A DNA stretch of 64,000 nucleotides from Prevotella sp. (GTDB lineage Bacteria > Bacteroidota > Bacteroidia > Bacteroidales > Bacteroidaceae). The notes under the pieces are model-generated. The model saw nothing but the letters and a program-made list of their open reading frames with translations. It searched no databases and had not been told where the DNA came from. The DNA is taken from positions 1 through 64,000 of the forward strand of contig JAFRPY010000010.1 in NCBI GenBank assembly GCA_017428925.1. Direction: 5' to 3'. The position numbers and the translations under genes were made by a program. Of the stretch, positions 1 to 64,000 are shown in pieces. The first letter of the stretch is position 1. Each line of letters opens with the position of its first letter.

Positions 1-134
1 CCGCAAGATGAATGCAAAGAAGTAACAGGGTAAAATAAAAATGACCCCGTCGGTCAGGACTTTAAAGGGGTCAAAAATAAAAAGTTTTAAGGGGTCATCG
101 TCGCTTTGCCCTCGGGGGTCAAACTCGCGCGGCT

Positions 135-1343
135 TTTCCAGACGGTGACTTTGGCGAGTGGCGGCTACCACTGCTCTGCGCTATCAGCTACGTTGCGGGC
201 TTCTTCAAGCTCTGCGGCACGTTCGAGTGCTTCTCCAACATCCGTCTGTGGCTCTCGCCCAAACAGGACTTCGGCATCTTCCTGCCCTCCATGTATATCA
301 TTATCCTTGGAGCTATGCCCGGCAGCAACTGGATAGCCCGACAACTGACCATCGCCTTCGACTCTTGGCAGATGATGCATTGGTTTATGACAGGGCTGAT
401 GCTCATCGTCGTGCTGGTCATCTACACCTGCACCCATCCATGGCGCATGATGCCCTTCCGCCTGCCGTTGGTGTCGCTCGATTGGCTCGGCTGCCTGCTT
501 TGGTCGGTGCTGATGCTTCAGGTCATCTGGCTCTTTACATACGGCGAGTATTACAATTGGTCCGACTCTCGGGTATGGCGAGCCGTCCTTGTCAGTTTCC
601 CCATATTATTGGTGGTCTGTATCGGACGTATGCGCCGCATCCGCCATCCCTATATCGACCCGAGTGTCTGGCCCCATGCCCGACTGATTCCCATCTTGGG
701 TATGTTCTTTGTAGCGGAGGTGATGAACGCCACGCCTCACGCCCTGCAGAACACGCTGACGGGCGGCATGCTCCACTGGGGATTCACGACTACCGGACAG
801 TTCTATATCTTCGAGATTCTCGGCTATGCCTTCGGTTGCATCTTTACGATTCTCTGGGGCAAGGGCTGTCCAAACTGGGGGCGTCTGCCGCGTCTGGGTT
901 TCAAATACACCCAGCTGTTGACCGTAGGTTTTGCTGCCCTGCTGATGTATCAGGTGCTGATGTACTTCTACGTCGCTCCCACGCTGAATGTAGAGCGGTT
1001 ATGGCTGCCTACGTTCCTGCGTACCTTCGGCTATGGCATCTTCTTCTCCACGATGACCATCTATCTGAAGGACCTCATTGGATTCCCTACGTTCTTCATG
1101 GCTCTCACCGTCAGTGGCTTCATCCGTAACGGCGTTGGTGAGAGTGTCTGTACCGGACTCTACAGTTACGGACTGCGCCACCAGATAGCTGATGCACTCA
1201 GCCGGGGGATCCACTCCGACTACGTACAGGTGCTCATGGTGGCCGTAAAGGAGATGTATGGCCTGATGTGTCTCATTGGCACCCTTACTCTGTTGCTCAT
1301 GTTTGTTTTTTTCATTATAAATCCTCTACTTCACAATAAATGA
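135..1343 (+). pseudogene. MFS transporter, 5'-truncated
   Basis: The frame stays open from about position 83, but recognisable protein starts near position 135 with the motif DFGEWR, typical of Bacteroidota 14-helix MFS drug-efflux (DHA2-like) transporters. About 400 residues remain, with some nine to ten hydrophobic segments; full-length relatives have about 530, so the first helices are missing. The first ATG in frame is at 291, inside a membrane segment, so it is unlikely to be a true start. The DNA before position 110 does not resemble the missing part and carries repeated GGGGTCA words. The 3' end is intact and overlaps the convergent GH3 gene by 18 bases. This is either a real truncation or a join in the assembly. 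The family is fairly sure; the transported substrate is unknown. Confidence 0.65.
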
Positions 1344-3800
1344 ATCCCATTTCTTGGTCTCTGTACACGCAATGCGTACGGATTGGTCGCCTGTCTTGAT
1401 GATGAAGTCGCCTGCTTCGAGTATCCAGTGCCCGTCGCCCCCAACGAAGGCCAGTTGGCTGGCCGGAAGGGTGAATGTGACGGTTTTGGTTTCGCCGGGC
1501 TCAAGGTCGGTCTTGGTGAAGGCGCGCAGGCGTTTGTTGTCTGGTACCATGGATGCCACGAGGTCGCTGCTGTATAGCAGCACGGCTTCGCGCCCGGCAC
1601 GGCAGCCTGTGTTCTTGACGTCGACGGTGATGGTCAGGGTGTCGGCGGGGGTGAATGCGGGTTTGTCGACACGCAGGTTGGTGTATTGGTATGTGGTGTA
1701 GCTGAGCCCGTAGCCGAAAGGCCATTGCAGGGAAACTTTTGCATCGTAGTTATAGGCTCCAGCCATTGTGCCAACTTCCTCGGATACTTTATAGTCGTAG
1801 GTATTCAGAGAGTTTATCTCCCGCGGATAGGTATAAGGCATCTTTGCCGAGAAGTTCACCTCGCCGGCCAGCAGGTTGGCAAGCGCATCGGCACCATAGT
1901 TTCCTGGCAGTAGGATGTTTACAATGGCCTTGGCCAAAGGCTCTATGTCTGCAATCAGTCGCGGCCGGCCTTCGTTGAGAATCAGTATGATGGGTTTGCC
2001 TGTTTTGGCCAGGACCTTCACCAGGCTACGCTGGTTCTCGGAGAGCCAGAGGTCCGTCAGGTTGCCGGGGGTCTCACAATAGGAATTCTCTCCGATGCAG
2101 GCAATGATGACGTCGGCCTGGCGGGCAGCGCTAACGGCCTTGTCAATATCGGGGGTGTTTTCTTCCCAATATTGTCCCTGCTCGTTGTAGGTTACTCCTT
2201 GTTCCAGGATGATGTTCTGCCGGCCATATTTTTGGCACAGCGCTTCGTAGATGGTATTATACTTTGCCGAAAGGTCTTCGGCCTTTGAACCTTGCCACGT
2301 ATAGCTCCATCCTCCGTTCAGACAGCGCATCTGGTTGGCATTCGGGCCGGTAAGGAGGATTCTTTTTCCCTTGCTGAGCGGCAGTAGTCCGTCTTCGTTT
2401 TTCAGCAATACTTCTGATTCCTCGGCAGCATGCATGGCTTTCGCGGCAAATTCATCGCAGCCAAATTTCTCGTATCCCTTGTTGCCGGTATTGGGCTGGT
2501 CGAACAGGCCAAGGCGGTATTTCAGGCGCAGGATGCGGCGCACGGCATCGTCGATGCGTGTCATCGGCACCTCTCCCTCCTGTACGAGTTCTTTGAGCAG
2601 GATGCAGAAGTCAACGCTGTAGGGATCCATCGACATGTCGATACCGGCATTGACGGCAATCCGGATTGCGTCCTTCTTGTCGCGTGCCACCCTCTCTCTT
2701 GTGTAGAGATTGTTAATGTCTGCCCAGTCGGTTACTATCATGCCATCCCACTGGAGGTCTTCTTTCAGCCACTTCGTCAGATATTCGTAGCTGGCATGTA
2801 CGGGGACGCCGTTGATACTGGCCGAATTAGCCATAATGGTCAGGGCACCAGCCTGGACAGCGGCCTTGAAGGGTTCGAAGTATTTCTCACGAAGCATGGC
2901 TGGCGATACATAGGCGGGTGTGCGATCCTTGCCCGACCATGGAGCACCGTATGCCATATAGTGTTTCACGCTGGTGGCCACATTATACTTTCCTAAATGG
3001 TTTGGATCGTCTCCCTGATAACCTTTGATTTCGGCCTCTACCATCCTTGAATTGACAATGGGGTCTTCGCCAAAACTCTCCCAGATGCGACTCCAGCGGG
3101 GGTCTCTGCCAAGGTCTATAACCGGATTGTAAACCCATGGACAGTCGGCGGCACGGCTCTCGTAGGCACAGACCTCTGCCATCTGCCTTGCCAGATCAGT
3201 ATTGAATGAAGCGGCCAGATTAATGGGCTGTGGAAACAACGTGCCCCCCTGTGTATAGGTTACACCATGATTATGGTCGAGTCCGTAAACAGTAGGGATG
3301 CCGATATACTTCATTGAGAGTTTCTGAATCAATGGAATCCACTCCATCCATTGTTTTACACTTGCTGCCCGCGTATTGGGAGCATTCAGAAACGAGCCTA
3401 CCTTATATTTCCGGATAATAGTGTCGAGCATATTCTCGTCGAGTTTCCATTCTCCTTGCGGACTGCCTGCATATATATCAAGATTGTATGGGCTAAGTTT
3501 TTCGATAATCTGTTCGTCGGAGAGTTGCTGCAATTGACTGACTGTTTCTGCGGACTGTCCTGTCTCTCGCATGACTTGCTCCAGTTTCGTTCGGTCAAGA
3601 CGAGCATTCTTGTAGATTACTTTTCCGATGACATCAAGGTTTAGTTCGAGCATCTGCCCAATTTTCTCATCCAGCGTCATTTTTGATAACGTCTGTTCAA
3701 TTTTTGTTTCAATGCCGACATCTTTCTTGATGCTTTGTGGCGATGCACTGCCGATACCCAAGATGGCAGTGATGATCACAGCAAATTGTTTCTTTTTCAT
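1326..3800 (-). CDS. Glycoside hydrolase family 3 beta-glucosidase/beta-xylosidase
   Basis: An 824-residue exported GH3 enzyme that removes terminal beta-linked sugars from oligosaccharides. A signal peptide covers about residues 1-22. The N-terminal barrel carries the KH pair at 279-280 and the nucleophile Asp358 in the motif VTDW. The second alpha/beta domain and a C-terminal fibronectin-III-like domain (about 720-815) complete the BglX-like layout, at the usual length. It starts 21 bases after the stop of the shortened TonB-dependent receptor and is probably cotranscribed with it. The xylan genes at the other end of the window suggest plant cell-wall glycans, but whether it acts on glucosides or xylosides cannot be told from sequence alone. 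Confidence 0.93.
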
Positions 3801-3821
3801 ATCGCTTTTTAATTATTTGGT

Positions 3822-4547
3822 TTAGAAACTGACGTTGACACCACCCATGAACGTGGCGCGGGGCATGGGATAGCCCAGGTTGATTTCGTAGCGCTGTGCC
3901 AGCAGATTCTCGCCGCGAAGCCACAAACCGATGTTCTTGCAAAGGACATATTTGACAGTGCACCCAAGCAGGCAGAAATTTTCTTTTTGCTCGTCATCGC
4001 CGACAGCGGTATAGAGGCCACTGATGTATTGCAGGCCCGCTACGACGCTCCATTTTCCGTAGAGCACAGAGGCAGGGCCTCGCAGCACTTCCACGCGGTC
4101 GGCCATCAGCGTCTGATAACTGTCGCTGATAGGATGACCATAGACACCGTTATATTGCGGATGTCCGTCTATCAGCACCAGCAACTGTCCAGCACCGCCC
4201 GTGATGCCTCGCAGGTTGATGCCGCCAGCCGCTCCCGTCGACACCCCATAGCCCATCATCGAGCGCGAGGTGACAAACAGCCCCGGCACTTGCTGCATCA
4301 CTGTGGGCAGTACACTCGTCTGTTGCTGTTCTGTCAGCACGTCGCGGCCAATGACCGTCACCGTCATCGTCAGGTGACGCACGTCAGTGGCGTTGCGCGT
4401 TCCCGTCACCACCACTTCCTGAAGCGACAGTGAGTCGCAAAGGCCATTACCGTCAACTTTATCCTCAATTGCTCGGCGTTCCTCCGCCGAAGCCAAAAGG
4501 ATGCCTACAGCTGAGGCCATGAGCACCGAAATCAGTCGTTTATTCAT
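3822..4547 (-). pseudogene. TonB-dependent receptor with in-frame internal deletion of the barrel
   Basis: 241 residues in one open frame. Residues 1-22 are a signal peptide. A TonB-box-like segment (EVVVTGTR, 44-51) and a full plug domain follow, up to VEVLRGPASVLYG (152-164). The chain then passes straight into what looks like the last barrel strands of a receptor, with LRGENLLAQRYE and a C-terminal aromatic (VNVSF). A normal receptor has 400-500 more residues between these two parts, so most of the barrel is missing without loss of frame; the join lies near base 4055. A plug with so few strands cannot form a 22-strand pore. It is probably cotranscribed with the downstream GH3 gene. An assembly collapse cannot be excluded. 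Confidence 0.75.
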
Positions 4548-4695
4548 TGGCTTACCCTTTGTCTATTTTGCTATTGTCGATGCGAAGATAGCAAAAAATC
4601 AGCAATCCAGCCACATTTTCGAATAGAAATAAACAAATCCGCCCTCGTTTTAATATCTTTTGCACAAATCTCGCCGCATTCCCATCGCTTTTTCT

Positions 4696-6828
4696 TCACT
4701 TGCTATACTCGATGGTGCGCACCTGCTGCTGATTGGATGTCTGTTTGGCATTTACTTTTTCTCCTCCCCTGAAATTCCAGCGCAGCGTTAAGCTGATATT
4801 TTGGCAGGGTTCATGGTTGGCATATAAGCTCTCGAAACCTTTTCCGCTGATGTCGAGCACCCGGCGGTGGCACAGCAATAGTCCCTGTGCGGAAAGCGAA
4901 AGGCCATTGCCGAAATCATGGTCTATGCTGGCCCATAGTTGCGATACGCCGTGGTAGAGCATGTTCGAAGCGCGATAGGTGGGTTCCCAGTTTCCGCTCA
5001 GTGTGGCGGATGTATTCTTGCTTAGGTTGAAGTCGTGGTTCATGCTGAAGTATGGCCTTTTTTGCCATTCATCGTAGAGTATTCCGCCCACCGCTTCGTT
5101 CTGGTTGGCCAGCAGAAAGCGTGCCATCAAACTTGTTGTCCACCAATCCGTCAGTTTCTTCCTGAAATTTGCTGAAAAACCGGCAAATTTAGCAGTCCGC
5201 TCATTGTTGCGGGGCTGCACTATTATGACTCCGTCGTTTCTGGTGGTCTGCTCATACACAAGGTTGTCGTAGTCTTGTTCGTAGTAGGCCGAAAGTCTTA
5301 ACATGTTGTTAAACAGTGACAAGGTTATTCCCACGGCATCTTCCGAGGGTGCAATCAGATTCGGGTTTCCCATGCTGCATTCATTGTTGCTTACCCATTG
5401 GATATTGGGGTTGAGTGTGGAGTAGGGCAGCGCGCTGATGGCGTGGCGATAGTAGACGCTCAGCTCGTGCTGTCCGTTTCTGTCGAGCGGAAGAGATGCC
5501 TGGGCCGTGGGATTTATAGAGTTCTGGGTGTTGTTCACGCCAATTCCATTCAGTTTGTCGGCGTATTCTATTCGGTTCATCTGCCAGTTCAGCCCTACGG
5601 TCCATTTCAGTCTTTTTGTCTTACCTTCCAGTGTGACAAATGTCAGGGGGGTGAGTCCTTTGGCTCTTGTGTCCTCGGTCTGGCTGCTCAGTCGCTGGTT
5701 GCCGCCAATTCCGTCGTTGGTGGTACAGAAATCAACCACTTGCTGCTGAATCGAGGCCCCCAAGTTTAGTGTCGGAGCGTTCTCCTGTTCCGCTTTGCCT
5801 AATCTCATTTGCAGTTTTGCCTCCAACTCGGCCAGCGTGGTTCGCTCTTTCGTGTCATACTGTTCATCGGTTGTTTCACCTTCGTAGCGGTTGTTCTGTC
5901 TTTTCTGCTGACTCAGCAGGTCGACGTTTACTTCTATCCTCATCCCCTTGTCGGCAAGTTGATTGATATATTGCAGTGTGCCCTGCACCAGGTTGCGCTT
6001 GGTGTCGTTGTCAAGCACATTGGGTATAGAGCCGTTCGTCAGGGTGTTTCTTTTCTGCTCATTGTTTCGGTAGAAAGTGCGCAGAGCACCGCCCAGCGAA
6101 CTGTGACCGTCTATGTCGTAGGTGATGCTCAGTCTGTTGAAGGGCAAGCTGATGCTGTAGGTGTTTTCGGTTTGCTCGTTTGTTTTCTGACTGCTATCGT
6201 AAAGATATGTATTTGTTTCGGCTCCTTTTTGTCGTCCGCCGTACCAATAGATATTGTCAATGATGCTCCATCGTCCGCTCACAAAGTTAATCAGCGCGTA
6301 TGGCATAAACGTGGTGTACCCGTATTTCAGGTCTGTTTCTGTGGTCATCTTAATGGAGCCATAGTATCCGTTGTCTTTTGGTTTTCTCATGGTCAGCCGC
6401 AGAATGCCTCCCTTGTTTGTGGCGCTATTGCTGCTGCCCGTCACATATTCCACTTCTGCTGAATTCAGCACGTCAGCAGGCAGCTTCAGAATGTCGTCGC
6501 TGCTTACCTTCATTCCGTTCAGGTAGAAAAGGCTTACCGCTTTTCCATCTGTTTTCACAATCCCGTCTTCCACGCTGATGCCTGGCAGGAATCCCAGCAA
6601 CTCGCTCACCGTTTTTCCCTTGCAGAGCGGCTCGTTCTTCAGGTTGATGGTGTAGCCCCGTGCCGAGTTTCGTATACGGCTTGCTTGAATGGTTACTCCC
6701 TGCAACTCCATTTCGCGGAAAATGGTGGCTGTATCGCCCGTTGTGAGGCTGTCTGATTGTGCGTAAGTCTCTGAACTGCCGCTCCAGCAAACTATGATGC
6801 AAAACAGCAGGATTATTGTTGCTCTCAT
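4696..6828 (-). CDS. TonB-dependent receptor-like outer-membrane barrel
   Basis: About 710 residues. The start at 6828 is preferred because it gives a clean signal peptide beginning MRATIILLF and ending in YAQ; an in-frame ATG 36 bases upstream would add an unlikely extension. A plug-like domain (about 35-170) contains the phrases VSELLGFLPGISVEDG and FYLNGMKV, followed by a long series of alternating beta strands. This is the OMP_b-brl_3 type of receptor, which lacks a carboxypeptidase-like N-terminal domain. It lies downstream of the peptide exporter in the same direction, with a 230-base gap, and may serve the RiPP locus as exit, uptake or receptor protein. Substrate unknown. Confidence 0.8.
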   Translation of the reverse strand: MRATIILLFCIIVCWSGSSETYAQSDSLTTGDTATIFREMELQGVTIQASRIRNSARGYTINLKNEPLCKGKTVSELLGFLPGISVEDGIVKTDGKAVSLFYLNGMKVSSDDILKLPADVLNSAEVEYVTGSSNSATNKGGILRLTMRKPKDNGYYGSIKMTTETDLKYGYTTFMPYALINFVSGRWSIIDNIYWYGGRQKGAETNTYLYDSSQKTNEQTENTYSISLPFNRLSITYDIDGHSSLGGALRTFYRNNEQKRNTLTNGSIPNVLDNDTKRNLVQGTLQYINQLADKGMRIEVNVDLLSQQKRQNNRYEGETTDEQYDTKERTTLAELEAKLQMRLGKAEQENAPTLNLGASIQQQVVDFCTTNDGIGGNQRLSSQTEDTRAKGLTPLTFVTLEGKTKRLKWTVGLNWQMNRIEYADKLNGIGVNNTQNSINPTAQASLPLDRNGQHELSVYYRHAISALPYSTLNPNIQWVSNNECSMGNPNLIAPSEDAVGITLSLFNNMLRLSAYYEQDYDNLVYEQTTRNDGVIIVQPRNNERTAKFAGFSANFRKKLTDWWTTSLMARFLLANQNEAVGGILYDEWQKRPYFSMNHDFNLSKNTSATLSGNWEPTYRASNMLYHGVSQLWASIDHDFGNGLSLSAQGLLLCHRRVLDISGKGFESLYANHEPCQNISLTLRWNFRGGEKVNAKQTSNQQQVRTIEYSK

Positions 6829-6980
6829 ATTAATAAAACACATCGTATAGCGAAAACCAAACAAGAATTAACACTAATTAGGACTTTTTCTTGTTTACAT
6901 AGTCCGCAGAACTTGCGAAGACAAGTCCTGTGGGGTAAAAAAACATTTGCTCGGATGGTAACATCGTTTTCACTGTTACA

Positions 6981-7061
6981 CTACATCAGACTTGGCATTA
7001 ATAACATTGTCAGTAAGGGCAAACACAAAATCCTCAATTTTCTCATGGTCAGAAATTTCAT
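6981..7061 (-). pseudogene. Tiny signal-peptide-like frame after the exporter
   Basis: An ATG overlaps the TGA stop of the exporter gene (ATGA arrangement). The frame encodes 26 residues, basic then hydrophobic (MRKLRILCLPLLTMLL), and meets TAG exactly where a lipoprotein Cys might follow; the next in-frame codons read CNSEND. It could be a broken lipoprotein gene or a short hydrophobic peptide. TAG is used as an ordinary stop elsewhere in the window, so recoding is unlikely. Confidence 0.25.
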
Positions 7062-9265
7062 AGTCCCAATTCCAATTGGTTTTTGATAAGGGTATAATAA
7101 GTGCCTCGCTGTTGGACTAGTTGTTTGTGGGTGCCCTGTTCAACGACACGCCCATGATTCAGTACAACAATATTATCGGCATCTTTAACCGTACTTAGAC
7201 GATGGGCTGCAACAATGACGGTCCGGCCTCGGTAGAACTCACGCAGATTTTCCATGATTATTGTTTCATTGTTGGCATCCAGTGCATTGGTGGCTTCGTC
7301 AAGGAAGATGAGCTTTGGTGACCTGTAAACGGCACGGGCTATAAGAATACGCTGTCGTTGTCCTTGGCTCAGGCCGTTTCCTTCTGCTCCTATTCTTGTG
7401 CGCATCCGCAAGGGCAGCGATTCTATATAATCATTGATGTTTGCAACTTGGACGGCATTTTGCAGCCGCTTTTCATCAATGGTGTCGTCGCCCAATGCAA
7501 TATTACGTGCTATCGTATCAGAGAAGATATAACCGTCTTGCATGACTGTACCTATATTGCTTCGCCATGTGCTTGGTCTTATCTTTCCGATTTCAGTGTT
7601 TCCAATTCTGATGCTGCCTTCCAGTGGGTCGTAGAACCCCAGAAGCAGTTTTATCAGTGTTGTCTTTCCGCTGCCGCTGGCTCCCACCAGTGCCGTCACC
7701 TTTTGGGCGGGAATGACAAGCGAGATGTCTTGGAGGGCATAGTTTCGCCGTGCTCCACTGTAACTGAACCACACATGGTCCAGTGTTATGTCATGATTAT
7801 CTGGCAATGTTGTCTGCCAGTCATCATTAGTATCCTCTTCGTCTGGACGCTGGTGGATTTCGTCAAGCCGGTCCATGCTTATTGCCGCATCTTGAAGTTC
7901 TCGTGCAAAACCTATCATATTATGTAAGGGGGCTGATACTTGGCCTATAATATATGTGAGTGACATCATCATGCCTAATGTCAATTGACCTTCAACAACG
8001 GCTTTTGCGGCAATGAAGGTGATGATAACATTGGTGGTCTGTGAGAAGAATAGCTGACCCAGTTGCTGCCATTGTCCTAATTGAAGGCTGCGTACATTGA
8101 TTTTATAAAGCACTCTCTGTATGCGCTGCCATTCCCATCGTTTCTGCCGTTCACAGCCAGTCAGTTTGATGTCTTGCATGCCTTGTACTATCTGTATGAT
8201 GTTCTGCTGCTCAGCAGCCGACTGGTTGAAGCGGCGAATGTCGAGCTCCCTTCTATAGTGCATGAAATAAATTACCCATAAGACGTAGAGTGTATTACCA
8301 GCAAGAAACAGGCAGAGTATGAACAGATGATAATAGGCCAGAATAGCGGAAAAGACGATGAAATTGAAGACCGAGAAAACAATGTTAAGCGAAGAACCCG
8401 TGAGTAGCTGTTTGATGCGGTCATGATCGCTAATACGCTGCATAATGTCACCAGTGTTCTTCGTGTCGAAAAAACGAAGTGGAAGTTTCATGAGTTTTTC
8501 GAGAAAATCAGAAATCATGGCCACTCCCACCTTCGTGTTCATGCGTAATGTCAGCCATCCGTTTATAAAGTCGGTCGTCATTTGGGCAAAGGTCAGCATC
8601 AACTGAGCGATGAGTACCAGTGTGATTAGATTTAGGCTGTGAGTTCCGATTCCTTTATCTACCAATGCCTGTGTGAGAAGGGGAAAAGCCATTTGAATGC
8701 CGCTTCCAGCCAAAAGACATGACAAAAGAAAGAACAGTTGACGGACGTAAGGCCGGAAGTAGCGCATAAAGAACTTAATCCTGTGGTTTGGTTTCTGGCT
8801 TTCGTCAGAGTGATGAAAGAAATCGGGACCAGGTTCCAGAAGCAAGGCCAGTCCTTGGGGCGTTTGCCCTTTCATGTCAGAAGCCCAGCATTTCATGAAT
8901 TCCTCTTTATGATAAGTAGCTTTTCCTGACGCAGGATCAGCAATATGGATTTTTTCTTTACCCCTTTTTCTCAGTTTCACTTTGTAGCATACCACAAAGT
9001 GCTGCTGATTCCAGTGCAGAATACAGGGCAGAGGCACGTCCTTTTCCAGCTGGTCGAATGTAAGCCTGACTCCTAATGTCCGTAGGCCAATTCGTTCTGC
9101 CGCCTCGCTGATGCCCTGCATCGAAACGCCCTCGCGGGTGATGTAGCAATAGTCGCGCAGGGTTTGTATCGAGTATTCCTTTCCATAATACGCGGCAATC
9201 ATCTTCAAAGAGGCCGGCCCGCAGTCCATGTCGTCAAGTTGACGGGATATGACGATACTTTGCAT
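7058..9265 (-). CDS. Peptidase C39-domain ABC transporter (GG-leader peptide exporter, PCAT)
   Basis: A 735-residue inner-membrane exporter that cuts a precursor after its double-glycine leader and moves the core out of the cytoplasm. The C39 protease has Gln9, catalytic Cys15 (DCGPAS), His89 (HFVVCY) and Asp110 (ADPASG). A six-helix membrane domain follows (about 165-450). The nucleotide-binding domain has Walker A GASGSGKT (528-535), signature LSQGQ (632-636), Walker B LIFLDE (652-657) and the switch His688. All residues needed for activity are present. It lies 32 bases downstream of a TonB-type barrel and two genes downstream of two precursors with GG leaders, its evident substrates. No HlyD-type adaptor gene is nearby. 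Confidence 0.93.
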   Translation of the reverse strand: MQSIVISRQLDDMDCGPASLKMIAAYYGKEYSIQTLRDYCYITREGVSMQGISEAAERIGLRTLGVRLTFDQLEKDVPLPCILHWNQQHFVVCYKVKLRKRGKEKIHIADPASGKATYHKEEFMKCWASDMKGQTPQGLALLLEPGPDFFHHSDESQKPNHRIKFFMRYFRPYVRQLFFLLSCLLAGSGIQMAFPLLTQALVDKGIGTHSLNLITLVLIAQLMLTFAQMTTDFINGWLTLRMNTKVGVAMISDFLEKLMKLPLRFFDTKNTGDIMQRISDHDRIKQLLTGSSLNIVFSVFNFIVFSAILAYYHLFILCLFLAGNTLYVLWVIYFMHYRRELDIRRFNQSAAEQQNIIQIVQGMQDIKLTGCERQKRWEWQRIQRVLYKINVRSLQLGQWQQLGQLFFSQTTNVIITFIAAKAVVEGQLTLGMMMSLTYIIGQVSAPLHNMIGFARELQDAAISMDRLDEIHQRPDEEDTNDDWQTTLPDNHDITLDHVWFSYSGARRNYALQDISLVIPAQKVTALVGASGSGKTTLIKLLLGFYDPLEGSIRIGNTEIGKIRPSTWRSNIGTVMQDGYIFSDTIARNIALGDDTIDEKRLQNAVQVANINDYIESLPLRMRTRIGAEGNGLSQGQRQRILIARAVYRSPKLIFLDEATNALDANNETIIMENLREFYRGRTVIVAAHRLSTVKDADNIVVLNHGRVVEQGTHKQLVQQRGTYYTLIKNQLELGL

Positions 9266-9297
9266 ACTGTTTAACTTTAAACCGCTATTTCAGAAAG

Positions 9298-11394
9298 TTA
9301 TTCAGCCGTTGCCTGCTGATTGGTCAGTTTCCTTACTTCCCGGCCATGGGCTAATCTGTAAATCACCAATATGTTCAGCATGTTTTTCTTAGTCGAAAAG
9401 CTGTCGTAGGAATATTCACGCGTATAGGCAGGCGTGTAAGTGTTTGAGTACGACTGGTAGTCGGCAGCCCATTTCAGTGGCAGCTGATAGTTGATTTGCA
9501 GCAAAAGCTTGTTCTTGCAGAACCTTTTCGCGTAAACCAGCTCCACCCCGTCTTTGTTATAAACGTATGATGTGCTTTGAAGGGTGATTCCCTTTCGGGG
9601 CTGAAACCAATAGACCATCGTGAGGTCTCCCAGTTTGTCGTGCTGGTAAGTCAGTCCGCAACTGGTTCCGAACCAAGATACGCTTTTGCGCTCAGACCCG
9701 TATTTCAGCGCGGTCGTGTTGTATTCGGCATCGAGGTCAATGGTGAGGGCTGCGTTCTTCAGCTGAATCTGATCCTTATAAAATGCCATTAGGAACAATG
9801 AGGAATTCCTCATATTGTCGTAGGTCTGCCATATCATCCCGTCAGTTGTCTTATAAACCGGTTCAATATGATTCGCGTCATGGTTCAGGAAGGCCCAGAG
9901 TCCGAACTTGGAGTAGGAAATGTCTGCAGAGATGTAGTGATTGGCTGTATGTTTTAAACCGCTATTTCCAGAACTTACCGTCAAAGAGTCTAAGGTTCGC
10001 CTTACTGTTGAAAGCTGGACCAATGTCGGGTATGACAGCTGGTAGCGGTAATTCATGCTTGCCGACAATTTGTTGTTCATGGCCGAAAGGCGCAGTTGTG
10101 CGTTGCCTCCCCAGAGGAACTGACGGTCTTTCAGACCGCCAAAACTATGAGTGTGTGAATATTCTGCCACTCCCCCCACGCTACCAGAGATGTTAGGCGT
10201 AAAGCGATGGCTCAGTTTGCCGTAGAATCTGTGATGCATGCTGTTGTAGCTTATTTCTTGCCTGTTCTCAGACAGTCCGTCGGTCAGATTCCTATATAAA
10301 CCTTGAAGGCCAAAATTGAGTCTGTTACTCTTGCCGACATTAATATTGGCATCTGCATTATATTGTAAGACGTTGTATGTGTTATCCGTATTGGTGCTCG
10401 TCTGGTAATTCTGTTCGGAGAAGTTGTAATAGCGGAAGTCATGCTGACGGCTATAAGTGATGTTCGAGTAGAGATTCCACCCCTTGAATTCCCCTCTGTA
10501 ATAAACGCTGAACGCATGATACCTTTTCTGCACGTCATCCCTGCTGTTTCGCTCCACTACCTGCGACGTGTTTTGCGGAATGTTGCTTTTTTCCATCTGA
10601 TAACGGCTGTTCATGTTATTATCCTGCACAACGAAGGAATATTTGAAAGACACAATCTGTTTTTTGTTGATTCTATAGTCCGCGTCAGCCCAGGCATAAT
10701 GAATGTTCTTCTGTGAATACTCTGACGATATTTTATCTTCGAGCGTGTTATAGCGGAGTAAGTTTTGTTCGGTCATGGCTATCCTGACGTTTTTCCATTC
10801 GTCGTTGTGCTTGAAAGAGTAGTTGGCAGAGGCGTCTATGTGCGGACTGGTAAAAGAAAAAAAAGAATATGGTGCCGTCTCGTTTGTGTCCCCAGAGGGA
10901 GCTGCACTGAAGGTTCCTCTCGCAATCCCCTCATAGCCCAACCATTCATTCCTGCTGATCAGATTCACCACCACGTCGTAGTCTTGATAGCGTCCCGTTG
11001 GGTGCTGTGTAATCTCTATTTTATGAAACCTTTTGTTGACCAGCATCCCCACGAAGTCGGCCTCTTTCTCTATTCCGTTAATGAGGAAGCGGATATTGTC
11101 CCGTCCCATATAAGTAAGGCTTCTTGAGGATCTGTTATAGAAGAATCCGGGAATCTTGCCTACCAATTCGTTGGTGTCATACGTGCCATGTCTCATCTCG
11201 TCGGTAATGGTCCATACATCCTTGTCCATGTCGTGCACAACCTTCGACCCCTTCACGACGACGCTGTCCAGTACTTCGCTCCGCCAGATGCTGTCGTTTG
11301 GGATACTGTCAGCCTGTTGTGACTGCTCGTTTGATTGAGCAGCCACAACGAGAGGTAACAACGAGGAGAATATAGAGAATAGAATCTTCTTCAT
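9298..11394 (-). CDS. TonB-dependent receptor-like outer-membrane barrel of the RiPP locus
   Basis: 698 residues: signal peptide (1-19, ending AAQ), a plug-like domain at about 45-150 (VVVKGSKV, NELVGKIPGFFYN, FLINGIEKEADF), then a beta-rich barrel to the C terminus. It resembles the OMP_b-brl_3 receptors. It sits between the precursor genes (12 bases upstream) and the exporter (32 bases downstream), so it is almost certainly part of the same transcript. Export to the cell surface, re-import of a loaded peptide, or self-protection are all possible roles; the sequence does not decide between them. Confidence 0.82.
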   Translation of the reverse strand: MKKILFSIFSSLLPLVVAAQSNEQSQQADSIPNDSIWRSEVLDSVVVKGSKVVHDMDKDVWTITDEMRHGTYDTNELVGKIPGFFYNRSSRSLTYMGRDNIRFLINGIEKEADFVGMLVNKRFHKIEITQHPTGRYQDYDVVVNLISRNEWLGYEGIARGTFSAAPSGDTNETAPYSFFSFTSPHIDASANYSFKHNDEWKNVRIAMTEQNLLRYNTLEDKISSEYSQKNIHYAWADADYRINKKQIVSFKYSFVVQDNNMNSRYQMEKSNIPQNTSQVVERNSRDDVQKRYHAFSVYYRGEFKGWNLYSNITYSRQHDFRYYNFSEQNYQTSTNTDNTYNVLQYNADANINVGKSNRLNFGLQGLYRNLTDGLSENRQEISYNSMHHRFYGKLSHRFTPNISGSVGGVAEYSHTHSFGGLKDRQFLWGGNAQLRLSAMNNKLSASMNYRYQLSYPTLVQLSTVRRTLDSLTVSSGNSGLKHTANHYISADISYSKFGLWAFLNHDANHIEPVYKTTDGMIWQTYDNMRNSSLFLMAFYKDQIQLKNAALTIDLDAEYNTTALKYGSERKSVSWFGTSCGLTYQHDKLGDLTMVYWFQPRKGITLQSTSYVYNKDGVELVYAKRFCKNKLLLQINYQLPLKWAADYQSYSNTYTPAYTREYSYDSFSTKKNMLNILVIYRLAHGREVRKLTNQQATAE

Positions 11395-11406
11395 TATTAT
11401 GGTTAT

Positions 11407-11634
11407 TTATTCCGTTGGAAATCCGCCTTCACATTTTCCTGTGTTATTGCAGTAACCATTAGAGCACCCGTCATTGGTACATACGCCATTAACACAGGAT
11501 AGATTATAACAAAGCACAAAAGTGCAGGAAGAATGAAACCCTATATCGGAAACACTTGCACCTCCAAATACTTCAAGTTTTTGGATTTCTGACAGAATGT
11601 CTAAATTCTTGGGTGTTTTTCTATCCAACATCAT
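11407..11634 (-). CDS. GG-leader RiPP precursor B, seven-Cys repeat core
   Basis: About 75 residues. ATGs at 11640, 11634 and 11631 all overlap the end of precursor A, so translation is probably coupled; 11634 is a guess, and a longer frame opens at 11658. The leader carries LDILSEIQKLEVFGG, nearly identical to that of precursor A, ending in a GG site for the C39 exporter. The core has seven Cys. Counting from 11634 they are at residues 37, 42, 47, 52, 57, 62 and 68: five-residue spacing with one six at the end. Motifs such as CVNGVC and CSNGYC recur. The core differs from A elsewhere, as expected of paralogous precursors. The mature structure is unknown. Confidence 0.85.
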   Translation of the reverse strand: MMLDRKTPKNLDILSEIQKLEVFGGASVSDIGFHSSCTFVLCYNLSCVNGVCTNDGCSNGYCNNTGKCEGGFPTE

Positions 11635-11851
11635 GACCATTTTGGCAAACTCCGTCATTGCAATAACCGTTAGTGCAGTCTAAATTAAAGCAACTGCCGT
11701 TTGTGCATGAGCCGTTTTTACATTTGCCATGTGCACATTCAGTATTATTGCCTTTTGTCGGATTACCTCCGCCTCCCAATACTTCTAATTGTTCCATCTC
11801 GGAAAGTATGTCTAATCCTTCCGTTGACAAAGCTTTCTTTCTTTTTTCCAT
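11621..11851 (-). CDS. GG-leader RiPP precursor A, seven-Cys pentad-repeat core
   Basis: 76 residues. The leader ends in LDILSEMEQLEVLGG with the GG cut site at 26-27. The core has seven Cys at exactly five-residue spacing (39, 44, 49, 54, 59, 64, 69); the units read CxxGx or CxNGx in most copies (CKNGS, CTNGS, CTNGY). It lies 12 bases after the radical SAM gene and overlaps the start of precursor B. The GG leader, exporter and radical SAM/SPASM neighbour match the general plan of Bacteroidales GG-leader natural products. Regular Cys spacing suggests repeated thioether or disulfide links; which one is inference. Confidence 0.88.
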   Translation of the reverse strand: MEKRKKALSTEGLDILSEMEQLEVLGGGGNPTKGNNTECAHGKCKNGSCTNGSCFNLDCTNGYCNDGVCQNGHDVG

Positions 11852-11863
11852 GATTTCATAATT

Positions 11864-13150
11864 TTAATTGTTAGTACTAATATATTGTTCACAATAGTGC
11901 ACTATTTCTTGCCTCCAGTGTAAATCAGGATCAGCAAATCTGCAATAGATATGCTGTCTTTGGGCAAACATGTCATTCCGTTCTTTAGGACATGGTCCAT
12001 AACAAACAGGAAGATACTGGCATGTCCGACAGGCAGATTCGTTATCGGAGAATACGTCATAATGAAGAAAAGCTGGGGATTCTTCCCATTTGATGCTCCC
12101 GTCTTGTGAAATCATTCCTTTAGAACTATCCATTTCTTCATTGTCGCATTTGTCAATTTTTCCATTGGGGAAAGCACAATTGAACTGGAACTTATCAACA
12201 TAGCAAATACTGAAACCGACACCTACAGTAACTCTATATCCTGATTCTCTTGAATTTTTTACCAGATCCTCTATCAACTGTTTATCTACACCCTGTTCAT
12301 CTTGTTGCCATACCTTCATTACGGACAACTGAATATTGTTCCGGATGTTCTCAGGTATATGTTGGTTGAGGTCTTCAATAATAGCGTTTGGCTTCAAGTT
12401 TTCGTTTGTATAGTTATAACGCAGGCATATTTCTGCATTAGGCAGTATCTCATTTATCAAACAGACGTTGTTTAACGTGGAGATATACGCAGACTTGTCC
12501 TTCAGCTTTTTAACGCCATCGTGGTATTCTTTTGTTCCGTCAATGGTGATTTGGAAAAAAGTAAAATCCAGATCTCGCATTTTCTCCAGATAGTCTCTTG
12601 AAAGAAGAGTGCCGTTGGTTGTAATAGATGCTTGAAACGAAAGATTTAGTTTTTTACATATTTCTTTTGCAAAAAAAGTTATGTCTTGAACACATTCAAA
12701 ATTAAGCATGGGTTCTCCCCCAAACCACGAAAGATGGAATCCTTCCAAATCATGATGAGATAAATACCATTCAATATGCTTCTTTATTTTAGCCACATCT
12801 ATTTCTGACAGCGTCACATTGCGGTGATGCTGAGTGCAATACCAACAGCGGACATTGCACTGATAGGTTGGTAATATCATAAGATGATAGAAACTGCTGT
12901 TCCTCATCTGTTCATATTGCTTTCGGACAGTATCCAATTCGTCTGTATCATTGTTTACGATAAATCCTTCTTCTGTCATTTGATTCATAAAAGGAGCATA
13001 CGTTTCTTGATAATCGTCGGGAGAAGACAATATCTTCAAGAAATAGTCCTTATTGTGGTCGCTTACACGGAAAAAACGCTTTGTAACACCATTGAAGATA
13101 ATGTAATCGTCTTCGTAAGGCAGGCATATATTGTATTTGCTTGCTTTCAT
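11864..13150 (-). CDS. Radical SAM/SPASM peptide maturase
   Basis: 428 residues. An N-terminal region (1-90) has a winged-helix-like, peptide-recognition character. The radical SAM core carries Cys98, Cys102 and Cys105 (CNVRCWYC) for the SAM-binding 4Fe-4S cluster, with WFGGEP downstream. A Cys-rich SPASM region follows (CAFPNG, CDNEE, CRTCQYLPVCYGPC, then YCRF near 405), which would hold auxiliary clusters. It is 12 bases upstream of the Cys-repeat precursors, so they are the likely substrates. Similar Bacteroidales maturases pair with GG-leader peptides. The modification may be thioether or carbon-carbon cross-linking; the choice cannot be made from sequence. Confidence 0.92.
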   Translation of the reverse strand: MKASKYNICLPYEDDYIIFNGVTKRFFRVSDHNKDYFLKILSSPDDYQETYAPFMNQMTEEGFIVNNDTDELDTVRKQYEQMRNSSFYHLMILPTYQCNVRCWYCTQHHRNVTLSEIDVAKIKKHIEWYLSHHDLEGFHLSWFGGEPMLNFECVQDITFFAKEICKKLNLSFQASITTNGTLLSRDYLEKMRDLDFTFFQITIDGTKEYHDGVKKLKDKSAYISTLNNVCLINEILPNAEICLRYNYTNENLKPNAIIEDLNQHIPENIRNNIQLSVMKVWQQDEQGVDKQLIEDLVKNSRESGYRVTVGVGFSICYVDKFQFNCAFPNGKIDKCDNEEMDSSKGMISQDGSIKWEESPAFLHYDVFSDNESACRTCQYLPVCYGPCPKERNDMFAQRQHIYCRFADPDLHWRQEIVHYCEQYISTNN

Positions 13151-13162
13151 TTTTATAAAAGG

Positions 13163-13261
13163 TTAATAGAAGAACGAACCTGAATATATGTGGCCATTAC
13201 TGCCATTGGCGATTTCAAGATAATTGGCATTCCCCAAGAATATAAATTGTAGATAATCACC
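13163..13261 (-). pseudogene. Possible remnant of a second DUF3244-like domain
   Basis: Between the DUF3244-like gene and the radical SAM gene, a 32-codon open frame has no usable start. It reads GDYLQFIFLGN and ends in SGSFFY, like the last beta strands of DUF3244 proteins (compare GEYAVYIKIG in the intact neighbour). A TAG comes just before it. It is probably a decayed paralogue; short length makes this uncertain. Confidence 0.3.
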
Positions 13262-13290
13262 CTATGCGTCTCCTTTTGTTATTAGTTTAT

Positions 13291-13641
13291 TCATATCGTT
13301 ATTTCATACGCTAAAATGGTGTTTTCACCTATTTTAATATAAACAGCATACTCGCCTGTACCGAAAGCTAACAGGGGATAATAGAATGTGGAACCCACCC
13401 CAATATTCTCCAATCGTTCATCGCTAACCAGACTTCCGTCTTTATAAATTTGAATGTTGGCCGTTGTTATTACGCGTGTGAAACCAATAGACAAGACTCC
13501 AGTCAAATCATTGAAAGAGATGTTCCATGCTATTGATGGAGGTATAAGGTGTGGACCGTCATGGCCGTTTGTTTGCGCATGCCCGCCGATGGGGTAAAGT
13601 GCAAACGTACACATAGCAATTATAAAAAGGATTTTTTTCAT
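13291..13641 (-). CDS. Small secreted DUF3244-like protein
   Basis: 116 residues with a signal peptide (1-22, ending HAQ) and a compact beta-sandwich-like remainder. The phrases ISFNDLTGVLSIGF and GTGEYAVYIKIG fit the DUF3244 family, small exported proteins of unknown function in Bacteroidota. It is the first gene on the RiPP side of the divergent region and precedes the maturase by 140 bases. The second regulator locus in this window also starts with a DUF3244-like gene (39684-40043), which suggests a functional link with the TPR-HTH regulators. No catalytic motif is visible. Confidence 0.7.
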   Translation of the reverse strand: MKKILFIIAMCTFALYPIGGHAQTNGHDGPHLIPPSIAWNISFNDLTGVLSIGFTRVITTANIQIYKDGSLVSDERLENIGVGSTFYYPLLAFGTGEYAVYIKIGENTILAYEITI

Positions 13642-13826
13642 ATATAAAATGTCTCTTTAGTTAAACGTTTTGTATGCGAATTTAAAGAGAATTTGGGGAT
13701 GCAGCAAATATTATCCAAACAAAATATAATTGTGTGTTACAATAGCGTTTTTGCTAAATCATTGGCAATAAAAGTATTACAAAATTATATTTGTAAATAA
13801 TAGACTGATATTGTAACAAAGAAAAG

Positions 13827-13857
13827 TTGCATGTTTGATAGAAATGTGATATTTTTG
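13827..13857 (+). promoter_or_regulatory. Promoter of the TPR-HTH regulator
   Basis: TTG at 13827-13829, a 20-base spacer, then TATTTTTG at 13850-13857, matching the Bacteroidota housekeeping pattern. It lies 26 bases before the regulator's ATG, in the divergent region facing the RiPP operon. Confidence 0.55.
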
Positions 13858-13883
13858 CACTTGAAACTACATTCTTTATTGAA

Positions 13884-15503
13884 ATGAAATTGATCGTATA
13901 TACATCTTTATTTGTTTTTTTATTTGCAGGTTGTAGCCAGCAACGAACGGTATATTCAGAACTTGCAGAAATCGATCAGCTTTTAATTGCAGAGCAAACG
14001 GATTCGGCCTTAAAGAAGCTTCCTATGATTGATGTAAGGAATCTAAATGAAGAATTGTCTGCCTATTACTATTTGCTTGAAACACAATGCCAATACAAGC
14101 TATATATGCCTATCCGCTCAGATTCCGTTATAAACATAGCGGAAACGTATTACAGAAAAACAGGTGATGAAGAGAAACTTGCCCGTTCACTTTTTTACAG
14201 AAGCTGTGTTCTTTCTGACATTGGGAAAAAAGCAGAGGCCCTGCAATGCTTGAAGCAAGCCGAAGTCTTGATCCAGAAACTATCCGAGGATTATTTGTCG
14301 CATAATGTGTATTATCAGTTAGCCTCTCTCAATTCATATTACCAAGAATACCAGCTGGCATTGGAAAATATAAAGAAGGCGATCTTTTATGCTTCAAAAG
14401 CGAACAGGGTACTATATCTTGCCTACGACTACGAAAAGGCTGCTGTTTATTACGACCATTTTGGGTTATCCGACAGCAGTTCTTCTTATATCCGCAAGTG
14501 CATTTCACTAATTAATTTGATTCCAGAAAAGCCAGCTTCGAATCGTGCCCGATTATTCGGGAACGTGGGTGCTTTGTATTGTTCGATAGACAAAGATTCT
14601 GCAAAATTCTTTTTAGAGAAATCCTTCGAATTAGATCCTCAAGGAAATGTGTGTACGGCTCTTGCTGAATTATTCTTGGAAGAAAAAGATACTTCCAAAG
14701 CAATTAGTATACTGGAAGAGGGCATAAAGGTGAGCGACTATCTCGGATTTAAAGAAAAGAATTTGTTGAAACTTAGTGACATTATGCGAATGAAGGGCAA
14801 TTTCCGTCAAGCTGACGAATTAACATTAGCAGCAAATGTCCTGAAAGACTCATTAGCCAACAGGTTTCATGTGGAAAACGTCAAGGCACAGCAAATAGAA
14901 TTTGACAGAAGAGTTGAGCAAAAACAAGCAGAAAAAGCGAAATGGTGGCTGGATGTGAGTGTTTGCTTTTTAGCAGTGGTGATTTTTATGATGGCATGGG
15001 TCTATTTCAGAAAGAAGAAAAAGACCTCGTTGGCTTTGAAAGAAAAGGGGAAACTTATTGAAGAACTGCGTGAAGACCGAAATGATGCAAACAAGAAACT
15101 AAAGGCAACCCAAGACAAGATGAACTCTATGAAGCTTGACTTGCAGGAACATGAGCGAAAAATACGCTCATACGACCGTGAACGGAAAAAGCGTGAACTG
15201 TCGTTAGAACATGGATGCATTCTGCTGGAGTCACTCCTGAACCAGGGAAACATTGCATTATGGAATCATCAAGACTACGAAGACTTTACAAGTTACTATC
15301 GCATAACTAACAGCAAATTTGCAAAAGAAATTGATGAAGAATATACGGATTTGTCTCCCAATCAGAATGTGCTCGTCATTTTGGAACATATAGGCATGAG
15401 CGACGGTGATATTATGCGAGCCATGAATCTGGCCAATGGTGCCCTCCGGACATTGCGATCGCGGCTGAAACAACGCAGGTTGGATGGTAAGACTAATTCT
15501 TGA
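13884..15503 (+). CDS. TPR lipoprotein-type membrane regulator with C-terminal HTH
   Basis: 539 residues. It begins with a lipoprotein-like signal (FLFAGCSQQ, Cys17), followed by TPR-like helices to about 350, one membrane segment (about 357-374, VCFLAVVIFMMAWVYF), a basic coiled coil (375-440), and a C-terminal helical segment with helix-turn-helix character (GMSDGDIMRAMNLANGA). This architecture could sense peptides or envelope state outside and act on DNA inside. It is divergent from the RiPP operon and is therefore its likely regulator. The gene at 40191-41915 has the same plan. DNA binding is inferred from the C-terminal segment only. Confidence 0.7.
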   Translation: MKLIVYTSLFVFLFAGCSQQRTVYSELAEIDQLLIAEQTDSALKKLPMIDVRNLNEELSAYYYLLETQCQYKLYMPIRSDSVINIAETYYRKTGDEEKLARSLFYRSCVLSDIGKKAEALQCLKQAEVLIQKLSEDYLSHNVYYQLASLNSYYQEYQLALENIKKAIFYASKANRVLYLAYDYEKAAVYYDHFGLSDSSSSYIRKCISLINLIPEKPASNRARLFGNVGALYCSIDKDSAKFFLEKSFELDPQGNVCTALAELFLEEKDTSKAISILEEGIKVSDYLGFKEKNLLKLSDIMRMKGNFRQADELTLAANVLKDSLANRFHVENVKAQQIEFDRRVEQKQAEKAKWWLDVSVCFLAVVIFMMAWVYFRKKKKTSLALKEKGKLIEELREDRNDANKKLKATQDKMNSMKLDLQEHERKIRSYDRERKKRELSLEHGCILLESLLNQGNIALWNHQDYEDFTSYYRITNSKFAKEIDEEYTDLSPNQNVLVILEHIGMSDGDIMRAMNLANGALRTLRSRLKQRRLDGKTNS

Positions 15504-15839
15504 AAATGAGAGAATGAGAAAAAGAGAAATAGGGCTAAATGTTAACGGAATTATTACATTCGTATTAAAAGCTGTTAACGCAAACAGTTAAAGTTGGGTT
15601 TTAAGGAAATAGTGCTAAAATACACTATTACAGGGTGTAAGGGGATTTTTCGACGGAAAAATCGGACGTTTGGACTAATCGAAAAAGATGTAAACCCGCT
15701 TTTATGCCCGCCATTATTTTTGTACCTTTGCATAAGTTTTAGCTGCGCTCGGCAATTTGAAATCAAAATTTCATAGCGCTCGCTGGCAAAACCTTTGCAT
15801 TACAATCAAGAATTTTTGGATTCTTCTAACCCCAAACTT
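15504..15839 (+). other. Intergenic region with promoter-like repeat element
   Basis: No gene seen. Contents: A/G-rich short repeats just after the regulator, a small hairpin around 15644-15663 (GATTTTTC facing GGAAAAATC), a TACCTTTG -7 box at 15723-15730, and a stretch with two GCGCTCG words (15745 onward and about 15775) ending in AACCTTTG at 15790-15797. A similar arrangement occurs at 18169-18260. Confidence 0.5.
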
Positions 15840-16403
15840 ATGAGAAAAAAGGTTTTAATTTTTGCAGTTTTACTGCTTATGACTGGTGTTTCTGCCACTG
15901 ACGCACGTAAACGCAAAGAACAGAAAAAAGAAAATACGGTACTGACAAGTGAACGGCATGAAATCGACAATTTCGATTTCCTGTACAACGATACACAATA
16001 CGACGGTGGTAACGCTTCATTCACCGAGAACCTCCTGGATGAGGCTTTCTCGCATATCGGCACGCGCTATCGTCATGGAGCCAAAGGTCCTTCGGCTTTC
16101 GACTGCTCAGGTTTCACCAGCTATGTCTATCGTCAGATGGGCATCACGCTGAGTCCTTCCTCTCGCGACCAGTATGCCAGCAACCATCCTGTCAGTCGTC
16201 GCGACTTGCAGAGCGGCGATCTGGTGTTCTTCACGGGACGTAATGCTCGTGGCGGCGTGGGTCATGTGGGAATCGTGGTCGATGTGAATGCCGACGGCAC
16301 TTTCACGTTCATCCATGCTTCTACGAGCAAGGGCGTACGCGTGAGCCAGTCCACCGAGAGCTATTATATCAACCGCTATGTGGGGGCTCGCCGTGTGATG
16401 TAG
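15840..16403 (+). CDS. NlpC/P60 family cell-wall endopeptidase
   Basis: 187 residues from the ATG at 15840, chosen because it starts a clean signal peptide (MRKKVLIFAVLLLM); the frame opens 45 bases earlier. The C-terminal 120 residues are an NlpC/P60 cysteine peptidase: Cys in FDCSGFTSYVYR, His in GGVGHVGIVV, and a third polar His in FIHAS. The enzyme would cut gamma-D-Glu-diaminopimelate bonds in peptidoglycan stem peptides in the periplasm. A short basic linker (RKRKEQKKEN) separates signal and domain. It stands alone, followed by a palindromic repeat and the CapA-like gene. Confidence 0.92.
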   Translation: MRKKVLIFAVLLLMTGVSATDARKRKEQKKENTVLTSERHEIDNFDFLYNDTQYDGGNASFTENLLDEAFSHIGTRYRHGAKGPSAFDCSGFTSYVYRQMGITLSPSSRDQYASNHPVSRRDLQSGDLVFFTGRNARGGVGHVGIVVDVNADGTFTFIHASTSKGVRVSQSTESYYINRYVGARRVM

Positions 16404-16405
16404 GG

Positions 16406-16434
16406 CCCACCCCAACCCTCCCAAAGGGAGGGGG
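16406..16434. repeat. Dispersed G/C-run palindromic repeat, copy 1
   Basis: CCACCCC-AACCCTCCC-AAA-GGGAGGGG, an inverted repeat of CCCTCCC with a C-rich arm. It is the same family as the copies near 25.8, 55.06 and 56.74 kb, here reading in the reverse orientation relative to the last two. It begins right after a stop codon. Confidence 0.75.
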
Positions 16435-16462
16435 AATGAGGATTCTTTAAATTAGTTACATA

Positions 16463-17521
16463 ATGAATTTTAAAAAGATACACAGTTTCATTATTTGCCT
16501 ACTGATAAATGCTGGCTTCTCGATGCCAGCATTTGCTGTCTCTGGCGCAAATGACGACACGATGACCTTCGCCTTTGTTGGCGATGTGATGATGGGCAGA
16601 ACGTTCCCTTCGGTACAGTTGCCTGAAAAGGACGGTGCCTTGCTTTTCAGCGATGCCAAACCCATTTTGAGAAGAGCCGACCTGGCCTTGGGCAACTTGG
16701 AAGGTGCTCTCTGCGAAGGTGGAACGAGCACGAAGGGCACAGGCCCCAATAGTTACGCCTTCCGCACTCCTCCCCGCTATGCCAAATGGCTTAAGGATGC
16801 GGGCTTCGACTTTATGAGCATGGCCAACAACCATTCACGCGACTTCGGACAGACGGGCATTGAGCAGACCGAGCAGGCCCTGCGCGAACAAGGGATTGCC
16901 TTTGCCGGAGTGGCAGGCCGCGTGGAATATACGGTGGTGACCTGCAAGGGAAAGAAAATCGGTATTTGTGCCTTCGGACATAACCAGTACACGGTGAAGC
17001 ATCTCGACCTGAACAAGGTGGAGCAGGTGCTCAAGGCGCTTCGTGCACAGACGGATTTCATCATCGTCTCGTTTCATGGTGGTGCCGAAGGCCGCTCGAA
17101 GAACCATCTGCCCAACGGGACTGAGACCTTCCTCGGCGAGAATCGCGGCAACCTGCGCCAACTTGCTCACTTTTGCATCGACAATGGTGCCGACATCGTT
17201 TATGGTCACGGCCCGCATGTGTTGCGTTGTGTGGAAGTCTATAAAGGCCGCTTCATTGCCTATAGCCTCGGCAATTTCTGCACGCCCTATGGTGTTTCGC
17301 TGACGGGTATCTCTGGCTATGCTCCATTGGTGGAAATCAAGACCGACGGCAGCGGGCGCTTCATCAGCGGCCAGATCCATCCGTTTATCCAGCGTCCGGG
17401 CGTTGGTCCACGGGCCGACAAGAGCAATGCGGTGGTGAAGGAGATGATGACGCTCACACAGCAGGACATTCCCAACAACCCCATCAAGATTGACGTATCG
17501 GGAAAGATTTTGCTGAAATAA
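16463..17521 (+). CDS. CapA family metallophosphatase-like protein
   Basis: 352 residues with a signal peptide (1-25, ending AFA). The fold is the PGA-synthesis CapA type of calcineurin-like phosphoesterase: FVGDVMMGR (about 38-46), GNLEGAL, MANNHSRDFG, FHGGAE and YGHGPHVLR supply the metal-binding Asp, Asn and His residues, and SLGNF is typical of the family. Members are linked to polyglutamate or other polymer handling at the cell surface, but no capB or capC genes are here, so the substrate is unknown. It ends 20 bases before a strong hairpin shared with the convergent L19 gene. Confidence 0.88.
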   Translation: MNFKKIHSFIICLLINAGFSMPAFAVSGANDDTMTFAFVGDVMMGRTFPSVQLPEKDGALLFSDAKPILRRADLALGNLEGALCEGGTSTKGTGPNSYAFRTPPRYAKWLKDAGFDFMSMANNHSRDFGQTGIEQTEQALREQGIAFAGVAGRVEYTVVTCKGKKIGICAFGHNQYTVKHLDLNKVEQVLKALRAQTDFIIVSFHGGAEGRSKNHLPNGTETFLGENRGNLRQLAHFCIDNGADIVYGHGPHVLRCVEVYKGRFIAYSLGNFCTPYGVSLTGISGYAPLVEIKTDGSGRFISGQIHPFIQRPGVGPRADKSNAVVKEMMTLTQQDIPNNPIKIDVSGKILLK

Positions 17522-17541
17522 ACGGAAAACTGGGAGAAACA

Positions 17542-17576
17542 AAAAAGAGGCACTCACAAGTGAAGTGCCTCTTTTT
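17542..17576. terminator. Bidirectional rho-independent terminator (capA-like/rplS)
   Basis: A 13-base perfect stem (A5-GAGGCACT facing AGTGCCTC-T5) with a nine-base loop between convergent genes. It has an A run on one side and a T run on the other, so it works in both directions. Confidence 0.92.
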
Positions 17577-17594
17577 ATGCCTTTTCGGAAGGAA

Positions 17595-17954
17595 TTACTC
17601 CTTGACGATGGTTCTCTTCTCAGCTATACGAGCCTTCTTACCCGTGAGCTTGCGCAGGTAGTAAAGCTTGGCGCGACGCACCTTACCACGCTTGTTCACC
17701 TCGATTGAATCGATAGCGGGCGACTCGATGGGGAAAATACGCTCAACACCTACAGTACCTGACATCTTTCGAACGGTGAAACGACGCTTGTCACCATGAC
17801 CGCAAATCTTGATGCAGACACCACGGTAGAGCTGGATACGCTCTTTAGAACCTTCAACGATTTTGTAAGCGACAGTTACAGTGTCACCAGCCTTGAACTC
17901 GGGGAACTGCTTGCCGGTTGCAAATGCTTCTTCAGCAACTTTAATTAAATCCAT
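17595..17954 (-). CDS. rplS: 50S ribosomal protein L19
   Basis: 119 residues matching bacterial L19 over its whole length ([43 protein letters not shown]). L19 sits at the interface of the 30S and 50S subunits. It stands alone rather than next to rpsP-rimM-trmD. A TAATTTTG -7-like box lies at 18044-18051 upstream, leaving a leader of about 80 bases. Confidence 0.98.
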
Positions 17955-18280
17955 TGTTTTAAATAATAAAATTGTTATCGTGTCCTGCGCAACATGGCCA
18001 TGTAACTCTTCTACATGCCAGCGGTTACGCCGAAAAGCGGGTGCAAAATTACTACAAATAATGAAAAATGAAGAATGAAGAATGAAGAATTTGTTTGACC
18101 AGAACGTCTTTTAACATCTTTTCACGGGTTCTTTCGTATTTTTCTTACTCGCTTCATTAATTTTTTCGTAACTTTGGCTTCGCCGAACTTACTTAGCGCT
18201 CGGAAATTAAAAGAAAATCTCGCTTTCCTTTTGTATTTCGCTCGCTTTTTCGTAACTTTGCCACCAAAGAATAACCGATT
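17955..18280 (+). other. Intergenic region: rplS leader, AATGAAG repeats, two promoter boxes
   Basis: From left: the rplS 5' leader with its -7 box on the minus strand at 18044-18051; a short tandem of GAATGAA units at 18063-18085; then a plus-strand stretch in which TTTTTCGTAACTTTG occurs twice (-7 boxes TAACTTTG at 18169-18176 and 18253-18260), with GCGCTCGG between. The second box is 20 bases before the 5'-nucleotidase gene. No coding frame seen. Confidence 0.6.
18253..18260 (+). promoter_or_regulatory. -7 box for the split 5'-nucleotidase operon
   Basis: TAACTTTG, 20 bases upstream of the ATG at 18281. An identical box with the same preceding TTTTTCG lies 84 bases upstream. Confidence 0.55.
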
Positions 18281-19051
18281 ATGAAAACAAAAAACTTATT
18301 TTTCTTTGGATGCGCTGCCATCCTGTTGTTGACGGTATCCTGTCATTCTCATTATCAGCTTACGGGCGTGCAGCGCACGCGGATGCTCGTCGACAGCCGC
18401 TACGACCAGCAGCCCGACCAGCAGGCCGCTGCCTATATCATGCCTTTCAAGCTGCATGTGGACAGTATGATGAATCCCGTGGTGGGCCGAACGGCGCGCT
18501 ATATGGAACGGGGAACCCCCGAAGGACTGCTTTCCAATCTACTCCCCGACATCCTTGTCTGGGGAAGCCAGCGCTATGGCGAGACACCCGACTTTGCCGT
18601 ATATAACAATGGCGGCATACGTGCAGCGTTGCCTGCTGGCGATATCACGCTGGGCGACATCCTCGACGTGGCTCCCTTCGAGAACAAGATTTGTTTCGGT
18701 ACACTCAGTGGAAAAGATGTGCTCGAACTCTTCCAGCAGTTCACCATCATTGGTGCCCACGTGAGCCATGGCGTCTGCATTGTCTACGACAAGGATCTAA
18801 AATTGCGTGAGGCCACCATCAACGGCAAGCCCGTCGACCCCGAGGGCAGCTATCGTTTCGTCACCATCGACTATGTGGCGCAAGGCAACGACGGAATGAC
18901 AGCCTTCAAGAAAAAGACCGATTTCAAACCGCACAATACTGCTGCCGACAATAGCCGCGACATCATCACCGACTATTTCCGCGACAAGATGGCAAAGGGT
19001 GAGACCGTCGATGCCGAGATTGAAGGGCGCATACAATTCGAGAGTGAATAA
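18281..19051 (+). CDS. 5'-nucleotidase C-terminal (substrate-binding) domain lipoprotein
   Basis: 256 residues with a lipoprotein-type signal (LLLTVSCHSH, Cys21). The rest is the C-terminal domain of the UshA/5'-nucleotidase family: VYNNGGIRAALPAGDITLGD, the stretch around PFENKI, and YVAQGNDGM near the end, which form the base-binding pocket. It lacks the metal-binding phosphatase domain. That domain is encoded by the next gene, 26 bases downstream, so the enzyme is split into two proteins in the reverse of the usual domain order. Confidence 0.9.
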   Translation: MKTKNLFFFGCAAILLLTVSCHSHYQLTGVQRTRMLVDSRYDQQPDQQAAAYIMPFKLHVDSMMNPVVGRTARYMERGTPEGLLSNLLPDILVWGSQRYGETPDFAVYNNGGIRAALPAGDITLGDILDVAPFENKICFGTLSGKDVLELFQQFTIIGAHVSHGVCIVYDKDLKLREATINGKPVDPEGSYRFVTIDYVAQGNDGMTAFKKKTDFKPHNTAADNSRDIITDYFRDKMAKGETVDAEIEGRIQFESE

Positions 19052-19077
19052 TGGTAAAAGAGTAGTAATCAAAAAAA

Positions 19078-19956
19078 ATGACAGTCATGACAATGCTGAA
19101 ACAAATATTTTGCAAAAAGCTGATGCCCGCTCTCTTCTGCTGCATCATGCTGCAAGTTCCTTGCTCGCTGAATGCCCAGGACAAGCAATTGCTGATACTT
19201 CACACAAACGATACCCACAGCTGCATCATGCCGCTGAAGGAAACCCTGGCCGACACGGCACTGGCGGGTAGGGGAGGCTATATCAGACGAGTTGCCCTGG
19301 TCAAGCAGGAAAGGCTGAAGAATCCCGACTTGCTGCTCTTCGACAGTGGCGACTTCTCGCAGGGTTCATCATATTATACGCTCTACAAGGGTGATGTGGA
19401 AATCGACCTGATGAACCAGATGGGCTATGATGCTGCCACCATCGGCAACCATGAGTTCGATTTCGGGCTGGAGAACATGGCACGCCTGTTCCGCAGGGCC
19501 TCTTTCCCCATAGTATGCGCAAACTACGACTTCACGGGGACTCCTGTTGAGGGCACGGTGAAGCCATATATCATCATTCGCCGCAATGGTGTACGCATCG
19601 GTGTGTTCGGCCTGTCGCCCGAGTTGAAGGGACTTGTCGACGACAAGAACTGCGTGGGTGTGAAATTCCTCGATCCCGTAGAGACGGCCCGTAGCGTGGT
19701 TGCCGAACTGAAACGCAAGAAGTGCGACCTCATCATCTGCCTTTCCCATCTGGGATGGCTCGACAGTAAAATCTCCGACCAGAATTTCGTGGCACAGACG
19801 CGCGATATCGACCTGGTGCTCGGCGGTCACAGCCACACCTATTTCGAGACGCTGCAGTATGTGAGAAACCTCGACAATAAGGAGATAGCCAACGACCAGA
19901 ACGGCAAGAGTGCCATCTGGGTGGGACGCATCACACTTGACTTGAAGAAAAAGTAA
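19078..19956 (+). CDS. 5'-nucleotidase N-terminal metallophosphatase domain
   Basis: 292 residues with a signal peptide ending near LNAQ (about residue 34); a start at Met6 is also possible. It holds the dimetal phosphatase motifs: LHTNDTHS (Asp and His), FDSGDFSQGSSY, TIGNHEFDFG, LSHLG and LGGHSHTYFE. It would dephosphorylate nucleotides or similar substrates in the periplasm. It lacks the C-terminal nucleotide-binding domain, supplied by the gene just upstream; the two proteins probably act together. The convergent PorT-like gene ends 3 bases after its stop. Confidence 0.92.
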   Translation: MTVMTMLKQIFCKKLMPALFCCIMLQVPCSLNAQDKQLLILHTNDTHSCIMPLKETLADTALAGRGGYIRRVALVKQERLKNPDLLLFDSGDFSQGSSYYTLYKGDVEIDLMNQMGYDAATIGNHEFDFGLENMARLFRRASFPIVCANYDFTGTPVEGTVKPYIIIRRNGVRIGVFGLSPELKGLVDDKNCVGVKFLDPVETARSVVAELKRKKCDLIICLSHLGWLDSKISDQNFVAQTRDIDLVLGGHSHTYFETLQYVRNLDNKEIANDQNGKSAIWVGRITLDLKKK

Positions 19957-19959
19957 GGC

Positions 19960-20709
19960 TTATTCGAAATAGAAGGTCAGGGCAATAATCTTGCTCCGTG
20001 CATCGCTTACCGAGTTGGTGTACATACGCATGGTCTTGTCCTGCAGGTCGTCGGCATGCTTCATGTCGAGGGCGTTGGTGAGTCCTAACATGAACTTCAG
20101 TTCCGGCCGCAGCTTGAAGAAAGGAAGATAGAAGTCGCAGCCCAGTCCAACCTCAAAGAAAAGATCCATGCGTTTCATCTGCAAGTAGTCTTGCGACGCC
20201 CCCGAAAGGTTGAGCATCGGGTTAATGCCGGCCATGATGTAGGGCCGGTGGTTGTTGAAACGCTTTGCGGCAAAAATCAGGTCGGCCGCAGCAGAAATAT
20301 ACACGCTTTTCAGGTCCTGCTGTTCCGTCAGGTTCGATCCGTCTTCACGCTTGTCAGTCAGGTTGTTGAACATAAAGTGGCGGGTGCCGAAATACATGGC
20401 CGGTGCCAGACGGAAGGCAAAGTGCTCGGAAATACGTGCCTCGGCCAGCACACCCACGGTGAACCCCGCGTCCCATCGTACCTGGTCGCAGGTAATCGTC
20501 TTCTCCATCGTCGTGCCGTCGTCGTTTGTGATGATCTGCGGCCCTACATTCAGAAATTCCACATCCTGCAGATGCGTACCCACGAGCACGCCGAAGTGCA
20601 ACGGTCTCAGGTCGATGTACGGCTTGTTCTGTACGCTGCGCTCCTGGGCCTTCAGGCCGGTAGACGCCAGTGCAACGACGAGTAGTAGACAGAAAAATCT
20701 TTTCTTCAT
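19960..20709 (-). CDS. porT: PorT-like outer-membrane beta-barrel protein
   Basis: 249 residues: signal peptide (1-21, ending KAQ) followed by KPYIDLRPLHFGVLVG and an eight-strand barrel pattern ending in an aromatic residue (FYFE). The opening phrase and length match PorT, a protein needed for type IX secretion in Porphyromonas. Short type-IX-like tails on several secreted proteins in this window fit the presence of such a system. General small porins of similar size exist, so the symbol is likely but not certain. Confidence 0.72.
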   Translation of the reverse strand: MKKRFFCLLLVVALASTGLKAQERSVQNKPYIDLRPLHFGVLVGTHLQDVEFLNVGPQIITNDDGTTMEKTITCDQVRWDAGFTVGVLAEARISEHFAFRLAPAMYFGTRHFMFNNLTDKREDGSNLTEQQDLKSVYISAAADLIFAAKRFNNHRPYIMAGINPMLNLSGASQDYLQMKRMDLFFEVGLGCDFYLPFFKLRPELKFMLGLTNALDMKHADDLQDKTMRMYTNSVSDARSKIIALTFYFE

Positions 20710-20848
20710 TACCTCTAATAACGTCGGTTAGGCATTAATTATTGTCTAATCACCATAATTTGGTATTCTAATGCCTTGTTTTTTGTGAAATAAAGTTAAT
20801 CTGTGGCAGATTTGATACCCACAAATGATGATATTCCGAAAAACTTCT

Positions 20849-20856
20849 TATCTTTG
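20849..20856 (+). promoter_or_regulatory. -7 box of the ferredoxin gene
   Basis: TATCTTTG at 20849-20856, 64 bases upstream of the ferredoxin ATG. The -33 element is not clear. Confidence 0.45.
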
Positions 20857-20920
20857 CGGCTGTAAATACGTCTATAAGGTATTACGAAGAAACATTATTA
20901 ACAATTAAAACAATAACATT

Positions 20921-21091
20921 ATGGCTTACGTAATTGGAGAAGACTGTATCGCATGTGGAACATGTATCGACGAGTGCCCCGTAGAAGCAATCTCTGAGGG
21001 CGAGCGCTATTCAATTGATCCCGATGTGTGCACAGAGTGCGGTACTTGTGCAGGTGTTTGCCCCTCTGAGGCAATTTCTCTGCCCGAGTAA
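20921..21091 (+). CDS. 2[4Fe-4S] ferredoxin
   Basis: 56 residues, an electron carrier of the clostridial type in the cytoplasm. Two CxxCxxCxxxCP cluster motifs are complete: CIACGTCIDECP at residues 9-20 and CTECGTCAGVCP at 38-49, with the internal pseudo-twofold symmetry of the family. An ATG at 20921 follows an A-rich leader. It stands alone between divergent PorT-like and PAP2 genes, with its own promoter and a strong terminator, as is common for highly expressed ferredoxins. Confidence 0.96.
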   Translation: MAYVIGEDCIACGTCIDECPVEAISEGERYSIDPDVCTECGTCAGVCPSEAISLPE

Positions 21092-21102
21092 TTGAAACGC
21101 AG

Positions 21103-21143
21103 TTTTTTTAGCGAACAAGAGAGAGCCATCCTTTGGGGTGGCT
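21103..21143. terminator. Terminator between ferredoxin and PAP2-barrel genes
   Basis: AACAAGAGAGAGCCATC faces GGTGGCTCTCTTGTT, giving a long stem with a two-base bulge followed by a short T run. It probably serves both convergent genes. Confidence 0.85.
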
Positions 21144-21202
21144 CTCTTGTTTGTCCTGCATGTATATTGGCGGAAGGACTGGTTCCATTTTGGGTGAAAG
21201 TT

Positions 21203-23020
21203 TTATATGTTCACCAGGAACGAGAGTCCCAGCGTCACGTGGTTCATGTGCTTGCGAGTGTTGTATTCTCTGGCATTCAGACCGATACCGTCGCTGTAAA
21301 CTTCCGTTGAAGTCGTCAGTGCAGCGTCCATCAGAAAACTGGCGCCAGAGGTCATGCCTTTCTGTGCGAAGTGGAAGGGATCGTAGGTGGCGGTGAAGTT
21401 CTTGCGTGTGTAGTCGTAGTCGCAGAAGATGCGCCATGAAAAATTGCTCTTGTAGCGATAGGTGAGCGAGATGCCCGTGCCATACGAGGTGGACGACTTG
21501 GCACCAACGGTGAGGTATTCCCATTCGTCGGTCCATTTCTGGCCCGTGTTGTTGGGGTACTGCAGGTCGTTGAACGATATGTCAGGGTCGCCTAAGACAT
21601 TTTGTTTTCCCTGACGGTTGTCGAGCGTCATCGTGTAGCTGATGTCTTTCATGTTGCCCTCAGCATAGCCGTCGATGTCAAGTTCCTGAGTGATGGAGCG
21701 ACCGATAAGTGCCTTTGCTCCCAGAGAGAAGTGGTTGCCGAGGGGCAGGTTGAAGTAGATACCGACGCTGCCGGTGAACTCGGTGATGTGGTCGCTCTTG
21801 ACGATGCCGTAGCTGTTGGTGACGGGAGCGTTGGCCGTATTGGTATTCTCGTCTGTACTGTAGCCCAGCTTTTTAAAGTAGGTCTCATCGTCCACGGCCT
21901 CGGGATATACTTCTGCATAGTGGGACTGCAGGCTCTGCCAAGCAAAATAGTCCTCGAAGGCAACAAAATTGGCAAAATCGCCAAAATCCTTTACCGACTG
22001 TGCCCTGACTCTTAGACGTCCACCTACGCCGACGTACTTGTTGAAGAAGTAGGCTCCTTCACCATCGACCACCGTGGCGGCACGGAATTTCAGGTTCATC
22101 GTCTGTCCCTGACCTTCGAAATCGAGGTCCTTGTTGCCGAGACCCACACCCATGGAGATGCTGAAGAAAGACGGCTTCTCGTTATCCAGCAACAGGTCGT
22201 TGCGCAGCAGTCCCTTCTCCTTGAACATCAGGTCGCAAAGGGCATAGCCCAACTCGGTTGACATGATACCAATGCCGGCACCCGACATGACATCGCTAAT
22301 CCAGTGACGGTTGTTCAGCACACGCATCACACCCGTTGCCGTGGCCACACCGTAGCCGGCCACCGACCACCAGGGCGAGCGGGTGAGTCCATATTCCTTG
22401 TGGAGCAACGAGGCACCGACGAAGGCCGTTGCCGTGTGGCCCGAGGGCCACGAGTTGGCGGTGGAGCCGTCGGGGCGCATTTCCTTGGCCGTATACTTGA
22501 TGCCATTGACTAAACCTGCCATGATGGCGTATGACGCTCCGGCACTTGCCAGCAGGCGGGGCCAGTCGCTGCGACCTTCATATCCGCCCAGTTTCAGTCC
22601 GACCACCATTGCGGGGCCGAAGAATTGTGTGTAGTCGTCGATGCCCGTCTTGAAGTCTGTCAAAAGTTGGGTGTTCTTCTTGCCACCCTGCTCCGCCTTG
22701 GCGTTGACGCGGAACATGGCCTTGTCGCCCTTGAGTGCCAGACCGCCCAAGAACAGGGGTACGCCCACGAAGGTCAGGTCGTCCATGAATTCGTAGGGCT
22801 TGACGTCTGGATTCGTTTTCGTCTTGAAGAAGTCAAAGTCAAACTTTGGACTGGCCGAAGGTGACGTCATGTTGAAATTGAGGGTAGACGGTTCGGAAAG
22901 GTTAACCGGTTCGGCCTTCACTTCGGGCGCTTCGGTCGTCAGTGGTTCCGTGTCTTGATTGTTCTCTGCGTTGACCTGAATTGTCAGGGCAAGAGCAATA
23001 AGTAAAAAAAACTGTTTCAT
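21203..23020 (-). CDS. PAP2-family phosphatase fused to an outer-membrane beta-barrel
   Basis: 605 residues with a signal peptide (1-18). The PAP2 acid-phosphatase signature is complete: K175-x6-R182-P, P192-S-G-H195 and R233-x5-H239-x3-D243. From about residue 285 the chain becomes a beta-barrel (alternating strands ending FLVNI). PAP2 enzymes act on lipid phosphates such as undecaprenyl diphosphate or lipid A; with a barrel attached, the target is probably an outer-membrane lipid, but this is inference. The linker at 20-60 is acidic and Pro-rich. The antiporter gene ends 11 bases upstream, so the two may share a transcript. Confidence 0.85.
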   Translation of the reverse strand: MKQFFLLIALALTIQVNAENNQDTEPLTTEAPEVKAEPVNLSEPSTLNFNMTSPSASPKFDFDFFKTKTNPDVKPYEFMDDLTFVGVPLFLGGLALKGDKAMFRVNAKAEQGGKKNTQLLTDFKTGIDDYTQFFGPAMVVGLKLGGYEGRSDWPRLLASAGASYAIMAGLVNGIKYTAKEMRPDGSTANSWPSGHTATAFVGASLLHKEYGLTRSPWWSVAGYGVATATGVMRVLNNRHWISDVMSGAGIGIMSTELGYALCDLMFKEKGLLRNDLLLDNEKPSFFSISMGVGLGNKDLDFEGQGQTMNLKFRAATVVDGEGAYFFNKYVGVGGRLRVRAQSVKDFGDFANFVAFEDYFAWQSLQSHYAEVYPEAVDDETYFKKLGYSTDENTNTANAPVTNSYGIVKSDHITEFTGSVGIYFNLPLGNHFSLGAKALIGRSITQELDIDGYAEGNMKDISYTMTLDNRQGKQNVLGDPDISFNDLQYPNNTGQKWTDEWEYLTVGAKSSTSYGTGISLTYRYKSNFSWRIFCDYDYTRKNFTATYDPFHFAQKGMTSGASFLMDAALTTSTEVYSDGIGLNAREYNTRKHMNHVTLGLSFLVNI

Positions 23021-23031
23021 GATAATCTATT

Positions 23032-24759
23032 TTATTGGTTTTGTTCACGTTTATTTAGGTTTTCTGTAAATGTCTTGGTCATCAAGTCGCTCTGTTTCTT
23101 TGAAGTGGACGAGTTGAAGATGATGAACGCAACGGCTATCACTACGAATATGCCGTACATGCCCAGCTTGGGCATTGTACCGCCAATGATATAGGCAATG
23201 ATGGCGGCGCCGACGACAAGGCGAAGAATGGCACATGCAGAAATCTTGATACGTTCCAGGCGGCCTCCCTCATCCCAGAGTTTGTTGACGTTGTCGCTGT
23301 TGCCGCCCCGTCGCATCAGTGCCCAGAGGAAGGGCGAGCAGATAAACAGCGTGACAAAAGCTATGGCGAAACCCGACCAAGGCTCGGGCAGTATGCCCAT
23401 AATCAGTGGCGCGCCGTAATAGTACATGATGGCGATGACGGCCAGACAGAGCACGCTGTTGATGAGCATGATGGAGACATAATTCCGGAACTCGGCATTC
23501 CACAGTTGGCGCATCTCGTTGGTTTCTGACTCTTCAGTTTCCTCGGAGGCATTGCTCTCCATCCTGGCTATCCACTTTGACGGCAGCACACTTGCCACCA
23601 CGTTGTAGGCCGGTTTTGCCAGACGAATCATGTAGGGGGTGGTGAACGTCGTGAAGACGGACACGGCGACGACGATGGGGTAGAGGAAATCGCTGGTGAC
23701 GTGGAGCGAAGTGCCCAGTCCGGCGAGGATGAAGGCGAACTCGCCGATCTGTGTCAGCGAGAACGAGCATTGCATGGAGGTCTTCAGCGACTGTCCGGAA
23801 AGCAGGAAACCGCAGGTGCTCAACACGGTATGCCCCAGCATGATAGCGGCGATGATGCAGAGAATGGGCACAATATATTCGACGATGAGTGCCACATCGA
23901 CCATCATGCCGACAGAAACGAAGAAGATGGCACCGAAGAGGTTCTTGACCGGGGCCACCAGGTGCTCGATTTTCTGGGCCTCGACCGTTTCGGACAGGAT
24001 GCTGCCCATGACGAACGCACCGAAGGCGGCCGAGAATCCTACTGCCGATGCAAACACCACCATGCCGAAACAGAGGGCAAGGGCCGTGATGAGCAAGGTT
24101 TCTTCATTCATCAGTGGCTTTGCCTTTTTCAAGAAAATAGGGATGAGATAGATGCCCACCACGAACCACAGCACCAGGAAGAACCCTAACTGCAAAATGG
24201 ACGCGAGCATCTGAGTGCCCTCAAACTCCTTGCTGACGGCCAGCGTCGAGAGCATCACCATAAGCACGATGGCGAGGATGTCCTCGATGATGAGCACGCT
24301 GAGCACGAGGCCGGCGAAACGCTCGTTCCGCAGCCCCATGTCGTCGAAGGCCTTGAAGATGATGGTGGTCGACGACATGGCCAGCATGCCGCCTAAGTAG
24401 ATGCAGTCCATGTCGCTCCATCCGAACAGGTGGCCCGCAAGCGAGCCGACGTACATCATACCCAGGATGATGGCGACGGCAGCTATAATCGGTGCTGCAC
24501 CCATTTTCAGAATCTTCTTGAACGAAAACTCCAGGCCGAGGGCAAAAAGCAGGAAGATTACACCGATTTCGCTCCACACGTGTACGCCGTGCCCGTCGGT
24601 GACACTGGGCATGTAGGGCATGTTCGGAGAGGCGAGAAAACCTGCTACGATGTAACCCAGGACGATGGGCTGTTTGAGGCTCTTGAAAAGAAGTGTCATG
24701 ACACCTGCGCAAATGAGAATCAGCGCGAGGTCGGCGATCAGGGGCTCTAATTGTGACAT
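23032..24759 (-). CDS. CPA2-type monovalent cation:proton antiporter
   Basis: 575 residues with 12 or more membrane segments. The start has VLGYIVAGFLASPN and EIGVIFLLFALGLEFS, hallmarks of the KefB/KefC/CPA2 family; SSTTIIFKAF and GAFVMGSILSET mark the core helices. A charged linker (about 405-420, SEETEESETNE) leads to a further membrane region rather than to a TrkA-N domain, so the usual NAD-binding regulator is absent. It exchanges Na+ or K+ for protons at the inner membrane. A TATCTTTG box (minus strand, 24833-24840) lies about 75 bases upstream. Confidence 0.9.
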   Translation of the reverse strand: MSQLEPLIADLALILICAGVMTLLFKSLKQPIVLGYIVAGFLASPNMPYMPSVTDGHGVHVWSEIGVIFLLFALGLEFSFKKILKMGAAPIIAAVAIILGMMYVGSLAGHLFGWSDMDCIYLGGMLAMSSTTIIFKAFDDMGLRNERFAGLVLSVLIIEDILAIVLMVMLSTLAVSKEFEGTQMLASILQLGFFLVLWFVVGIYLIPIFLKKAKPLMNEETLLITALALCFGMVVFASAVGFSAAFGAFVMGSILSETVEAQKIEHLVAPVKNLFGAIFFVSVGMMVDVALIVEYIVPILCIIAAIMLGHTVLSTCGFLLSGQSLKTSMQCSFSLTQIGEFAFILAGLGTSLHVTSDFLYPIVVAVSVFTTFTTPYMIRLAKPAYNVVASVLPSKWIARMESNASEETEESETNEMRQLWNAEFRNYVSIMLINSVLCLAVIAIMYYYGAPLIMGILPEPWSGFAIAFVTLFICSPFLWALMRRGGNSDNVNKLWDEGGRLERIKISACAILRLVVGAAIIAYIIGGTMPKLGMYGIFVVIAVAFIIFNSSTSKKQSDLMTKTFTENLNKREQNQ

Positions 24760-24908
24760 AATCTACAAATAAACTAACTTCAATAACCTTAGTGCTGCAA
24801 AATAAAGCAACTGAATTTCCTCAATGACATGGCAAAGATAAGCATAAAATCCGAGAATTTGGCTATTTTTGGTTAATTTTTTTTAGTTTTGGATAAAATT
24901 GACATTAA

Positions 24909-24941
24909 AAAAGGCAGCAAGGATGGATTTCCCTTGCTGCC
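24909..24941 (-). terminator. Terminator of the small porin gene
   Basis: GGCAGCAAGG faces CCTTGCTGCC (10-base stem, nine-base loop). On the minus strand it is followed by a T run, just after the stop of the porin gene. Confidence 0.9.
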
Positions 24942-24970
24942 CCGTGAATGTCGACGTTGTTTACTTTCTC

Positions 24971-25504
24971 TTAGAAATTGTAATAGACGGAGAACTGCAG
25001 GTTGCTGCCGTCGATGCCGACGTTGAACTCGTCGCCCTTCACCTTGACGTCGTTGCGCTTCGTTGAAGCATGAACGTATGAGAGTGCGCCAATCTTGGTG
25101 ACGAAACTGATCTTGTCGTTCAGGTTTACGGCCACACCGGGGAACAGACCAGCACCGATGGCGTTCACCTTGACGTCGCCAACCTTCGTGTAGGCATAGT
25201 CCAAGCCCAGGTCAACGAAAGCGTTCACCATGCTCCACTTGGCGAAAGTGTAGCGGAGATAGGGAGCCACCTCGAAACCGTCACTCTTGACGTCGTCGCT
25301 CTTCGAATGTGTATAGCCCAGGCTTACACCAACGCTGATCTGGTCGTCGAGATTATAACCGAATTCGGGGAGAATCTTGAACTGGTCGGTCTTCACATCG
25401 TTGATGTCGCTATGGCTGTAGCCGATGCCGCCACCGATGTAGAACTGTGCATTCATAGTTGTTGCCATGGCAATGGCAGCAAGAGTCATCAAAATCTTTT
25501 TCAT
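24971..25504 (-). CDS. Small outer-membrane beta-barrel porin
   Basis: 177 residues from the ATG at 25504, chosen because it begins a clear signal peptide (MKKILMTLAAIAMATTMNAQ); the frame extends 35 codons upstream without one. The rest is an eight-strand barrel pattern (FYIGGGIGYSHS, VGVSLGYTHS, LQFSVYYNF) of the OmpA/OprF-like or opacity-protein fold. It has two repeated hairpins with DDVKS/DVKT loops. A TACCTTTG box on the minus strand lies at 25574-25581, 70 bases upstream. Exact function unknown. Confidence 0.85.
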   Translation of the reverse strand: MKKILMTLAAIAMATTMNAQFYIGGGIGYSHSDINDVKTDQFKILPEFGYNLDDQISVGVSLGYTHSKSDDVKSDGFEVAPYLRYTFAKWSMVNAFVDLGLDYAYTKVGDVKVNAIGAGLFPGVAVNLNDKISFVTKIGALSYVHASTKRNDVKVKGDEFNVGIDGSNLQFSVYYNF

Positions 25505-25762
25505 TTTCTTCGTGTTTTTTTTAATTAAACTTATGCAGCCTGTCATCTGCTGCGTTATCCTTAAAATCGGCTGCAAAGGTAAGCCTTTGGAGAAACAAAA
25601 GTGGAACATTCCCCTGAATTTTTCCCCAAAAAGGTTGTTTTATAGACATAAATCAAGAAATTCAGACAAAACATCCTAATATTCCTGATCCCGTGATTTT
25701 CCGTCCAAACTCATTGGGCGGGGCTGTGTTATATTTGCAGGGCTCACCCCATGCCTCTTATC

Positions 25763-25827
25763 AACCACCCCTGGCCCCTCCTTTCAAGGAGGAGAGAGCC
25801 CACCCCTGCCCCTCCCAAGGGGAGGGG
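25763..25827. repeat. Dispersed G/C-run palindromic repeat, copies 2a and 2b
   Basis: Two adjoining units: CCACCCCTGGCCCCTCC-TTTCAA-GGAGGAG and CCACCCCTGCCCCTCCC-AA-GGGGAGGGG. Each has a C-rich arm plus an inverted repeat. A partial third unit (GGCTCACCCC) starts at 25741. Confidence 0.75.
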
Positions 25828-26080
25828 AATACAATTTGAATTCGTTGTTTTGAGGAACTACATTTGCGTTCGATTTTTGAGGATTTTTGTCCCACTGGTG
25901 AAACGTAAAGAAATTTCTGAATTTTGGTGCACTGAGCGTCGCGTGGAAGTCATCAGACGTATGTTTGCCGTCAAATAAGCGAGTTTTAAGCCATTATCCA
26001 CAAGTCGTTGATAATGAGGTTTTTAGATTAATAATTCCGCTTCCAGACTTCCCTTTTTAATTTTCCTGACTTTAAAAGAT

Positions 26081-26125
26081 AGGCTTTCAGACTGTAATTG
26101 ACCGTCAATTGCAGTCTGAAAGCCT
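26081..26125. repeat. 45-base near-perfect palindrome
   Basis: Two 22-base arms (AGGCTTTCAGACTG... and its complement) flank a single central base with one mismatch that would be a G-U pair in RNA. It lies about 210 bases downstream of the large repeat-module surface protein. It may end that transcript, though no long T run follows. Confidence 0.8.
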
Positions 26126-26337
26126 TTTGTTTTGACTTTAATTCTTTGTCATTTGAACGCTGAAAGCCTATTTTTTGCAGTTCAAATCCTTATTTTTTGC
26201 TGAACAGATTCCGGTTTTTGCTTGTCAAAAGCCAAACTGATGGCGGAATTTGTTCAACCCCCCGAGCTATTTTGCTTCGGATTGCTGAGGTTAAATTGTC
26301 ATGGATTTTTCACATTCATACAATTTTTTCCCTGCGC

Positions 26338-28971
26338 TCACTTCACCACGACCTTCTTTGTAGTGCCGTCGGTCATGCGGATGATGTTGATGCCAGGCTG
26401 CAGCTCGTTGGTTTTGCGCCCCTGAGCGTCATAGATGGTCTTTATCTCAGCATCGGAACTGCTGTCGGTGGACACGCCCTGAATGCCTGATGCACCAAGA
26501 CCTATGATTACGCTCTTTGCTATGGTCGTGCCATTGCTTTCTACGACTTTTCCACCACTGACTGCTCCACCGGCAGGAGACTCCACATGACAGTTGTCAA
26601 GCGTTATCGACGAGAAGCCTCTTATAGCACCACTGCCTGATTCTACCGCAATTTTCGATGACTTGATGGTAAGATCCGGAGTGCCGGAGGAATGACCGCT
26701 GATACCAAATGATGGTTTCGTAATCAGCATGTTCACACCGTCGATGGTTATATGTGCACCCTGAACGGCATTGATTCCTGTGTTTCCTGCTGACAGGGTT
26801 ACCAAACTGCTGGTGCTGCTCTTTATCGTTGTGTTCTTGTAGGCAACGATGGCTCCACCACCGTTTCCGCCAGTCAATGTCAGCGATTTCTGGAAATCGA
26901 TAGTCAGGTCTGAGACGCCCTTGTTTGTAATCGCATTAACTCCACCGGGAGTGCTGCTGGCGTTCACCTTTAGTGTCTTTTCGTCGTTATTATAGGTGAA
27001 TGCACCGTCACCCAGCGGGTCGATGGCATTGGCATTGGTGACAGCCGTGTTGCCAATTTCAAGTCCATATTCCTCTACAGAAGTGCCGAACACCAGCCAT
27101 TCGTTCTTGACTGCAGTTCCACTCTTGGCAAATGTCTTCAGCGAACTGCTAAACGACGCACCTGAGGGGGCTAACACCTTATAGTTGCCCATAGTGACGG
27201 AGCTGACACCTTTTACGCATTCTTGTGTTTGTCCCTTAAAATAGTATGTCGCTCCGGATCCTGAAAATATCAGTGAAAGGTCATTGTTATAACCCCAAAT
27301 AGCGTAGTTATAAGATTTGTCCACCAGATCGCCGCCAGGTTGCATGGCAAATTCTATCCACCTTCCTGAACCTTTAACACGGATTCCTGCGTTTGATTCC
27401 ATGTTCAATCGTCCCTGTCCATAGAAATAAAGGTCGTTTTCGCTGTTAATAGCACAATTTGCCCATCTTCCTTCCTTATGATTGATGTGGCAGTCACCCA
27501 ATACCAATATGCTTAATTCCGGATAGCTTGAACCGGTAATGGTTTTGTCACCGTTAAAGTCTAATACCGTGAGCGTTGCACTCAGACTATTCTTTGCTAC
27601 GTAGTTTTTCTTCAGCGATGCATTGCTTAATGTAAGCACATTATTTGTAGGATTGTAACTTACAGAACCCTCAATAGACTCTCCTGTAACGTTAAATTGG
27701 CTACTTCCCATGGCTTTCGTCAATGGAACTCCACAAACTATTACGCCGTAGGTAGGTTCAATATTGACTTCCTTGACAAGAACTGTGTTGCTACCGTCGA
27801 AGCAAGCTATGCCTTTCAGATTTGAACTATAGAATGGGAATCCGTCATATATTGCCGGTCCTGTCTCCATACAGCCGTTCAGATAGTTTACGCCAACAGT
27901 TTTATCCACGGCAGCGTAACTGCTGCCCGAGGTTTTCAGATGTACTTTGGCATTGTCTATGGTCAGTGTGCCGTAGTCTTCCAGTCTGATACACGACAGG
28001 ACACTTGATAAATCGAGGGAACAGTCCTTGATATTGACGTTTCCCCTATGCAAGATTCCATAAGATGATTGCATGGATAGTGTGCCCGTGCCCGTTATAT
28101 TGAGAGGCTCACAATCAGTGCCATTCTTTCCGGTAATGCCTCTGGATCCCACTGAATTAATAGTATTGTTTCCCGTCAGGTTGATGGTGTACTCCTTAGA
28201 ACTGTCAAGCAGATTTATTCCGTAGGTGGAACAGGTTATGGTTGCGTTGTTCAGCATCAGCGTGCTGCCATTCTTGCCGTTCATCTTCACCGTTCCGCTA
28301 ATGCCGGCACCCGTAATGTTGTCGTAGTTGAAGGGGGTAACGTCAATTCCTGCCACCTTCAGCCCATAGTCGTCGCCCATCATGGCCTCGGTTCCTGTCA
28401 CGCTGCCGCTGAGAAGTTTACCCGTCTTGTATTCCACAGCATTGAAGTTCTGTAACACGCTGCTCTTGCTCTTGAGCCATAGGGCACCATTGTACTGAAT
28501 GGAGAGCGTGGCAGGATTCCCGTCCCATCCCCTCAAAGCAACATCATCCGAAGAATCAATTATAAAACGGCATGCATAAACGGTCATTTTGCTGCCTCCA
28601 TATACAAGAATTCTCTTTCCATAAACATTCAAGTCGCCACCACCACAGAACATAACATCAGCATCAAAGCGCATGGAAACCTTGTCGCTGCTGGATAGGA
28701 TCTCATTGGCACCAGTCAGGTAAATCCTAAGTCCGGAAACCGTACTTTCAATGGCAATACTACCCTCGGGCGCGGTAATTGTAGCATTCGTCAAGTCGAG
28801 ACGTTTCTCACTTGCATTGTACTTTACCGTACCCGATATACCCGTACCGGTAATTGTGCTCGACGTGGTCAGATTGACTGTCTGTCCGTTGATTTTCAAT
28901 GTCTGAGCCTGAACTGTACTAACCATCACTCCCATCAAGAGGAGGATTAATGAAGTAAAGATTTTTTTCAT
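26338..28971 (-). CDS. Large secreted beta-rich surface protein with four repeated modules
   Basis: 877 residues, signal peptide 1-22 (ending AQ). Four modules of about 200 residues begin near 24, 202, 411 and 640, each opening with a phrase like GLKVAGIDVT and a GSV-Y-N-L-L-NA core (GISGTVKYNAS..., GISGTVKMNGK..., IEGSVSYNPTN...). Ladder-like stretches between suggest beta-helix or carbohydrate-binding folds. The C terminus (YDAQGRKTNELQPG..., ending KKVVVK) is the short tail found on many exported Prevotella proteins and is probably a type IX sorting signal. No catalytic motif seen; an adhesin or glycan-binding role is inference. Confidence 0.75.
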   Translation of the reverse strand: MKKIFTSLILLLMGVMVSTVQAQTLKINGQTVNLTTSSTITGTGISGTVKYNASEKRLDLTNATITAPEGSIAIESTVSGLRIYLTGANEILSSSDKVSMRFDADVMFCGGGDLNVYGKRILVYGGSKMTVYACRFIIDSSDDVALRGWDGNPATLSIQYNGALWLKSKSSVLQNFNAVEYKTGKLLSGSVTGTEAMMGDDYGLKVAGIDVTPFNYDNITGAGISGTVKMNGKNGSTLMLNNATITCSTYGINLLDSSKEYTINLTGNNTINSVGSRGITGKNGTDCEPLNITGTGTLSMQSSYGILHRGNVNIKDCSLDLSSVLSCIRLEDYGTLTIDNAKVHLKTSGSSYAAVDKTVGVNYLNGCMETGPAIYDGFPFYSSNLKGIACFDGSNTVLVKEVNIEPTYGVIVCGVPLTKAMGSSQFNVTGESIEGSVSYNPTNNVLTLSNASLKKNYVAKNSLSATLTVLDFNGDKTITGSSYPELSILVLGDCHINHKEGRWANCAINSENDLYFYGQGRLNMESNAGIRVKGSGRWIEFAMQPGGDLVDKSYNYAIWGYNNDLSLIFSGSGATYYFKGQTQECVKGVSSVTMGNYKVLAPSGASFSSSLKTFAKSGTAVKNEWLVFGTSVEEYGLEIGNTAVTNANAIDPLGDGAFTYNNDEKTLKVNASSTPGGVNAITNKGVSDLTIDFQKSLTLTGGNGGGAIVAYKNTTIKSSTSSLVTLSAGNTGINAVQGAHITIDGVNMLITKPSFGISGHSSGTPDLTIKSSKIAVESGSGAIRGFSSITLDNCHVESPAGGAVSGGKVVESNGTTIAKSVIIGLGASGIQGVSTDSSSDAEIKTIYDAQGRKTNELQPGINIIRMTDGTTKKVVVK

Positions 28972-29048
28972 AGTTGATTATTTTTAAAATTAATTATTGA
29001 GCCAGCTTAAAAAGACAGGCATATCTTCTTTTGTAATGCTTAACAATG

Positions 29049-29080
29049 CAAAGATATGAAAAAAATCTCAAACAACCAAA
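29049..29080 (-). promoter_or_regulatory. Promoter of the four-module surface protein
   Basis: On the minus strand TTTG (29077-29080), 20 bases, then TATCTTTG (29049-29056), a textbook Bacteroidota promoter. It leaves a leader of about 70 bases before the ATG at 28971. Confidence 0.75.
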
Positions 29081-29096
29081 TTATATACTCAAATAA

Positions 29097-29171
29097 TGAT
29101 CAGAACCGACCCTGTGATTCTTGTCCAACTTTCTGGGTTCGACTCAAACTTGTCCCCTCTGATTCATTCGT
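29097..29171. repeat. Degenerate REP-like repeats
   Basis: CAGAACCGACCCTGTGATTC and, 30 bases on, CTTGTCCCCTCTGATTCATT resemble the intact element AGAACCGTCCCCGTGATT near 31.16 kb. Another decayed pair is at 31402-31449. Confidence 0.5.
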
Positions 29172-29174
29172 TTA

Positions 29175-29600
29175 CTATTCTTCGTCCAAAGAGTCAAAGA
29201 ATGTTTCGCTATATTCACTGTTGGGATTAGTCGGCAGACACAATAAGAACAACAAAATCCAAAGCCCCACGAGAGGAACAAAAAACACAAGTATCCAGAT
29301 ACCTGACCGACCAGAATCATGGAGCCTTCTCACCGCTACTGCCACTAATGGAAATAAGTAGATGATGATGAAGGCACTGACAAACCAGTCCCAGGGATGA
29401 CTCATGCTTATATAAGCTACTTTTGCTCCAGATGCTATTTCTCTAACTGTACCAAATGTAAAAAGAAGAATGTAGGAGACAACTATCACGAATAATCCAA
29501 ACAAAAAGAACCCCCAGAATTCTTTTCTGGTTGCACATGAACTGTAGTCACTGAAATCCTTTACGGTTTCCCATATTGACGAGAAATATTCTTTAATCAT
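29175..29600 (-). CDS. DUF805 family membrane protein
   Basis: 141 residues with four hydrophobic segments and the DUF805 hallmark RRLHDSGRSG (about 91-100), followed by WILVFFVPLVG. The N-terminal phrase SCATRKEFWGFFLF matches the usual start of the family. DUF805 proteins are inner-membrane proteins of unknown role. Here it is downstream of the candidate orphan immunity gene, in the same direction, with a 45-base gap. Confidence 0.88.
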   Translation of the reverse strand: MIKEYFSSIWETVKDFSDYSSCATRKEFWGFFLFGLFVIVVSYILLFTFGTVREIASGAKVAYISMSHPWDWFVSAFIIIYLFPLVAVAVRRLHDSGRSGIWILVFFVPLVGLWILLFLLCLPTNPNSEYSETFFDSLDEE

Positions 29601-29645
29601 ATCTTTAAAATTATTAATGAATAACTACTAAAATGAAAAACTAAT

Positions 29646-30083
29646 TCATGATTTTATACTATCATTATCCAAAAGATATTCTTGAATAATACGGCTATCA
29701 GGTAGTAGTGTTATTACCGTATCTTTTCGTATGACTTTCAGTTCTAATTCTCCGTATTCCTTGGCTATACTGTCGCCTTCTTTAAATCCTTTCGACCAAA
29801 CTCTGGACACGACAGGATAATTTCTTGGAATACAATAATAGACCTTCTTCCCGTCACTACCATACCCATAAACATCCAAATTCCCCATCCAATTACTGTA
29901 TTTTGTAACACGAATGTGATATTCCAACTCACTATAATATTTTACCCAATACTCTTTGTCATTCTGTAATGCTTCATCATTTTTGTTAGTATAATATTCA
30001 AATAAGATGGCCAGTATGAAAAGAAACATTCCAAACTTATAATGTTTAAATAATTCTTTTATCAATGAGAAAAAGGTATCCAT
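29646..30083 (-). CDS. Small membrane-anchored protein, candidate orphan immunity protein
   Basis: 145 residues from the ATG at 30083 (MDTFFSLIKELF). One membrane segment lies near residues 15-30 (FGMFLFILAILFEYY), followed by a soluble domain of about 110 residues. No family recognised. Its start overlaps by 22 bases the end of an open frame that looks like the tail of a toxin (30062-30260). The same arrangement is seen for the Rhs gene and its downstream membrane protein (17-base overlap). The immunity role is inferred from this context. A longer frame from 30200 has no start signal. Confidence 0.5.
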   Translation of the reverse strand: MDTFFSLIKELFKHYKFGMFLFILAILFEYYTNKNDEALQNDKEYWVKYYSELEYHIRVTKYSNWMGNLDVYGYGSDGKKVYYCIPRNYPVVSRVWSKGFKEGDSIAKEYGELELKVIRKDTVITLLPDSRIIQEYLLDNDSIKS

Positions 30084-30260
30084 GTCTTGCTTCTTTCTTT
30101 TGAATATACAACGGGTGAAGAATTGATTGTTATGCCGTACATGTTTGAAACATGATTTCCTTGGGGGGATAGACCTTTTCCTTTTACTAAACCGACACAT
30201 CCCAGCCCCAATGTAGTAGCGAATCCATCTCCACTATATTTATTGAAGTTATTATCAGGG
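30062..30260 (-). pseudogene. Orphan C-terminal fragment, possible displaced Rhs toxin tail
   Basis: About 65 codons without a start of their own, running from the REP-like repeat to TGA at 30062. The protein has an ordered, coding-like composition (FNKYSGDGFATTLGLG, then VGLVKGKGL and GNHVSNMYGITIN). It appears cut off by the repeat at 30261-30289. Overlap with the next gene's start, and position downstream of an intact Rhs gene, fit a displaced Rhs toxin tip. The domain itself is not recognised. Confidence 0.4.
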
Positions 30261-30289
30261 ATCATGGGGACGGTTCTTTGATTCATTTT
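30261..30289 (-). repeat. REP-like element, left side of the transposase gene
   Basis: On the minus strand AAAATGAATCAAAGAACCGT continues to CCCCATGAT, overlapping the stop codon of the transposase gene. It is inverted relative to the copies at 31148-31223. Confidence 0.85.
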
Positions 30290-31079
30290 ATATCCGTTGA
30301 ATGATACCATAAGAGACACCTGTAATCCTAGAGAGTTGCCGCACCCCGCCACCGAATTCCTTTAATGCTTGCAATAGTTCATTCCGTTGCTCCTTAGGGA
30401 GTGTCTGAATGTCGAGAGGGTTTGCCATTCCAGATCTTTCGAAAAGAAACGACTTGATGTCATTGTCACTCACTGATGGCTGGGTATCAGTATCGATATC
30501 CAAAATTCCTAATTGATCGTCAATTGGGGTATTCACCAATTCACGAAGGTTGGAAATTGGAATCCTGTTCAATACACTGGCAGTATGACAGATAGACGGC
30601 GCGTTCACACCTGCATGGTCAAAATCCTGCCAACTGCTCCAATTATAATCAGCCACGTTGCTCACAAGACCAGCCTTCACCGGATTTTGATGAATGTAGC
30701 GTAACAGCGTAACAAAATATTCTAAGCTATTTACTGCCTCACTCTTGAAACGGTCCTGGAAAAGATGGCCATTCCGTCCATACTTACGGTTGAAATAAGA
30801 GGCATAGGCAACGCCGATACGTTTGACCACATCGCCTACTGAGGCAGACTCCTCTCCGATAAGCAGGTGCACATGGTTACTCATCAGGCAAAAAGCGTAG
30901 ATACGGCAAAAAGCAGACGGCCTGTCGCCTTGGCTCTCTGACCGATTGGTTTGCAGCCGAAGCAAATCAAGCATACGCAGGTAGTCTTCATCATCTTCAA
31001 AAATGTCCTGGCGGTTGATGCCACGGAGCATCACGTGATAGATGCCCGTGCCGCTTTTCTCTCGCTTTTGTCGTGGCAT
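30288..31079 (-). CDS. REP-associated tyrosine transposase (RAYT, Y1/HUH nuclease)
   Basis: 263 residues from the ATG at 31079 (MPRQKREKSG), where the family normally starts; the frame opens 27 codons earlier. The HUH pair is His69-Val-His71 (SNHVHLL) and the nucleophile is probably Tyr128 (RYIHQNPVKAG). GTGIYHVMLRGINRQDIF near the N terminus is typical. A C-terminal helical segment (LKEFGGGVRQLSRITGVS) looks like a DNA-binding domain. It is flanked by inverted copies of a REP-like repeat, the DNA such proteins are thought to nick and move. All key residues are present. Confidence 0.93.
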   Translation of the reverse strand: MPRQKREKSGTGIYHVMLRGINRQDIFEDDEDYLRMLDLLRLQTNRSESQGDRPSAFCRIYAFCLMSNHVHLLIGEESASVGDVVKRIGVAYASYFNRKYGRNGHLFQDRFKSEAVNSLEYFVTLLRYIHQNPVKAGLVSNVADYNWSSWQDFDHAGVNAPSICHTASVLNRIPISNLRELVNTPIDDQLGILDIDTDTQPSVSDNDIKSFLFERSGMANPLDIQTLPKEQRNELLQALKEFGGGVRQLSRITGVSYGIIQRI

Positions 31080-31147
31080 AGATTGTTCGTTTACGTTATA
31101 TAGCGCAAAGTTACTCATTATTCTTCTTCCCACCAAATATTCTTCAT

Positions 31148-31223
31148 AAAAATGAATCAAAGAACCGTCCCCGTGATTTCGTGATTTCTAAAAATGAATC
31201 AAAGAACCGTCCCCGTGATTTCG
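31148..31223 (+). repeat. REP-like elements, tandem pair, right side of the transposase gene
   Basis: AAAAATGAATCAAAGAACCG continues to TCCCCGTGATTTCG at 31148-31181 and again at 31190-31223. Together with the inverted copy at 30261-30289 they bracket the transposase gene. The inner copy begins just upstream of the transposase start region; the outer copy runs into a truncated yraN. Confidence 0.9.
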
Positions 31224-31280
31224 CAGATATTCGGCCGCCTGGTCCTCGCCCCAGAATCCCAGTTCGTTATGTTGCGCCAT
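31188..31280 (-). pseudogene. yraN: Truncated yraN (UPF0102) 5' stub
   Basis: From the ATG at 31280, the frame reads MAQHNELGFWGEDQAAEYL, the conserved start of YraN/UPF0102 nuclease-fold proteins (about 120 residues). It then runs into the REP-like repeat and stops at TAG 31188-31190 after 30 codons. The rest of the gene is not on the other side of the transposase unit within this window. The promoter upstream is intact. Confidence 0.75.
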
Positions 31281-31307
31281 ATTATTATCGTCTTTCTTAT
31301 TTCGACA

Positions 31308-31339
31308 CAAAGTTACGATAAAAAGAGCAGAATTGCAAA
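31308..31339 (-). promoter_or_regulatory. Intact promoter of the truncated yraN
   Basis: On the minus strand TTTG (31336-31339), a 20-base spacer, then TAACTTTG (31308-31315). The predicted start of transcription is about 20 bases before the yraN ATG, so it may now drive the transposase gene. Confidence 0.65.
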
Positions 31340-31401
31340 TCAAAATCCGGAGATTTCAAATTTAAACAAGTTTTATTTGCTTTTTTACCCGCTTACAGAA
31401 T

Positions 31402-31449
31402 CATAGGGACAGGTTTTGAAAATGATCAGAAGTCCCCTCTATGTGATTT
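31402..31449. repeat. Degenerate REP-like repeats, right edge of the island
   Basis: TCATAGGGACAGGTTTT and, a few bases on, CAGAAGTCCCCTCTATGTGATT resemble decayed REP-like units. They overlap the 3' end of the candidate immunity gene. Compare 29097-29171. Confidence 0.45.
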
Positions 31450-32148
31450 GGTTCCTATCTTTCTAATAAGGAATCTTATAGTCAGAAGAATAAGCAAAAC
31501 TATAGTAATACCTACATAATAAAGGAAATATTTTTCAAAGAAAGAAACATATTTTTGTATATATCCTTGAATATTATCTCTTTCATAAGGGGCTATTTTA
31601 CTCAATACTTCTTTTTCAAATGCACTAATTGTTTCTTTGTTTTTATCATAAGGAGCCCTTCTTCCATTTATTGCAAAATAATTTTTCCACTGGTTTGAAT
31701 CATTTGCGGAATAAGATGGGTTATATTCATGTAATTTAACTTTTATTGATTTTTCATCCGTAACATAAAATTTTACATAGCCATCTATAGAAGAAATAGG
31801 ATAACGACAATACACACTCCTAAAATAATCTTTAGAATCAGTTGACCCCCTTTTCTTTAGGGATTTTGGAACCATATAGTCTTTACTCATGTATTCAATC
31901 TTTTTGTACTCCCCATGAAATGGTTCATGAAACACAAAGCATTCCATACTATCTGTTGTGCTTGATTTGTATAGTTTTTTGTACTTTTCCTTAAAGTCCA
32001 AGAAATTAATATTATTCAAATAGAAAATTTGTCCATTCATATTCGCACCATACATTCTCTCATTTAGGATGAGAACAAGAATTGTCATCCCCAAAATAAA
32101 GAGATAAGCGATAACTATATATTTATAAAACCTAACGAATGATGTCAT
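31426..32148 (-). CDS. Membrane protein overlapping the Rhs toxin gene, candidate immunity protein
   Basis: 240 residues. A membrane segment near the N terminus (about 9-28, YIVIAYLFILGMTILVLIL), a long non-cytoplasmic-looking region rich in Lys and Tyr (30-205), and a second membrane segment near the C terminus (about 208-228). No family recognised. Its start overlaps the Rhs 3' end by 17 bases, the usual coupling of toxin and immunity genes, and its low GC matches the toxin tip rather than the Rhs body. A membrane-spanning immunity protein would suit a phospholipase toxin. The role is inference from context. Confidence 0.6.
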   Translation of the reverse strand: MTSFVRFYKYIVIAYLFILGMTILVLILNERMYGANMNGQIFYLNNINFLDFKEKYKKLYKSSTTDSMECFVFHEPFHGEYKKIEYMSKDYMVPKSLKKRGSTDSKDYFRSVYCRYPISSIDGYVKFYVTDEKSIKVKLHEYNPSYSANDSNQWKNYFAINGRRAPYDKNKETISAFEKEVLSKIAPYERDNIQGYIQKYVSFFEKYFLYYVGITIVLLILLTIRFLIRKIGTKSHRGDF

Positions 32149-35100
32149 AAATTAGTCCTCTTGGTATATTAACAAATTTATCCACAGCGATAGCCCCAAA
32201 CAACACACCTGCGCCTATCCCCCAACACCATCGTTCGGAGCCAATCTTAGATGTCATCGCATCATTCAATGCTCTTTTTGTTAATTGCCAGTCTGCCCAA
32301 TAGACCGACCGATTAAATAAAGCGGCATCGACACCTTTAGCATTGACAGCATCGTACGCTTTATCGTGCATAAATGCTGCATAGTCAAGTTTGTCTATTG
32401 GAGGTACTGCATAAAAATATCCATTCATGTTATTAGAATTCTCGGGGTTCTCCGATCCGAGATATATTCCATAATAGTTGTCACCCATATTGCCATTGTT
32501 GGTAATCATATTATCATTACCAATATGAAGTAGCCCTTCTATAGAAACCTCACTTTTCACCAAATTTCCTGAGGCATCAGCGAAACTACCATCATTATTG
32601 AGCGTATAATAAGTTAACAAGCCATCCTCTGTATTTCTGAACACTGTTCCTCTTGAACCTACATATTGTATGTCATAAAAATCACGATACTCTCCATTAT
32701 AATACTCTTTAATAATATCATCTTGATTTCTTATTCTGCTATCGTAATATACAAACAATTCGTCTCCGTATTTGGCTCTTATCCAATCGCATCCATTAGG
32801 GTCTATCGCATTTACTGGGTTATTCTCGCAATAATTATACGGACTTAGGCTGTAGTATTTCTCACACAGCGGATCAATACTATTCCACGTCAGCAGGATG
32901 GGGTCGTACATACGTGCACCGTAGTCGTACCATTTCAGTCCGTGCATCAGGTCGAGTTCCTTGCTGTTGTATTTGTAGCGCTGCAACGTGGCATTGGTGT
33001 TCACACCAGCCGTGGTGGGCTCGCAGAATGGAGCACCGAAGGGATAGTAGTTGGTGACCTGTTCCAGCGTGCCGCTCTCATTGACCACCTCGCGGTTATT
33101 GCCCAGGTGGTCCTGATTGTAATAGTGCCAGCCGATGCCGCCGTTCAGCGAGCAATAGCCGCCTGGGAATAGGTACTGCTTGGGTGCGCCGTTCTCCATG
33201 ATGAGGTTGTCGAAATAGTCGATGGAGTCCTTCGACAGAATCTCAGCGGCAGACAACTGGTGCGTCTCTCCGCTCCCAACGTTGATGCCCGGAACGGCGG
33301 TATAGTAAATGGTGCGCAGTTTCCGTCCCGTGGCCGTATAGACATATTCCGTGACGTTGCCGTTAGCAAACTGTATGCGCCGGGGCATGCCGTTGTCATC
33401 GTAGGCGATGAACATGATGCCCTTGCCCGTGTCGGTGATAAGCGAGCCGTTGGCGTTGTATTGGTAGGCACTGTGGTTATACTGGTCGCCATGGAAGTCA
33501 AAGGCCCCGTCGTAGAGCAGTTTCTCGGCATCGTCTTCCACATAGTGCAGGCGGTTGCCCTTGACGGTGATGTGCAGGTTGTCCACCTTGCCGTGCTCTC
33601 CGTCGTTCTTCATGCCGCGCCGCTGCAGGCGTTTCACGGCTCCGCTCTGGTAGTACGCCAGAATCTGTTCGTTGAAATAGTTCTTGTGGTAGCTGAGTGC
33701 GTCGCGTTCCCCGTAGATGCCTTCCGTGAGCCGGTTCAGCGCATCGTAGGTGAACTTGTAGCCGCGCTTCTGGGCGTAGTTGCCGTTGCTCCATTTCTGC
33801 ACGCTGACATTTCCGTTATAGCATGGCGTGCCAGAGCAACCGCCGTCGGAAGCATAGTAGAGTTCTTCGCGGAAACTGGGCGTGGTGATATTGGTAATCC
33901 ATCCGTGGAGGTCGTACTGATAGCTGACCGTGCCCGTGCTACCGGGACGGGCTATGGATGATACCTGCCCGAGGTCGTTGTAGGTGATGTTCTGTACGGT
34001 GCGCGACGATGTGGGCTGACTGTTGTTGACGCCTACCTGAAGGGTGGTGGCATGAAGCTTGTCGTTAGCGGCATAATAGGTGTTGCCGGCATGGGCGACG
34101 AACGCTGTGCCCTGACTGCTGTGAAGGAGTCGATACTCCGAAGTCTGTGGATTGTCCGTGAAGGTGTAGGCCGTGGTCCGTACTTCCGTCAGCGAGGCGT
34201 CAAGCGTGGTGCTGCGCGTTTCCACTACACGCCCCCTGTCGTCGTAGAGGTTGATTGAGCATACAAAGCCGCCATTAGAGACGGCAGTGACGCTGCCCGT
34301 GGGCAGTCCCTTCACACAGATGCCGTTTTGGGCGGTTATCGGCAAGAACATGCCTGACATGCTGCCCGACAGGAACTCGTAACTGTCGTAGTAGTTTACA
34401 ATCTCTAAAGAGGGAGATGTTATAGTGACGCTGTTGCTGATTACATAGCCCGTGGAAAGGAAACCTCCAGAGCCTGGGGTAAAAGTGGCAACAGGCACCA
34501 CTGAGGACACAGCCGACAGCCCTCCTCCGCTGCAAGTCCCCTGGACGGCAAGCCGCCCGAAGACATCGTAGAGCATGAAGCGGTAGCGGTTTTTCTCCTG
34601 GAGCATGCCGTCCTGCATGAAGGCCACACGGTCGGCACTGTCGTACCAATATTGGATGTACCCGGCCCCCGGAAAGCGCTTCCTGGTGACACGCCCCAGA
34701 TCATCATACTCATACCCGTATGAAGTGTGGTTGGGGTCGGCAGAGTTATAGCCTGGCATCTGAACACTGGCCAACAGCCCAAAGTTGTTGTAAATATAGC
34801 GGGTGTAGTTCCCTGTTCCTCTGCTTTCCTGAACCTTCTGCCCTTGCAGGTTGTAGAAGGTGGTGAGCGTATGTCCGTCCTCATCGGTAGCCGACTCACC
34901 CGTAAGGGAACCCACAGGATGGGAAGTGTAGTCACCAGCCCTGTTGATGATGTTCGCAATCGTCTTTTTCTTGTTTCCAGTATGCCACGCACCTCCGGGC
35001 ATTATGGATTCCGTCTGCCTTCCAAGTGCATCATAGACAAAACTACCGTAGCCATAATTGTCACTGTATTGTGACGATGACAGTGAGGAAACACTGCTCT

Positions 35101-35419
35101 CGGCCATCAACTCTATGGAGGATGTGCCTGACACTGAGAGCCACTGGCGGCTGATGTTCCCTGCTGCATCGTAAGTTTGAAGGGTATAGGCGAAGTTGCC
35201 GTTCATGCCCAGTCCGTTCGTGGCGGAAAGGACCGACCGCCCCCGTCCGTCGTAGAACTGGTAGGAGGTGACGGCATGGGTCTGAAGGCTGTCGAGCATC
35301 CTGACAGTCTTCACGTAGTTGGCATTGGGCTGGGCAACGGAGGTTATCAGTCCGATGAAGAGGCAAAGCAGAACAGCAAGAGGTCTCTGTATTATCTTTT
35401 CACTATAGATTTTCATCAT
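32132..35419 (-). CDS. Rhs/YD-repeat protein with phospholipase A2-like C-terminal tip
   Basis: 1095 residues. A signal peptide-like start (about 1-29), then many YD repeats (YEYDDLGRVTRKRF, YDVFGRLAVQG). The Rhs core ends with DYGARMYDPILLTWNSIDPL and the closing AIDPNG at 871-876. The following 219-residue tip differs from the core and is AT-rich. It holds features of a secreted-type PLA2: a calcium-loop-like YYGIYLG (982-988), then PPIDKLD and the His-Asp pair HDKAY (1018-1022), and WADWQL (about 1041-1046) with a second Asp. Such a tip would cleave membrane phospholipids of a competitor. The toxin role is inferred. It is followed by an overlapping membrane protein. Confidence 0.82.
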   Translation of the reverse strand: MMKIYSEKIIQRPLAVLLCLFIGLITSVAQPNANYVKTVRMLDSLQTHAVTSYQFYDGRGRSVLSATNGLGMNGNFAYTLQTYDAAGNISRQWLSVSGTSSIELMAESSVSSLSSSQYSDNYGYGSFVYDALGRQTESIMPGGAWHTGNKKKTIANIINRAGDYTSHPVGSLTGESATDEDGHTLTTFYNLQGQKVQESRGTGNYTRYIYNNFGLLASVQMPGYNSADPNHTSYGYEYDDLGRVTRKRFPGAGYIQYWYDSADRVAFMQDGMLQEKNRYRFMLYDVFGRLAVQGTCSGGGLSAVSSVVPVATFTPGSGGFLSTGYVISNSVTITSPSLEIVNYYDSYEFLSGSMSGMFLPITAQNGICVKGLPTGSVTAVSNGGFVCSINLYDDRGRVVETRSTTLDASLTEVRTTAYTFTDNPQTSEYRLLHSSQGTAFVAHAGNTYYAANDKLHATTLQVGVNNSQPTSSRTVQNITYNDLGQVSSIARPGSTGTVSYQYDLHGWITNITTPSFREELYYASDGGCSGTPCYNGNVSVQKWSNGNYAQKRGYKFTYDALNRLTEGIYGERDALSYHKNYFNEQILAYYQSGAVKRLQRRGMKNDGEHGKVDNLHITVKGNRLHYVEDDAEKLLYDGAFDFHGDQYNHSAYQYNANGSLITDTGKGIMFIAYDDNGMPRRIQFANGNVTEYVYTATGRKLRTIYYTAVPGINVGSGETHQLSAAEILSKDSIDYFDNLIMENGAPKQYLFPGGYCSLNGGIGWHYYNQDHLGNNREVVNESGTLEQVTNYYPFGAPFCEPTTAGVNTNATLQRYKYNSKELDLMHGLKWYDYGARMYDPILLTWNSIDPLCEKYYSLSPYNYCENNPVNAIDPNGCDWIRAKYGDELFVYYDSRIRNQDDIIKEYYNGEYRDFYDIQYVGSRGTVFRNTEDGLLTYYTLNNDGSFADASGNLVKSEVSIEGLLHIGNDNMITNNGNMGDNYYGIYLGSENPENSNNMNGYFYAVPPIDKLDYAAFMHDKAYDAVNAKGVDAALFNRSVYWADWQLTKRALNDAMTSKIGSERWCWGIGAGVLFGAIAVDKFVNIPRGLIYDIIR

Positions 35420-35430
35420 GTTCCCTTGTT

Positions 35431-36582
35431 TTAATTAACGCTGAATTTCTCGGAATATTGTTGGCCACAGGCTTCAATATGAAGCACATACGGGCCGTGG
35501 CGAAGTCCGGCATAATTGATTGACAATTGATTCGGCTCTCCTGGCTGAAGACTGCCCGATGCCTGACGGTAGAGGATTCCCTGCTGGTCACAGAGCAGCA
35601 GCCTTACGGGAAGAATGCCATCAACCGTTTCTCCACTAATACAACAGTTCACGTTTATGGTCCGGGCAGACGTGTTCATATCTATTGAATATGAGAAGTT
35701 ATTGCCAGTTTTTTCATCCGGCAGCAAAGATCTTTGTCCACCTGATGACTTTGCTGGCATGCTGCGATTGGCAGAAGCGAGACAAGACTGGGAATAGGGG
35801 GAACTGTAGAAAGCCGTGAACTGGTTAGGGGAACCGTTTTCCGCTACACTACCAGCCTCACAGGTTTCCAAAACAGGATACCGGCATCCTGGCACATAAT
35901 AGCGCATGATGACTGTACGGACGGCTTTGATGTCTGTGGTCATAAGGCTCAGGATACTGTCATTTCCAAGGATGGGAATACTGTCTAATATTCCGTATAG
36001 GCCAAGCATACTGTCAAGAGGCTGTGCAAGTGTTGTGGTGATGCGCTCCGTTTTCAGTCGCAGCACATTATGAAGTGTGTCAGAATTCTCCATTACCAAA
36101 GAGCCTAAGGCATCGGCCTTGGTGGTATATCTGCCAGCCTTGCGGATGAACAGCCGCTCGCAATACTGCCCTTTCCCTTCAAAAAGACCACTGATGCTGT
36201 CGCCCAGGCTCATGGGAAACCGCAGCCACGTTTCGGGTAGTGAGTAGTCAATGTGCATCAGCCTGTTCTCCGTTCCTGTCAGCAAGAGGGAATTGCCCTT
36301 TAGTCGATACTTCTGCATCCCACCATTGTCTATGGCAATGAGCGAGTCTGTCCCCCATTCCATGTGCTCCAAGTTATTTTCACCGATGGCTTCTATCTTT
36401 TGTAAGTCTGCCAAGGCATCGGAGCATTCCCTGATGCTTGATGGATTCATCTGCTGGCGTTCCAACAGGTCATGGGCTTGGTACATATTCTGTTCAAGGG
36501 TAACTTGCGCCGTACAAAGGCATGTATTGAGTGCCATCCATGTTAATAACAGGAAGATTCTATAGTTTGTTCTATTTTCCAT
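35431..36582 (-). CDS. Secreted protein with type IX-like sorting tail, unknown function
   Basis: 383 residues with a signal peptide (1-25, ending CTAQ). The middle is beta-rich without a recognised domain. Residues 310-383 resemble a type A C-terminal sorting domain: SYSIDMNTSARTINV..., then LRHGPYVLHIE and a final EKFSVN. Cys residues in the CTD-like part (NVNCCISG) are unusual. It sits between the YD-repeat protein and the Rhs toxin, 11 bases upstream of the latter, so it is part of the same transcript. It may be a surface partner of the Rhs proteins; no evidence beyond position. Confidence 0.6.
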   Translation of the reverse strand: MENRTNYRIFLLLTWMALNTCLCTAQVTLEQNMYQAHDLLERQQMNPSSIRECSDALADLQKIEAIGENNLEHMEWGTDSLIAIDNGGMQKYRLKGNSLLLTGTENRLMHIDYSLPETWLRFPMSLGDSISGLFEGKGQYCERLFIRKAGRYTTKADALGSLVMENSDTLHNVLRLKTERITTTLAQPLDSMLGLYGILDSIPILGNDSILSLMTTDIKAVRTVIMRYYVPGCRYPVLETCEAGSVAENGSPNQFTAFYSSPYSQSCLASANRSMPAKSSGGQRSLLPDEKTGNNFSYSIDMNTSARTINVNCCISGETVDGILPVRLLLCDQQGILYRQASGSLQPGEPNQLSINYAGLRHGPYVLHIEACGQQYSEKFSVN

Positions 36583-36635
36583 TTGGATTATTTTACTGTA
36601 GTTTCAACTATTAATATGTCCTGCTGCTTATGGAA

Positions 36636-39600
36636 TCAATGTCCATAGTGATAGGTATAATTCTCAAGGAGGTTGAAATGGTCATCATATTGGGCAGACA
36701 GTCTGCCAAATCCGTCGTAGGTATATATTGTGCCTACCCCGGAATAGTCGAACTCTGAAGTAAGCCCATAATATGGATCATAGGTATATGTCTTCACGAG
36801 CACTCCTTTGGGGATACAGTTGCGGATATTCATGTTCAGACTTTTCAGTGTGGCACTTGTTGACTGCGTATCTATTTTCTTATAACTATCCAAAAGGGAG
36901 AGCAGACTGCTGAGTTGGTAGTTTCCATTCAGTTCCGTCTCAGTATAGTTCTCGATGATGGCAACAGGATATCGTCCGCCATAGCCCCACACATAGACCT
37001 TGTCGGGGGAAGTACGAGATTCCACATGGCTGGGATTCATGTTCGCATCATAGGTCAAGGCCCTTTCCTGCAGATAGAATCTACTATTTTTTATAATGGA
37101 TCCGTTAGATACATACGGGTTTCCAACAAACGAATTATTCAAAGACAGATTATAAAATGCTTTGGGCACTACCAGGCTATCAGAGAGTACTATGTAGTCG
37201 CTATAGTGGCCCTCAACAGAGATACCATTGAGGGATTTAATGGTCTGAAGAGGTGTTCCAATCATGTTTTTCTGTTGGAGTGCAACCACAGCCTGCGCTT
37301 CAGGTGATAAGCCGGTACCCGTACTCACATTAAGTTCGTCTGGGAAATAGTTATATACTTGAATTGTTTCATTTTGCCTTGTCATGAGGTTTCCGGCGAT
37401 TCTCCCCAGTCTATATCCATAAGATTTCTCTGTTACTAAAGAGTCACAGTGCCCATCTCTATAAGAATAAGTTGTTTCCGATATGCTTACAACATGAGTC
37501 CTGTAAGCACGATAACTTGATCTGCTGATGTTATATACCGTATTATACGGGGAGGTATTTTCATCCTTTATATACACATAGCCGTATCTGGTGTCTTCAA
37601 CGGTTGGTGCATAAGTGTACTCTTTTTTTTCTATCACCCGACCGTTGTCGTCAATCAACACCTCCATGCGAGGGCGTCCACCATCCTGTGATTGTGGACA
37701 GAACTCTCCAACAGGGTAGGCTAAATAGGTGAAATTCTGGTTGTTGTAGTCGTTTACTACCCAGTAATATCCAGTACGTATGCCATAAATGAGATTGGGA
37801 ACAATTGTGAAATGGTCTAAGCCTCCTACGTTGCTTTTTACATAAATATAATTCTTTGGAGGTTCTATGAGATTATCCAGCATATAATGAATAATACGTT
37901 TCAGAGTGGATCCATTGTTGTTCTTGATAACTTCCTCAACTTCTCTGTAATAAACTGGTTGACCATAGTAGCTGTTCAATGGTCTGTCTGTGGTGATGCG
38001 GTTTGCAACATAGCCCATGCTACCACCAGGAATCGTCCCATAGGAATATAGGGTAGCATTGTGGAATGATGGATTCGTAAGCACCCCACTACTTCCTCCG
38101 GCCAGTTCATAGTTAGAGTTGTGTTTCCTGTATATATATTCCGTTACGGTATTATTCTGCCCATCTCCACTGCCATCCTCGCTGACCTTTCTTTTAAGCC
38201 GCTTTCCCTCAATTTTCAAGTTGACGTTTGGATCGATGTCGTTTCCGGCTATTTGGGTGTAGTTATGTGATTCATACTCAAAAGCATCGATTGCTCCAGT
38301 CGGGTACCTGACACTGTCAAGGCAGAAATAATCATCAACGGTTCCATCATAATAGTCGGTTATAGTACTAAATCCTTGCAGAAACTCATTAGGAGTGCCA
38401 TAGTTTATCATCCTGCATGCAGGTTCCCCTGATAGACTAAGATCAACAAGTACCTGAAAAAATGGTGTCTCCGTCCAGGATCCTCTCTTGGTATTTACAT
38501 TATTTGTATTATAGTCTGGATTATAGCAGGTCTTAGCCCGATAGAACCTGTAGGAATAGTTAAAAACATATGGTGGCAACTTGTTTCCTAACGAATCGTA
38601 TGGTACAATGCTGTCAAGTCGCATTCTATAGTTACTCCAATCCATTTTACCGCGTGTATCCTGGATGACATTGGTAAAGTAGCCATTGTTTTTCAGTTCA
38701 TATCCCTTGACCACGGCTCCTGAATCGTCTTTCAGTTCTATTTTGGTTATTCTTTCCGAAAGTGTGGACAGAGGGGTGCCCAGCATGTCATAAGCGCTTC
38801 TGTCCATGCGGTTCCCGGCTGACGTAAAGGTTATTGAGCCGAAGTCAGACACAATTGAAGTGATGCGCTTTGTCTGATATCCTCCATACCAATTCCGTTC
38901 ATATTCATCATGCGCATCTATTATTTTCTCTTCTGCATAGTTAAAAAAGAAATTTCCTCCTTTTACGGTCTCTATTCTCGAAAGGAACCATGCAGAGGTC
39001 TCGACAGTCATATTGTCGTTATATTTTCTTTTATATTCCTCATCTTCAAAAATGAACTTTGTGCCGTCATCGGCTATTATCATATAGCCATTAGCTGTTT
39101 GTTCCAATTTATATGACTCGTCGGGGAACAGTTTCTGATAGTATTGTTGTTGGTCGTTTTGAACCATCTCAAGGCTCCCCTCGTGGCCGGGAATGGAGTA
39201 TTTGAATTCATCGGGCATCATATCTGGATACATACTTTCAATGGAGAATCCGCCAATTGGAGGATTCTGGAACATGGATTCCAGATAATTGTCTTGGAAT
39301 TGCCACGGTGCGTCGTTAATTGTAGTTATGAAAGAATCATCCTTATCCCTGACGGTTTTTGTGATGCAACCGCCTGCCATCAATGACCAACCGAGTCCGA
39401 TAGTTGAGGCTTCCGTCTCACAGTTTACATCTCCTCCATAGAATACTAAAGAAACAGGAAGATTATAGCCCTTTCCTTGCAGTTCAAACAGAGGAATGAC
39501 AATAGAAGGCTGTCCCTTACTGAGGGCTGTCTCTATGGATGCTCCGATGTTGAATTGCTCAGAGTTAACACTTGGGCGGTAAACCTCGTAGTTGACAACG

Positions 39601-39662
39601 GACTGAGAAAAACCTTTTCCTACCGAAAGGAGCAGGAAAAGGAGGAACAAGAAGTATCTCAT
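36636..39662 (-). CDS. YD-repeat/Rhs-like surface protein without toxin tip
   Basis: About 1008 residues from the ATG at 39662, chosen because MRYFLFLLFLLLSVGKGFSQ is a clean signal peptide; the frame opens seven codons earlier. The N-terminal part (FNIGASIETALSKGQPSIVIPLFELQGKGYNLPVSLVFYGG) resembles the start of SpvB/YD-repeat secreted proteins of Bacteroidota. The C terminus has YD repeats (YTYDPYYGLTSEFDY, YTYDGFGRLSAQYDD) and stops at NYTYHYGH, with no Rhs core and no toxin domain. In the same operon as the Rhs toxin, it may form part of the shell or delivery structure. Inference. Confidence 0.72.
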   Translation of the reverse strand: MRYFLFLLFLLLSVGKGFSQSVVNYEVYRPSVNSEQFNIGASIETALSKGQPSIVIPLFELQGKGYNLPVSLVFYGGDVNCETEASTIGLGWSLMAGGCITKTVRDKDDSFITTINDAPWQFQDNYLESMFQNPPIGGFSIESMYPDMMPDEFKYSIPGHEGSLEMVQNDQQQYYQKLFPDESYKLEQTANGYMIIADDGTKFIFEDEEYKRKYNDNMTVETSAWFLSRIETVKGGNFFFNYAEEKIIDAHDEYERNWYGGYQTKRITSIVSDFGSITFTSAGNRMDRSAYDMLGTPLSTLSERITKIELKDDSGAVVKGYELKNNGYFTNVIQDTRGKMDWSNYRMRLDSIVPYDSLGNKLPPYVFNYSYRFYRAKTCYNPDYNTNNVNTKRGSWTETPFFQVLVDLSLSGEPACRMINYGTPNEFLQGFSTITDYYDGTVDDYFCLDSVRYPTGAIDAFEYESHNYTQIAGNDIDPNVNLKIEGKRLKRKVSEDGSGDGQNNTVTEYIYRKHNSNYELAGGSSGVLTNPSFHNATLYSYGTIPGGSMGYVANRITTDRPLNSYYGQPVYYREVEEVIKNNNGSTLKRIIHYMLDNLIEPPKNYIYVKSNVGGLDHFTIVPNLIYGIRTGYYWVVNDYNNQNFTYLAYPVGEFCPQSQDGGRPRMEVLIDDNGRVIEKKEYTYAPTVEDTRYGYVYIKDENTSPYNTVYNISRSSYRAYRTHVVSISETTYSYRDGHCDSLVTEKSYGYRLGRIAGNLMTRQNETIQVYNYFPDELNVSTGTGLSPEAQAVVALQQKNMIGTPLQTIKSLNGISVEGHYSDYIVLSDSLVVPKAFYNLSLNNSFVGNPYVSNGSIIKNSRFYLQERALTYDANMNPSHVESRTSPDKVYVWGYGGRYPVAIIENYTETELNGNYQLSSLLSLLDSYKKIDTQSTSATLKSLNMNIRNCIPKGVLVKTYTYDPYYGLTSEFDYSGVGTIYTYDGFGRLSAQYDDHFNLLENYTYHYGH

Positions 39663-39683
39663 CGTGCTATTCTGTTTAAACAC

Positions 39684-40043
39684 CTACAGTTCGATTACAC
39701 CGATGTAATAAATAGAGCCGACGGTCAGGCGGATGGTGTATTCACCTGATAGTGTGTCAGGAAAAACGAGAGAGGTCTGACCGGGAACGAGACAATCAGT
39801 AAAGACCACATTGTCTTCTTCATCGAGAAGTTCAACAGGAGTGATTTCTCCAAATGATGAGTAAAAAGTAAGAGTGTGATCTTCGAGTGTGGCAGTTAGT
39901 GGTCGAATTGGGGATTTCGAACCTCCTGGCATAACAGTACTGTGATCAATAATCGACGCATAAAAATGGACATCGTTTCCACCAGCATAGATGTTCTGGC
40001 ATAGTAAGCCAGACAATAACATAATAATAATCTTTTTTCCCAT
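39684..40043 (-). CDS. Small secreted DUF3244-like protein, second copy
   Basis: 119 residues from the ATG at 40043 (MGKKIIIMLLSGLL), which starts a signal peptide ending IYAG; the frame extends 22 codons upstream without one. The mature part is a short beta-sandwich (LTATLEDHTLTFYSS, SGEYTIRLTVGSIYYIGVIEL) like DUF3244. It is the first gene of the Rhs operon and directly follows a TPR-HTH regulator gene, as does the copy at the RiPP locus. Its stop lies 21 bases before the next gene's start. Confidence 0.68.
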   Translation of the reverse strand: MGKKIIIMLLSGLLCQNIYAGGNDVHFYASIIDHSTVMPGGSKSPIRPLTATLEDHTLTFYSSFGEITPVELLDEEDNVVFTDCLVPGQTSLVFPDTLSGEYTIRLTVGSIYYIGVIEL

Positions 40044-40067
40044 AGTTAGTTCGTTAATAATCTGCCA

Positions 40068-40098
40068 CAAAAATAGATTTTTGAAAGCAACCGTACAA
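40068..40098 (-). promoter_or_regulatory. Promoter of the DUF3244-Rhs operon
   Basis: On the minus strand TTG (40096-40098), 20 bases, TATTTTTG (40068-40075), about 25 bases before the ATG at 40043. It supports that start choice. Confidence 0.65.
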
Positions 40099-40190
40099 CG
40101 AAAAGACAAAATAAGATTTTACTCAAGATTTTACTGTCTTGAATTTTATTGATAATCAGAAAGTTGCAACAAGTAGGTGTTGGCGGTTTT

Positions 40191-41915
40191 TTAATTGAGC
40201 AGTTCTAATTTCTGGTCAAATTCTTGCGGTTTCCCTTCAATTTCATACATCTTTTTTAGCAGCGTGATACGAATTTTTGAGATATAAGCAGGTGAACAGT
40301 CAAGGAAGTGGCTGATTACTTTTGGTGCATATCCCAGACGAATCAGAATACAGGTGTTGAATTCCATCATATTCAGGTTGAAGTCTTTTTCTGATATGAA
40401 TTTGTAGCAGGAGGGATAGTTTTCTATCACGTATTGGCGGAGTTTCTGTAAATCTTCTTTTGATAATATCTGGCCATTTGCTTCCTGTTTTTGAATCTTG
40501 CGGAAAAGTGGGAGGCTTTCTTTGGCTGCTTGCAATTCTGTCCTTTTTTGTCTGTGATTCTGCTGATATTTCTCTATCTGCTCTTGTAACTGGCAGATAG
40601 CCTGTTCTTTCTCCTTAATAGCATCACGATACTCTTCTTCATGCTGTCGAAGCATAAGGATGTCTGATTGTGTCTTTTCTAATTCAGCTATCCTGTTTTT
40701 AAACAATCTTGCTTCGTACTGTTTCTTTTGCTTATATTTGTACGCTATGTAGAAAGCTGCAGATAGAACTAATAAAGAAATAAATAGAATCCATCTGAGC
40801 ATCGCGGTTTTTCTTTCGGATTCCTTTTCTGCTTGGTGAGCCAGTTCCTGATGACGCGTGTAATCATATATGGCTTTCATGCGTTCCACTTCCTGGGTTG
40901 CCATGTGGGCATAGACGGAATCGTTCATGGCATAACTGTAAAGGGCGTATTTGGCGGCGGAATCTGGCTGGTGTGTCTTCTGAAAAAGCAGGGCAAGTCC
41001 TCTTGAGGCTGCATTCTGGTTATTGAAGTCTTTGCCTTTGCGGAGTTCCTTGCGGAAGAAGAACTCAGCGGAATCGTATTTCTCTTTTGCAATATAATAC
41101 TCACCTAAAATTGAATAATATACTTCTCGGTTCTTCTCTATATCATGATTGTAATTAAAGAAACCGGATTCTGCCTCATAAATTTCAAGACACTGCTTTG
41201 CTTTTTCCAGCATTCCTTTTTTTATATAATGCAATCCTAATAAAGACAAAACTTGGGAGGATTGTCTTTTCATACCATTGTTCAAGAAGAATGAATAAAC
41301 CTTTTCACATATTGTGATAACTGAGTCTGTCATTCCCAACACATCGAAAGAATTAGCCTTTTGTAAGTAATTATAAACAGCACCTAATGTGTCTCTGTCC
41401 ATAATTGCATATTTTACTGATCGGTTTATACAGTCTATTTGATCACTAAGCAAATTTTGATGATAATAAATATTTGCCATTTGTGAATAGATACGGGATA
41501 ATAGATAATAATCCTGCTCCGTTCCTGTTGTATCGGCCAATGCTGACTGGTAGGCATTCAGTGACATTGGCATTTCCCCCATGTCATAATAGGCGCGTCC
41601 AAGCAGATATTTGGCCAGCATGCGTTCGTTGGCGGTGCCGTGGCTGTCGTAATATTCAACAAGCATACGCTGAATACTGTCGGAACGGAAAATCGTATCG
41701 CATTTGTTCTGTGCATTGGTAAGCAGCAGCAGGCGGCGCATCCGCTGACTGCGGGTAAGTCCGTCATCGCTAATGCTGTCCAATAGGGCAATGGCTTTGC
41801 TGGGTTTTTCGTTCATAACGGCCTCGGCACGGTCGAGCAAACGCTGGGGTTCCCTGCTGCTGCAGGCACAGAGCAACAGGAGAACAAGGGCAATTAGGAA
41901 CGACCTTCTGAGCAT
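40191..41915 (-). CDS. TPR lipoprotein-type membrane regulator with C-terminal HTH, second copy
   Basis: 574 residues from the ATG at 41915 (MLRRSFLIALVLLLLCACSS), a lipoprotein-like signal; the frame opens 18 codons earlier, upstream of the promoter. TPR-like helices run to about 375, then a membrane segment (RWILFISLLVLSAAFYIAY), a long coiled coil (about 400-485), and a C-terminal helix-turn-helix-like segment (GYAPKVISHFLDCSPAYISKIRI). The plan is the same as at 13884-15503. It is followed, same strand, by a DUF3244-like gene and the Rhs operon, which it probably controls. Confidence 0.72.
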   Translation of the reverse strand: MLRRSFLIALVLLLLCACSSREPQRLLDRAEAVMNEKPSKAIALLDSISDDGLTRSQRMRRLLLLTNAQNKCDTIFRSDSIQRMLVEYYDSHGTANERMLAKYLLGRAYYDMGEMPMSLNAYQSALADTTGTEQDYYLLSRIYSQMANIYYHQNLLSDQIDCINRSVKYAIMDRDTLGAVYNYLQKANSFDVLGMTDSVITICEKVYSFFLNNGMKRQSSQVLSLLGLHYIKKGMLEKAKQCLEIYEAESGFFNYNHDIEKNREVYYSILGEYYIAKEKYDSAEFFFRKELRKGKDFNNQNAASRGLALLFQKTHQPDSAAKYALYSYAMNDSVYAHMATQEVERMKAIYDYTRHQELAHQAEKESERKTAMLRWILFISLLVLSAAFYIAYKYKQKKQYEARLFKNRIAELEKTQSDILMLRQHEEEYRDAIKEKEQAICQLQEQIEKYQQNHRQKRTELQAAKESLPLFRKIQKQEANGQILSKEDLQKLRQYVIENYPSCYKFISEKDFNLNMMEFNTCILIRLGYAPKVISHFLDCSPAYISKIRITLLKKMYEIEGKPQEFDQKLELLN

Positions 41916-41938
41916 TTTTCTTTTCCGTTTACCGTTGA

Positions 41939-41970
41939 CAAAGATAGCGACTTTATTCGGATTCGCCAAA
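41939..41970 (-). promoter_or_regulatory. Promoter of the second TPR-HTH regulator
   Basis: On the minus strand TTTG (41967-41970), a 20-base spacer, then TATCTTTG (41939-41946). The predicted transcript begins just upstream of the chosen ATG at 41915. Confidence 0.72.
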
Positions 41971-42029
41971 GGATTTTGTTTCTATTATTTATTGTCTACA
42001 CTTAGTTGTTATGAGGCCAGAACAAAATG

Positions 42030-42054
42030 CCCCGCATCATTTGGTGATGCGGGG
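42030..42054 (-). terminator. Terminator of the TonB operon
   Basis: CCCCGCATCA faces TGATGCGGGG (10-base stem, five-base loop). On the minus strand it is followed by ATTTTGTT, just after the TPR gene. Confidence 0.92.
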
Positions 42055-42086
42055 CTGATGTTTATGATAAGGTTGATAAAATCGGA

Positions 42087-43502
42087 TTAGAGGGCCATGA
42101 TCTGCTTGGCAGTATCATCGTCGGGCTTCACTTCGAGCAGCTTGGCAGCATATTCCTTAGCTTTGGCCACCTGGTCGTTCTGGATGTAGTGAACGGCAAG
42201 ATACTGATAGGCAACGCCTAATTTCTTCAGGTCGGAAGCACTCTTCTCGGCTTTTGGCTCTACGAGCGTGATGTACTCCTCGTAGTAGGGCTTTGCCTCA
42301 CCCTTCTTCAGGTCGGTATTCATCTGGTGGTGGATGTTAGCGCGCTGGTAAGCGGCATAGTCCTTTGCATAATCGAACTTAGAAGCCACGTTGGCGTAGA
42401 CCTCGTCGGCCTTTCTCAGGGCTGCAATCTTTCCGGCTTCGTCGGCACCATCCATCTGCTCGATGTAGATGTCGGCCAGTGAACGGTAGTGGTTGGCATT
42501 AGCCTCGCTGCCGAGCAGGTCGAGATACTGCTGATAGTTGGTAACGGCATTGCTCCAGTCCTTCTTCTGTACATAGACGTCGGAGATGAACTTGTAGATG
42601 TCCTTGCGGCTGGGGTCAAGTTCCTGAACCTTCTTGTAGGCAGTGATGGCGTCTTCAGTGCGACCGAGGTTGGTGAGCACGTCGCCATAGAACTGATAGT
42701 CGTTGGTGATGAACTTCAGGGTATCTTTCTTGTTGAACAGCTTGGTAGCGTATGTGAGGGCTGTGCCGTAGTCCTTCAGCTTGTTCTTGCTGTAGAATGC
42801 AACACGGTTGAACGAACTGTAGTCGGGATAGGTCTTAGAACCAGTCTCGGCCAGGCGGAATGCCTTCTCGTAGTCCTCGATAGCATAAGCCGTAGAAGTG
42901 TAGTCGTAGAGAATATAGTCTTCGAGTGCGCCAGGGTTGGGCACCTTGTCATAGTACTCCAAAGCGGTCTTCAGTTTCTTGGCGTTGGAATACATATAGC
43001 CAGCTGCTGCATCGACGGGATAGTCGGGCTTAACCTTGCGGAGCTGCTCAAGCATCTCAACGGCTCCCTTGGGGTCAACCTTCTGATATACGCGAGCATA
43101 CTTTACATAGCCATTGGGGTCTTCTTTGTCGAAAATGGTGGCCTGCTGGTACCAAGTTGCAGCTTCACCGCCATCGTCCTGCTTGCGTGCAATGTCGCCT
43201 TTCAGCAGATAGCCGGCAGCTTTGTTCTTTCCCACCTTGATGGCAAGATCGGCATACTCATTTGCCTTTTCATAGTTGTCGACTTCGAGGAATGCGCGTC
43301 CTATGTTGGCCATTGCCTCCGGATTCTTCTTGTACAACTTGGTGAAAGCCTTGAGTTCGTCTTTCAGGGCTGCTGCATCACCGTTCTTGTCAACAATTGC
43401 CTTTGCGATAGCGTCAAACTGAGCTTTGTCGGTCTGGGCCATGCTTGGAGTGGAGATGCTGAGCATCATCACTCCTGCTACGAGATATTTGATTGCTTTC
43501 AT
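42087..43502 (-). CDS. Periplasmic TPR protein of the TonB operon
   Basis: 471 residues with a signal peptide (1-22, ending SMAQ) and about ten TPR repeats to the end (ALEYYDKVPNPGALED, AITAYKKVQELDPSRKDIY, AKEYAAKLLEVKPDDD). TPR proteins hold protein partners together. It is the last gene of the ExbB-ExbD-ExbD-TonB-PstS-like operon, a set that recurs in Bacteroidota, and may link the motor to the periplasm or envelope. The exact role is unknown. Confidence 0.82.
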   Translation of the reverse strand: MKAIKYLVAGVMMLSISTPSMAQTDKAQFDAIAKAIVDKNGDAAALKDELKAFTKLYKKNPEAMANIGRAFLEVDNYEKANEYADLAIKVGKNKAAGYLLKGDIARKQDDGGEAATWYQQATIFDKEDPNGYVKYARVYQKVDPKGAVEMLEQLRKVKPDYPVDAAAGYMYSNAKKLKTALEYYDKVPNPGALEDYILYDYTSTAYAIEDYEKAFRLAETGSKTYPDYSSFNRVAFYSKNKLKDYGTALTYATKLFNKKDTLKFITNDYQFYGDVLTNLGRTEDAITAYKKVQELDPSRKDIYKFISDVYVQKKDWSNAVTNYQQYLDLLGSEANANHYRSLADIYIEQMDGADEAGKIAALRKADEVYANVASKFDYAKDYAAYQRANIHHQMNTDLKKGEAKPYYEEYITLVEPKAEKSASDLKKLGVAYQYLAVHYIQNDQVAKAKEYAAKLLEVKPDDDTAKQIMAL

Positions 43503-43582
43503 AATTCTCTTGTTTTAAATGTTTATAATCACAACTTTGATGTTACTATTTTGTTTTGGTTTAATTCTCACTGAAAAAAAAT

Positions 43583-44542
43583 TTAATTGCCATCCTTGAT
43601 GTTTACGTCGTGGATCATGATTTCGCCATGTGTGGGCAACAGTCCTGACTTGATGATGATGAGCTGGCCCTTGGGTTGCTCCATGAAGTGGGCGAAGGCC
43701 CAGGGTAGTCCGCGGCGCGGGTCGTTGAGCAGGGCGTAGATGGTGCGAACGAAGGGGTAGCGGTTGTTGAGCAGCCATACTTGGTAGGGTTTCCAGCTGT
43801 TCTTTGGGGTAGCTACGTCCATCTTGCTTACCGACATCACGGTGATGTTCTTCTTCCACGTGGTGTTGGTGGTGTCGCGCCTGTCGTTTAGCCAGTTACT
43901 GCCAATGATTCCGATGGCGTTAGGTGTTTTCTCGACATAGTCTATAACTTCCTTGCTGGTCTGTGCGGCGAAAATGTTGGGGCTGTTGATGGGTTTTCCT
44001 CCGAGGATGGAGTCCACACAATAGTGGACGGCACTCGACGATTTGTTGTCGAAGCATACCCATATCTCGCCTTTCTTGGAACCTTTGTTGATTTCGTTCC
44101 AGTTCTTAACCTCGCCTGACAGTATGCGGCGAACGTTGTCGACCGTGATGCACGAGTCGGTGTTCTGGTTGTTACAGATGAGTGCCATGCCGTCGTAGGC
44201 CAGTGGCACCATTTCGGGCAGCATGTCGCGTGCCTTGAGGTTGTCGAATTCCTCTTGGGTGAATCTCCTTGAAGTGACGGCCAGGTACAAGCTGTCGCTG
44301 AGCACGAGGTTGACGGCATTCACTTCGTCGGTGTAGAGTGCATTGATTTTTGTCTTGGGATTCAGCGCCTCATAAACTTGAATGAGTTCCTCCATGATTG
44401 GACTGAAACTCTCGTCAACCGCAATGGTTATTTCACCTGAAGTGCGGGTGTCTGTTCTACCACTTTTCGGTTTGTCCTTGCAAGAGAACAAACCGAAAGT
44501 GATAAAGCATCCTACTAAACTGTAGAATAGTTTTTTATACAT
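43583..44542 (-). CDS. PstS-like phosphate-binding lipoprotein
   Basis: 319 residues with a lipoprotein signal (GLFSCKDK, Cys21) and a PBP-like fold (SGEITIAVDESFSPIMEEL, ARDMLPEMVPLAYDGMALICN, SSSAVHYCVDSILGG, ANAIGIIG-like NAIGIIGSNW). It resembles PstS but lies between tonB and a TPR gene, with no PstC, PstA or PstB nearby. Its ligand may not be phosphate. It probably works together with the TonB complex, for example by ligand capture or as a scaffold. Confidence 0.82.
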   Translation of the reverse strand: MYKKLFYSLVGCFITFGLFSCKDKPKSGRTDTRTSGEITIAVDESFSPIMEELIQVYEALNPKTKINALYTDEVNAVNLVLSDSLYLAVTSRRFTQEEFDNLKARDMLPEMVPLAYDGMALICNNQNTDSCITVDNVRRILSGEVKNWNEINKGSKKGEIWVCFDNKSSSAVHYCVDSILGGKPINSPNIFAAQTSKEVIDYVEKTPNAIGIIGSNWLNDRRDTTNTTWKKNITVMSVSKMDVATPKNSWKPYQVWLLNNRYPFVRTIYALLNDPRRGLPWAFAHFMEQPKGQLIIIKSGLLPTHGEIMIHDVNIKDGN

Positions 44543-44556
44543 TTCTGTACGTTAGA

Positions 44557-45390
44557 TTACTGAAGTTTGAATGTTACAGGCACGGTGTACTTTACGCGTA
44601 CTGCGGAACCGTTCTGCTTACCCGGAGTCCACTTCGGCATTGCGCTTACCACGCGGGCAGCTTCCTTGTCGAGTGAGGGGTCAACAGACTTTGCAACCTT
44701 CACGTCGGTGATAGAACCATCCTTCTCGACCACGAACTGAACGATAACGCGTCCCTGGACACCGTTCTCGGCAGCGATTACCGGATACTTGATGTTCTGG
44801 CTGAGCCATGACATCAGGGCACCCATACCACCGGGGAATGAAGGCATCTGCTCCACGACATCGAACACTTTGTTCTCTTCGACTTTCTCCTTTGGAGGTT
44901 CGGGGGCTGCAATTTCTTCCTTTGCCTTGAGCACTTCGCCGCCTACCTCATCGTTACCTTCAACGGTGAAAGCACCTACGGCCTTGTTACTCTTTTCAAC
45001 TTCGTCGAGCTTAATCTCGTCTTCTTCCTTCACCTCGTTATCTTTCTTGATGACGGGCGCGGTGAACTTCACTGAAGACTTAACCTTCTCGACCACCTTT
45101 TCAGGCTCGACCTTGATCTGCTCTTTCTTTTCAACCTTGGCCTCTTTCTTCTTCTGCTCGAGGGCTGAGAGCTCAACGGCCTGGGTGTTTTCCACCTGGC
45201 GGTTGGCCTCTACCATGCGATGAAGGGTGAGTCCGAGATACAAGAGGACTGATGCAAGGGCTACAATTATGATGGACCAGATGTTACGCTTGGTTGTACC
45301 CTTGCGAAGTTTGTAGGCTCCATATTCTTTATTTCTGCCTTCAAATACAAGGTCGGTCCATTCGTTGGATATCAAATCTAACTTTGCCAT
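44557..45390 (-). CDS. tonB: TonB energy transducer
   Basis: 277 residues. A short cytoplasmic start (LDLISNEWTDLVFEGRNKEYGAYKLRKGT is typical of Bacteroidota TonB), one membrane segment (36-56), a Lys/Glu/Pro-rich spanning region (70-170), and a C-terminal TonB fold with NIKYPVIAAENGVQGRVIVQFVV and KWTPGKQNG, ending VTFKLQ. It carries energy from the ExbBD motor to outer-membrane receptors. Preceded by ExbD (35 bases) and followed by the PstS-like gene (14 bases). Confidence 0.94.
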   Translation of the reverse strand: MAKLDLISNEWTDLVFEGRNKEYGAYKLRKGTTKRNIWSIIIVALASVLLYLGLTLHRMVEANRQVENTQAVELSALEQKKKEAKVEKKEQIKVEPEKVVEKVKSSVKFTAPVIKKDNEVKEEDEIKLDEVEKSNKAVGAFTVEGNDEVGGEVLKAKEEIAAPEPPKEKVEENKVFDVVEQMPSFPGGMGALMSWLSQNIKYPVIAAENGVQGRVIVQFVVEKDGSITDVKVAKSVDPSLDKEAARVVSAMPKWTPGKQNGSAVRVKYTVPVTFKLQ

Positions 45391-45425
45391 TGTAATTCCT
45401 TTTTAAATTGTTAGTGACTTGGAGA

Positions 45426-46073
45426 TTACTTGATGCCGCGCTTCTCGAGAAGCTTCTCGTCGTCTTCGTTAATCTTGTCAATCACGTAAGTACCAATACT
45501 GCATATAGTCATCTCGTCGAGAGCATCAACCATGTTCTTATAACTTGCTTCGTCGGTACACTTGATGATGATGGTCATCGTGGGCACCTTGCCGTCTTCA
45601 AGTTCACCCTTCTTGATCCTTGCCAGTTCGGCATCGTAGATGCTGTCGGGGTATTGCTCGGGATGTGCAAGCTTCTTCTGGTCAAGCTTAATCTTGGCTG
45701 CCATGATTTCAGCCACGGGAACAGAACCGTCTTCGGTCTTGTGCGAAATCAGCACATCGCGAATACCATCCTTGCCCCATGTGGTTTCTTTCAGACAGTC
45801 AGGATTGTTGTAATCGGGGATACCGTCTACGTGGTAGATCTTGTCATTGCCACACACAAAGATGGTGATGGTCTGAGAAGCCTTTGCCGCGTTACGGTCT
45901 TTGTCCTGAATGTTCTCATCATTACTCGGCATGGTCAAGTTCATCGTCTGGGGTTTAGCCAGTGATGTACACAGCATGAAGAAAGTGATAAGAAGCATCA
46001 TCATATCCACCATCGGCGTGAAGTCCACGCGGGTGTTCATCTTTTTCTGTCTGCTTTCTTTTTTCTTTGCCAT
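45426..46073 (-). CDS. exbD: ExbD biopolymer transport protein, second copy
   Basis: 215 residues with a single membrane helix near the N terminus (VDFTPMVDMMMLLITFFML), in which the Asp of PMVD is the conserved proton-carrying residue. The periplasmic part is longer than in E. coli ExbD (141). It follows the first exbD by three bases. Two different ExbD proteins in series are usual in Bacteroidota and may build a mixed motor. Confidence 0.93.
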   Translation of the reverse strand: MAKKKESRQKKMNTRVDFTPMVDMMMLLITFFMLCTSLAKPQTMNLTMPSNDENIQDKDRNAAKASQTITIFVCGNDKIYHVDGIPDYNNPDCLKETTWGKDGIRDVLISHKTEDGSVPVAEIMAAKIKLDQKKLAHPEQYPDSIYDAELARIKKGELEDGKVPTMTIIIKCTDEASYKNMVDALDEMTICSIGTYVIDKINEDDEKLLEKRGIK

Positions 46074-46076
46074 GTC

Positions 46077-46694
46077 TTAGTCCTCCGAATTTGATTTTAA
46101 AGCCGTGATCAGATAGTAGCGGTTCTCGCTCATATCCTGCAGTTCCGACATCATCTTCTTGATTGTCTTGTAAGGCGTCGTAGCATCGGCCTTGATGGCA
46201 ATCTTCATGTCGGGACCGTTGTTGTCACGGGCGACGGTAACCCAGTCCTGGAACTCGCTCATCTTGCCGTCGACAGAGTCGGTGGGGATGCCGCGGGTTG
46301 CCATGTACTCATTCATTTTCTCACTGTCCTGACTGAGGAGGGCTGAGAGGTCTTGCATGCTGACGCCAATGCTGGCGGCACCACGACCATTTTCCAACTG
46401 CTTTCCTGTCAGGCTGACGCCATACTGGCTTGCCATGCCTGTGAGCAGTTCCTCCATCTTACCAGGAGTGTCCATGCCGAGGAAGACCTTGCCTTCCTTG
46501 TCACAGAGTATGGTCAGGACGTTATTCTCTGGAACCTTGATCTCCGATACAGAAGCTGGGGTCACGACCTTCACCGCCTCATTCTTCACGAACGTAGATG
46601 TCAACATGAAGAAAGTCAGCAGAAGCACCATGACGTCGCTCATAGGAGTCATGTCAATCCAGACGTCCGCTTTCTTAACTTTTACTTTACCCAT
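46077..46694 (-). CDS. exbD: ExbD biopolymer transport protein, first copy
   Basis: 205 residues: basic start (MGKVKVKKADVWIDMTPM), membrane helix with the conserved Asp (PMSDVMVLLLTFFML), then a periplasmic domain (KVFLGMDTPGK, MKIAIKADATTPYKTIK). The final region (about 155-205) has the ExbD/TolR fold signature. 31 bases after exbB. Confidence 0.94.
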   Translation of the reverse strand: MGKVKVKKADVWIDMTPMSDVMVLLLTFFMLTSTFVKNEAVKVVTPASVSEIKVPENNVLTILCDKEGKVFLGMDTPGKMEELLTGMASQYGVSLTGKQLENGRGAASIGVSMQDLSALLSQDSEKMNEYMATRGIPTDSVDGKMSEFQDWVTVARDNNGPDMKIAIKADATTPYKTIKKMMSELQDMSENRYYLITALKSNSED

Positions 46695-46725
46695 AATGAT
46701 AAATGTTTTAAAGGGTTAGCAAAAA

Positions 46726-47562
46726 TTAAGCTTCATCTGCGTGGTTGGCTTCGTATGTCTGAGCGATAGTATAACCGACCTCGTCGAGGGCGTATGTCAA
46801 CTTATCAATCTTGTTTGAATAGTAGTTGTAGGCAATCACAGCAAACCATGATGTCAAAATACCAGATGCTGTGTTCACAAGAGCCTCAGAAATACCTTCA
46901 GACAGTGCCAGTGAGTCACCACCACCACCGGAAGCCAGAGCGGCGAATGAACGAATCATACCGACCACAGTTCCGAACAGAGCGGTAAGTGTACCCAGTG
47001 TAACGATAGTAGCAAGGATAGGCATGTTCATCTGCAGAGTAGGCATCTCCAGCTGAGTGGCCTCTTCGTGAGCCTGCTGGATCTTGAGCACCTTAGCACT
47101 CTTCTTCAGACGAGTGTCTGCTTCCATCTCCTTGTAAGCGTTCAGAGAAGCACCTACAACATTAGCAACAACACCCTGCTGCTTGTCGCAAATCTGCTGG
47201 GCCTTGTCCATGTCGCCGGCGTTGATAGCAGCCTTGACATCTGTAACGAACTTGGTGAGAGAACTCTTACCAAAAGCGCTGCGCAGAGCGAAGTAGCGCT
47301 CGATGGAGAGAGCAATAACGGTGAAGAGCAATGTGATGATCACAGGCACCACGATACCACCCTTATACACGGTACCGAGGAGTGAGCCGTCCTTAACTGC
47401 GTTTGCGGGGTCACCACCTACGAAGTTGTCGGGATTACCCAGCACGAACTTGTAGAAACAAACTGCGAGAATGAAACAAGCCACAATGATCCAAATTGCG
47501 TCTCTTACACCCTGGAATCCTGACTTTTTCTTAGGATTCGCCTTAACTTGTGAATTTGCCAT
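46726..47562 (-). CDS. exbB: ExbB/TolQ/MotA proton channel protein
   Basis: 278 residues with an N-terminal membrane helix (AIWIIVACFILAVCFYKFV), a second (GGIVVPVIITLLFTVIALSIERYF) and a long cytoplasmic part, then the family hallmark LATIVTLGTLTALFGTVVGMIRSF and a last helix near SGILTSWFAVIAYNYY. It assembles with ExbD into the proton-driven motor. First gene of the operon; TATCTTTG on the minus strand at 47679-47686 is a probable -7 box. Confidence 0.95.
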   Translation of the reverse strand: MANSQVKANPKKKSGFQGVRDAIWIIVACFILAVCFYKFVLGNPDNFVGGDPANAVKDGSLLGTVYKGGIVVPVIITLLFTVIALSIERYFALRSAFGKSSLTKFVTDVKAAINAGDMDKAQQICDKQQGVVANVVGASLNAYKEMEADTRLKKSAKVLKIQQAHEEATQLEMPTLQMNMPILATIVTLGTLTALFGTVVGMIRSFAALASGGGGDSLALSEGISEALVNTASGILTSWFAVIAYNYYSNKIDKLTYALDEVGYTIAQTYEANHADEA

Positions 47563-47678
47563 AAAATAAAATTTTTAGTTATTAATAAATTTAAGTGTAT
47601 AAAAATTTCTTCTTATTCTGATGTTTGACTGAGTTTGTTTGAAGGAAGGAAATTCCTTTGCAGTCCTTTCTCAATCGG

Positions 47679-47686
47679 CAAAGATA
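47679..47686 (-). promoter_or_regulatory. -7 box of the exbB-exbD-exbD-tonB operon
   Basis: TATCTTTG on the minus strand, 117 bases before the exbB ATG, leaving a long leader. The -33 element is not clear. Confidence 0.45.
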
Positions 47687-47743
47687 GTAATAAATAGTCA
47701 ACCAACGTGCCAATTAAGTTTTTTTAACCGAATAATTTTTCTA

Positions 47744-48937
47744 TTATTTCAATTTTTGGAGCGTTTCTTTGATTCTTCTCATGGCTTCGCGGATATTGTC
47801 ATCACTCGTTGCGTAGCTCATGCGGAAGCAGTCAGGATCGCCAAAGGCATCGCCGCCCACTGTGGCCACGTGGCCTACTTCGAGCAGGTACATGGCGAGA
47901 TCGGATGAGTTGTTGATGGTGCGCTTTCCGTCGCTCTTGCCATAGAAACTGCTGCATTTGGGGAACAGGTAGAATGCTCCCTGAGGAACATTAACCTCGA
48001 GTCCGGGAATCTCTTTGGCCAATTCTACAATGAGGTTGCGGCGGCGCTCAAAAGCCTGACGCATGTCTTCCACGCACTGCTGCGAGGCAACATAGGCCTC
48101 TTCGGCAGCCTTCTGGCTCACTGAGCATGGACCGCTGGTGTATTGACCTTGTAATTTGTTGCAGCCTTTCACAATCCATTCCGGGGCGGCAATATATCCG
48201 ATACGCCATCCCGTCATGGCGTATGCCTTGCTGACGCCGTTGACGATGATGCTGCGCTCTTTCATTCCCGGAACCTGTGCTATGCTGGCATGCTTGCCGG
48301 TATAGTTGATGTGCTCGTAGATTTCATCAGCCAGCACGAAGATGTCCTCATGGCGTAGGATAACCTCGGCCAACGCAGTGAGTTCCTCGGCAGAATATAC
48401 ACTTCCTGTAGGATTGCTTGGCGAGCAGAGGATGAGCATCTTGGTCTTTGGGGTAATGGCAGCCTCAAGCTGGGCAGGAGTGATTTTGAAGTCTTGCTCG
48501 AATCCAGCCTCAATATATACGGGCACTCCGCCTGCAAGTTTCGCCATCTGGGGATAACTTACCCAGTAGGGTGCGGGCACAATCACTTCATCGCCGTCGT
48601 TGACAAGTGCCATGATGGTGTTGCACACGCTCTGCTTGGCTCCGTTGCTTACCAATATCTCGTTGACTGTGTAGTCAAGCCCGTTCTCGTTCTTGAGCTT
48701 GGCCACGATAGCCTTGCGCAGCTCGGGATAGCCGGGCACGGGAGAATATTTCGAGAAATTGTTGTCGACAGCCTCTTTGGCTGCTTTCTTGATATGGTCG
48801 GGGGTGTTGAAATCGGGTTCACCGACACTCAGGTTGATGACATCGATGCCCTGGGCTTTCATCTCTGAACTCTTCTGCGACATTGCAAGTGTTGCCGATG
48901 GGGCGAGACGGTTCAGACGGTCTGATAATTGTGCCAT
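47744..48937 (-). CDS. Aspartate aminotransferase-type class I aminotransferase
   Basis: 397 residues. PLP-binding residues: Lys237 (SKAYAMTGWRIGY), the NPTG motif at 175-178, DEIYEHINY (204-212) and the final Arg-containing strand (RMSYATS). Length and motifs match AspC/AatA subgroup Ib. It transfers amino groups between aspartate or aromatic amino acids and 2-oxoglutarate in the cytoplasm. Stands alone; TAATTTTG on the minus strand (48970-48977) is a likely -7 box, giving a leader of about 25 bases. Confidence 0.94.
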   Translation of the reverse strand: MAQLSDRLNRLAPSATLAMSQKSSEMKAQGIDVINLSVGEPDFNTPDHIKKAAKEAVDNNFSKYSPVPGYPELRKAIVAKLKNENGLDYTVNEILVSNGAKQSVCNTIMALVNDGDEVIVPAPYWVSYPQMAKLAGGVPVYIEAGFEQDFKITPAQLEAAITPKTKMLILCSPSNPTGSVYSAEELTALAEVILRHEDIFVLADEIYEHINYTGKHASIAQVPGMKERSIIVNGVSKAYAMTGWRIGYIAAPEWIVKGCNKLQGQYTSGPCSVSQKAAEEAYVASQQCVEDMRQAFERRRNLIVELAKEIPGLEVNVPQGAFYLFPKCSSFYGKSDGKRTINNSSDLAMYLLEVGHVATVGGDAFGDPDCFRMSYATSDDNIREAMRRIKETLQKLK

Positions 48938-48969
48938 TTGTTGTAGTTATCTGTATTATTTTTACGGTG

Positions 48970-48977
48970 CAAAATTA
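48970..48977 (-). promoter_or_regulatory. -7 box of the aminotransferase gene
   Basis: TAATTTTG on the minus strand, 33 bases upstream of the ATG at 48937. A short leader would result. Confidence 0.45.
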
Positions 48978-49063
48978 ATCATTTTATTCATTAAAACGAA
49001 ATAATTACGTCTTTATTTCCCTATTCGGGGGAAAATAGTTACTTATTTACGCTTTTTCCCGTT

Positions 49064-50272
49064 TTATAGATGCAAATTGTGACCCATGCGGTTCTTTTTG
49101 GTTTGCAGGTAGCGCAGGTTGTATGGGTTGGGGGTAACCTCGATGGGAATATTCTCGATAATCTCCAGTCCGTAGGCTTCCAACCCTACGCGTTTCACGG
49201 GATTGTTGGTGAGCAGGCGCATCTTCTGAACGCCTAACTTCCTGAGAATCTGTGCCCCGCAGCCATAGTCACGCTCGTCGGGCTTGAATCCCAGATGGAC
49301 ATTGGCTTCAACGGTGTCGAGTCCTTCTTCTTGAAGTTTGTAGGCGGCAATCTTGTTCATCAGTCCGATGCCGCGTCCTTCCTGCTGCATGTAAACCACT
49401 ACGCCCTTGCCTTCTTGTTCGATCATCTGCATGGCTTTGTGGAGTTGTTCGCCGCAGTCGCAGCGCAACGAGCCGAGGATGTCGCCTGTGGCGCACGACG
49501 AGTGTACGCGTACCATCAGCGGTTCGCCTTCTTCCCATTCACCCTTGATGAGTGCGAAGTGCTCCATCCCGTTGCTCACCTGGCGGAATGGAATGAGCTT
49601 GAAATGGCCGTATTGTGTCGGCATGTCGGCTTCAGTGCCCATTTCCACGAGTGAGTCCTTTTTCAGTCGGTAGGCAATGAGGTCTTTGATGGAGATGAGC
49701 TTCATGTCGTATTTCTTGGCAAACACGTCCAACTCGGGAAGTCGGGCCATGGTGCCGTCTTCGTTCATGATTTCCATGAGTGCGCCGGCAGGGTAGAGGC
49801 CACTAAGTTTGCAGAGGTCGATAGCAGCTTCGGTATGTCCTGAACGTTGCAGAACACCGTTGTCCTGGGCATAAAGTGGATTTACGTGGCCGGGACGGCC
49901 AAAAGTTTGTGGCGTTGACGTGGGGTCTGCCAGAGCCCTGATGGTGGCGGCGCGGTCGGCGGCTGATACGCCTGTGGAACATCCTTCCAGCTTGTCAACG
50001 GTCACGGTGAAGGGTGTGCCGAGCATGGAGGTGTTCTCCACCACTTGACGGGGCAGGTCGAGTTCTTCGCAGCGGGCTTTGGTGATTGGCGCACAGAGCA
50101 GCCCACGTGCGTGTTTAAGCATGAAATTGACCATTTCAGCCGTTATGGTTTCTGCAGCGCAAATCAGGTCGCCCTCATTCTCGCGGTCTTCATCGTCGAC
50201 CACAACAACAAATTTACCTTCTTTGAAATCTTTGAGTGCATCCTCGATGCTGCTGAGCTTTATATCTCCCAT
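49064..50272 (-). CDS. ribBA: Bifunctional DHBP synthase / GTP cyclohydrolase II (riboflavin)
   Basis: 402 residues. The N-terminal half (1-200) is 3,4-dihydroxy-2-butanone 4-phosphate synthase, with [11 protein letters not shown] and [13 protein letters not shown]. The C-terminal half is GTP cyclohydrolase II, with the zinc Cys residues in [17 protein letters not shown], and [13 protein letters not shown] and [12 protein letters not shown]. It makes both precursors of riboflavin. It starts 12 bases after the lptF-type gene, so the two are cotranscribed. Confidence 0.97.
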
Positions 50273-50284
50273 AATATACCTTAA

Positions 50285-52189
50285 TTATTTTATATATGCT
50301 TCATTAATTCTGTTCACGATACTCGCGTTGGTCTGCTTAATGGTGCGAAGGTCGCGGAGCAGACGCAGACGGAAACTCCACATGCGGATGTAGAGGAAAA
50401 TACCTATAGGTAATAGGATGAAGGCCACGATGTTCATCCAGCGGTGTTCGAACGGACGGGTATGGGCCTTGACGGATAGGATGGGGTAGTGGTTGATTTC
50501 CGTCAGTATCAGTTTGTCACGGGTGTTCGACAGGTCTTCGATGACAGCCTCCATTTCCTCGCTGATGCGCTCAATCTCGTGGTCTGGCTCATACTTGAAG
50601 AATACCTTGATGATATTGGGCAGATGCATCAGCTTGTGTCCATGAGCATAGTCGGTGACTTCCTGGCTGAGTCTCTGCAATTCTGCCGCATCGTTGGCAT
50701 AGTTCGGATCTTCGATGATAACTTCCTTGCCGTCGATATGGCGCTTCAGACGCAAGCCGAGCAGTCGACGGAAGAAATTGACGTATGCATCCATGCTGAA
50801 TACCGTGGAGTCGTTATTGGCCTTGTAGGTGAAGAAAATCGCCAGTGGCGAGAGCACGGCAGTGGCAATGCTCTTTCCGAACCATGGCGACCACACGCCT
50901 AATCGTGACATTCGGTAGCCTGTGTTGTCGCAGATGTAATAAATGATGAATACCAGCACGGAGATGATGACGGGAATGCCGAGACCGCCCTTTCTGATGA
51001 TAGCACCCAGCGGTGCACCGATGAAGAAGAAGATGAGACAGGATAAGGCCAGGGTGAATTTTCCGATACCCTCTATCTTATGCAGGCGGATGCTTCTTTC
51101 CAGGTCTTGGCTGAGCATCGACTTGAATTCCAAGTCGTTGTTCATGTTGGCCACCGACGATACGGCCATGCCGATGGCTTGTTGTTTGTGTGATTTGCTC
51201 AGACGGTTGAAGAGCGTGTCGGTGTTCATGGCTTTTGTGGCAGCCATCTTGATGGCTCTCAGCGAGTCGCGCTTCGAGATGGAGTCCATGTGATAGTAGG
51301 CAGCCTTGGCGTATGCATAGTTCGCACGTCCTATACTGTCGGCCACGTCGTTCAGAGAGTCGATGTCGTGCACAATCTTCTTGATGCTTTTCGATTTGGC
51401 ATCGCTGCTCAGTCCCGCAACGTCGGCGAGGTTGAAACCGGCATCGAAGTCGAGTACTATCCGCTTTACCGAATAAGTCTCGCGGCGATAAGGTACGCTG
51501 GCGCTTCCTGCAAGTTCCTGACTCCGCATGTTCTCAAACCATTCTCCATTATAAAGTGTCAGCAGCAAATGGCGCTTTTCTGCAGTGGACTGCATCATAC
51601 CGGAGTCGGCCAGAATGATGGCCTGGTCTTCGTAGCTGCCGGTTCGGCGGTAGATCATCAGACCATAGAGCATACCCGTCCTCAAGTCTTTTTTCTGCAC
51701 GTAAAGGTTGCAGTCGGGGATACCGTCGTAGAACACTCCTTCAGGTATTTCGAGTTCAGGACTCTTTTGTTTCATGGAGATGAGCAGCTGTGCGAACGAC
51801 ATATTGGCATTGGGACCAACGACGTTCTGGAAATACAGAGAGCCCAGCATGATAAGGATAGTGATGATGATGAGCGAGCGGAACGACTGCATCAGCGAGA
51901 TGCCTGCTGCCTTGATAGCGGTCAGTTCGCTGCTTTCTCCAAGGTTACCGAAAGTGATGAGCGAAGAAAGCAGGATGGCCAGCGGCAATGCCTGCGGCAC
52001 CAGCATCAGTCCCATGTACCAGAAGAATTTGGCCAGAATCTCAAGGGACAGACCTTTACCGATGAGTTCATCGACATAACGCCAAAGGAACTGCATCATC
52101 AGCACAAACTGGCAGATGAAGAAAGTACCCACAAACAGCAAGCCGAACTGCTTAGCTATGAATATGTCGAGTTTCTTTATTCTGAACAT
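50285..52189 (-). CDS. LptF/LptG family LPS export permease
   Basis: About 634 residues from the ATG at 52189 ([16 protein letters not shown]), the normal start of YjgP/YjgQ proteins; a frame opens ten codons earlier but inside the promoter. Six membrane helices in two groups (about 10-130 and 400-480), with a long periplasmic beta region between and an extra soluble and membrane C-terminal part (500-634) that E. coli LptF lacks. It moves lipopolysaccharide out of the inner membrane with LptB. First gene of an operon with ribBA. Confidence 0.9.
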
Positions 52190-52196
52190 CAGGGTG

Positions 52197-52227
52197 CAAA
52201 GGTACGAATTAGTGAGCACAAAACAAA
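52197..52227 (-). promoter_or_regulatory. Promoter of lptF-ribBA, possible leaderless transcript
   Basis: On the minus strand TTTG (52224-52227), 19 bases, TACCTTTG (52197-52204). The ATG at 52189 lies only seven bases after the box, so the mRNA may have little or no leader. Confidence 0.7.
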
Positions 52228-52279
52228 ATAAACTTGTTTAATTTTTGTTTGTCGAGCGGGAGTGTCTTTCAACGGTTTC

Positions 52280-52678
52280 TTATAATCCGGTCGTCTGATG
52301 TAGTCGTTCGAAATTGCTTTCCCATATATCGTACAGTCCGTCAACGTCTTCTTCCCATGCGAAATCGGTGACGAGAAGAATGTAGTCGCCAGTAATCTCA
52401 CTGCGCTCTATAGCCATCAGCCAATAGGCTTCAGGGTCTTCCTCTTCGTTCCATGTTATTTTCAGATGGTGTGCTGTTACCTCTTCCATGATGGTCGCCG
52501 TTCGCGTTTCCTGGTGCGTCCATGCCTCTCCCCAAGTGAAGGTCAATTGGTCGTCGTTTCGTTCTACATAGTCGGCAACCCATTTAGCTAACCCTCCGGC
52601 AGAACTGAGCAGTGGCCATATAATGTTGGCTGATTTGCAGTTCAGTTCTTTTTCTATATGTATCTTTTGCTTCTTCAT
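52280..52678 (-). CDS. START-like/AHSA1-like domain protein
   Basis: 132 residues from the ATG at 52678 (MKKQKIHIEKEL), which matches the family start; the frame runs 43 codons further upstream over the promoter. IWPLLSSAGGLAKWVADYV, LTFTWGE and EVTAHHLKITW fit the START-like domain of Bacteroidota, a helix-grip fold that binds small hydrophobic molecules. No partner is visible. Its 3' end faces the lptF promoter with a 52-base gap. Confidence 0.85.
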   Translation of the reverse strand: MKKQKIHIEKELNCKSANIIWPLLSSAGGLAKWVADYVERNDDQLTFTWGEAWTHQETRTATIMEEVTAHHLKITWNEEEDPEAYWLMAIERSEITGDYILLVTDFAWEEDVDGLYDIWESNFERLHQTTGL

Positions 52679-52713
52679 AATAGTACCATATAAAACAAGT
52701 AAGCATGACAGTG

Positions 52714-52743
52714 CAAATGTAAGAAAAATCTCCGAGAAACAAA
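52714..52743 (-). promoter_or_regulatory. Promoter of the START-like gene
   Basis: On the minus strand TTTG (52740-52743), 18 bases, TACATTTG (52714-52721), which supports the ATG at 52678. Confidence 0.6.
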
Positions 52744-52760
52744 ATATTTTCCCAAATAAT

Positions 52761-52791
52761 TTTGGAGATTTAAGATTTTTGTTTACCTTTG
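52761..52791 (+). promoter_or_regulatory. Promoter of tRNA-Met
   Basis: TTTG (52761-52764), a 19-base spacer, TACCTTTG (52784-52791), 18 bases before the tRNA. Confidence 0.75.
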
Positions 52792-52809
52792 CACCCGCTA
52801 AATGCAAAT

Positions 52810-52883
52810 GGCGGGGTAGCTCAGCTGGTTAGAGCGTCGGATTCATAATCCGGAGGTCGAGGGTTCGGGTCCCCCTCCCGCTA
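52810..52883 (+). tRNA. tRNA-Met (CAT anticodon)
   Basis: A cloverleaf of 74 bases: acceptor GGCGGGG pairs with TCCCGCT (two G-U ends), D arm GCTC/GAGC, anticodon arm TCGGA-TTCATAA-TCCGG and T arm GAGGG-TTCGGGT-CCCCC. The anticodon stem lacks the three G-C pairs of initiator tRNA, so this is elongator Met or a lysidine-modified Ile-CAT. The T arm is odd: position 58 is G instead of A, and an A-C mismatch sits in the stem. No CCA is encoded. Confidence 0.88.
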
Positions 52884-52891
52884 CACTAAGG

Positions 52892-52922
52892 CTCCTGTAA
52901 GCGTCAGTTTACAGGGCTTTGT
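52892..52922 (+). terminator. Terminator of tRNA-Met
   Basis: CCTGTAA faces TTACAGG (seven-base stem, eight-base loop), followed by GCTTTGTGTTT. Just after it GTGTTTATAAGG occurs twice. Confidence 0.55.
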
Positions 52923-52965
52923 GTTTATAAGGTGTGTTTATAAGGTGTCTTCACTGCTAAAAAAT

Positions 52966-52996
52966 TTTGTTTATTCGGAAAATATACTTACCTTTG
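52966..52996 (+). promoter_or_regulatory. Promoter of the DUF6057 / haem-lipoprotein pair
   Basis: TTTG (52966-52969), 19 bases, TACCTTTG (52989-52996). The leader to the ATG at 53125 is about 120 bases. Confidence 0.7.
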
Positions 52997-53124
52997 CAAA
53001 GTTACTTTGCGAAGCATTATGACTCAACTTACCCCTTCCATATTTCGAGTTTATCTATGACGAACATTGGGATTTGGGGCATGGATGGTCAGATGGTATG
53101 TAAGATATTATTAACTATTCGGAT

Positions 53125-54993
53125 ATGAAACAAAAAAAACAGAAAAAGGAAACTCCTCGCTTCAAAGGTGTTGCCAAGTCCGGTCTCTATAATGCCATTG
53201 TCTGGGCAGCCGGTCTGGCGATTATCGCTTTCGCCCTGCTCTTTTTTGAGAGCAATTTTTTATGGAAGGCGCAGGAGTTGAATCTTTTTCAGCACACAAG
53301 TCTCTTCTTCAAGCAGCAAATGGTGGTGCCCGGTGGAATGCTCACCTATCTCGGTACCTTTCTCACCGAGTTCTTCTATTATCCCTGGTTGGGCGTTCTG
53401 ATTCTCATCGGATGCTGGCTTTTAGTGATGTGGTTGACCAAACGCGCCTTCAGCATTCCGGGCAAATGGGCGCTGCTGATGTTTGTCCCCGTCGTTTTGC
53501 TGCTGCTGACCATCGTCGATTTGGGCTATTGGATATATTTGCTCAAATTGCGTGGACACTTCTTTGTTGCCACTTTAGGCACGCTGTTTGTCGTTTTCAT
53601 GTTATGGATTTTCCGCTCATTGCCGCGCAAATATCATCTCAGGGCCGTCTTCCTGGTTTTCACTGCAGTGGTGGGATATCCGCTGGCCGGAATTTATGGT
53701 CTGGCCGCAACCTTGTTGATGGCCATTCTTTCATGGCGGATCGAGACGAAAACATGGAGTGTCGTCTATAGTCTGCTGGCCGTGCTTACCGTGGTGGCCG
53801 TTCCGCTGTTCTGTTACAGGTATCTCTATTATGAGATTAACCAGGCCAATATTTATTGGGCAGAGCTGCCCCTGTTTTTTATTCAGGAAGAATACCATCA
53901 GTATTACATTCCCTACTATCTGCTCGCCCTTTTCTATGTCATTCTTGCCGTCACTTACCGACAAGACTGGAAAACGGAAACGGCAAAACCCATACGCTGG
54001 CTGCTGGCCCAGGCCGCTCTGTTGGCCATTCTCGTGGTTGGCACCTACAAAGGTTGGTTCAAAGACGAGAATTTCCACCACGAACTGGCGATGCAGCATT
54101 GTGTGGAGCACCTCGACTGGGAAGGTGTACTTTCTGAGGCTTCCCGTCAACATGACGAGCCCACCCGTTCCATTGTCATGATGAAAAATCTTGCCCTGGC
54201 CCGTCTCGGTCGGCAGGGCAACGAAATGTATGCCTACAAGAACGGATCCAAGGAATACAATGCTCCCTTCAAGTTCCGTTTGCTGATGGTCATTGGGCCG
54301 ATGATCTACTACCAATACGGCATGACCAACTACAGCATGCGTTACAGCACCGAGATGGGCGTGGAATTCGAGTGGCGCGCCGAATACTTTAAGAATCTCA
54401 GCCGTTGTGCGCTGCTCAATGGTGAATGGCAGGTGGCCCGCAAATACATCAACCAGTTGAAACAAACCACCTTCCACCGGAAATGGGCCGCAGAGATGGA
54501 ACAGCTGATTGGCCATCCTGAAAAAATCGCGGAAAACCGCGAGATGGCCCCCATCACCCACATGATGCACTACGAAAACAGACTGTTTTCCGACGGCGGA
54601 TATGTGGAACGCGCAATCATGACCCACCTGGCCGCTCTCCGCGAGGTCGACGATCCCTATTTCCAGGAACAGGCTTTGCTCGCATCGATGTGGTCGCTGA
54701 ACCCGCAGATTTTCTGGTATCATTTCAGCCGTTATGTGAAAATGCACCCCAAACAGGCCATTCCCGTCCACTATCAGGAGGCAGCCTATCTGTATGGTGT
54801 GCTGGCCGACAATCCCAATGTCGATAAATTCCCGATAGACGCCAGCGTGAAAGAAAAATATTCACGCTTCGACCAGACCATGGCCCAATACGACGGGAAG
54901 GACATCAAGGAAGTGCAAGAAGCGACGGAACAGTTGTTTGGTGACACCTTTTTCTATCAGTATTATCTCATGTCTAACCTCCCAGAATATTAA
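53125..54993 (+). CDS. Multi-pass membrane protein of the DUF6057 type
   Basis: 622 residues. A basic start, nine to ten membrane segments to about residue 315 (including LNLFQHTSLFFKQQMVVPGGMLTYLGTFLTEFFYYPWLG), and a soluble C-terminal half with TPR-like helices (LARLGRQGNEMYAYKNGS, GEWQVARKYINQLKQT). Such proteins occur in Bacteroidota without a known function. The gene is followed after six bases by the lipoprotein with beta-propeller and haem motif, so the two probably act together at the envelope. Confidence 0.7.
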   Translation: MKQKKQKKETPRFKGVAKSGLYNAIVWAAGLAIIAFALLFFESNFLWKAQELNLFQHTSLFFKQQMVVPGGMLTYLGTFLTEFFYYPWLGVLILIGCWLLVMWLTKRAFSIPGKWALLMFVPVVLLLLTIVDLGYWIYLLKLRGHFFVATLGTLFVVFMLWIFRSLPRKYHLRAVFLVFTAVVGYPLAGIYGLAATLLMAILSWRIETKTWSVVYSLLAVLTVVAVPLFCYRYLYYEINQANIYWAELPLFFIQEEYHQYYIPYYLLALFYVILAVTYRQDWKTETAKPIRWLLAQAALLAILVVGTYKGWFKDENFHHELAMQHCVEHLDWEGVLSEASRQHDEPTRSIVMMKNLALARLGRQGNEMYAYKNGSKEYNAPFKFRLLMVIGPMIYYQYGMTNYSMRYSTEMGVEFEWRAEYFKNLSRCALLNGEWQVARKYINQLKQTTFHRKWAAEMEQLIGHPEKIAENREMAPITHMMHYENRLFSDGGYVERAIMTHLAALREVDDPYFQEQALLASMWSLNPQIFWYHFSRYVKMHPKQAIPVHYQEAAYLYGVLADNPNVDKFPIDASVKEKYSRFDQTMAQYDGKDIKEVQEATEQLFGDTFFYQYYLMSNLPEY

Positions 54994-54999
54994 TCGTAT

Positions 55000-56535
55000 A
55001 TGAAAACAAATATATCACTCTTCAAGTACCACATACCATTTTCTCCCTCCCTCATAGGGAGGGTAGGGGTGGGTCTTTTTATTCTACTCCTTACCTCCTG
55101 CGGTCAGGTCTCGGTGCCCACCGAATATAAGCAGTCGGACAAATATCCCAAGATTTATCCCGACTATGTGAACGTGACCGTTCCGGTGAACATTGCCCCG
55201 CTGACGTTTATGCCCGAAAATTCTGCCGACGGCATGATTGCACGCTACAGTGCAGGCGATGTGGAAGTGGTCTATGAGGATAAAATGCAACCCACCGCCG
55301 ACGAATGGCACCAGCTGACAGAGAAGGCGAGGGGAGGGGCTATCGAGGTGGATGTCTTCACACGCGCCGCCGACCAGTGGACGCGCCACAAACCTTTCCA
55401 CATCTATGTGTCGCCCGACTCCATCGATCCCTACATCAGCTATCGTCTGATTGCGCCATCCTTCGTCTCCTACGAGGCCTTGACCATCAACCAGCGCTGT
55501 CTGGAAAACTACGACGAGAGCGTGATTTATGATAACATGCTGTGCAGTTTCGAGAAAGACGGCCAGTGCATCAACTGCCACCACTACCAGTCGTACAACC
55601 CCGACCGCATGCAGTTTCATGCCCGCCAGTTCAATGGCGGCACCGTCATCGCCATCGACGGGCAGTTGGACAAAATCAACATGAGGAGCGATTCCATCCT
55701 CGCGGCCGGTGTCTATCCCGCCTGGCACCCCACGCTCAACTTCATCGTCTATGCCACCGACAAGACCTTCCAGAACTTTCACATCACCGATGCCAACAAG
55801 ATAGAAGTCTACGACCTGGCGAGCGACATCATTGCCTACGATATCGACAAGAACGAGGTGACCAACCTGGAAAACGACACCACGGAGTTTGAGGTCTTCC
55901 CCTGCTGGGCTCCCGACGGCAAGACGCTCTACTACTGCAGTGCCCATTTTGAGTTCCAGGACACGGCACATTCAAAAAGCGTGGAGATAATCCACAGATA
56001 CCAGGATTTCAAATACAATATCTACAAGAAAAGTTTCGATCCTGAAACCCGTCAGTTCGGCCCCAGAGAGCTGGTCTACGATGCTTCGGCCAACAATCAA
56101 AGTGCCACACTGCCGCGTGTCTCACCCGATGGTCGCTATCTGCATTTCACAGCCGGAAAATTCGGGTATTTCCACATCTGGCACCACGATGCCGACATCT
56201 GGTCGCTCGACCTTCAGACTGGCGACGTAAGGCCCATGTCGGAAATCAACTCCCCCGACACCGAGAGTTATCATTCATGGTCGAGCAACGGCCGATGGGT
56301 CATCGTGAGCAGCCGCAGATACGACGGCACGTTCACCAGGCCGTTTATTGCGCATATTGATGCGAACGGAAAGGGCACGAAGCCTTTCGAACTGCCCTCT
56401 GCCGACCCCGACTATCACCGCCAGTTCATGCGCAGTTACAACATTCCCGAATTTATGCGCGGCCCGGTAACCATCACCCCCCATGAATTTGCCGACATCC
56501 TCAAAGGTGAAGCCCTCACCGTGAAGTATAAATAA
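55000..56535 (+). CDS. Beta-propeller (PD40/TolB-like) lipoprotein with haem-c motif
   Basis: 511 residues. Lipoprotein signal with lipobox LLTSC (Cys34); part of the signal (SPSLIGRVGVG, residues 15-25) is encoded by a dispersed DNA repeat. A CxxCH haem c attachment motif stands at 190-194 (CINCH). PD40/TolB-like propeller blades follow (FPCWAPDGKTLYYCS, LPRVSPDGRYLHFT, SWSSNGRWVIVSSRR). It resembles Bacteroidota proteins labelled TolB-like or cytochrome c biogenesis proteins. Probably surface or periplasmic; role unknown. Second gene of a pair with the DUF6057-type membrane protein. Confidence 0.75.
   Translation: MKTNISLFKYHIPFSPSLIGRVGVGLFILLLTSCGQVSVPTEYKQSDKYPKIYPDYVNVTVPVNIAPLTFMPENSADGMIARYSAGDVEVVYEDKMQPTADEWHQLTEKARGGAIEVDVFTRAADQWTRHKPFHIYVSPDSIDPYISYRLIAPSFVSYEALTINQRCLENYDESVIYDNMLCSFEKDGQCINCHHYQSYNPDRMQFHARQFNGGTVIAIDGQLDKINMRSDSILAAGVYPAWHPTLNFIVYATDKTFQNFHITDANKIEVYDLASDIIAYDIDKNEVTNLENDTTEFEVFPCWAPDGKTLYYCSAHFEFQDTAHSKSVEIIHRYQDFKYNIYKKSFDPETRQFGPRELVYDASANNQSATLPRVSPDGRYLHFTAGKFGYFHIWHHDADIWSLDLQTGDVRPMSEINSPDTESYHSWSSNGRWVIVSSRRYDGTFTRPFIAHIDANGKGTKPFELPSADPDYHRQFMRSYNIPEFMRGPVTITPHEFADILKGEALTVKYK
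55043..55075. repeat. Dispersed G/C-run palindromic repeat, copy 3, inside a signal peptide
   Basis: CTCCCTCCC-TCATA-GGGAGGGTAGGGGTGGGT. It reads in frame through the signal peptide of the haem lipoprotein, encoding SPSLIGRVGVG. The same family as copies near 16.4, 25.8 and 56.7 kb. Confidence 0.85.
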
Positions 56536-56599
56536 TAGGTTTTTAGGCGTTTCATGAGTCTGGGATTACAGGTGTTCTTGCAAATGATAAGCTTTTGCA

Positions 56600-56665
56600 A
56601 AGTAATTTAGTCTAAATTGCTAAGTAATTTAGTCTAATTTACTAAGTAATTTAGTCTAATTTACT
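56600..56665. repeat. Three tandem 22-base AT-rich repeats
   Basis: The unit AAGTAATTTAGTCTAATTTACT is present three times with one variant copy (first ends AAATTGCT). It is partly palindromic (AGTAATTTAG/TAATTTACT). It lies between the lipoprotein gene and a strong hairpin. Confidence 0.8.
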
Positions 56666-56673
56666 TTTACGCA

Positions 56674-56703
56674 TTCGGGCGGATTTCGAAAAATCCGCCC
56701 GAA
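56674..56703. terminator. Terminator-like hairpin between convergent genes
   Basis: TTCGGGCGGATTT faces AAATCCGCCCGAA (13-base perfect stem, loop CGAA). No long T run follows on the plus strand. It separates the lipoprotein gene from the convergent GH30 gene. Confidence 0.75.
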
Positions 56704-56722
56704 CCGAGTATTTTGTATTCAT

Positions 56723-56757
56723 CCTACCCTCTTTTGGGAAGGGTAGGGGTGGGGTTT
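56723..56757. repeat. Dispersed G/C-run palindromic repeat, copy 4
   Basis: CTACCCTC-TTTTGG-GAAGGGTAGGGGTGGGG, in the same orientation as copy 3, just before the stop codon of the convergent GH30 gene. Confidence 0.75.
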
Positions 56758-56760
56758 ACA

Positions 56761-58296
56761 TCAACGGAAAACCTTTCTCGACGAGCCGTCGGCGCTCTTC
56801 TCGATACACAGGCCTCTGGGATCGTTCAAACGACGGCCCTGCAGGTCGTAATACGTCTTCGGTCCGTCGGCACTGGTCTGCTTCACCTCCTCAATGGCCG
56901 TGCTGGCCCTGTCGATCGTGAAGATATAGGTGTTCAGGCTCTGTGCAGGCATGTCATAAATCAATTCGCCTGATTCCGCAATCTCGAGGTCCGACTTTTG
57001 GCAGAGGTTCTCGCTCTCGTTGCCAGTCGACAACCACAGCGTACCGCTCTTCACGTTGTAGGGCAGTACAATTTTCAGGTCACGGGATTTTTCAGTGGCA
57101 TTGATAGCCATGACGATGATGGAGTCGCCCTTGATGTATGCCGAGAACTGATAGTCTTGTGCCACGCCTTCATCCGTGCGTCCTGCCTCAGCATCTCTCT
57201 CCGTCAGCAAACGGGTGGAGCCGGTGACGTTCTTCGCGAAGTGTGACATCACGTAGGCACGGGGCAGCAACTTGTTCTTTGTCTTGTTTGCATCACCATA
57301 TTTTGCCTCGCCCGTGCTGATGAATGCCCAGTGGGCGCGCAGATACCAGTAGATGTAGCCCGTGCAGCCAGACAGCATGCACTCGTTCAGCTCTTCGGCA
57401 AAAATCAGGTTCTCATACCATGTGGGCACTGCACCTGTATTGTCGGTCACAGAGTGTTCGGTCATCCACAACTCCTTGCCGTACTTGAGAGGAAGAACAC
57501 CTGCAGGTTTCATATACTGGAGGGGCATGTGGCCGTAGAGGTGGCCTGCCACGATGTCAACCTGTTCGCGGCAGGTTTCGTCTACCATCAGCGGGTCGGT
57601 GTAGTCCTTGTTGAAGCCCAGCGGCTCCGCACTGATCAGGCGTACGCCGGGATTGGCCTCGCGGTCGAGCATATAGGCATAGTTTTTCACCAGCGTTACC
57701 AGATCCTGCGGATCATAGAGACAGCCGGAATAGCTTACCCACCAGTCGGGCTCGTTCTGCAGTGAGACGGCATCTACGGCAACCCCCTTGTCCTTCATCC
57801 ATTTCAGGAAAGTGTTCAGCCACGGGAAAAACTTGCTGTAGCAGTCGGGGCGCAGTTTGCCGCGCTGATTGCCCTGGTCGTCGGAATTTCCGCCCTGAGA
57901 CGTGCCGTTGGTCTTGTATTCACCTGGGGGCGACCAGGGTGTGCCGAAGACGATTCCGCCGCGCTGCTTGACGATTTTGGCGGAGGGCAGCGAGCCGTTC
58001 CAGTCGTAGGGGGTGTCCCAGTTGCCCCATTCTTTCACTTTGACATCACCCTCGAAGTTGGGTGAAATCTCCATGCGCAAGATGTTGAGCCCAATTTCTG
58101 ACTCGTCACCATAGAGCAGTTTCACGGGTTGGGTGTCGTTGGCGTAAGGCTCCATAGCACCGAAACAGCTGGCACCGCCGAAGCCCGTGATGGTTTGTTT
58201 TTTTGTATTATTCACTGTTAAAACCGTGCGCGGTTTTGCGGCTTGGCTGCCCATAGCGACAGTTATCGCTAAAAACAATGTAAAAATCTTTTTCAT
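56761..58296 (-). CDS. Glycoside hydrolase family 30 xylanase/glucosidase
   Basis: 511 residues: signal peptide (1-20), a GH30 (beta/alpha)8 barrel with acid/base Glu182 (SLQNEPDW) and nucleophile Glu280 (WMTEHSV), a beta domain (380-465), and a short C-terminal tail (TYYDLQGRRLNDPRG) of the kind seen on exported Prevotella enzymes. The family includes beta-1,6-glucanases, glucosylceramidases and glucuronoxylanases; neighbouring GH10-like and CBM proteins point to xylan. No Arg-rich glucuronate pocket could be assigned by eye. It is the last gene of this part of the locus, probably cotranscribed with the DUF3857 fragment. Confidence 0.88.
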   Translation of the reverse strand: MKKIFTLFLAITVAMGSQAAKPRTVLTVNNTKKQTITGFGGASCFGAMEPYANDTQPVKLLYGDESEIGLNILRMEISPNFEGDVKVKEWGNWDTPYDWNGSLPSAKIVKQRGGIVFGTPWSPPGEYKTNGTSQGGNSDDQGNQRGKLRPDCYSKFFPWLNTFLKWMKDKGVAVDAVSLQNEPDWWVSYSGCLYDPQDLVTLVKNYAYMLDREANPGVRLISAEPLGFNKDYTDPLMVDETCREQVDIVAGHLYGHMPLQYMKPAGVLPLKYGKELWMTEHSVTDNTGAVPTWYENLIFAEELNECMLSGCTGYIYWYLRAHWAFISTGEAKYGDANKTKNKLLPRAYVMSHFAKNVTGSTRLLTERDAEAGRTDEGVAQDYQFSAYIKGDSIIVMAINATEKSRDLKIVLPYNVKSGTLWLSTGNESENLCQKSDLEIAESGELIYDMPAQSLNTYIFTIDRASTAIEEVKQTSADGPKTYYDLQGRRLNDPRGLCIEKSADGSSRKVFR

Positions 58297-58302
58297 TTTT
58301 TC

Positions 58303-58356
58303 AATTTCTCATTTTCTCCAATTCTCATTTTCTCCAATTCTCATTTTCCCCATTTC
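58303..58356. repeat. Short tandem AT-rich repeats between GH30 and DUF3857 genes
   Basis: The unit AATTCTCATTTTCTCC and variants occur three to four times. Read on the minus strand it is the AATGAGAAAATGGAGAA type of repeat common in these genomes; it occupies the whole gap. Confidence 0.7.
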
Positions 58357-59274
58357 TCACCTCACCCTCAGATGCGTATGTCCTTTCGGCATATTCACGG
58401 GAATGGCGACGTCGGCCATCTTGATATGGCTGGTAAAGGGTGCAATCAGTTCAGGAGCCTGGTCGGCAGGGAGGATATAGTCGCCTACAGCCAGATAATG
58501 GTTCGTCGGGAATGACTTTCCCTTTTTCAGGTCGGGCCTGTTGGTGTCGTATGCCAGTCGGCCTTCCTTCACGCCCGTCTTGATGAGTTGGTTGATGGGT
58601 ACATTCATGTTGAACTGCAGGAAGGCAGGAATATCGATGTCGAATTTTGAGCGCACCGTGGGGATGCAGTCCTGGAACACCCAGTCGTAGAGGAACGTGG
58701 GGCGCGGACTGGTGATGCCATATTGGTATTCGATGATGCTGCCGGCCTGCACATCGGGCACGGCGACGTGCACCACCATGTAGTTGTCGTCCACGCGCTC
58801 GCTGACAAATGCACTGGTATTTATGTTCCTTTTTTCCACCTTTCCCTTCTCGTTCTTGGTGAATACCTTAACCTTCAGGTCCGTCAGTTCGTCGTAGACA
58901 TTCTTGTCGTCAGGAGAAAAATAGGTGATGTCGATGTCGGCATGACGGGCTCCCTCAGGCTTCAGAATCTTTGTGCGGAGGCGAAACTCATACTTTACCA
59001 GGATGTTGCCTTCATCAACCTGGTTTTTACCAAAATCCGAAATATTGTCGCTGCTGACATCGGAACTGTTCCTGTTGAAATTAGACACCTGGTCGGAAAT
59101 CTGATACGTTGCCTTCATCGTCTTGCACAGGATGACGGCATCGGCATCGACGCCATTACCCCAATCGTTGTATTCCCATTCCTGCGTCGACGGCTTGCCG
59201 AATTTCTCGTTGGGCAACTGTGCATTAGCCATGCTTCCGCAGGCAAGAAATGCAATCAACAACAATAGTTTCAT
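58357..59274 (-). CDS. DUF3857 domain protein, short form
   Basis: 305 residues with a signal peptide (1-18, ending ANAQ). The DUF3857 N-terminal beta domain is present (EFRLRTKILKPEGARHADIDI, ERVDDNYMVVHVAVPDVQAGSIIEYQYGITSPRPTFLYDWVFQDCIPTVRSKF split across the domain). The usual transglutaminase-like domain and membrane part that bring relatives to about 650 residues are missing. The frame ends in repeat DNA, so it may be 3'-truncated or a stand-alone DUF3857 form. Role unknown; position within a xylan locus is noted. Confidence 0.7.
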   Translation of the reverse strand: MKLLLLIAFLACGSMANAQLPNEKFGKPSTQEWEYNDWGNGVDADAVILCKTMKATYQISDQVSNFNRNSSDVSSDNISDFGKNQVDEGNILVKYEFRLRTKILKPEGARHADIDITYFSPDDKNVYDELTDLKVKVFTKNEKGKVEKRNINTSAFVSERVDDNYMVVHVAVPDVQAGSIIEYQYGITSPRPTFLYDWVFQDCIPTVRSKFDIDIPAFLQFNMNVPINQLIKTGVKEGRLAYDTNRPDLKKGKSFPTNHYLAVGDYILPADQAPELIAPFTSHIKMADVAIPVNMPKGHTHLRVR

Positions 59275-59337
59275 GTGAGTTAGGTTCTTTAACTGAACAT
59301 TAATAAATTATTTGTACCATCGTTGACTTGAATATCT

Positions 59338-59380
59338 CGTGCGTCACGTTCCGTTTTTTGTAGCGGAAGCGCGACGCACG
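59338..59380. terminator. Hairpin after the duplicated-CBM gene
   Basis: CGTGCGTC faces GACGCACG, with further imperfect pairing inside (CGTTCCG/CGGAAGCG). No T run on the minus side, so a processing or attenuation role is possible. Confidence 0.4.
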
Positions 59381-59424
59381 ATGATTTTTATTTACCCTCT
59401 ATGGAATAGAGAGAAAAGGTTTTC

Positions 59425-61749
59425 TTATTTTGCAATGTACTTGTTGCCATTCATGATAACGATGCCCTTGTAGCCCTTAGATACACGCTGACCGGCAAGG
59501 TTATAGGTAGCGGTAGAAACCTTCTTGCCAGATACTACCGTGCTGATGCCACTGGCCTGCTCAGGATTACCCTTGTTCACCTTAATCCAGAAGTTTGCAT
59601 CACCCTCACCATTGATCAGGTTCTCCATGGTCTTACCTTCTGCGTTAAGAGCTTCGTCTTTCAGATACCACTGAACGTCCTTAATGTAGTAATCGCAGGC
59701 TTCCTTGATTTCAGCCATATTGAAGACAATCGACCTCATACCGTCGTCACCGGCAGGAACAGTAAATTCTTGTTCGAAATCTTGCCATTCTTCAGTGAAA
59801 TTAACATCACCAATAGCCTGCCAGTTGAGGTAAGTGCAAGGTTTGCCGTCATTGCCCATCTTATGTGCTTGAGTGCTGGTACGAGCAACCTTCGATGCCT
59901 TATACTTGAACTTGATAATAGTCGCCTCGTTGGCCTTAAGATCGCGGTTGGCGGCAATCCAGAACTGGTTGTCCCAAGGCTGACCAGTACCTTCTTGTTC
60001 TTCTATGAGATTACCATCATTATCCTTTCCACGCCAGTCACGCTCTGTACCATTTACCACGTTCTCTGTCGTGTTTGTTACGATAGCAACAGGCTCTGCA
60101 TCGGCCTCACCTTCGATTTTGATAAACTGTATAGAATTCCACCCAGTATCAACCGAAACCTTCCATACACCAGCGGCAGGGAGTTTAATCTCAGCATTTG
60201 ATTTTGCCTCATAGTCAACCCAATTTTCGTCATTCTTAATTGTTTCCTTAGGATTGATGGTGGCACCCAAGAATGCACTATTGTTGCCGCGAATGGTTGA
60301 AATCTTCACCACGTTTACCCAGGTATCCTGCTTACCCTCTGTACCAACGGTTCCAACGAACGTACCATTGCCGTCGTCAACTAACTCAATAGCGTTGTCG
60401 TAGTCATATTCAAGACCTGTAGACGTGTTAGCAGAAGCAACGAACCAACCTTCATCCAGCTTCATGGTCTCCCAAGAGAGGTCGTCGAAGTAGAACACGT
60501 TAGGCTCCTGAGGATTCTCAATCGTTGACTCTGCGCACAGGTTGAATGCGAGAGACCAACCATTAGCCTGATCATCATTGATTGTGATGGTCTTTTCAAA
60601 GTCCTGCCACTCAGTGGTGAAGTTCACGTCGCCAGCAGCATTCCAGAACAAGTAGTCAGATGGATTCTTCTTGTGGATCTGGGTAGCAGCCTTGGCTGCT
60701 TTCTGTGCCTTATAGCGGAACTTAATCTTTACCTGTGTACCTGACTTCCAACCCTGTGGCGACTGAATCCAGAACTGGTTTGACCACTGGATAGAATTGT
60801 TATCAGGGTTAGGAGCTTCAATAGCAGCAATCTGGTCAACATGAACGGCGAATACATGGTTGCTTGGATTTCCTGCTTCTTCTTCGATGTCAGCTGGGAA
60901 TGGACGTGCACGAGGACTATCTTCATTGATAACGGTGTTCTGATCATCATAGTTGCGACCCATGGTCAGCGCCCATGCGCAGATTTCACCAGTGCGGTCA
61001 CCTCTCCAGTTGGCGTTGATACCATCTGTCTGCTCAAGTGACCATGCGGGCCATGCACCAAACTCTGCATCACCCATATATTTGCTAGTGGTTGCTTCAC
61101 CAGTGATAATAGGATTACCATCGTCGGTGAGCCACTGCTGCCATGTAGTGGGACGCTGGGCCTTTGCATTGTGACCAACGATAACATACTTCCATTCAAT
61201 GGTTGCAGTGCAAGTACCTGGCTTAGCGGTAATCCAACATTCGGAACCACCAACATTGTTATATTCCCATTCTACCTCGGCCCATTCTGTACCGATAGGT
61301 ACTTGTGCACTGATTGTTCCACCTGACCAGTTCCATGACAAATCGATACCAATCGTACAAGCTTCAGAAGCTTTTACCATGGCCTTTACCGTATAAGAGC
61401 CATCAAGTTCTGTTGCAAAATTACCTGAGATGTGATACTGATGCCAATACGGGCCAGCTCCTGTTACTTTCTGATACTCTGTTCCATTATTGGTCGAAGT
61501 AGTACCAGCAGAAGACTCTCCGTCTTTCCATTTGCCGTCACCATCACCGTCAAGATTTGCCTGAGTTTCATACCTGTAGGTTGCACCGTAGTCTGTCATG
61601 ACACCGTCAACCCACTCAGGTACATAACCCATTACATAGAATGGGAAACCAGTGTAAGTGGAGAAGTCTTGTTCGACATCTTGTACCCACTCAGCCTTTG
61701 CCCCCAGGAAACATGCCATGAAAGCAAGGAGTGTAAAAATTTTCTTCAT
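59425..61749 (-). CDS. Secreted protein with duplicated carbohydrate-binding-like modules
   Basis: 774 residues, signal peptide 1-19. Two clearly homologous modules: NQFWIQSPQGWKSGTQVKIKF... (about 325-420) and NQFWIAANRDLKANEATIIKF... (about 620-710), each ending in a GDVNFT-EWQDFE strand, like CBM4/9-type beta-sandwiches. An N-terminal part (25-200) has a further beta-sandwich. The C terminus (TYNLAGQRVSKGYKGIVIMN) is a short sorting-type tail. No catalytic residues recognised. Within the xylan locus it is probably a secreted or surface xylan-binding protein. Confidence 0.75.
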   Translation of the reverse strand: MKKIFTLLAFMACFLGAKAEWVQDVEQDFSTYTGFPFYVMGYVPEWVDGVMTDYGATYRYETQANLDGDGDGKWKDGESSAGTTSTNNGTEYQKVTGAGPYWHQYHISGNFATELDGSYTVKAMVKASEACTIGIDLSWNWSGGTISAQVPIGTEWAEVEWEYNNVGGSECWITAKPGTCTATIEWKYVIVGHNAKAQRPTTWQQWLTDDGNPIITGEATTSKYMGDAEFGAWPAWSLEQTDGINANWRGDRTGEICAWALTMGRNYDDQNTVINEDSPRARPFPADIEEEAGNPSNHVFAVHVDQIAAIEAPNPDNNSIQWSNQFWIQSPQGWKSGTQVKIKFRYKAQKAAKAATQIHKKNPSDYLFWNAAGDVNFTTEWQDFEKTITINDDQANGWSLAFNLCAESTIENPQEPNVFYFDDLSWETMKLDEGWFVASANTSTGLEYDYDNAIELVDDGNGTFVGTVGTEGKQDTWVNVVKISTIRGNNSAFLGATINPKETIKNDENWVDYEAKSNAEIKLPAAGVWKVSVDTGWNSIQFIKIEGEADAEPVAIVTNTTENVVNGTERDWRGKDNDGNLIEEQEGTGQPWDNQFWIAANRDLKANEATIIKFKYKASKVARTSTQAHKMGNDGKPCTYLNWQAIGDVNFTEEWQDFEQEFTVPAGDDGMRSIVFNMAEIKEACDYYIKDVQWYLKDEALNAEGKTMENLINGEGDANFWIKVNKGNPEQASGISTVVSGKKVSTATYNLAGQRVSKGYKGIVIMNGNKYIAK

Positions 61750-61811
61750 AATAATAACAATTTAGATTAATAATAAATAGAAAAATAAATTATACTTTTT
61801 GTCTTGCATTT

Positions 61812-63500
61812 TTATTGTCCGCTGAGGGCATCGCAGAACGACTTGTAGGTGGCCGTGCGCACCCAGTCCTTGCTCTTGGTGTCGATAGACCAGAGTCCCA
61901 CCGGGTTGCTGGTGTCGGCCATGTTGCCCTTACAGATACCTGCCTGCTTGTCGCTTGGAATCTTGCTCAGATATGTCTTGATGACATAGCCATAGAAGTC
62001 GGCCAGCTGCTGGCGCTGATCAGCTGAGATTTTATCTGCTGTCACATTTGTGCCTTCAGCATTCAGATACTTGATATCGAAGTTGGAGAGGCGCACGAGC
62101 TTGCCCGTTGAGGCAAGGTTGTCGAGCAGTTTGTTCAGCGTGGCCACGTTGTCAGCCTGAGCGGTAGCATCCTCGCTGTAGGTGAGGTTTAACTTGGCAT
62201 TGATGCCGTCGATTTTTGCCCCCTTGCTGTCCCAGACGTTTATCCAGTACTTGAGGCTCTCGAATTTCTGCTGGTCTTCGAGTCCACTCTCGCTGATGAA
62301 GAACTTCAGTTCGGCGGCATTGCCATTATGTTTTTCGAATGCTGCACTTGCCACCTGCGACACTTTGGGGGCATAGTTCTCGCTGCCAAGAATGTCTTGC
62401 CAGAAGATTTTCTCGGTGGAATGCTTGAGGTCGTACATGCCGTTGTCTAATACGGCCTTCGTGTCGATGGGTTCGTCGATGAGGTCGAACGACTTGATGC
62501 GGCCATTGTTGATCGACATCAGTCCGTCGCACCATGCGTTGAGCGCATAGTTGATGGTGTCGTTTATCTCCTGTGCGGTCTGTGGACGGTGGTTGTCGGG
62601 ATAGTAGCCTACATCCACCTTCTGGATATAGAGGATGGCAGAAGGGCTGTTCTCGATTCTCAGGAAACCTTCAGTCACACCTTCGGGGCTTTGGGCCTCG
62701 ACCACAATCTTTGTCCACTTTCCGCCCTTGAGTTCCCATTTTCCGTCAGAAGTGCTTCCGTCGATCCTGTTGCCGGAAAAGTTGACATAGAATGATGCGT
62801 TCTTGTCGGCCCTTGCCCAGAAAGTTGCGGTGTATCTGGCGAGTGGGTTCACTTCGAAACCCTCCACGATGTTGACCAATGTCTTTTGACCTATCTTGAG
62901 CGTGTTCTGATTGTCATACTTGGCGATGGATGCGCTTCCGCTTGTCACCGTTCCGGTGTATTTGCCTATGGCCCATTCGTTGAAGTTGACCGATTTTCCT
63001 TCTACGTAGTCGACGGGAATCTCAATCGGTGCGGTGAGGGTGCTGAACCAGTCGTCGGCCTGATTGGCATTGGCCACGATGGGGCTGCCGTAGACATTAT
63101 ACCCGATTTCTTCGACGTGGGCGAGCAGGTCGCTCATGTCGAGAAAGTTCATCACACCCTTGGCGTTGACGATTGTACCTGACATGAGTGATGTTCCGAA
63201 AGCGACATCGTTGAAATTGGTGACGGCGGCTGCATGGGTAAGTTCCTGCTTGTTGAAGTCGGCCACTTTCAGCAATGCTCCGAGCGTCATGTTGGGATAG
63301 GCGGCCTTGTCGATGTAGGTCTTGACAGGAGCCAGGTCCTTGTAGGGCTCAACGATAGACGGATCGGGCTGAGCAGTGAAATTGTCTGTTTCATTATAGT
63401 CTGCACAGGAAGTGAGCGCTACGCTAAATGATAAATGACAAATGATAAATGATAATCCTATCAGGTGTCTGCTTTTTATTTTGGTAATCATAATTTTCAA
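61812..63500 (-). CDS. GH10-like lipoprotein lacking the catalytic nucleophile, with CBM insert
   Basis: 562 residues. Lipoprotein signal with Cys32 (ALTSC); part of the signal (LSFIICHLSFSV) is encoded by repeat DNA. A GH10 barrel is split by a CBM4/9-like insert (about 155-300), the plan of Bacteroidota Xyn10 enzymes. The acid/base Glu343 is present (DLIDEP), but the nucleophile position, normally TELD, reads SNFD (Asn473), and the usual LVWHSQ has become IVANANQ. It is therefore probably a xylan-binding surface protein derived from a xylanase, not an active enzyme. Confidence 0.8.
   Translation of the reverse strand: MKIMITKIKSRHLIGLSFIICHLSFSVALTSCADYNETDNFTAQPDPSIVEPYKDLAPVKTYIDKAAYPNMTLGALLKVADFNKQELTHAAAVTNFNDVAFGTSLMSGTIVNAKGVMNFLDMSDLLAHVEEIGYNVYGSPIVANANQADDWFSTLTAPIEIPVDYVEGKSVNFNEWAIGKYTGTVTSGSASIAKYDNQNTLKIGQKTLVNIVEGFEVNPLARYTATFWARADKNASFYVNFSGNRIDGSTSDGKWELKGGKWTKIVVEAQSPEGVTEGFLRIENSPSAILYIQKVDVGYYPDNHRPQTAQEINDTINYALNAWCDGLMSINNGRIKSFDLIDEPIDTKAVLDNGMYDLKHSTEKIFWQDILGSENYAPKVSQVASAAFEKHNGNAAELKFFISESGLEDQQKFESLKYWINVWDSKGAKIDGINAKLNLTYSEDATAQADNVATLNKLLDNLASTGKLVRLSNFDIKYLNAEGTNVTADKISADQRQQLADFYGYVIKTYLSKIPSDKQAGICKGNMADTSNPVGLWSIDTKSKDWVRTATYKSFCDALSGQ
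63426..63453. repeat. AAATGATAAATGACA-type repeat inside a lipoprotein signal peptide
   Basis: AAATGATAAATGACAAATG, then AATGATAAATGAT: four ATGAYAA-like units in the h-region of the GH10-like lipoprotein signal. Related short repeats (TCAATTTTCAATTATCAAT) occupy the gap at 63491-63520. Confidence 0.8.
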
Positions 63501-63517
63501 TTTTCAATTATCAATGC

Positions 63518-64000
63518 TCAATTTTTCACGTATTTGGGTGTGAAGAATACTTTCTTGTTTGCCTCACGGGTCTGAATGACAAGTGTATCGGTTGAAGATA
63601 CCTGAATGCCATTGTTGGCGAAATTCACATCGTAGGACAAACGGAGAATGTCGCGCTCGTCGGCCTTGACTTCACCTTGCCATTGGTAATCCTTATATTC
63701 AGGCCTGCCGCTTCCTTTTTCGATGAATTCACCGGAACCGGTGGCTGTTACATTCTCATCGTCGCAGGAAATCGTGCACTGGTTTCCATTGAAGGTGAGG
63801 ATCAGATGACAACCGATAGAAGCTCCCGAGTTTCTGAAAGATACTGGGAAAATGGCTTGTGTCATGTTCTTGGTGGTGATGCTGCAAATCTCGTCGTTCT
63901 GGTTCACGGGATTCTCGGTGTAATGCTCAAGGTCTGAGTTGTACAAATCGAAATCCTTGCGTACGATCTTCGTGGTCACTCCATTTTCGGTGACATTGTC
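63518..64000 (-). CDS. Partial DUF1735-like surface binding protein, 3' end only
   Basis: The frame is open to the window edge, so the start lies beyond it. At least 160 residues are seen: beta-rich, with SFRNSGASIGCHLILTFNGN and GSGEFIEKGSGRPEYKDYQWQG, ending NKKVFFTPKYVKN. It looks like the C-terminal part of a DUF1735/DUF5627-type lipoprotein, frequent near SusD in xylan loci. The GTG at 63979 is unlikely to be the true start. Gene order suggests SusC and SusD lie further upstream. Confidence 0.45.
   Translation of the reverse strand, partial: DNVTENGVTTKIVRKDFDLYNSDLEHYTENPVNQNDEICSITTKNMTQAIFPVSFRNSGASIGCHLILTFNGNQCTISCDDENVTATGSGEFIEKGSGRPEYKDYQWQGEVKADERDILRLSYDVNFANNGIQVSSTDTLVIQTREANKKVFFTPKYVKN

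Follow-up and report, generated by a model that had tools for sequence, protein, structure and literature searches.

The DNA from position 11407 to 13150 of the window, by which the whole analysed stretch of 64,000 nucleotides from a Prevotella sp. contig is meant, encodes two short adjacent peptides with evenly spaced cysteines and, next to them, a radical SAM/SPASM enzyme. It was asked what product such a locus would yield and to which residues the cysteines would be joined. We propose, tentatively and as a reading that could well prove right, a two-peptide ranthipeptide-like operon. Its products would carry a ladder of Cys-Asn/Asp thioethers, preferably from Cys(i) to Asn(i+2), and would be cleaved after a GG motif and exported.

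Gene order and the cysteine arrays

The source genome assembly was 85% complete, with 5.4% contamination. On the minus strand of the window, the genes were found in the order of a 116-aa protein, the maturase, precursors A and B, an outer-membrane protein (OMP) and a C39 exporter. The secreted-looking 116-aa protein (13291..13641), encoded 5' of the maturase, had no Pfam or NCBIfam match above cut-off. A small protein was encoded at the equivalent place in the related locus L002, and tblastn with the 116-aa protein at 1e-3 across 13 loci, L002 included, returned no match; the two small proteins appear to have their position in common, homology being unsupported by tblastn. The radical SAM/SPASM peptide maturase of 428 aa (11864..13150; PF04055, 1.9e-15) ended 12 bases 5' of precursor A (11864 against 11851), in agreement with the preliminary description.

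Precursor A (11621..11851, 76 aa) consisted of a GG leader, residues 1-27, and a seven-Cys core (11624..11770). Precursor B (11407..11658, 83 aa counted from the first ATG) was likewise composed of a GG leader and a Cys core (11410..11559). Both cores were taken to begin after GG, where cleavage would be expected from the C39 exporter. Precursor B may well start at the ATG at 11634 or 11631, and such a start, as read from the sequence, would leave an overlap of ~14 bases with the end of A.

The OMP, a beta-barrel protein of 698 aa (9298..11394; PF14905, 1.6e-12) with a TonB-plug-like N-terminus by eye, was 67% identical to its L002 counterpart, and 10 of the 12 further loci gave a match to it. 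The C39-peptidase ABC exporter (PCAT; 7058..9265, 735 aa) matched PF03412, PF00664 and PF00005 above cut-off and was 86% identical to the exporter of L002. It had been placed 3' of the precursors, which was correct, with the refinement that the OMP gene lies in between. Another OMP gene came next, 3' of the window exporter. A divergently oriented TPR protein was encoded on the plus strand (13884..15503); it reached the cut-off of the Pfam TPR_12 model, with other TPR models below theirs, and showed by eye a lipoprotein-like N-terminus, a coiled coil and a helix-turn-helix-like C-terminus. Matches to it were obtained by tblastn in 6 of 13 loci at 24-30% identity, and it is possibly a regulator. 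With short leader-plus-core precursors next to genes for a modifying enzyme and for export, the locus has the general layout of RiPP loci, and the gene and domain matches supported the original description: a radical SAM/SPASM RiPP system in which GG leaders precede Cys arrays and a C39 exporter is encoded.

The cysteines of precursor A were located at residues 39, 44, 49, 54, 59, 64 and 69, every step being five, and those of precursor B followed steps of 5,5,5,5,5,6, exactly as had been claimed. The leaders, LDILSEMEQLEVLGG in A and LDILSEIQKLEVFGG in B, both conformed to the common pattern LDILSExxxLEVxGG. Many units had been said to read CxNGx. Together, A and B have 11 closed pentads; exact CxNGx was counted in five of these, CxN in eight, Cx[N/D] in nine and Gly at +3 in seven. 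The first units of A (CAHGK), B (CTFVL) and the L002 precursor (CSYDN) had no N/D at +2.

A chance origin of the arrays was ruled out by shuffling, since as many equal Cys steps were obtained in 0 of 200,000 shuffled cores of A and in 34 of 200,000 of B. Mean nucleotide identity between units was low, being 52% in A and 43% in B (39% and 35% at third positions), and Tandem Repeats Finder returned 0 rows on the array DNA, so that DNA slippage or recent duplication was ruled out as well. From the rarity of matching shuffles, the low unit identity and the lack of a tandem repeat, the five-residue spacing looks to be held at the protein level rather than left over from a recent duplication. Further, 9,030 open segments of at least 30 aa were drawn from 40 sources, and four or more identical Cys steps in a row occurred in eight of them; each of the eight was a short peptide with a GG leader from a maturase locus of this kind. 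The sources had been chosen for their maturases, hence the count is a background for chance arrays and not a survey.

Precursors A and B gave nothing meaningful against NCBIfam (one chance match, E 0.2) and no match, at E up to 1, to the rSAM-modified RiPP leader model TIGR04149 (cut-off 25), for which the L069 precursor scored 19.2 bits. Nothing informative was obtained from a PDB search with precursor A.

The maturase and its relatives

The maturase carried a CX3CX2C motif and seven SPASM cysteines in the pattern Cx13Gx4C ... CX2CX5CX3C plus a further Cys. These ten cluster cysteines were invariant across 14 aligned sequences, the window's included. An enzyme with CX3CX2C and SPASM cysteines beside a Cys-rich precursor is the gene-level mark of ranthipeptides, one that they have in common with sactipeptides.

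The best 25 of 62 NCBIfam matches to the maturase all fell below cut-off. The highest score was given by TIGR04463 (130.3 bits, cut-off 525); lower scores came from the models of the FlmE/OhkG maturase NF052473 (126.4 bits, cut-off 500), the Clo7bot maturase TIGR04334 (112.4, cut-off 600), CefB NF038107 (107.3, cut-off 600), PapB NF047865 (85.4, cut-off 340) and the SCIFF maturase TIGR03974 (63.3, cut-off 425). Sulfatase maturase, QhpD-type and sactipeptide maturase RumMC models scored 64, 57 and 56 bits, respectively. Such scores do not tell thioether types apart, nor do they exclude sactipeptide maturases. When a profile of the 14 maturases was searched against PDB, the CteB structures 5wgg and 5why came first (1.8e-32), then 8vpo, ChlB and sulfatase maturases at 1e-17 to 1e-14, with the sactipeptide maturase SkfB far weaker (5.9e-07); 5WGG is given as CteB in section 3.4 of PMC10352776. 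An AlphaFold model of the maturase from a two-row alignment had a mean pLDDT of 54 and was too poor for use.

A pattern-seeded search of species genomes yielded a single relative, L002, the assembly of an uncultured Prevotella whose maturase is 76% identical to that of the window. Its genes followed the order of small protein, maturase, one precursor, OMP and exporter, from the maturase onwards as in the window. Among the matches listed, the next-best identity was 46% over a partial length; the L069, L070 and L071 maturases were 39-41% identical. Maturase matches were obtained in 34 of 299 genus genomes (E <= 1e-20), in 22 of 301 family genomes (1e-40) and in 3 of 398 genus genomes (1e-70), and the L069 maturase as query found matches in 7 of 399 family genomes (1e-75); these searches were overlapping draws in which the window's own genome was counted.

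In a tree of 43 maturases, those of the window, L002, L069, L070, L071, L072, L033 and L032 formed one clade with 100/100 support. The L038, L040, L042, L073 and L076 maturases were left out as broken or incomplete, and others outside the tree include L022-L031, L047, L049, L078, L089, L093, L094, L097, L098 and L103. The exporter of L069 was followed, on its 3' side, by a 171-aa protein without a Pfam family and then by a Core-2/I-branching glycosyltransferase fused to a methyltransferase; look-alikes of these genes were seen by eye in L070 and L071, running past the end of the fetched DNA.

Between the window and L002, pN was 0.133 against a pS of 0.695 for the maturase, and 0.076 for the exporter against 0.45 for the precursor core, with synonymous sites near saturation. 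The precursor core appears to evolve fast and the maturase and exporter to be constrained.

Conserved residues and ring topology

The strict five-residue spacing had been offered as a rule, to be checked for conservation in related loci. It was nearly kept in the L002 orthologue, where the Cys steps were 5,5,5,5,6,5 with a lone Cys ten residues further on, and it was lost in the more distant homologues described next. Precursor genes followed the OMP gene in L069, L070, L071 and L076, and were located between OMP and exporter in the first three. The leaders of L069, L070 and L071 were of the LSEMExLxVxGG type or near it (LSGVDMLHVFGG in L071). The L071 core was composed of eight CxDAGSG-like heptads, and that of L069 had four seven-residue steps, three of them with C-x-[N/D]-x-G. 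The two L070 precursors had steps of 6, 8 and others, with Asn at +3 of 3 of 3 and of 6 of 9 cysteines. L076 had an irregular Cys core and a broken maturase frame, and the Cys cores of L072, L033 and L032 were short; N/D was found at +2 of no Cys in these four loci. A strict pentad as a family rule was therefore ruled out by the sevens of L069 and L071, the mixed steps of L070 and the non-arrayed L076, L072, L033 and L032. Homologues that do not keep the Cys spacing had been named beforehand as grounds for refutation, and these loci supply such grounds in part.

The maturase clade is thus tied neither to the pentad nor, with Asn at +3 in L070 and no N/D at +2 in those four loci, wholly to Cys-x-Asn/Asp. 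The feature common to its arrayed members is a Cys with Asn/Asp two or three residues later. In a separate maturase clade, L087 had two precursors with CxNxx pentads; together with the CGADA pentads of CefA, this means that the Cys pentad has arisen or persisted more than once.

The residues kept between precursor A and its L002 orthologue were compared unit by unit. All seven units kept their Cys, and six of the seven had the same residue at +2 (N,N,N,N,D,N), whereas positions +1, +3 and +4 were identical in 0, 1 and 0 of 7 (1 of 21 together). A single gap in unit 5 was set manually, adjoining the gap position of the automatic alignment. An identity of 6 of 7 at any one position arose in 5 of 200,000 shuffles.

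In a pure pentad the +2 position of one Cys is also the -3 position of the next, hence Cys-x-Asn and Asn-x-x-Cys cannot be told apart there. We therefore considered a tandem NxxC ladder, in which the NxxcB reaction would be repeated and each Cys bonded to the beta-carbon of an Asn located three residues before it; this was judged unlikely, though it is the main rival. The NxxcA peptide is described with such a Cys23-Asn20 beta-thioether in the relevant parts of PMC8326336 and PMC13361665. Five pentad precursors were counted, with the lone last Cys of L002 omitted; of their 24 pentads, 21 had N/D at +2, which is equally -3 of the next Cys. In the L081 and L082 hexads, which belong to loci outside the clade, N/D stood at -3 in 10 of 11. 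The array ends do not decide: four of the five pentad precursors have N/D at -3 of the first Cys, and four have it two residues after the last Cys.

Different results were obtained where the period departs from five. Six clade cores (A, B, L002, L069, L071 and the second L070 precursor; Cys steps below four skipped) gave 21 non-pentad intervals, with N/D at +2 in 14, at +3 in 6 and at -3 in 1, the repetitive L071 core supplying eight of the 21 and eight of the 14. By locus, +2 was occupied in B, L002, L069 and L071, and +3 in L070. The sole -3 interval in this count, CTVNPGC of L070, was also a +3 interval; one more occurs in the first L070 precursor, which, with L076, L072, L033 and L032, was included only in a separate recount. 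The Asn at -3 of each Cys that marks NxxcA was present in most pentads and was lost from the six-residue steps of B (CNNTGKC) and L002 (CSNINGC), which retain +2, and from the 12 heptads of L069 and L071, 11 of which have N/D at +2 and none of which has it at -3. Moreover, CxN also occurs where no Cys follows three residues after the Asn, in the final unit of A and in unit seven of L002. Outside the clade, 19 non-pentad intervals (one core each of L087, L082, L081 and L100, their further precursors uncounted) had N/D at +2 in 9, at -3 in 12 and at +3 in 13, the high +3 and -3 counts being mainly due to hexads with Asn at both positions; there, +2 is not the favoured place. On the strength of the non-pentad intervals, notably the L069 and L071 heptads, we prefer Cys-x-Asn/Asp over NxxC as the likelier unit of the window locus. 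The +2 reading is weakened by L070, with Asn at +3, and by L076, L072, L033 and L032, which are without it; the enzymes of the clade need not follow one rule.

Another modification altogether, such as an alpha-carbon sactionine, a C-C or ether bond or an epimerisation, with Cys, Asn or Gly as partner and the cysteines possibly left free or as disulfides, was considered rather improbable. Such reactions are known for radical SAM/SPASM enzymes in the sources consulted in part, and sactipeptide maturases stay within the range of the NCBIfam scores. The same maturase clade is found with very different cores (CNKCDKC in L033, CSIYLSC in L072), and the frequent Gly at +3 in A and B would suit a Gly partner. 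However, the nearest solved structure is that of CteB, a non-alpha thioether former, with SkfB far behind, and the conserved pair is Cys and Asn/Asp, the pair used by NxxcB and PapB. Still less probable is a Cys-rich secreted peptide with cysteines as disulfide or metal ligands, in which the radical SAM enzyme would modify little or nothing of the array. CxNGxC is EGF-like by eye, the modification of the array is inferred, and the PDB search with A turned up nothing informative. On the other side, the maturase is only 12 bases away and is kept with the precursor in L002, and the period changes from five to seven in L069 and L071 yet the Cys-Asn/Asp pair is kept, which would be unexpected for a disulfide fold.

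Plain membership of the CefA/CefB "Cys-every-fifth" family was regarded as most improbable and was rejected on scores. The Cys period is equal, and the maturase does score 107 bits against CefB NF038107, but this is far from the cut-off of 600, and A and B had no match to the CefA model NF038108 at E up to 1 (cut-off 30), while an annotated CefA (P0001), used as a positive control, scored 60.7 bits. CefB was compared by model score, with no true CefB sequence: the maturase beside the Methylomagnum CefA belongs to another clade, but is itself of the TIGR04463 type (589.6 bits), with 224.7 bits for CefB. A CefB-family search of 101 genomes at E <= 1e-80 gave 0 matches; 14 control genomes also gave 0, hence it was uninformative.

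Proposed product and known systems

The genes, their order, the motifs, the array and the retention of Cys and the +2 Asn/Asp between A and its orthologue were observed directly. For the preferred Cys-x-Asn/Asp ladder, we infer the reaction, acceptor, topology, cleavage and export as follows. The radical SAM/SPASM enzyme would act on the Cys arrays of both A and B and would form small non-alpha thioether rings from Cys sulphur to a nearby Asn (or Asp). The acceptor would most likely be the beta-carbon at position +2 from the Cys, and A could thus carry as many as six rings and B as many as five. A beta-thioether to Asn/Asp was proposed on the basis of CteB as the nearest structure and of the NxxcA, freyrasin and CteA precedents, and thioether chemistry to Asn is plausible. 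In PCATs, a GG leader combined with a C39 exporter leads to cleavage after GG and export, and the exporter of the locus would therefore cut A and B at that point and export the products. The OMP would either let the products pass through the outer membrane or recognise them there. As to biological role, an interbacterial peptide (a two-peptide agent) or a signal is our guess.

A broader version of this proposal, possible but doubtful, is that the Prevotellaceae ladders are made by one maturase clade as tandem three-residue Cys-x-Asn/Asp rings, the distance between rings (five, seven or mixed as in L070) evolving while the ring stays constant. If so, the pentad pair of the window would have its rings packed most tightly, two residues separating one ring from the next. 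The i to i+2 Cys-Asn beta-thioether would then be a new ring type; no such thioether was found in those parts of the literature that were compared. The loci would also provide a natural substrate series for related enzymes (periods of five and seven, mixed steps, Asn or Asp acceptors), suited to questions of donor and acceptor choice and of processivity in a radical SAM enzyme, and a distinct, uncharacterised group would join the Bacteroidales RiPPs.

The preliminary description knew of no described product with this exact repeat, and novelty of the pentad as such was not supported: NCBIfam already names CefA NF038108 and CefB NF038107, the plasmid CefA has CGADA units, and L087 has CxNxx pentads. 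The Cys pentad itself is thus already catalogued, and the window locus is related to CefA/CefB without being a member. What appears to be new is that arrayed relatives retain a Cys-Asn/Asp pair even as their period differs. In open-licence literature, neither the name "Cys-every-fifth" nor "every fifth" together with radical SAM and cysteine was found, and neither OhkG nor FlmE appeared among the matches listed.

CefA/CefB and the window have in common a Cys at every fifth residue next to a radical SAM/SPASM maturase. The CefA of the Methylomagnum plasmid is, however, a 679-aa protein with a long front part (a lectin model below cut-off) and CGADA units with Asp at +3, and beside it are a TIGR04463 maturase and a radical SAM C-methyltransferase; the window precursors are of 76 and 83 aa, with a GG leader, Asn at +2 and a C39 exporter. 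Clo7bot loci (TIGR04334) have a related maturase (112 bits) and several Cys-rich precursors in one locus, whereas in the nine small ORFs of one such locus the cysteines were irregularly spaced and a GG leader was lacking.

Bacteroidales radical SAM RiPP clusters, as presented in parts of PMC10352776, combine GG precursors with radical SAM, C39 exporter, OMP and TPR genes; GG cleavage and export by PCATs are described for them in section 3.2, and several have a PCAT plus an OMP without a fusion protein, as in the window. Unlike in the window, no periodic Cys array is described for these clusters in those parts.

The bond made by NxxcB in NxxcA is the Cys-Asn beta-thioether proposed for the window, but NxxcA is streptococcal and has one ring, with the Asn upstream by three. 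For SCIFF/thermocellin, CteB is the nearest solved structure to the window maturase, and the Cys32-Thr34 gamma-thioether of CteA also spans i to i+2; this differs from our proposal in that the acceptor is Thr at its gamma-carbon, one ring has been identified and the acceptor is disputed, earlier reports of Thr37 standing unreconciled (PMC8326336, PMC13361665, PMC9413430 and PMC11002830, which between them cover the NxxcA, freyrasin and CteA bonds). Freyrasin (PapA/PapB), according to the corresponding parts of PMC9413430 and PMC8326336, carries six thioethers from Cys to Asp beta-carbons, installed by a radical SAM enzyme. Its tandem Cys-acceptor units resemble those proposed here, with a spacing of Cys-x3-Asp in freyrasin as against Cys-x-Asn/Asp in the window.

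Further genes in the window

Directly after the exporter gene, a further outer-membrane protein matching PF14905 was encoded on the minus strand (4696-6864). When this protein was compared by tblastn with the 13 compared loci, no match was obtained. A short TonB-receptor remnant was recorded on the minus strand at 3822-4547, in which a plug domain was found and only the barrel end appeared to remain after it. Two long RHS/YD-repeat-type proteins were also encoded on the minus strand, one (32132-35419) identified by the Pfam RHS repeat and the second (36636-39683) by eye.

Maturases with broken frames and a possible tailoring gene

Maturases near to that of the window were found with broken frames in two homologous loci, L073 (G383 contig C8) and L076 (G430 contig C42), and these were either decayed copies or assembly errors. 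The frame of the outer-membrane protein gene was broken in L073 as well, and no precursor was seen in that locus.

At L069, a locus of the window maturase clade, a Core-2/I-branching glycosyltransferase fused to a methyltransferase domain was encoded after the exporter (644-2107, minus strand). The L069 peptide carried a Ser/Thr-Gly tail, and its further tailoring by this fusion protein was considered possible.

Cys-repeat precursors at other maturase loci

Two CxNxx pentad precursors were observed at a second locus, L087 (470-793 and 5637-5945, minus strand), the maturase of which fell in a different clade from the window maturase. A glycosyltransferase-like protein, recognized by eye, was located there between the outer-membrane protein and the second precursor.

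Other repeats were also observed. The L037 precursor (6929-7216, minus strand), adjoining a related maturase, contained eight Cys steps of four residues (CGSN, CGMS and the like), and the L044 precursor resembled it but was shorter. Three spaced CxCGSxNSN repeats were present in the precursors of L025 (873-1145) and L026 (2801-3073), which adjoined distant relatives of the window maturase.
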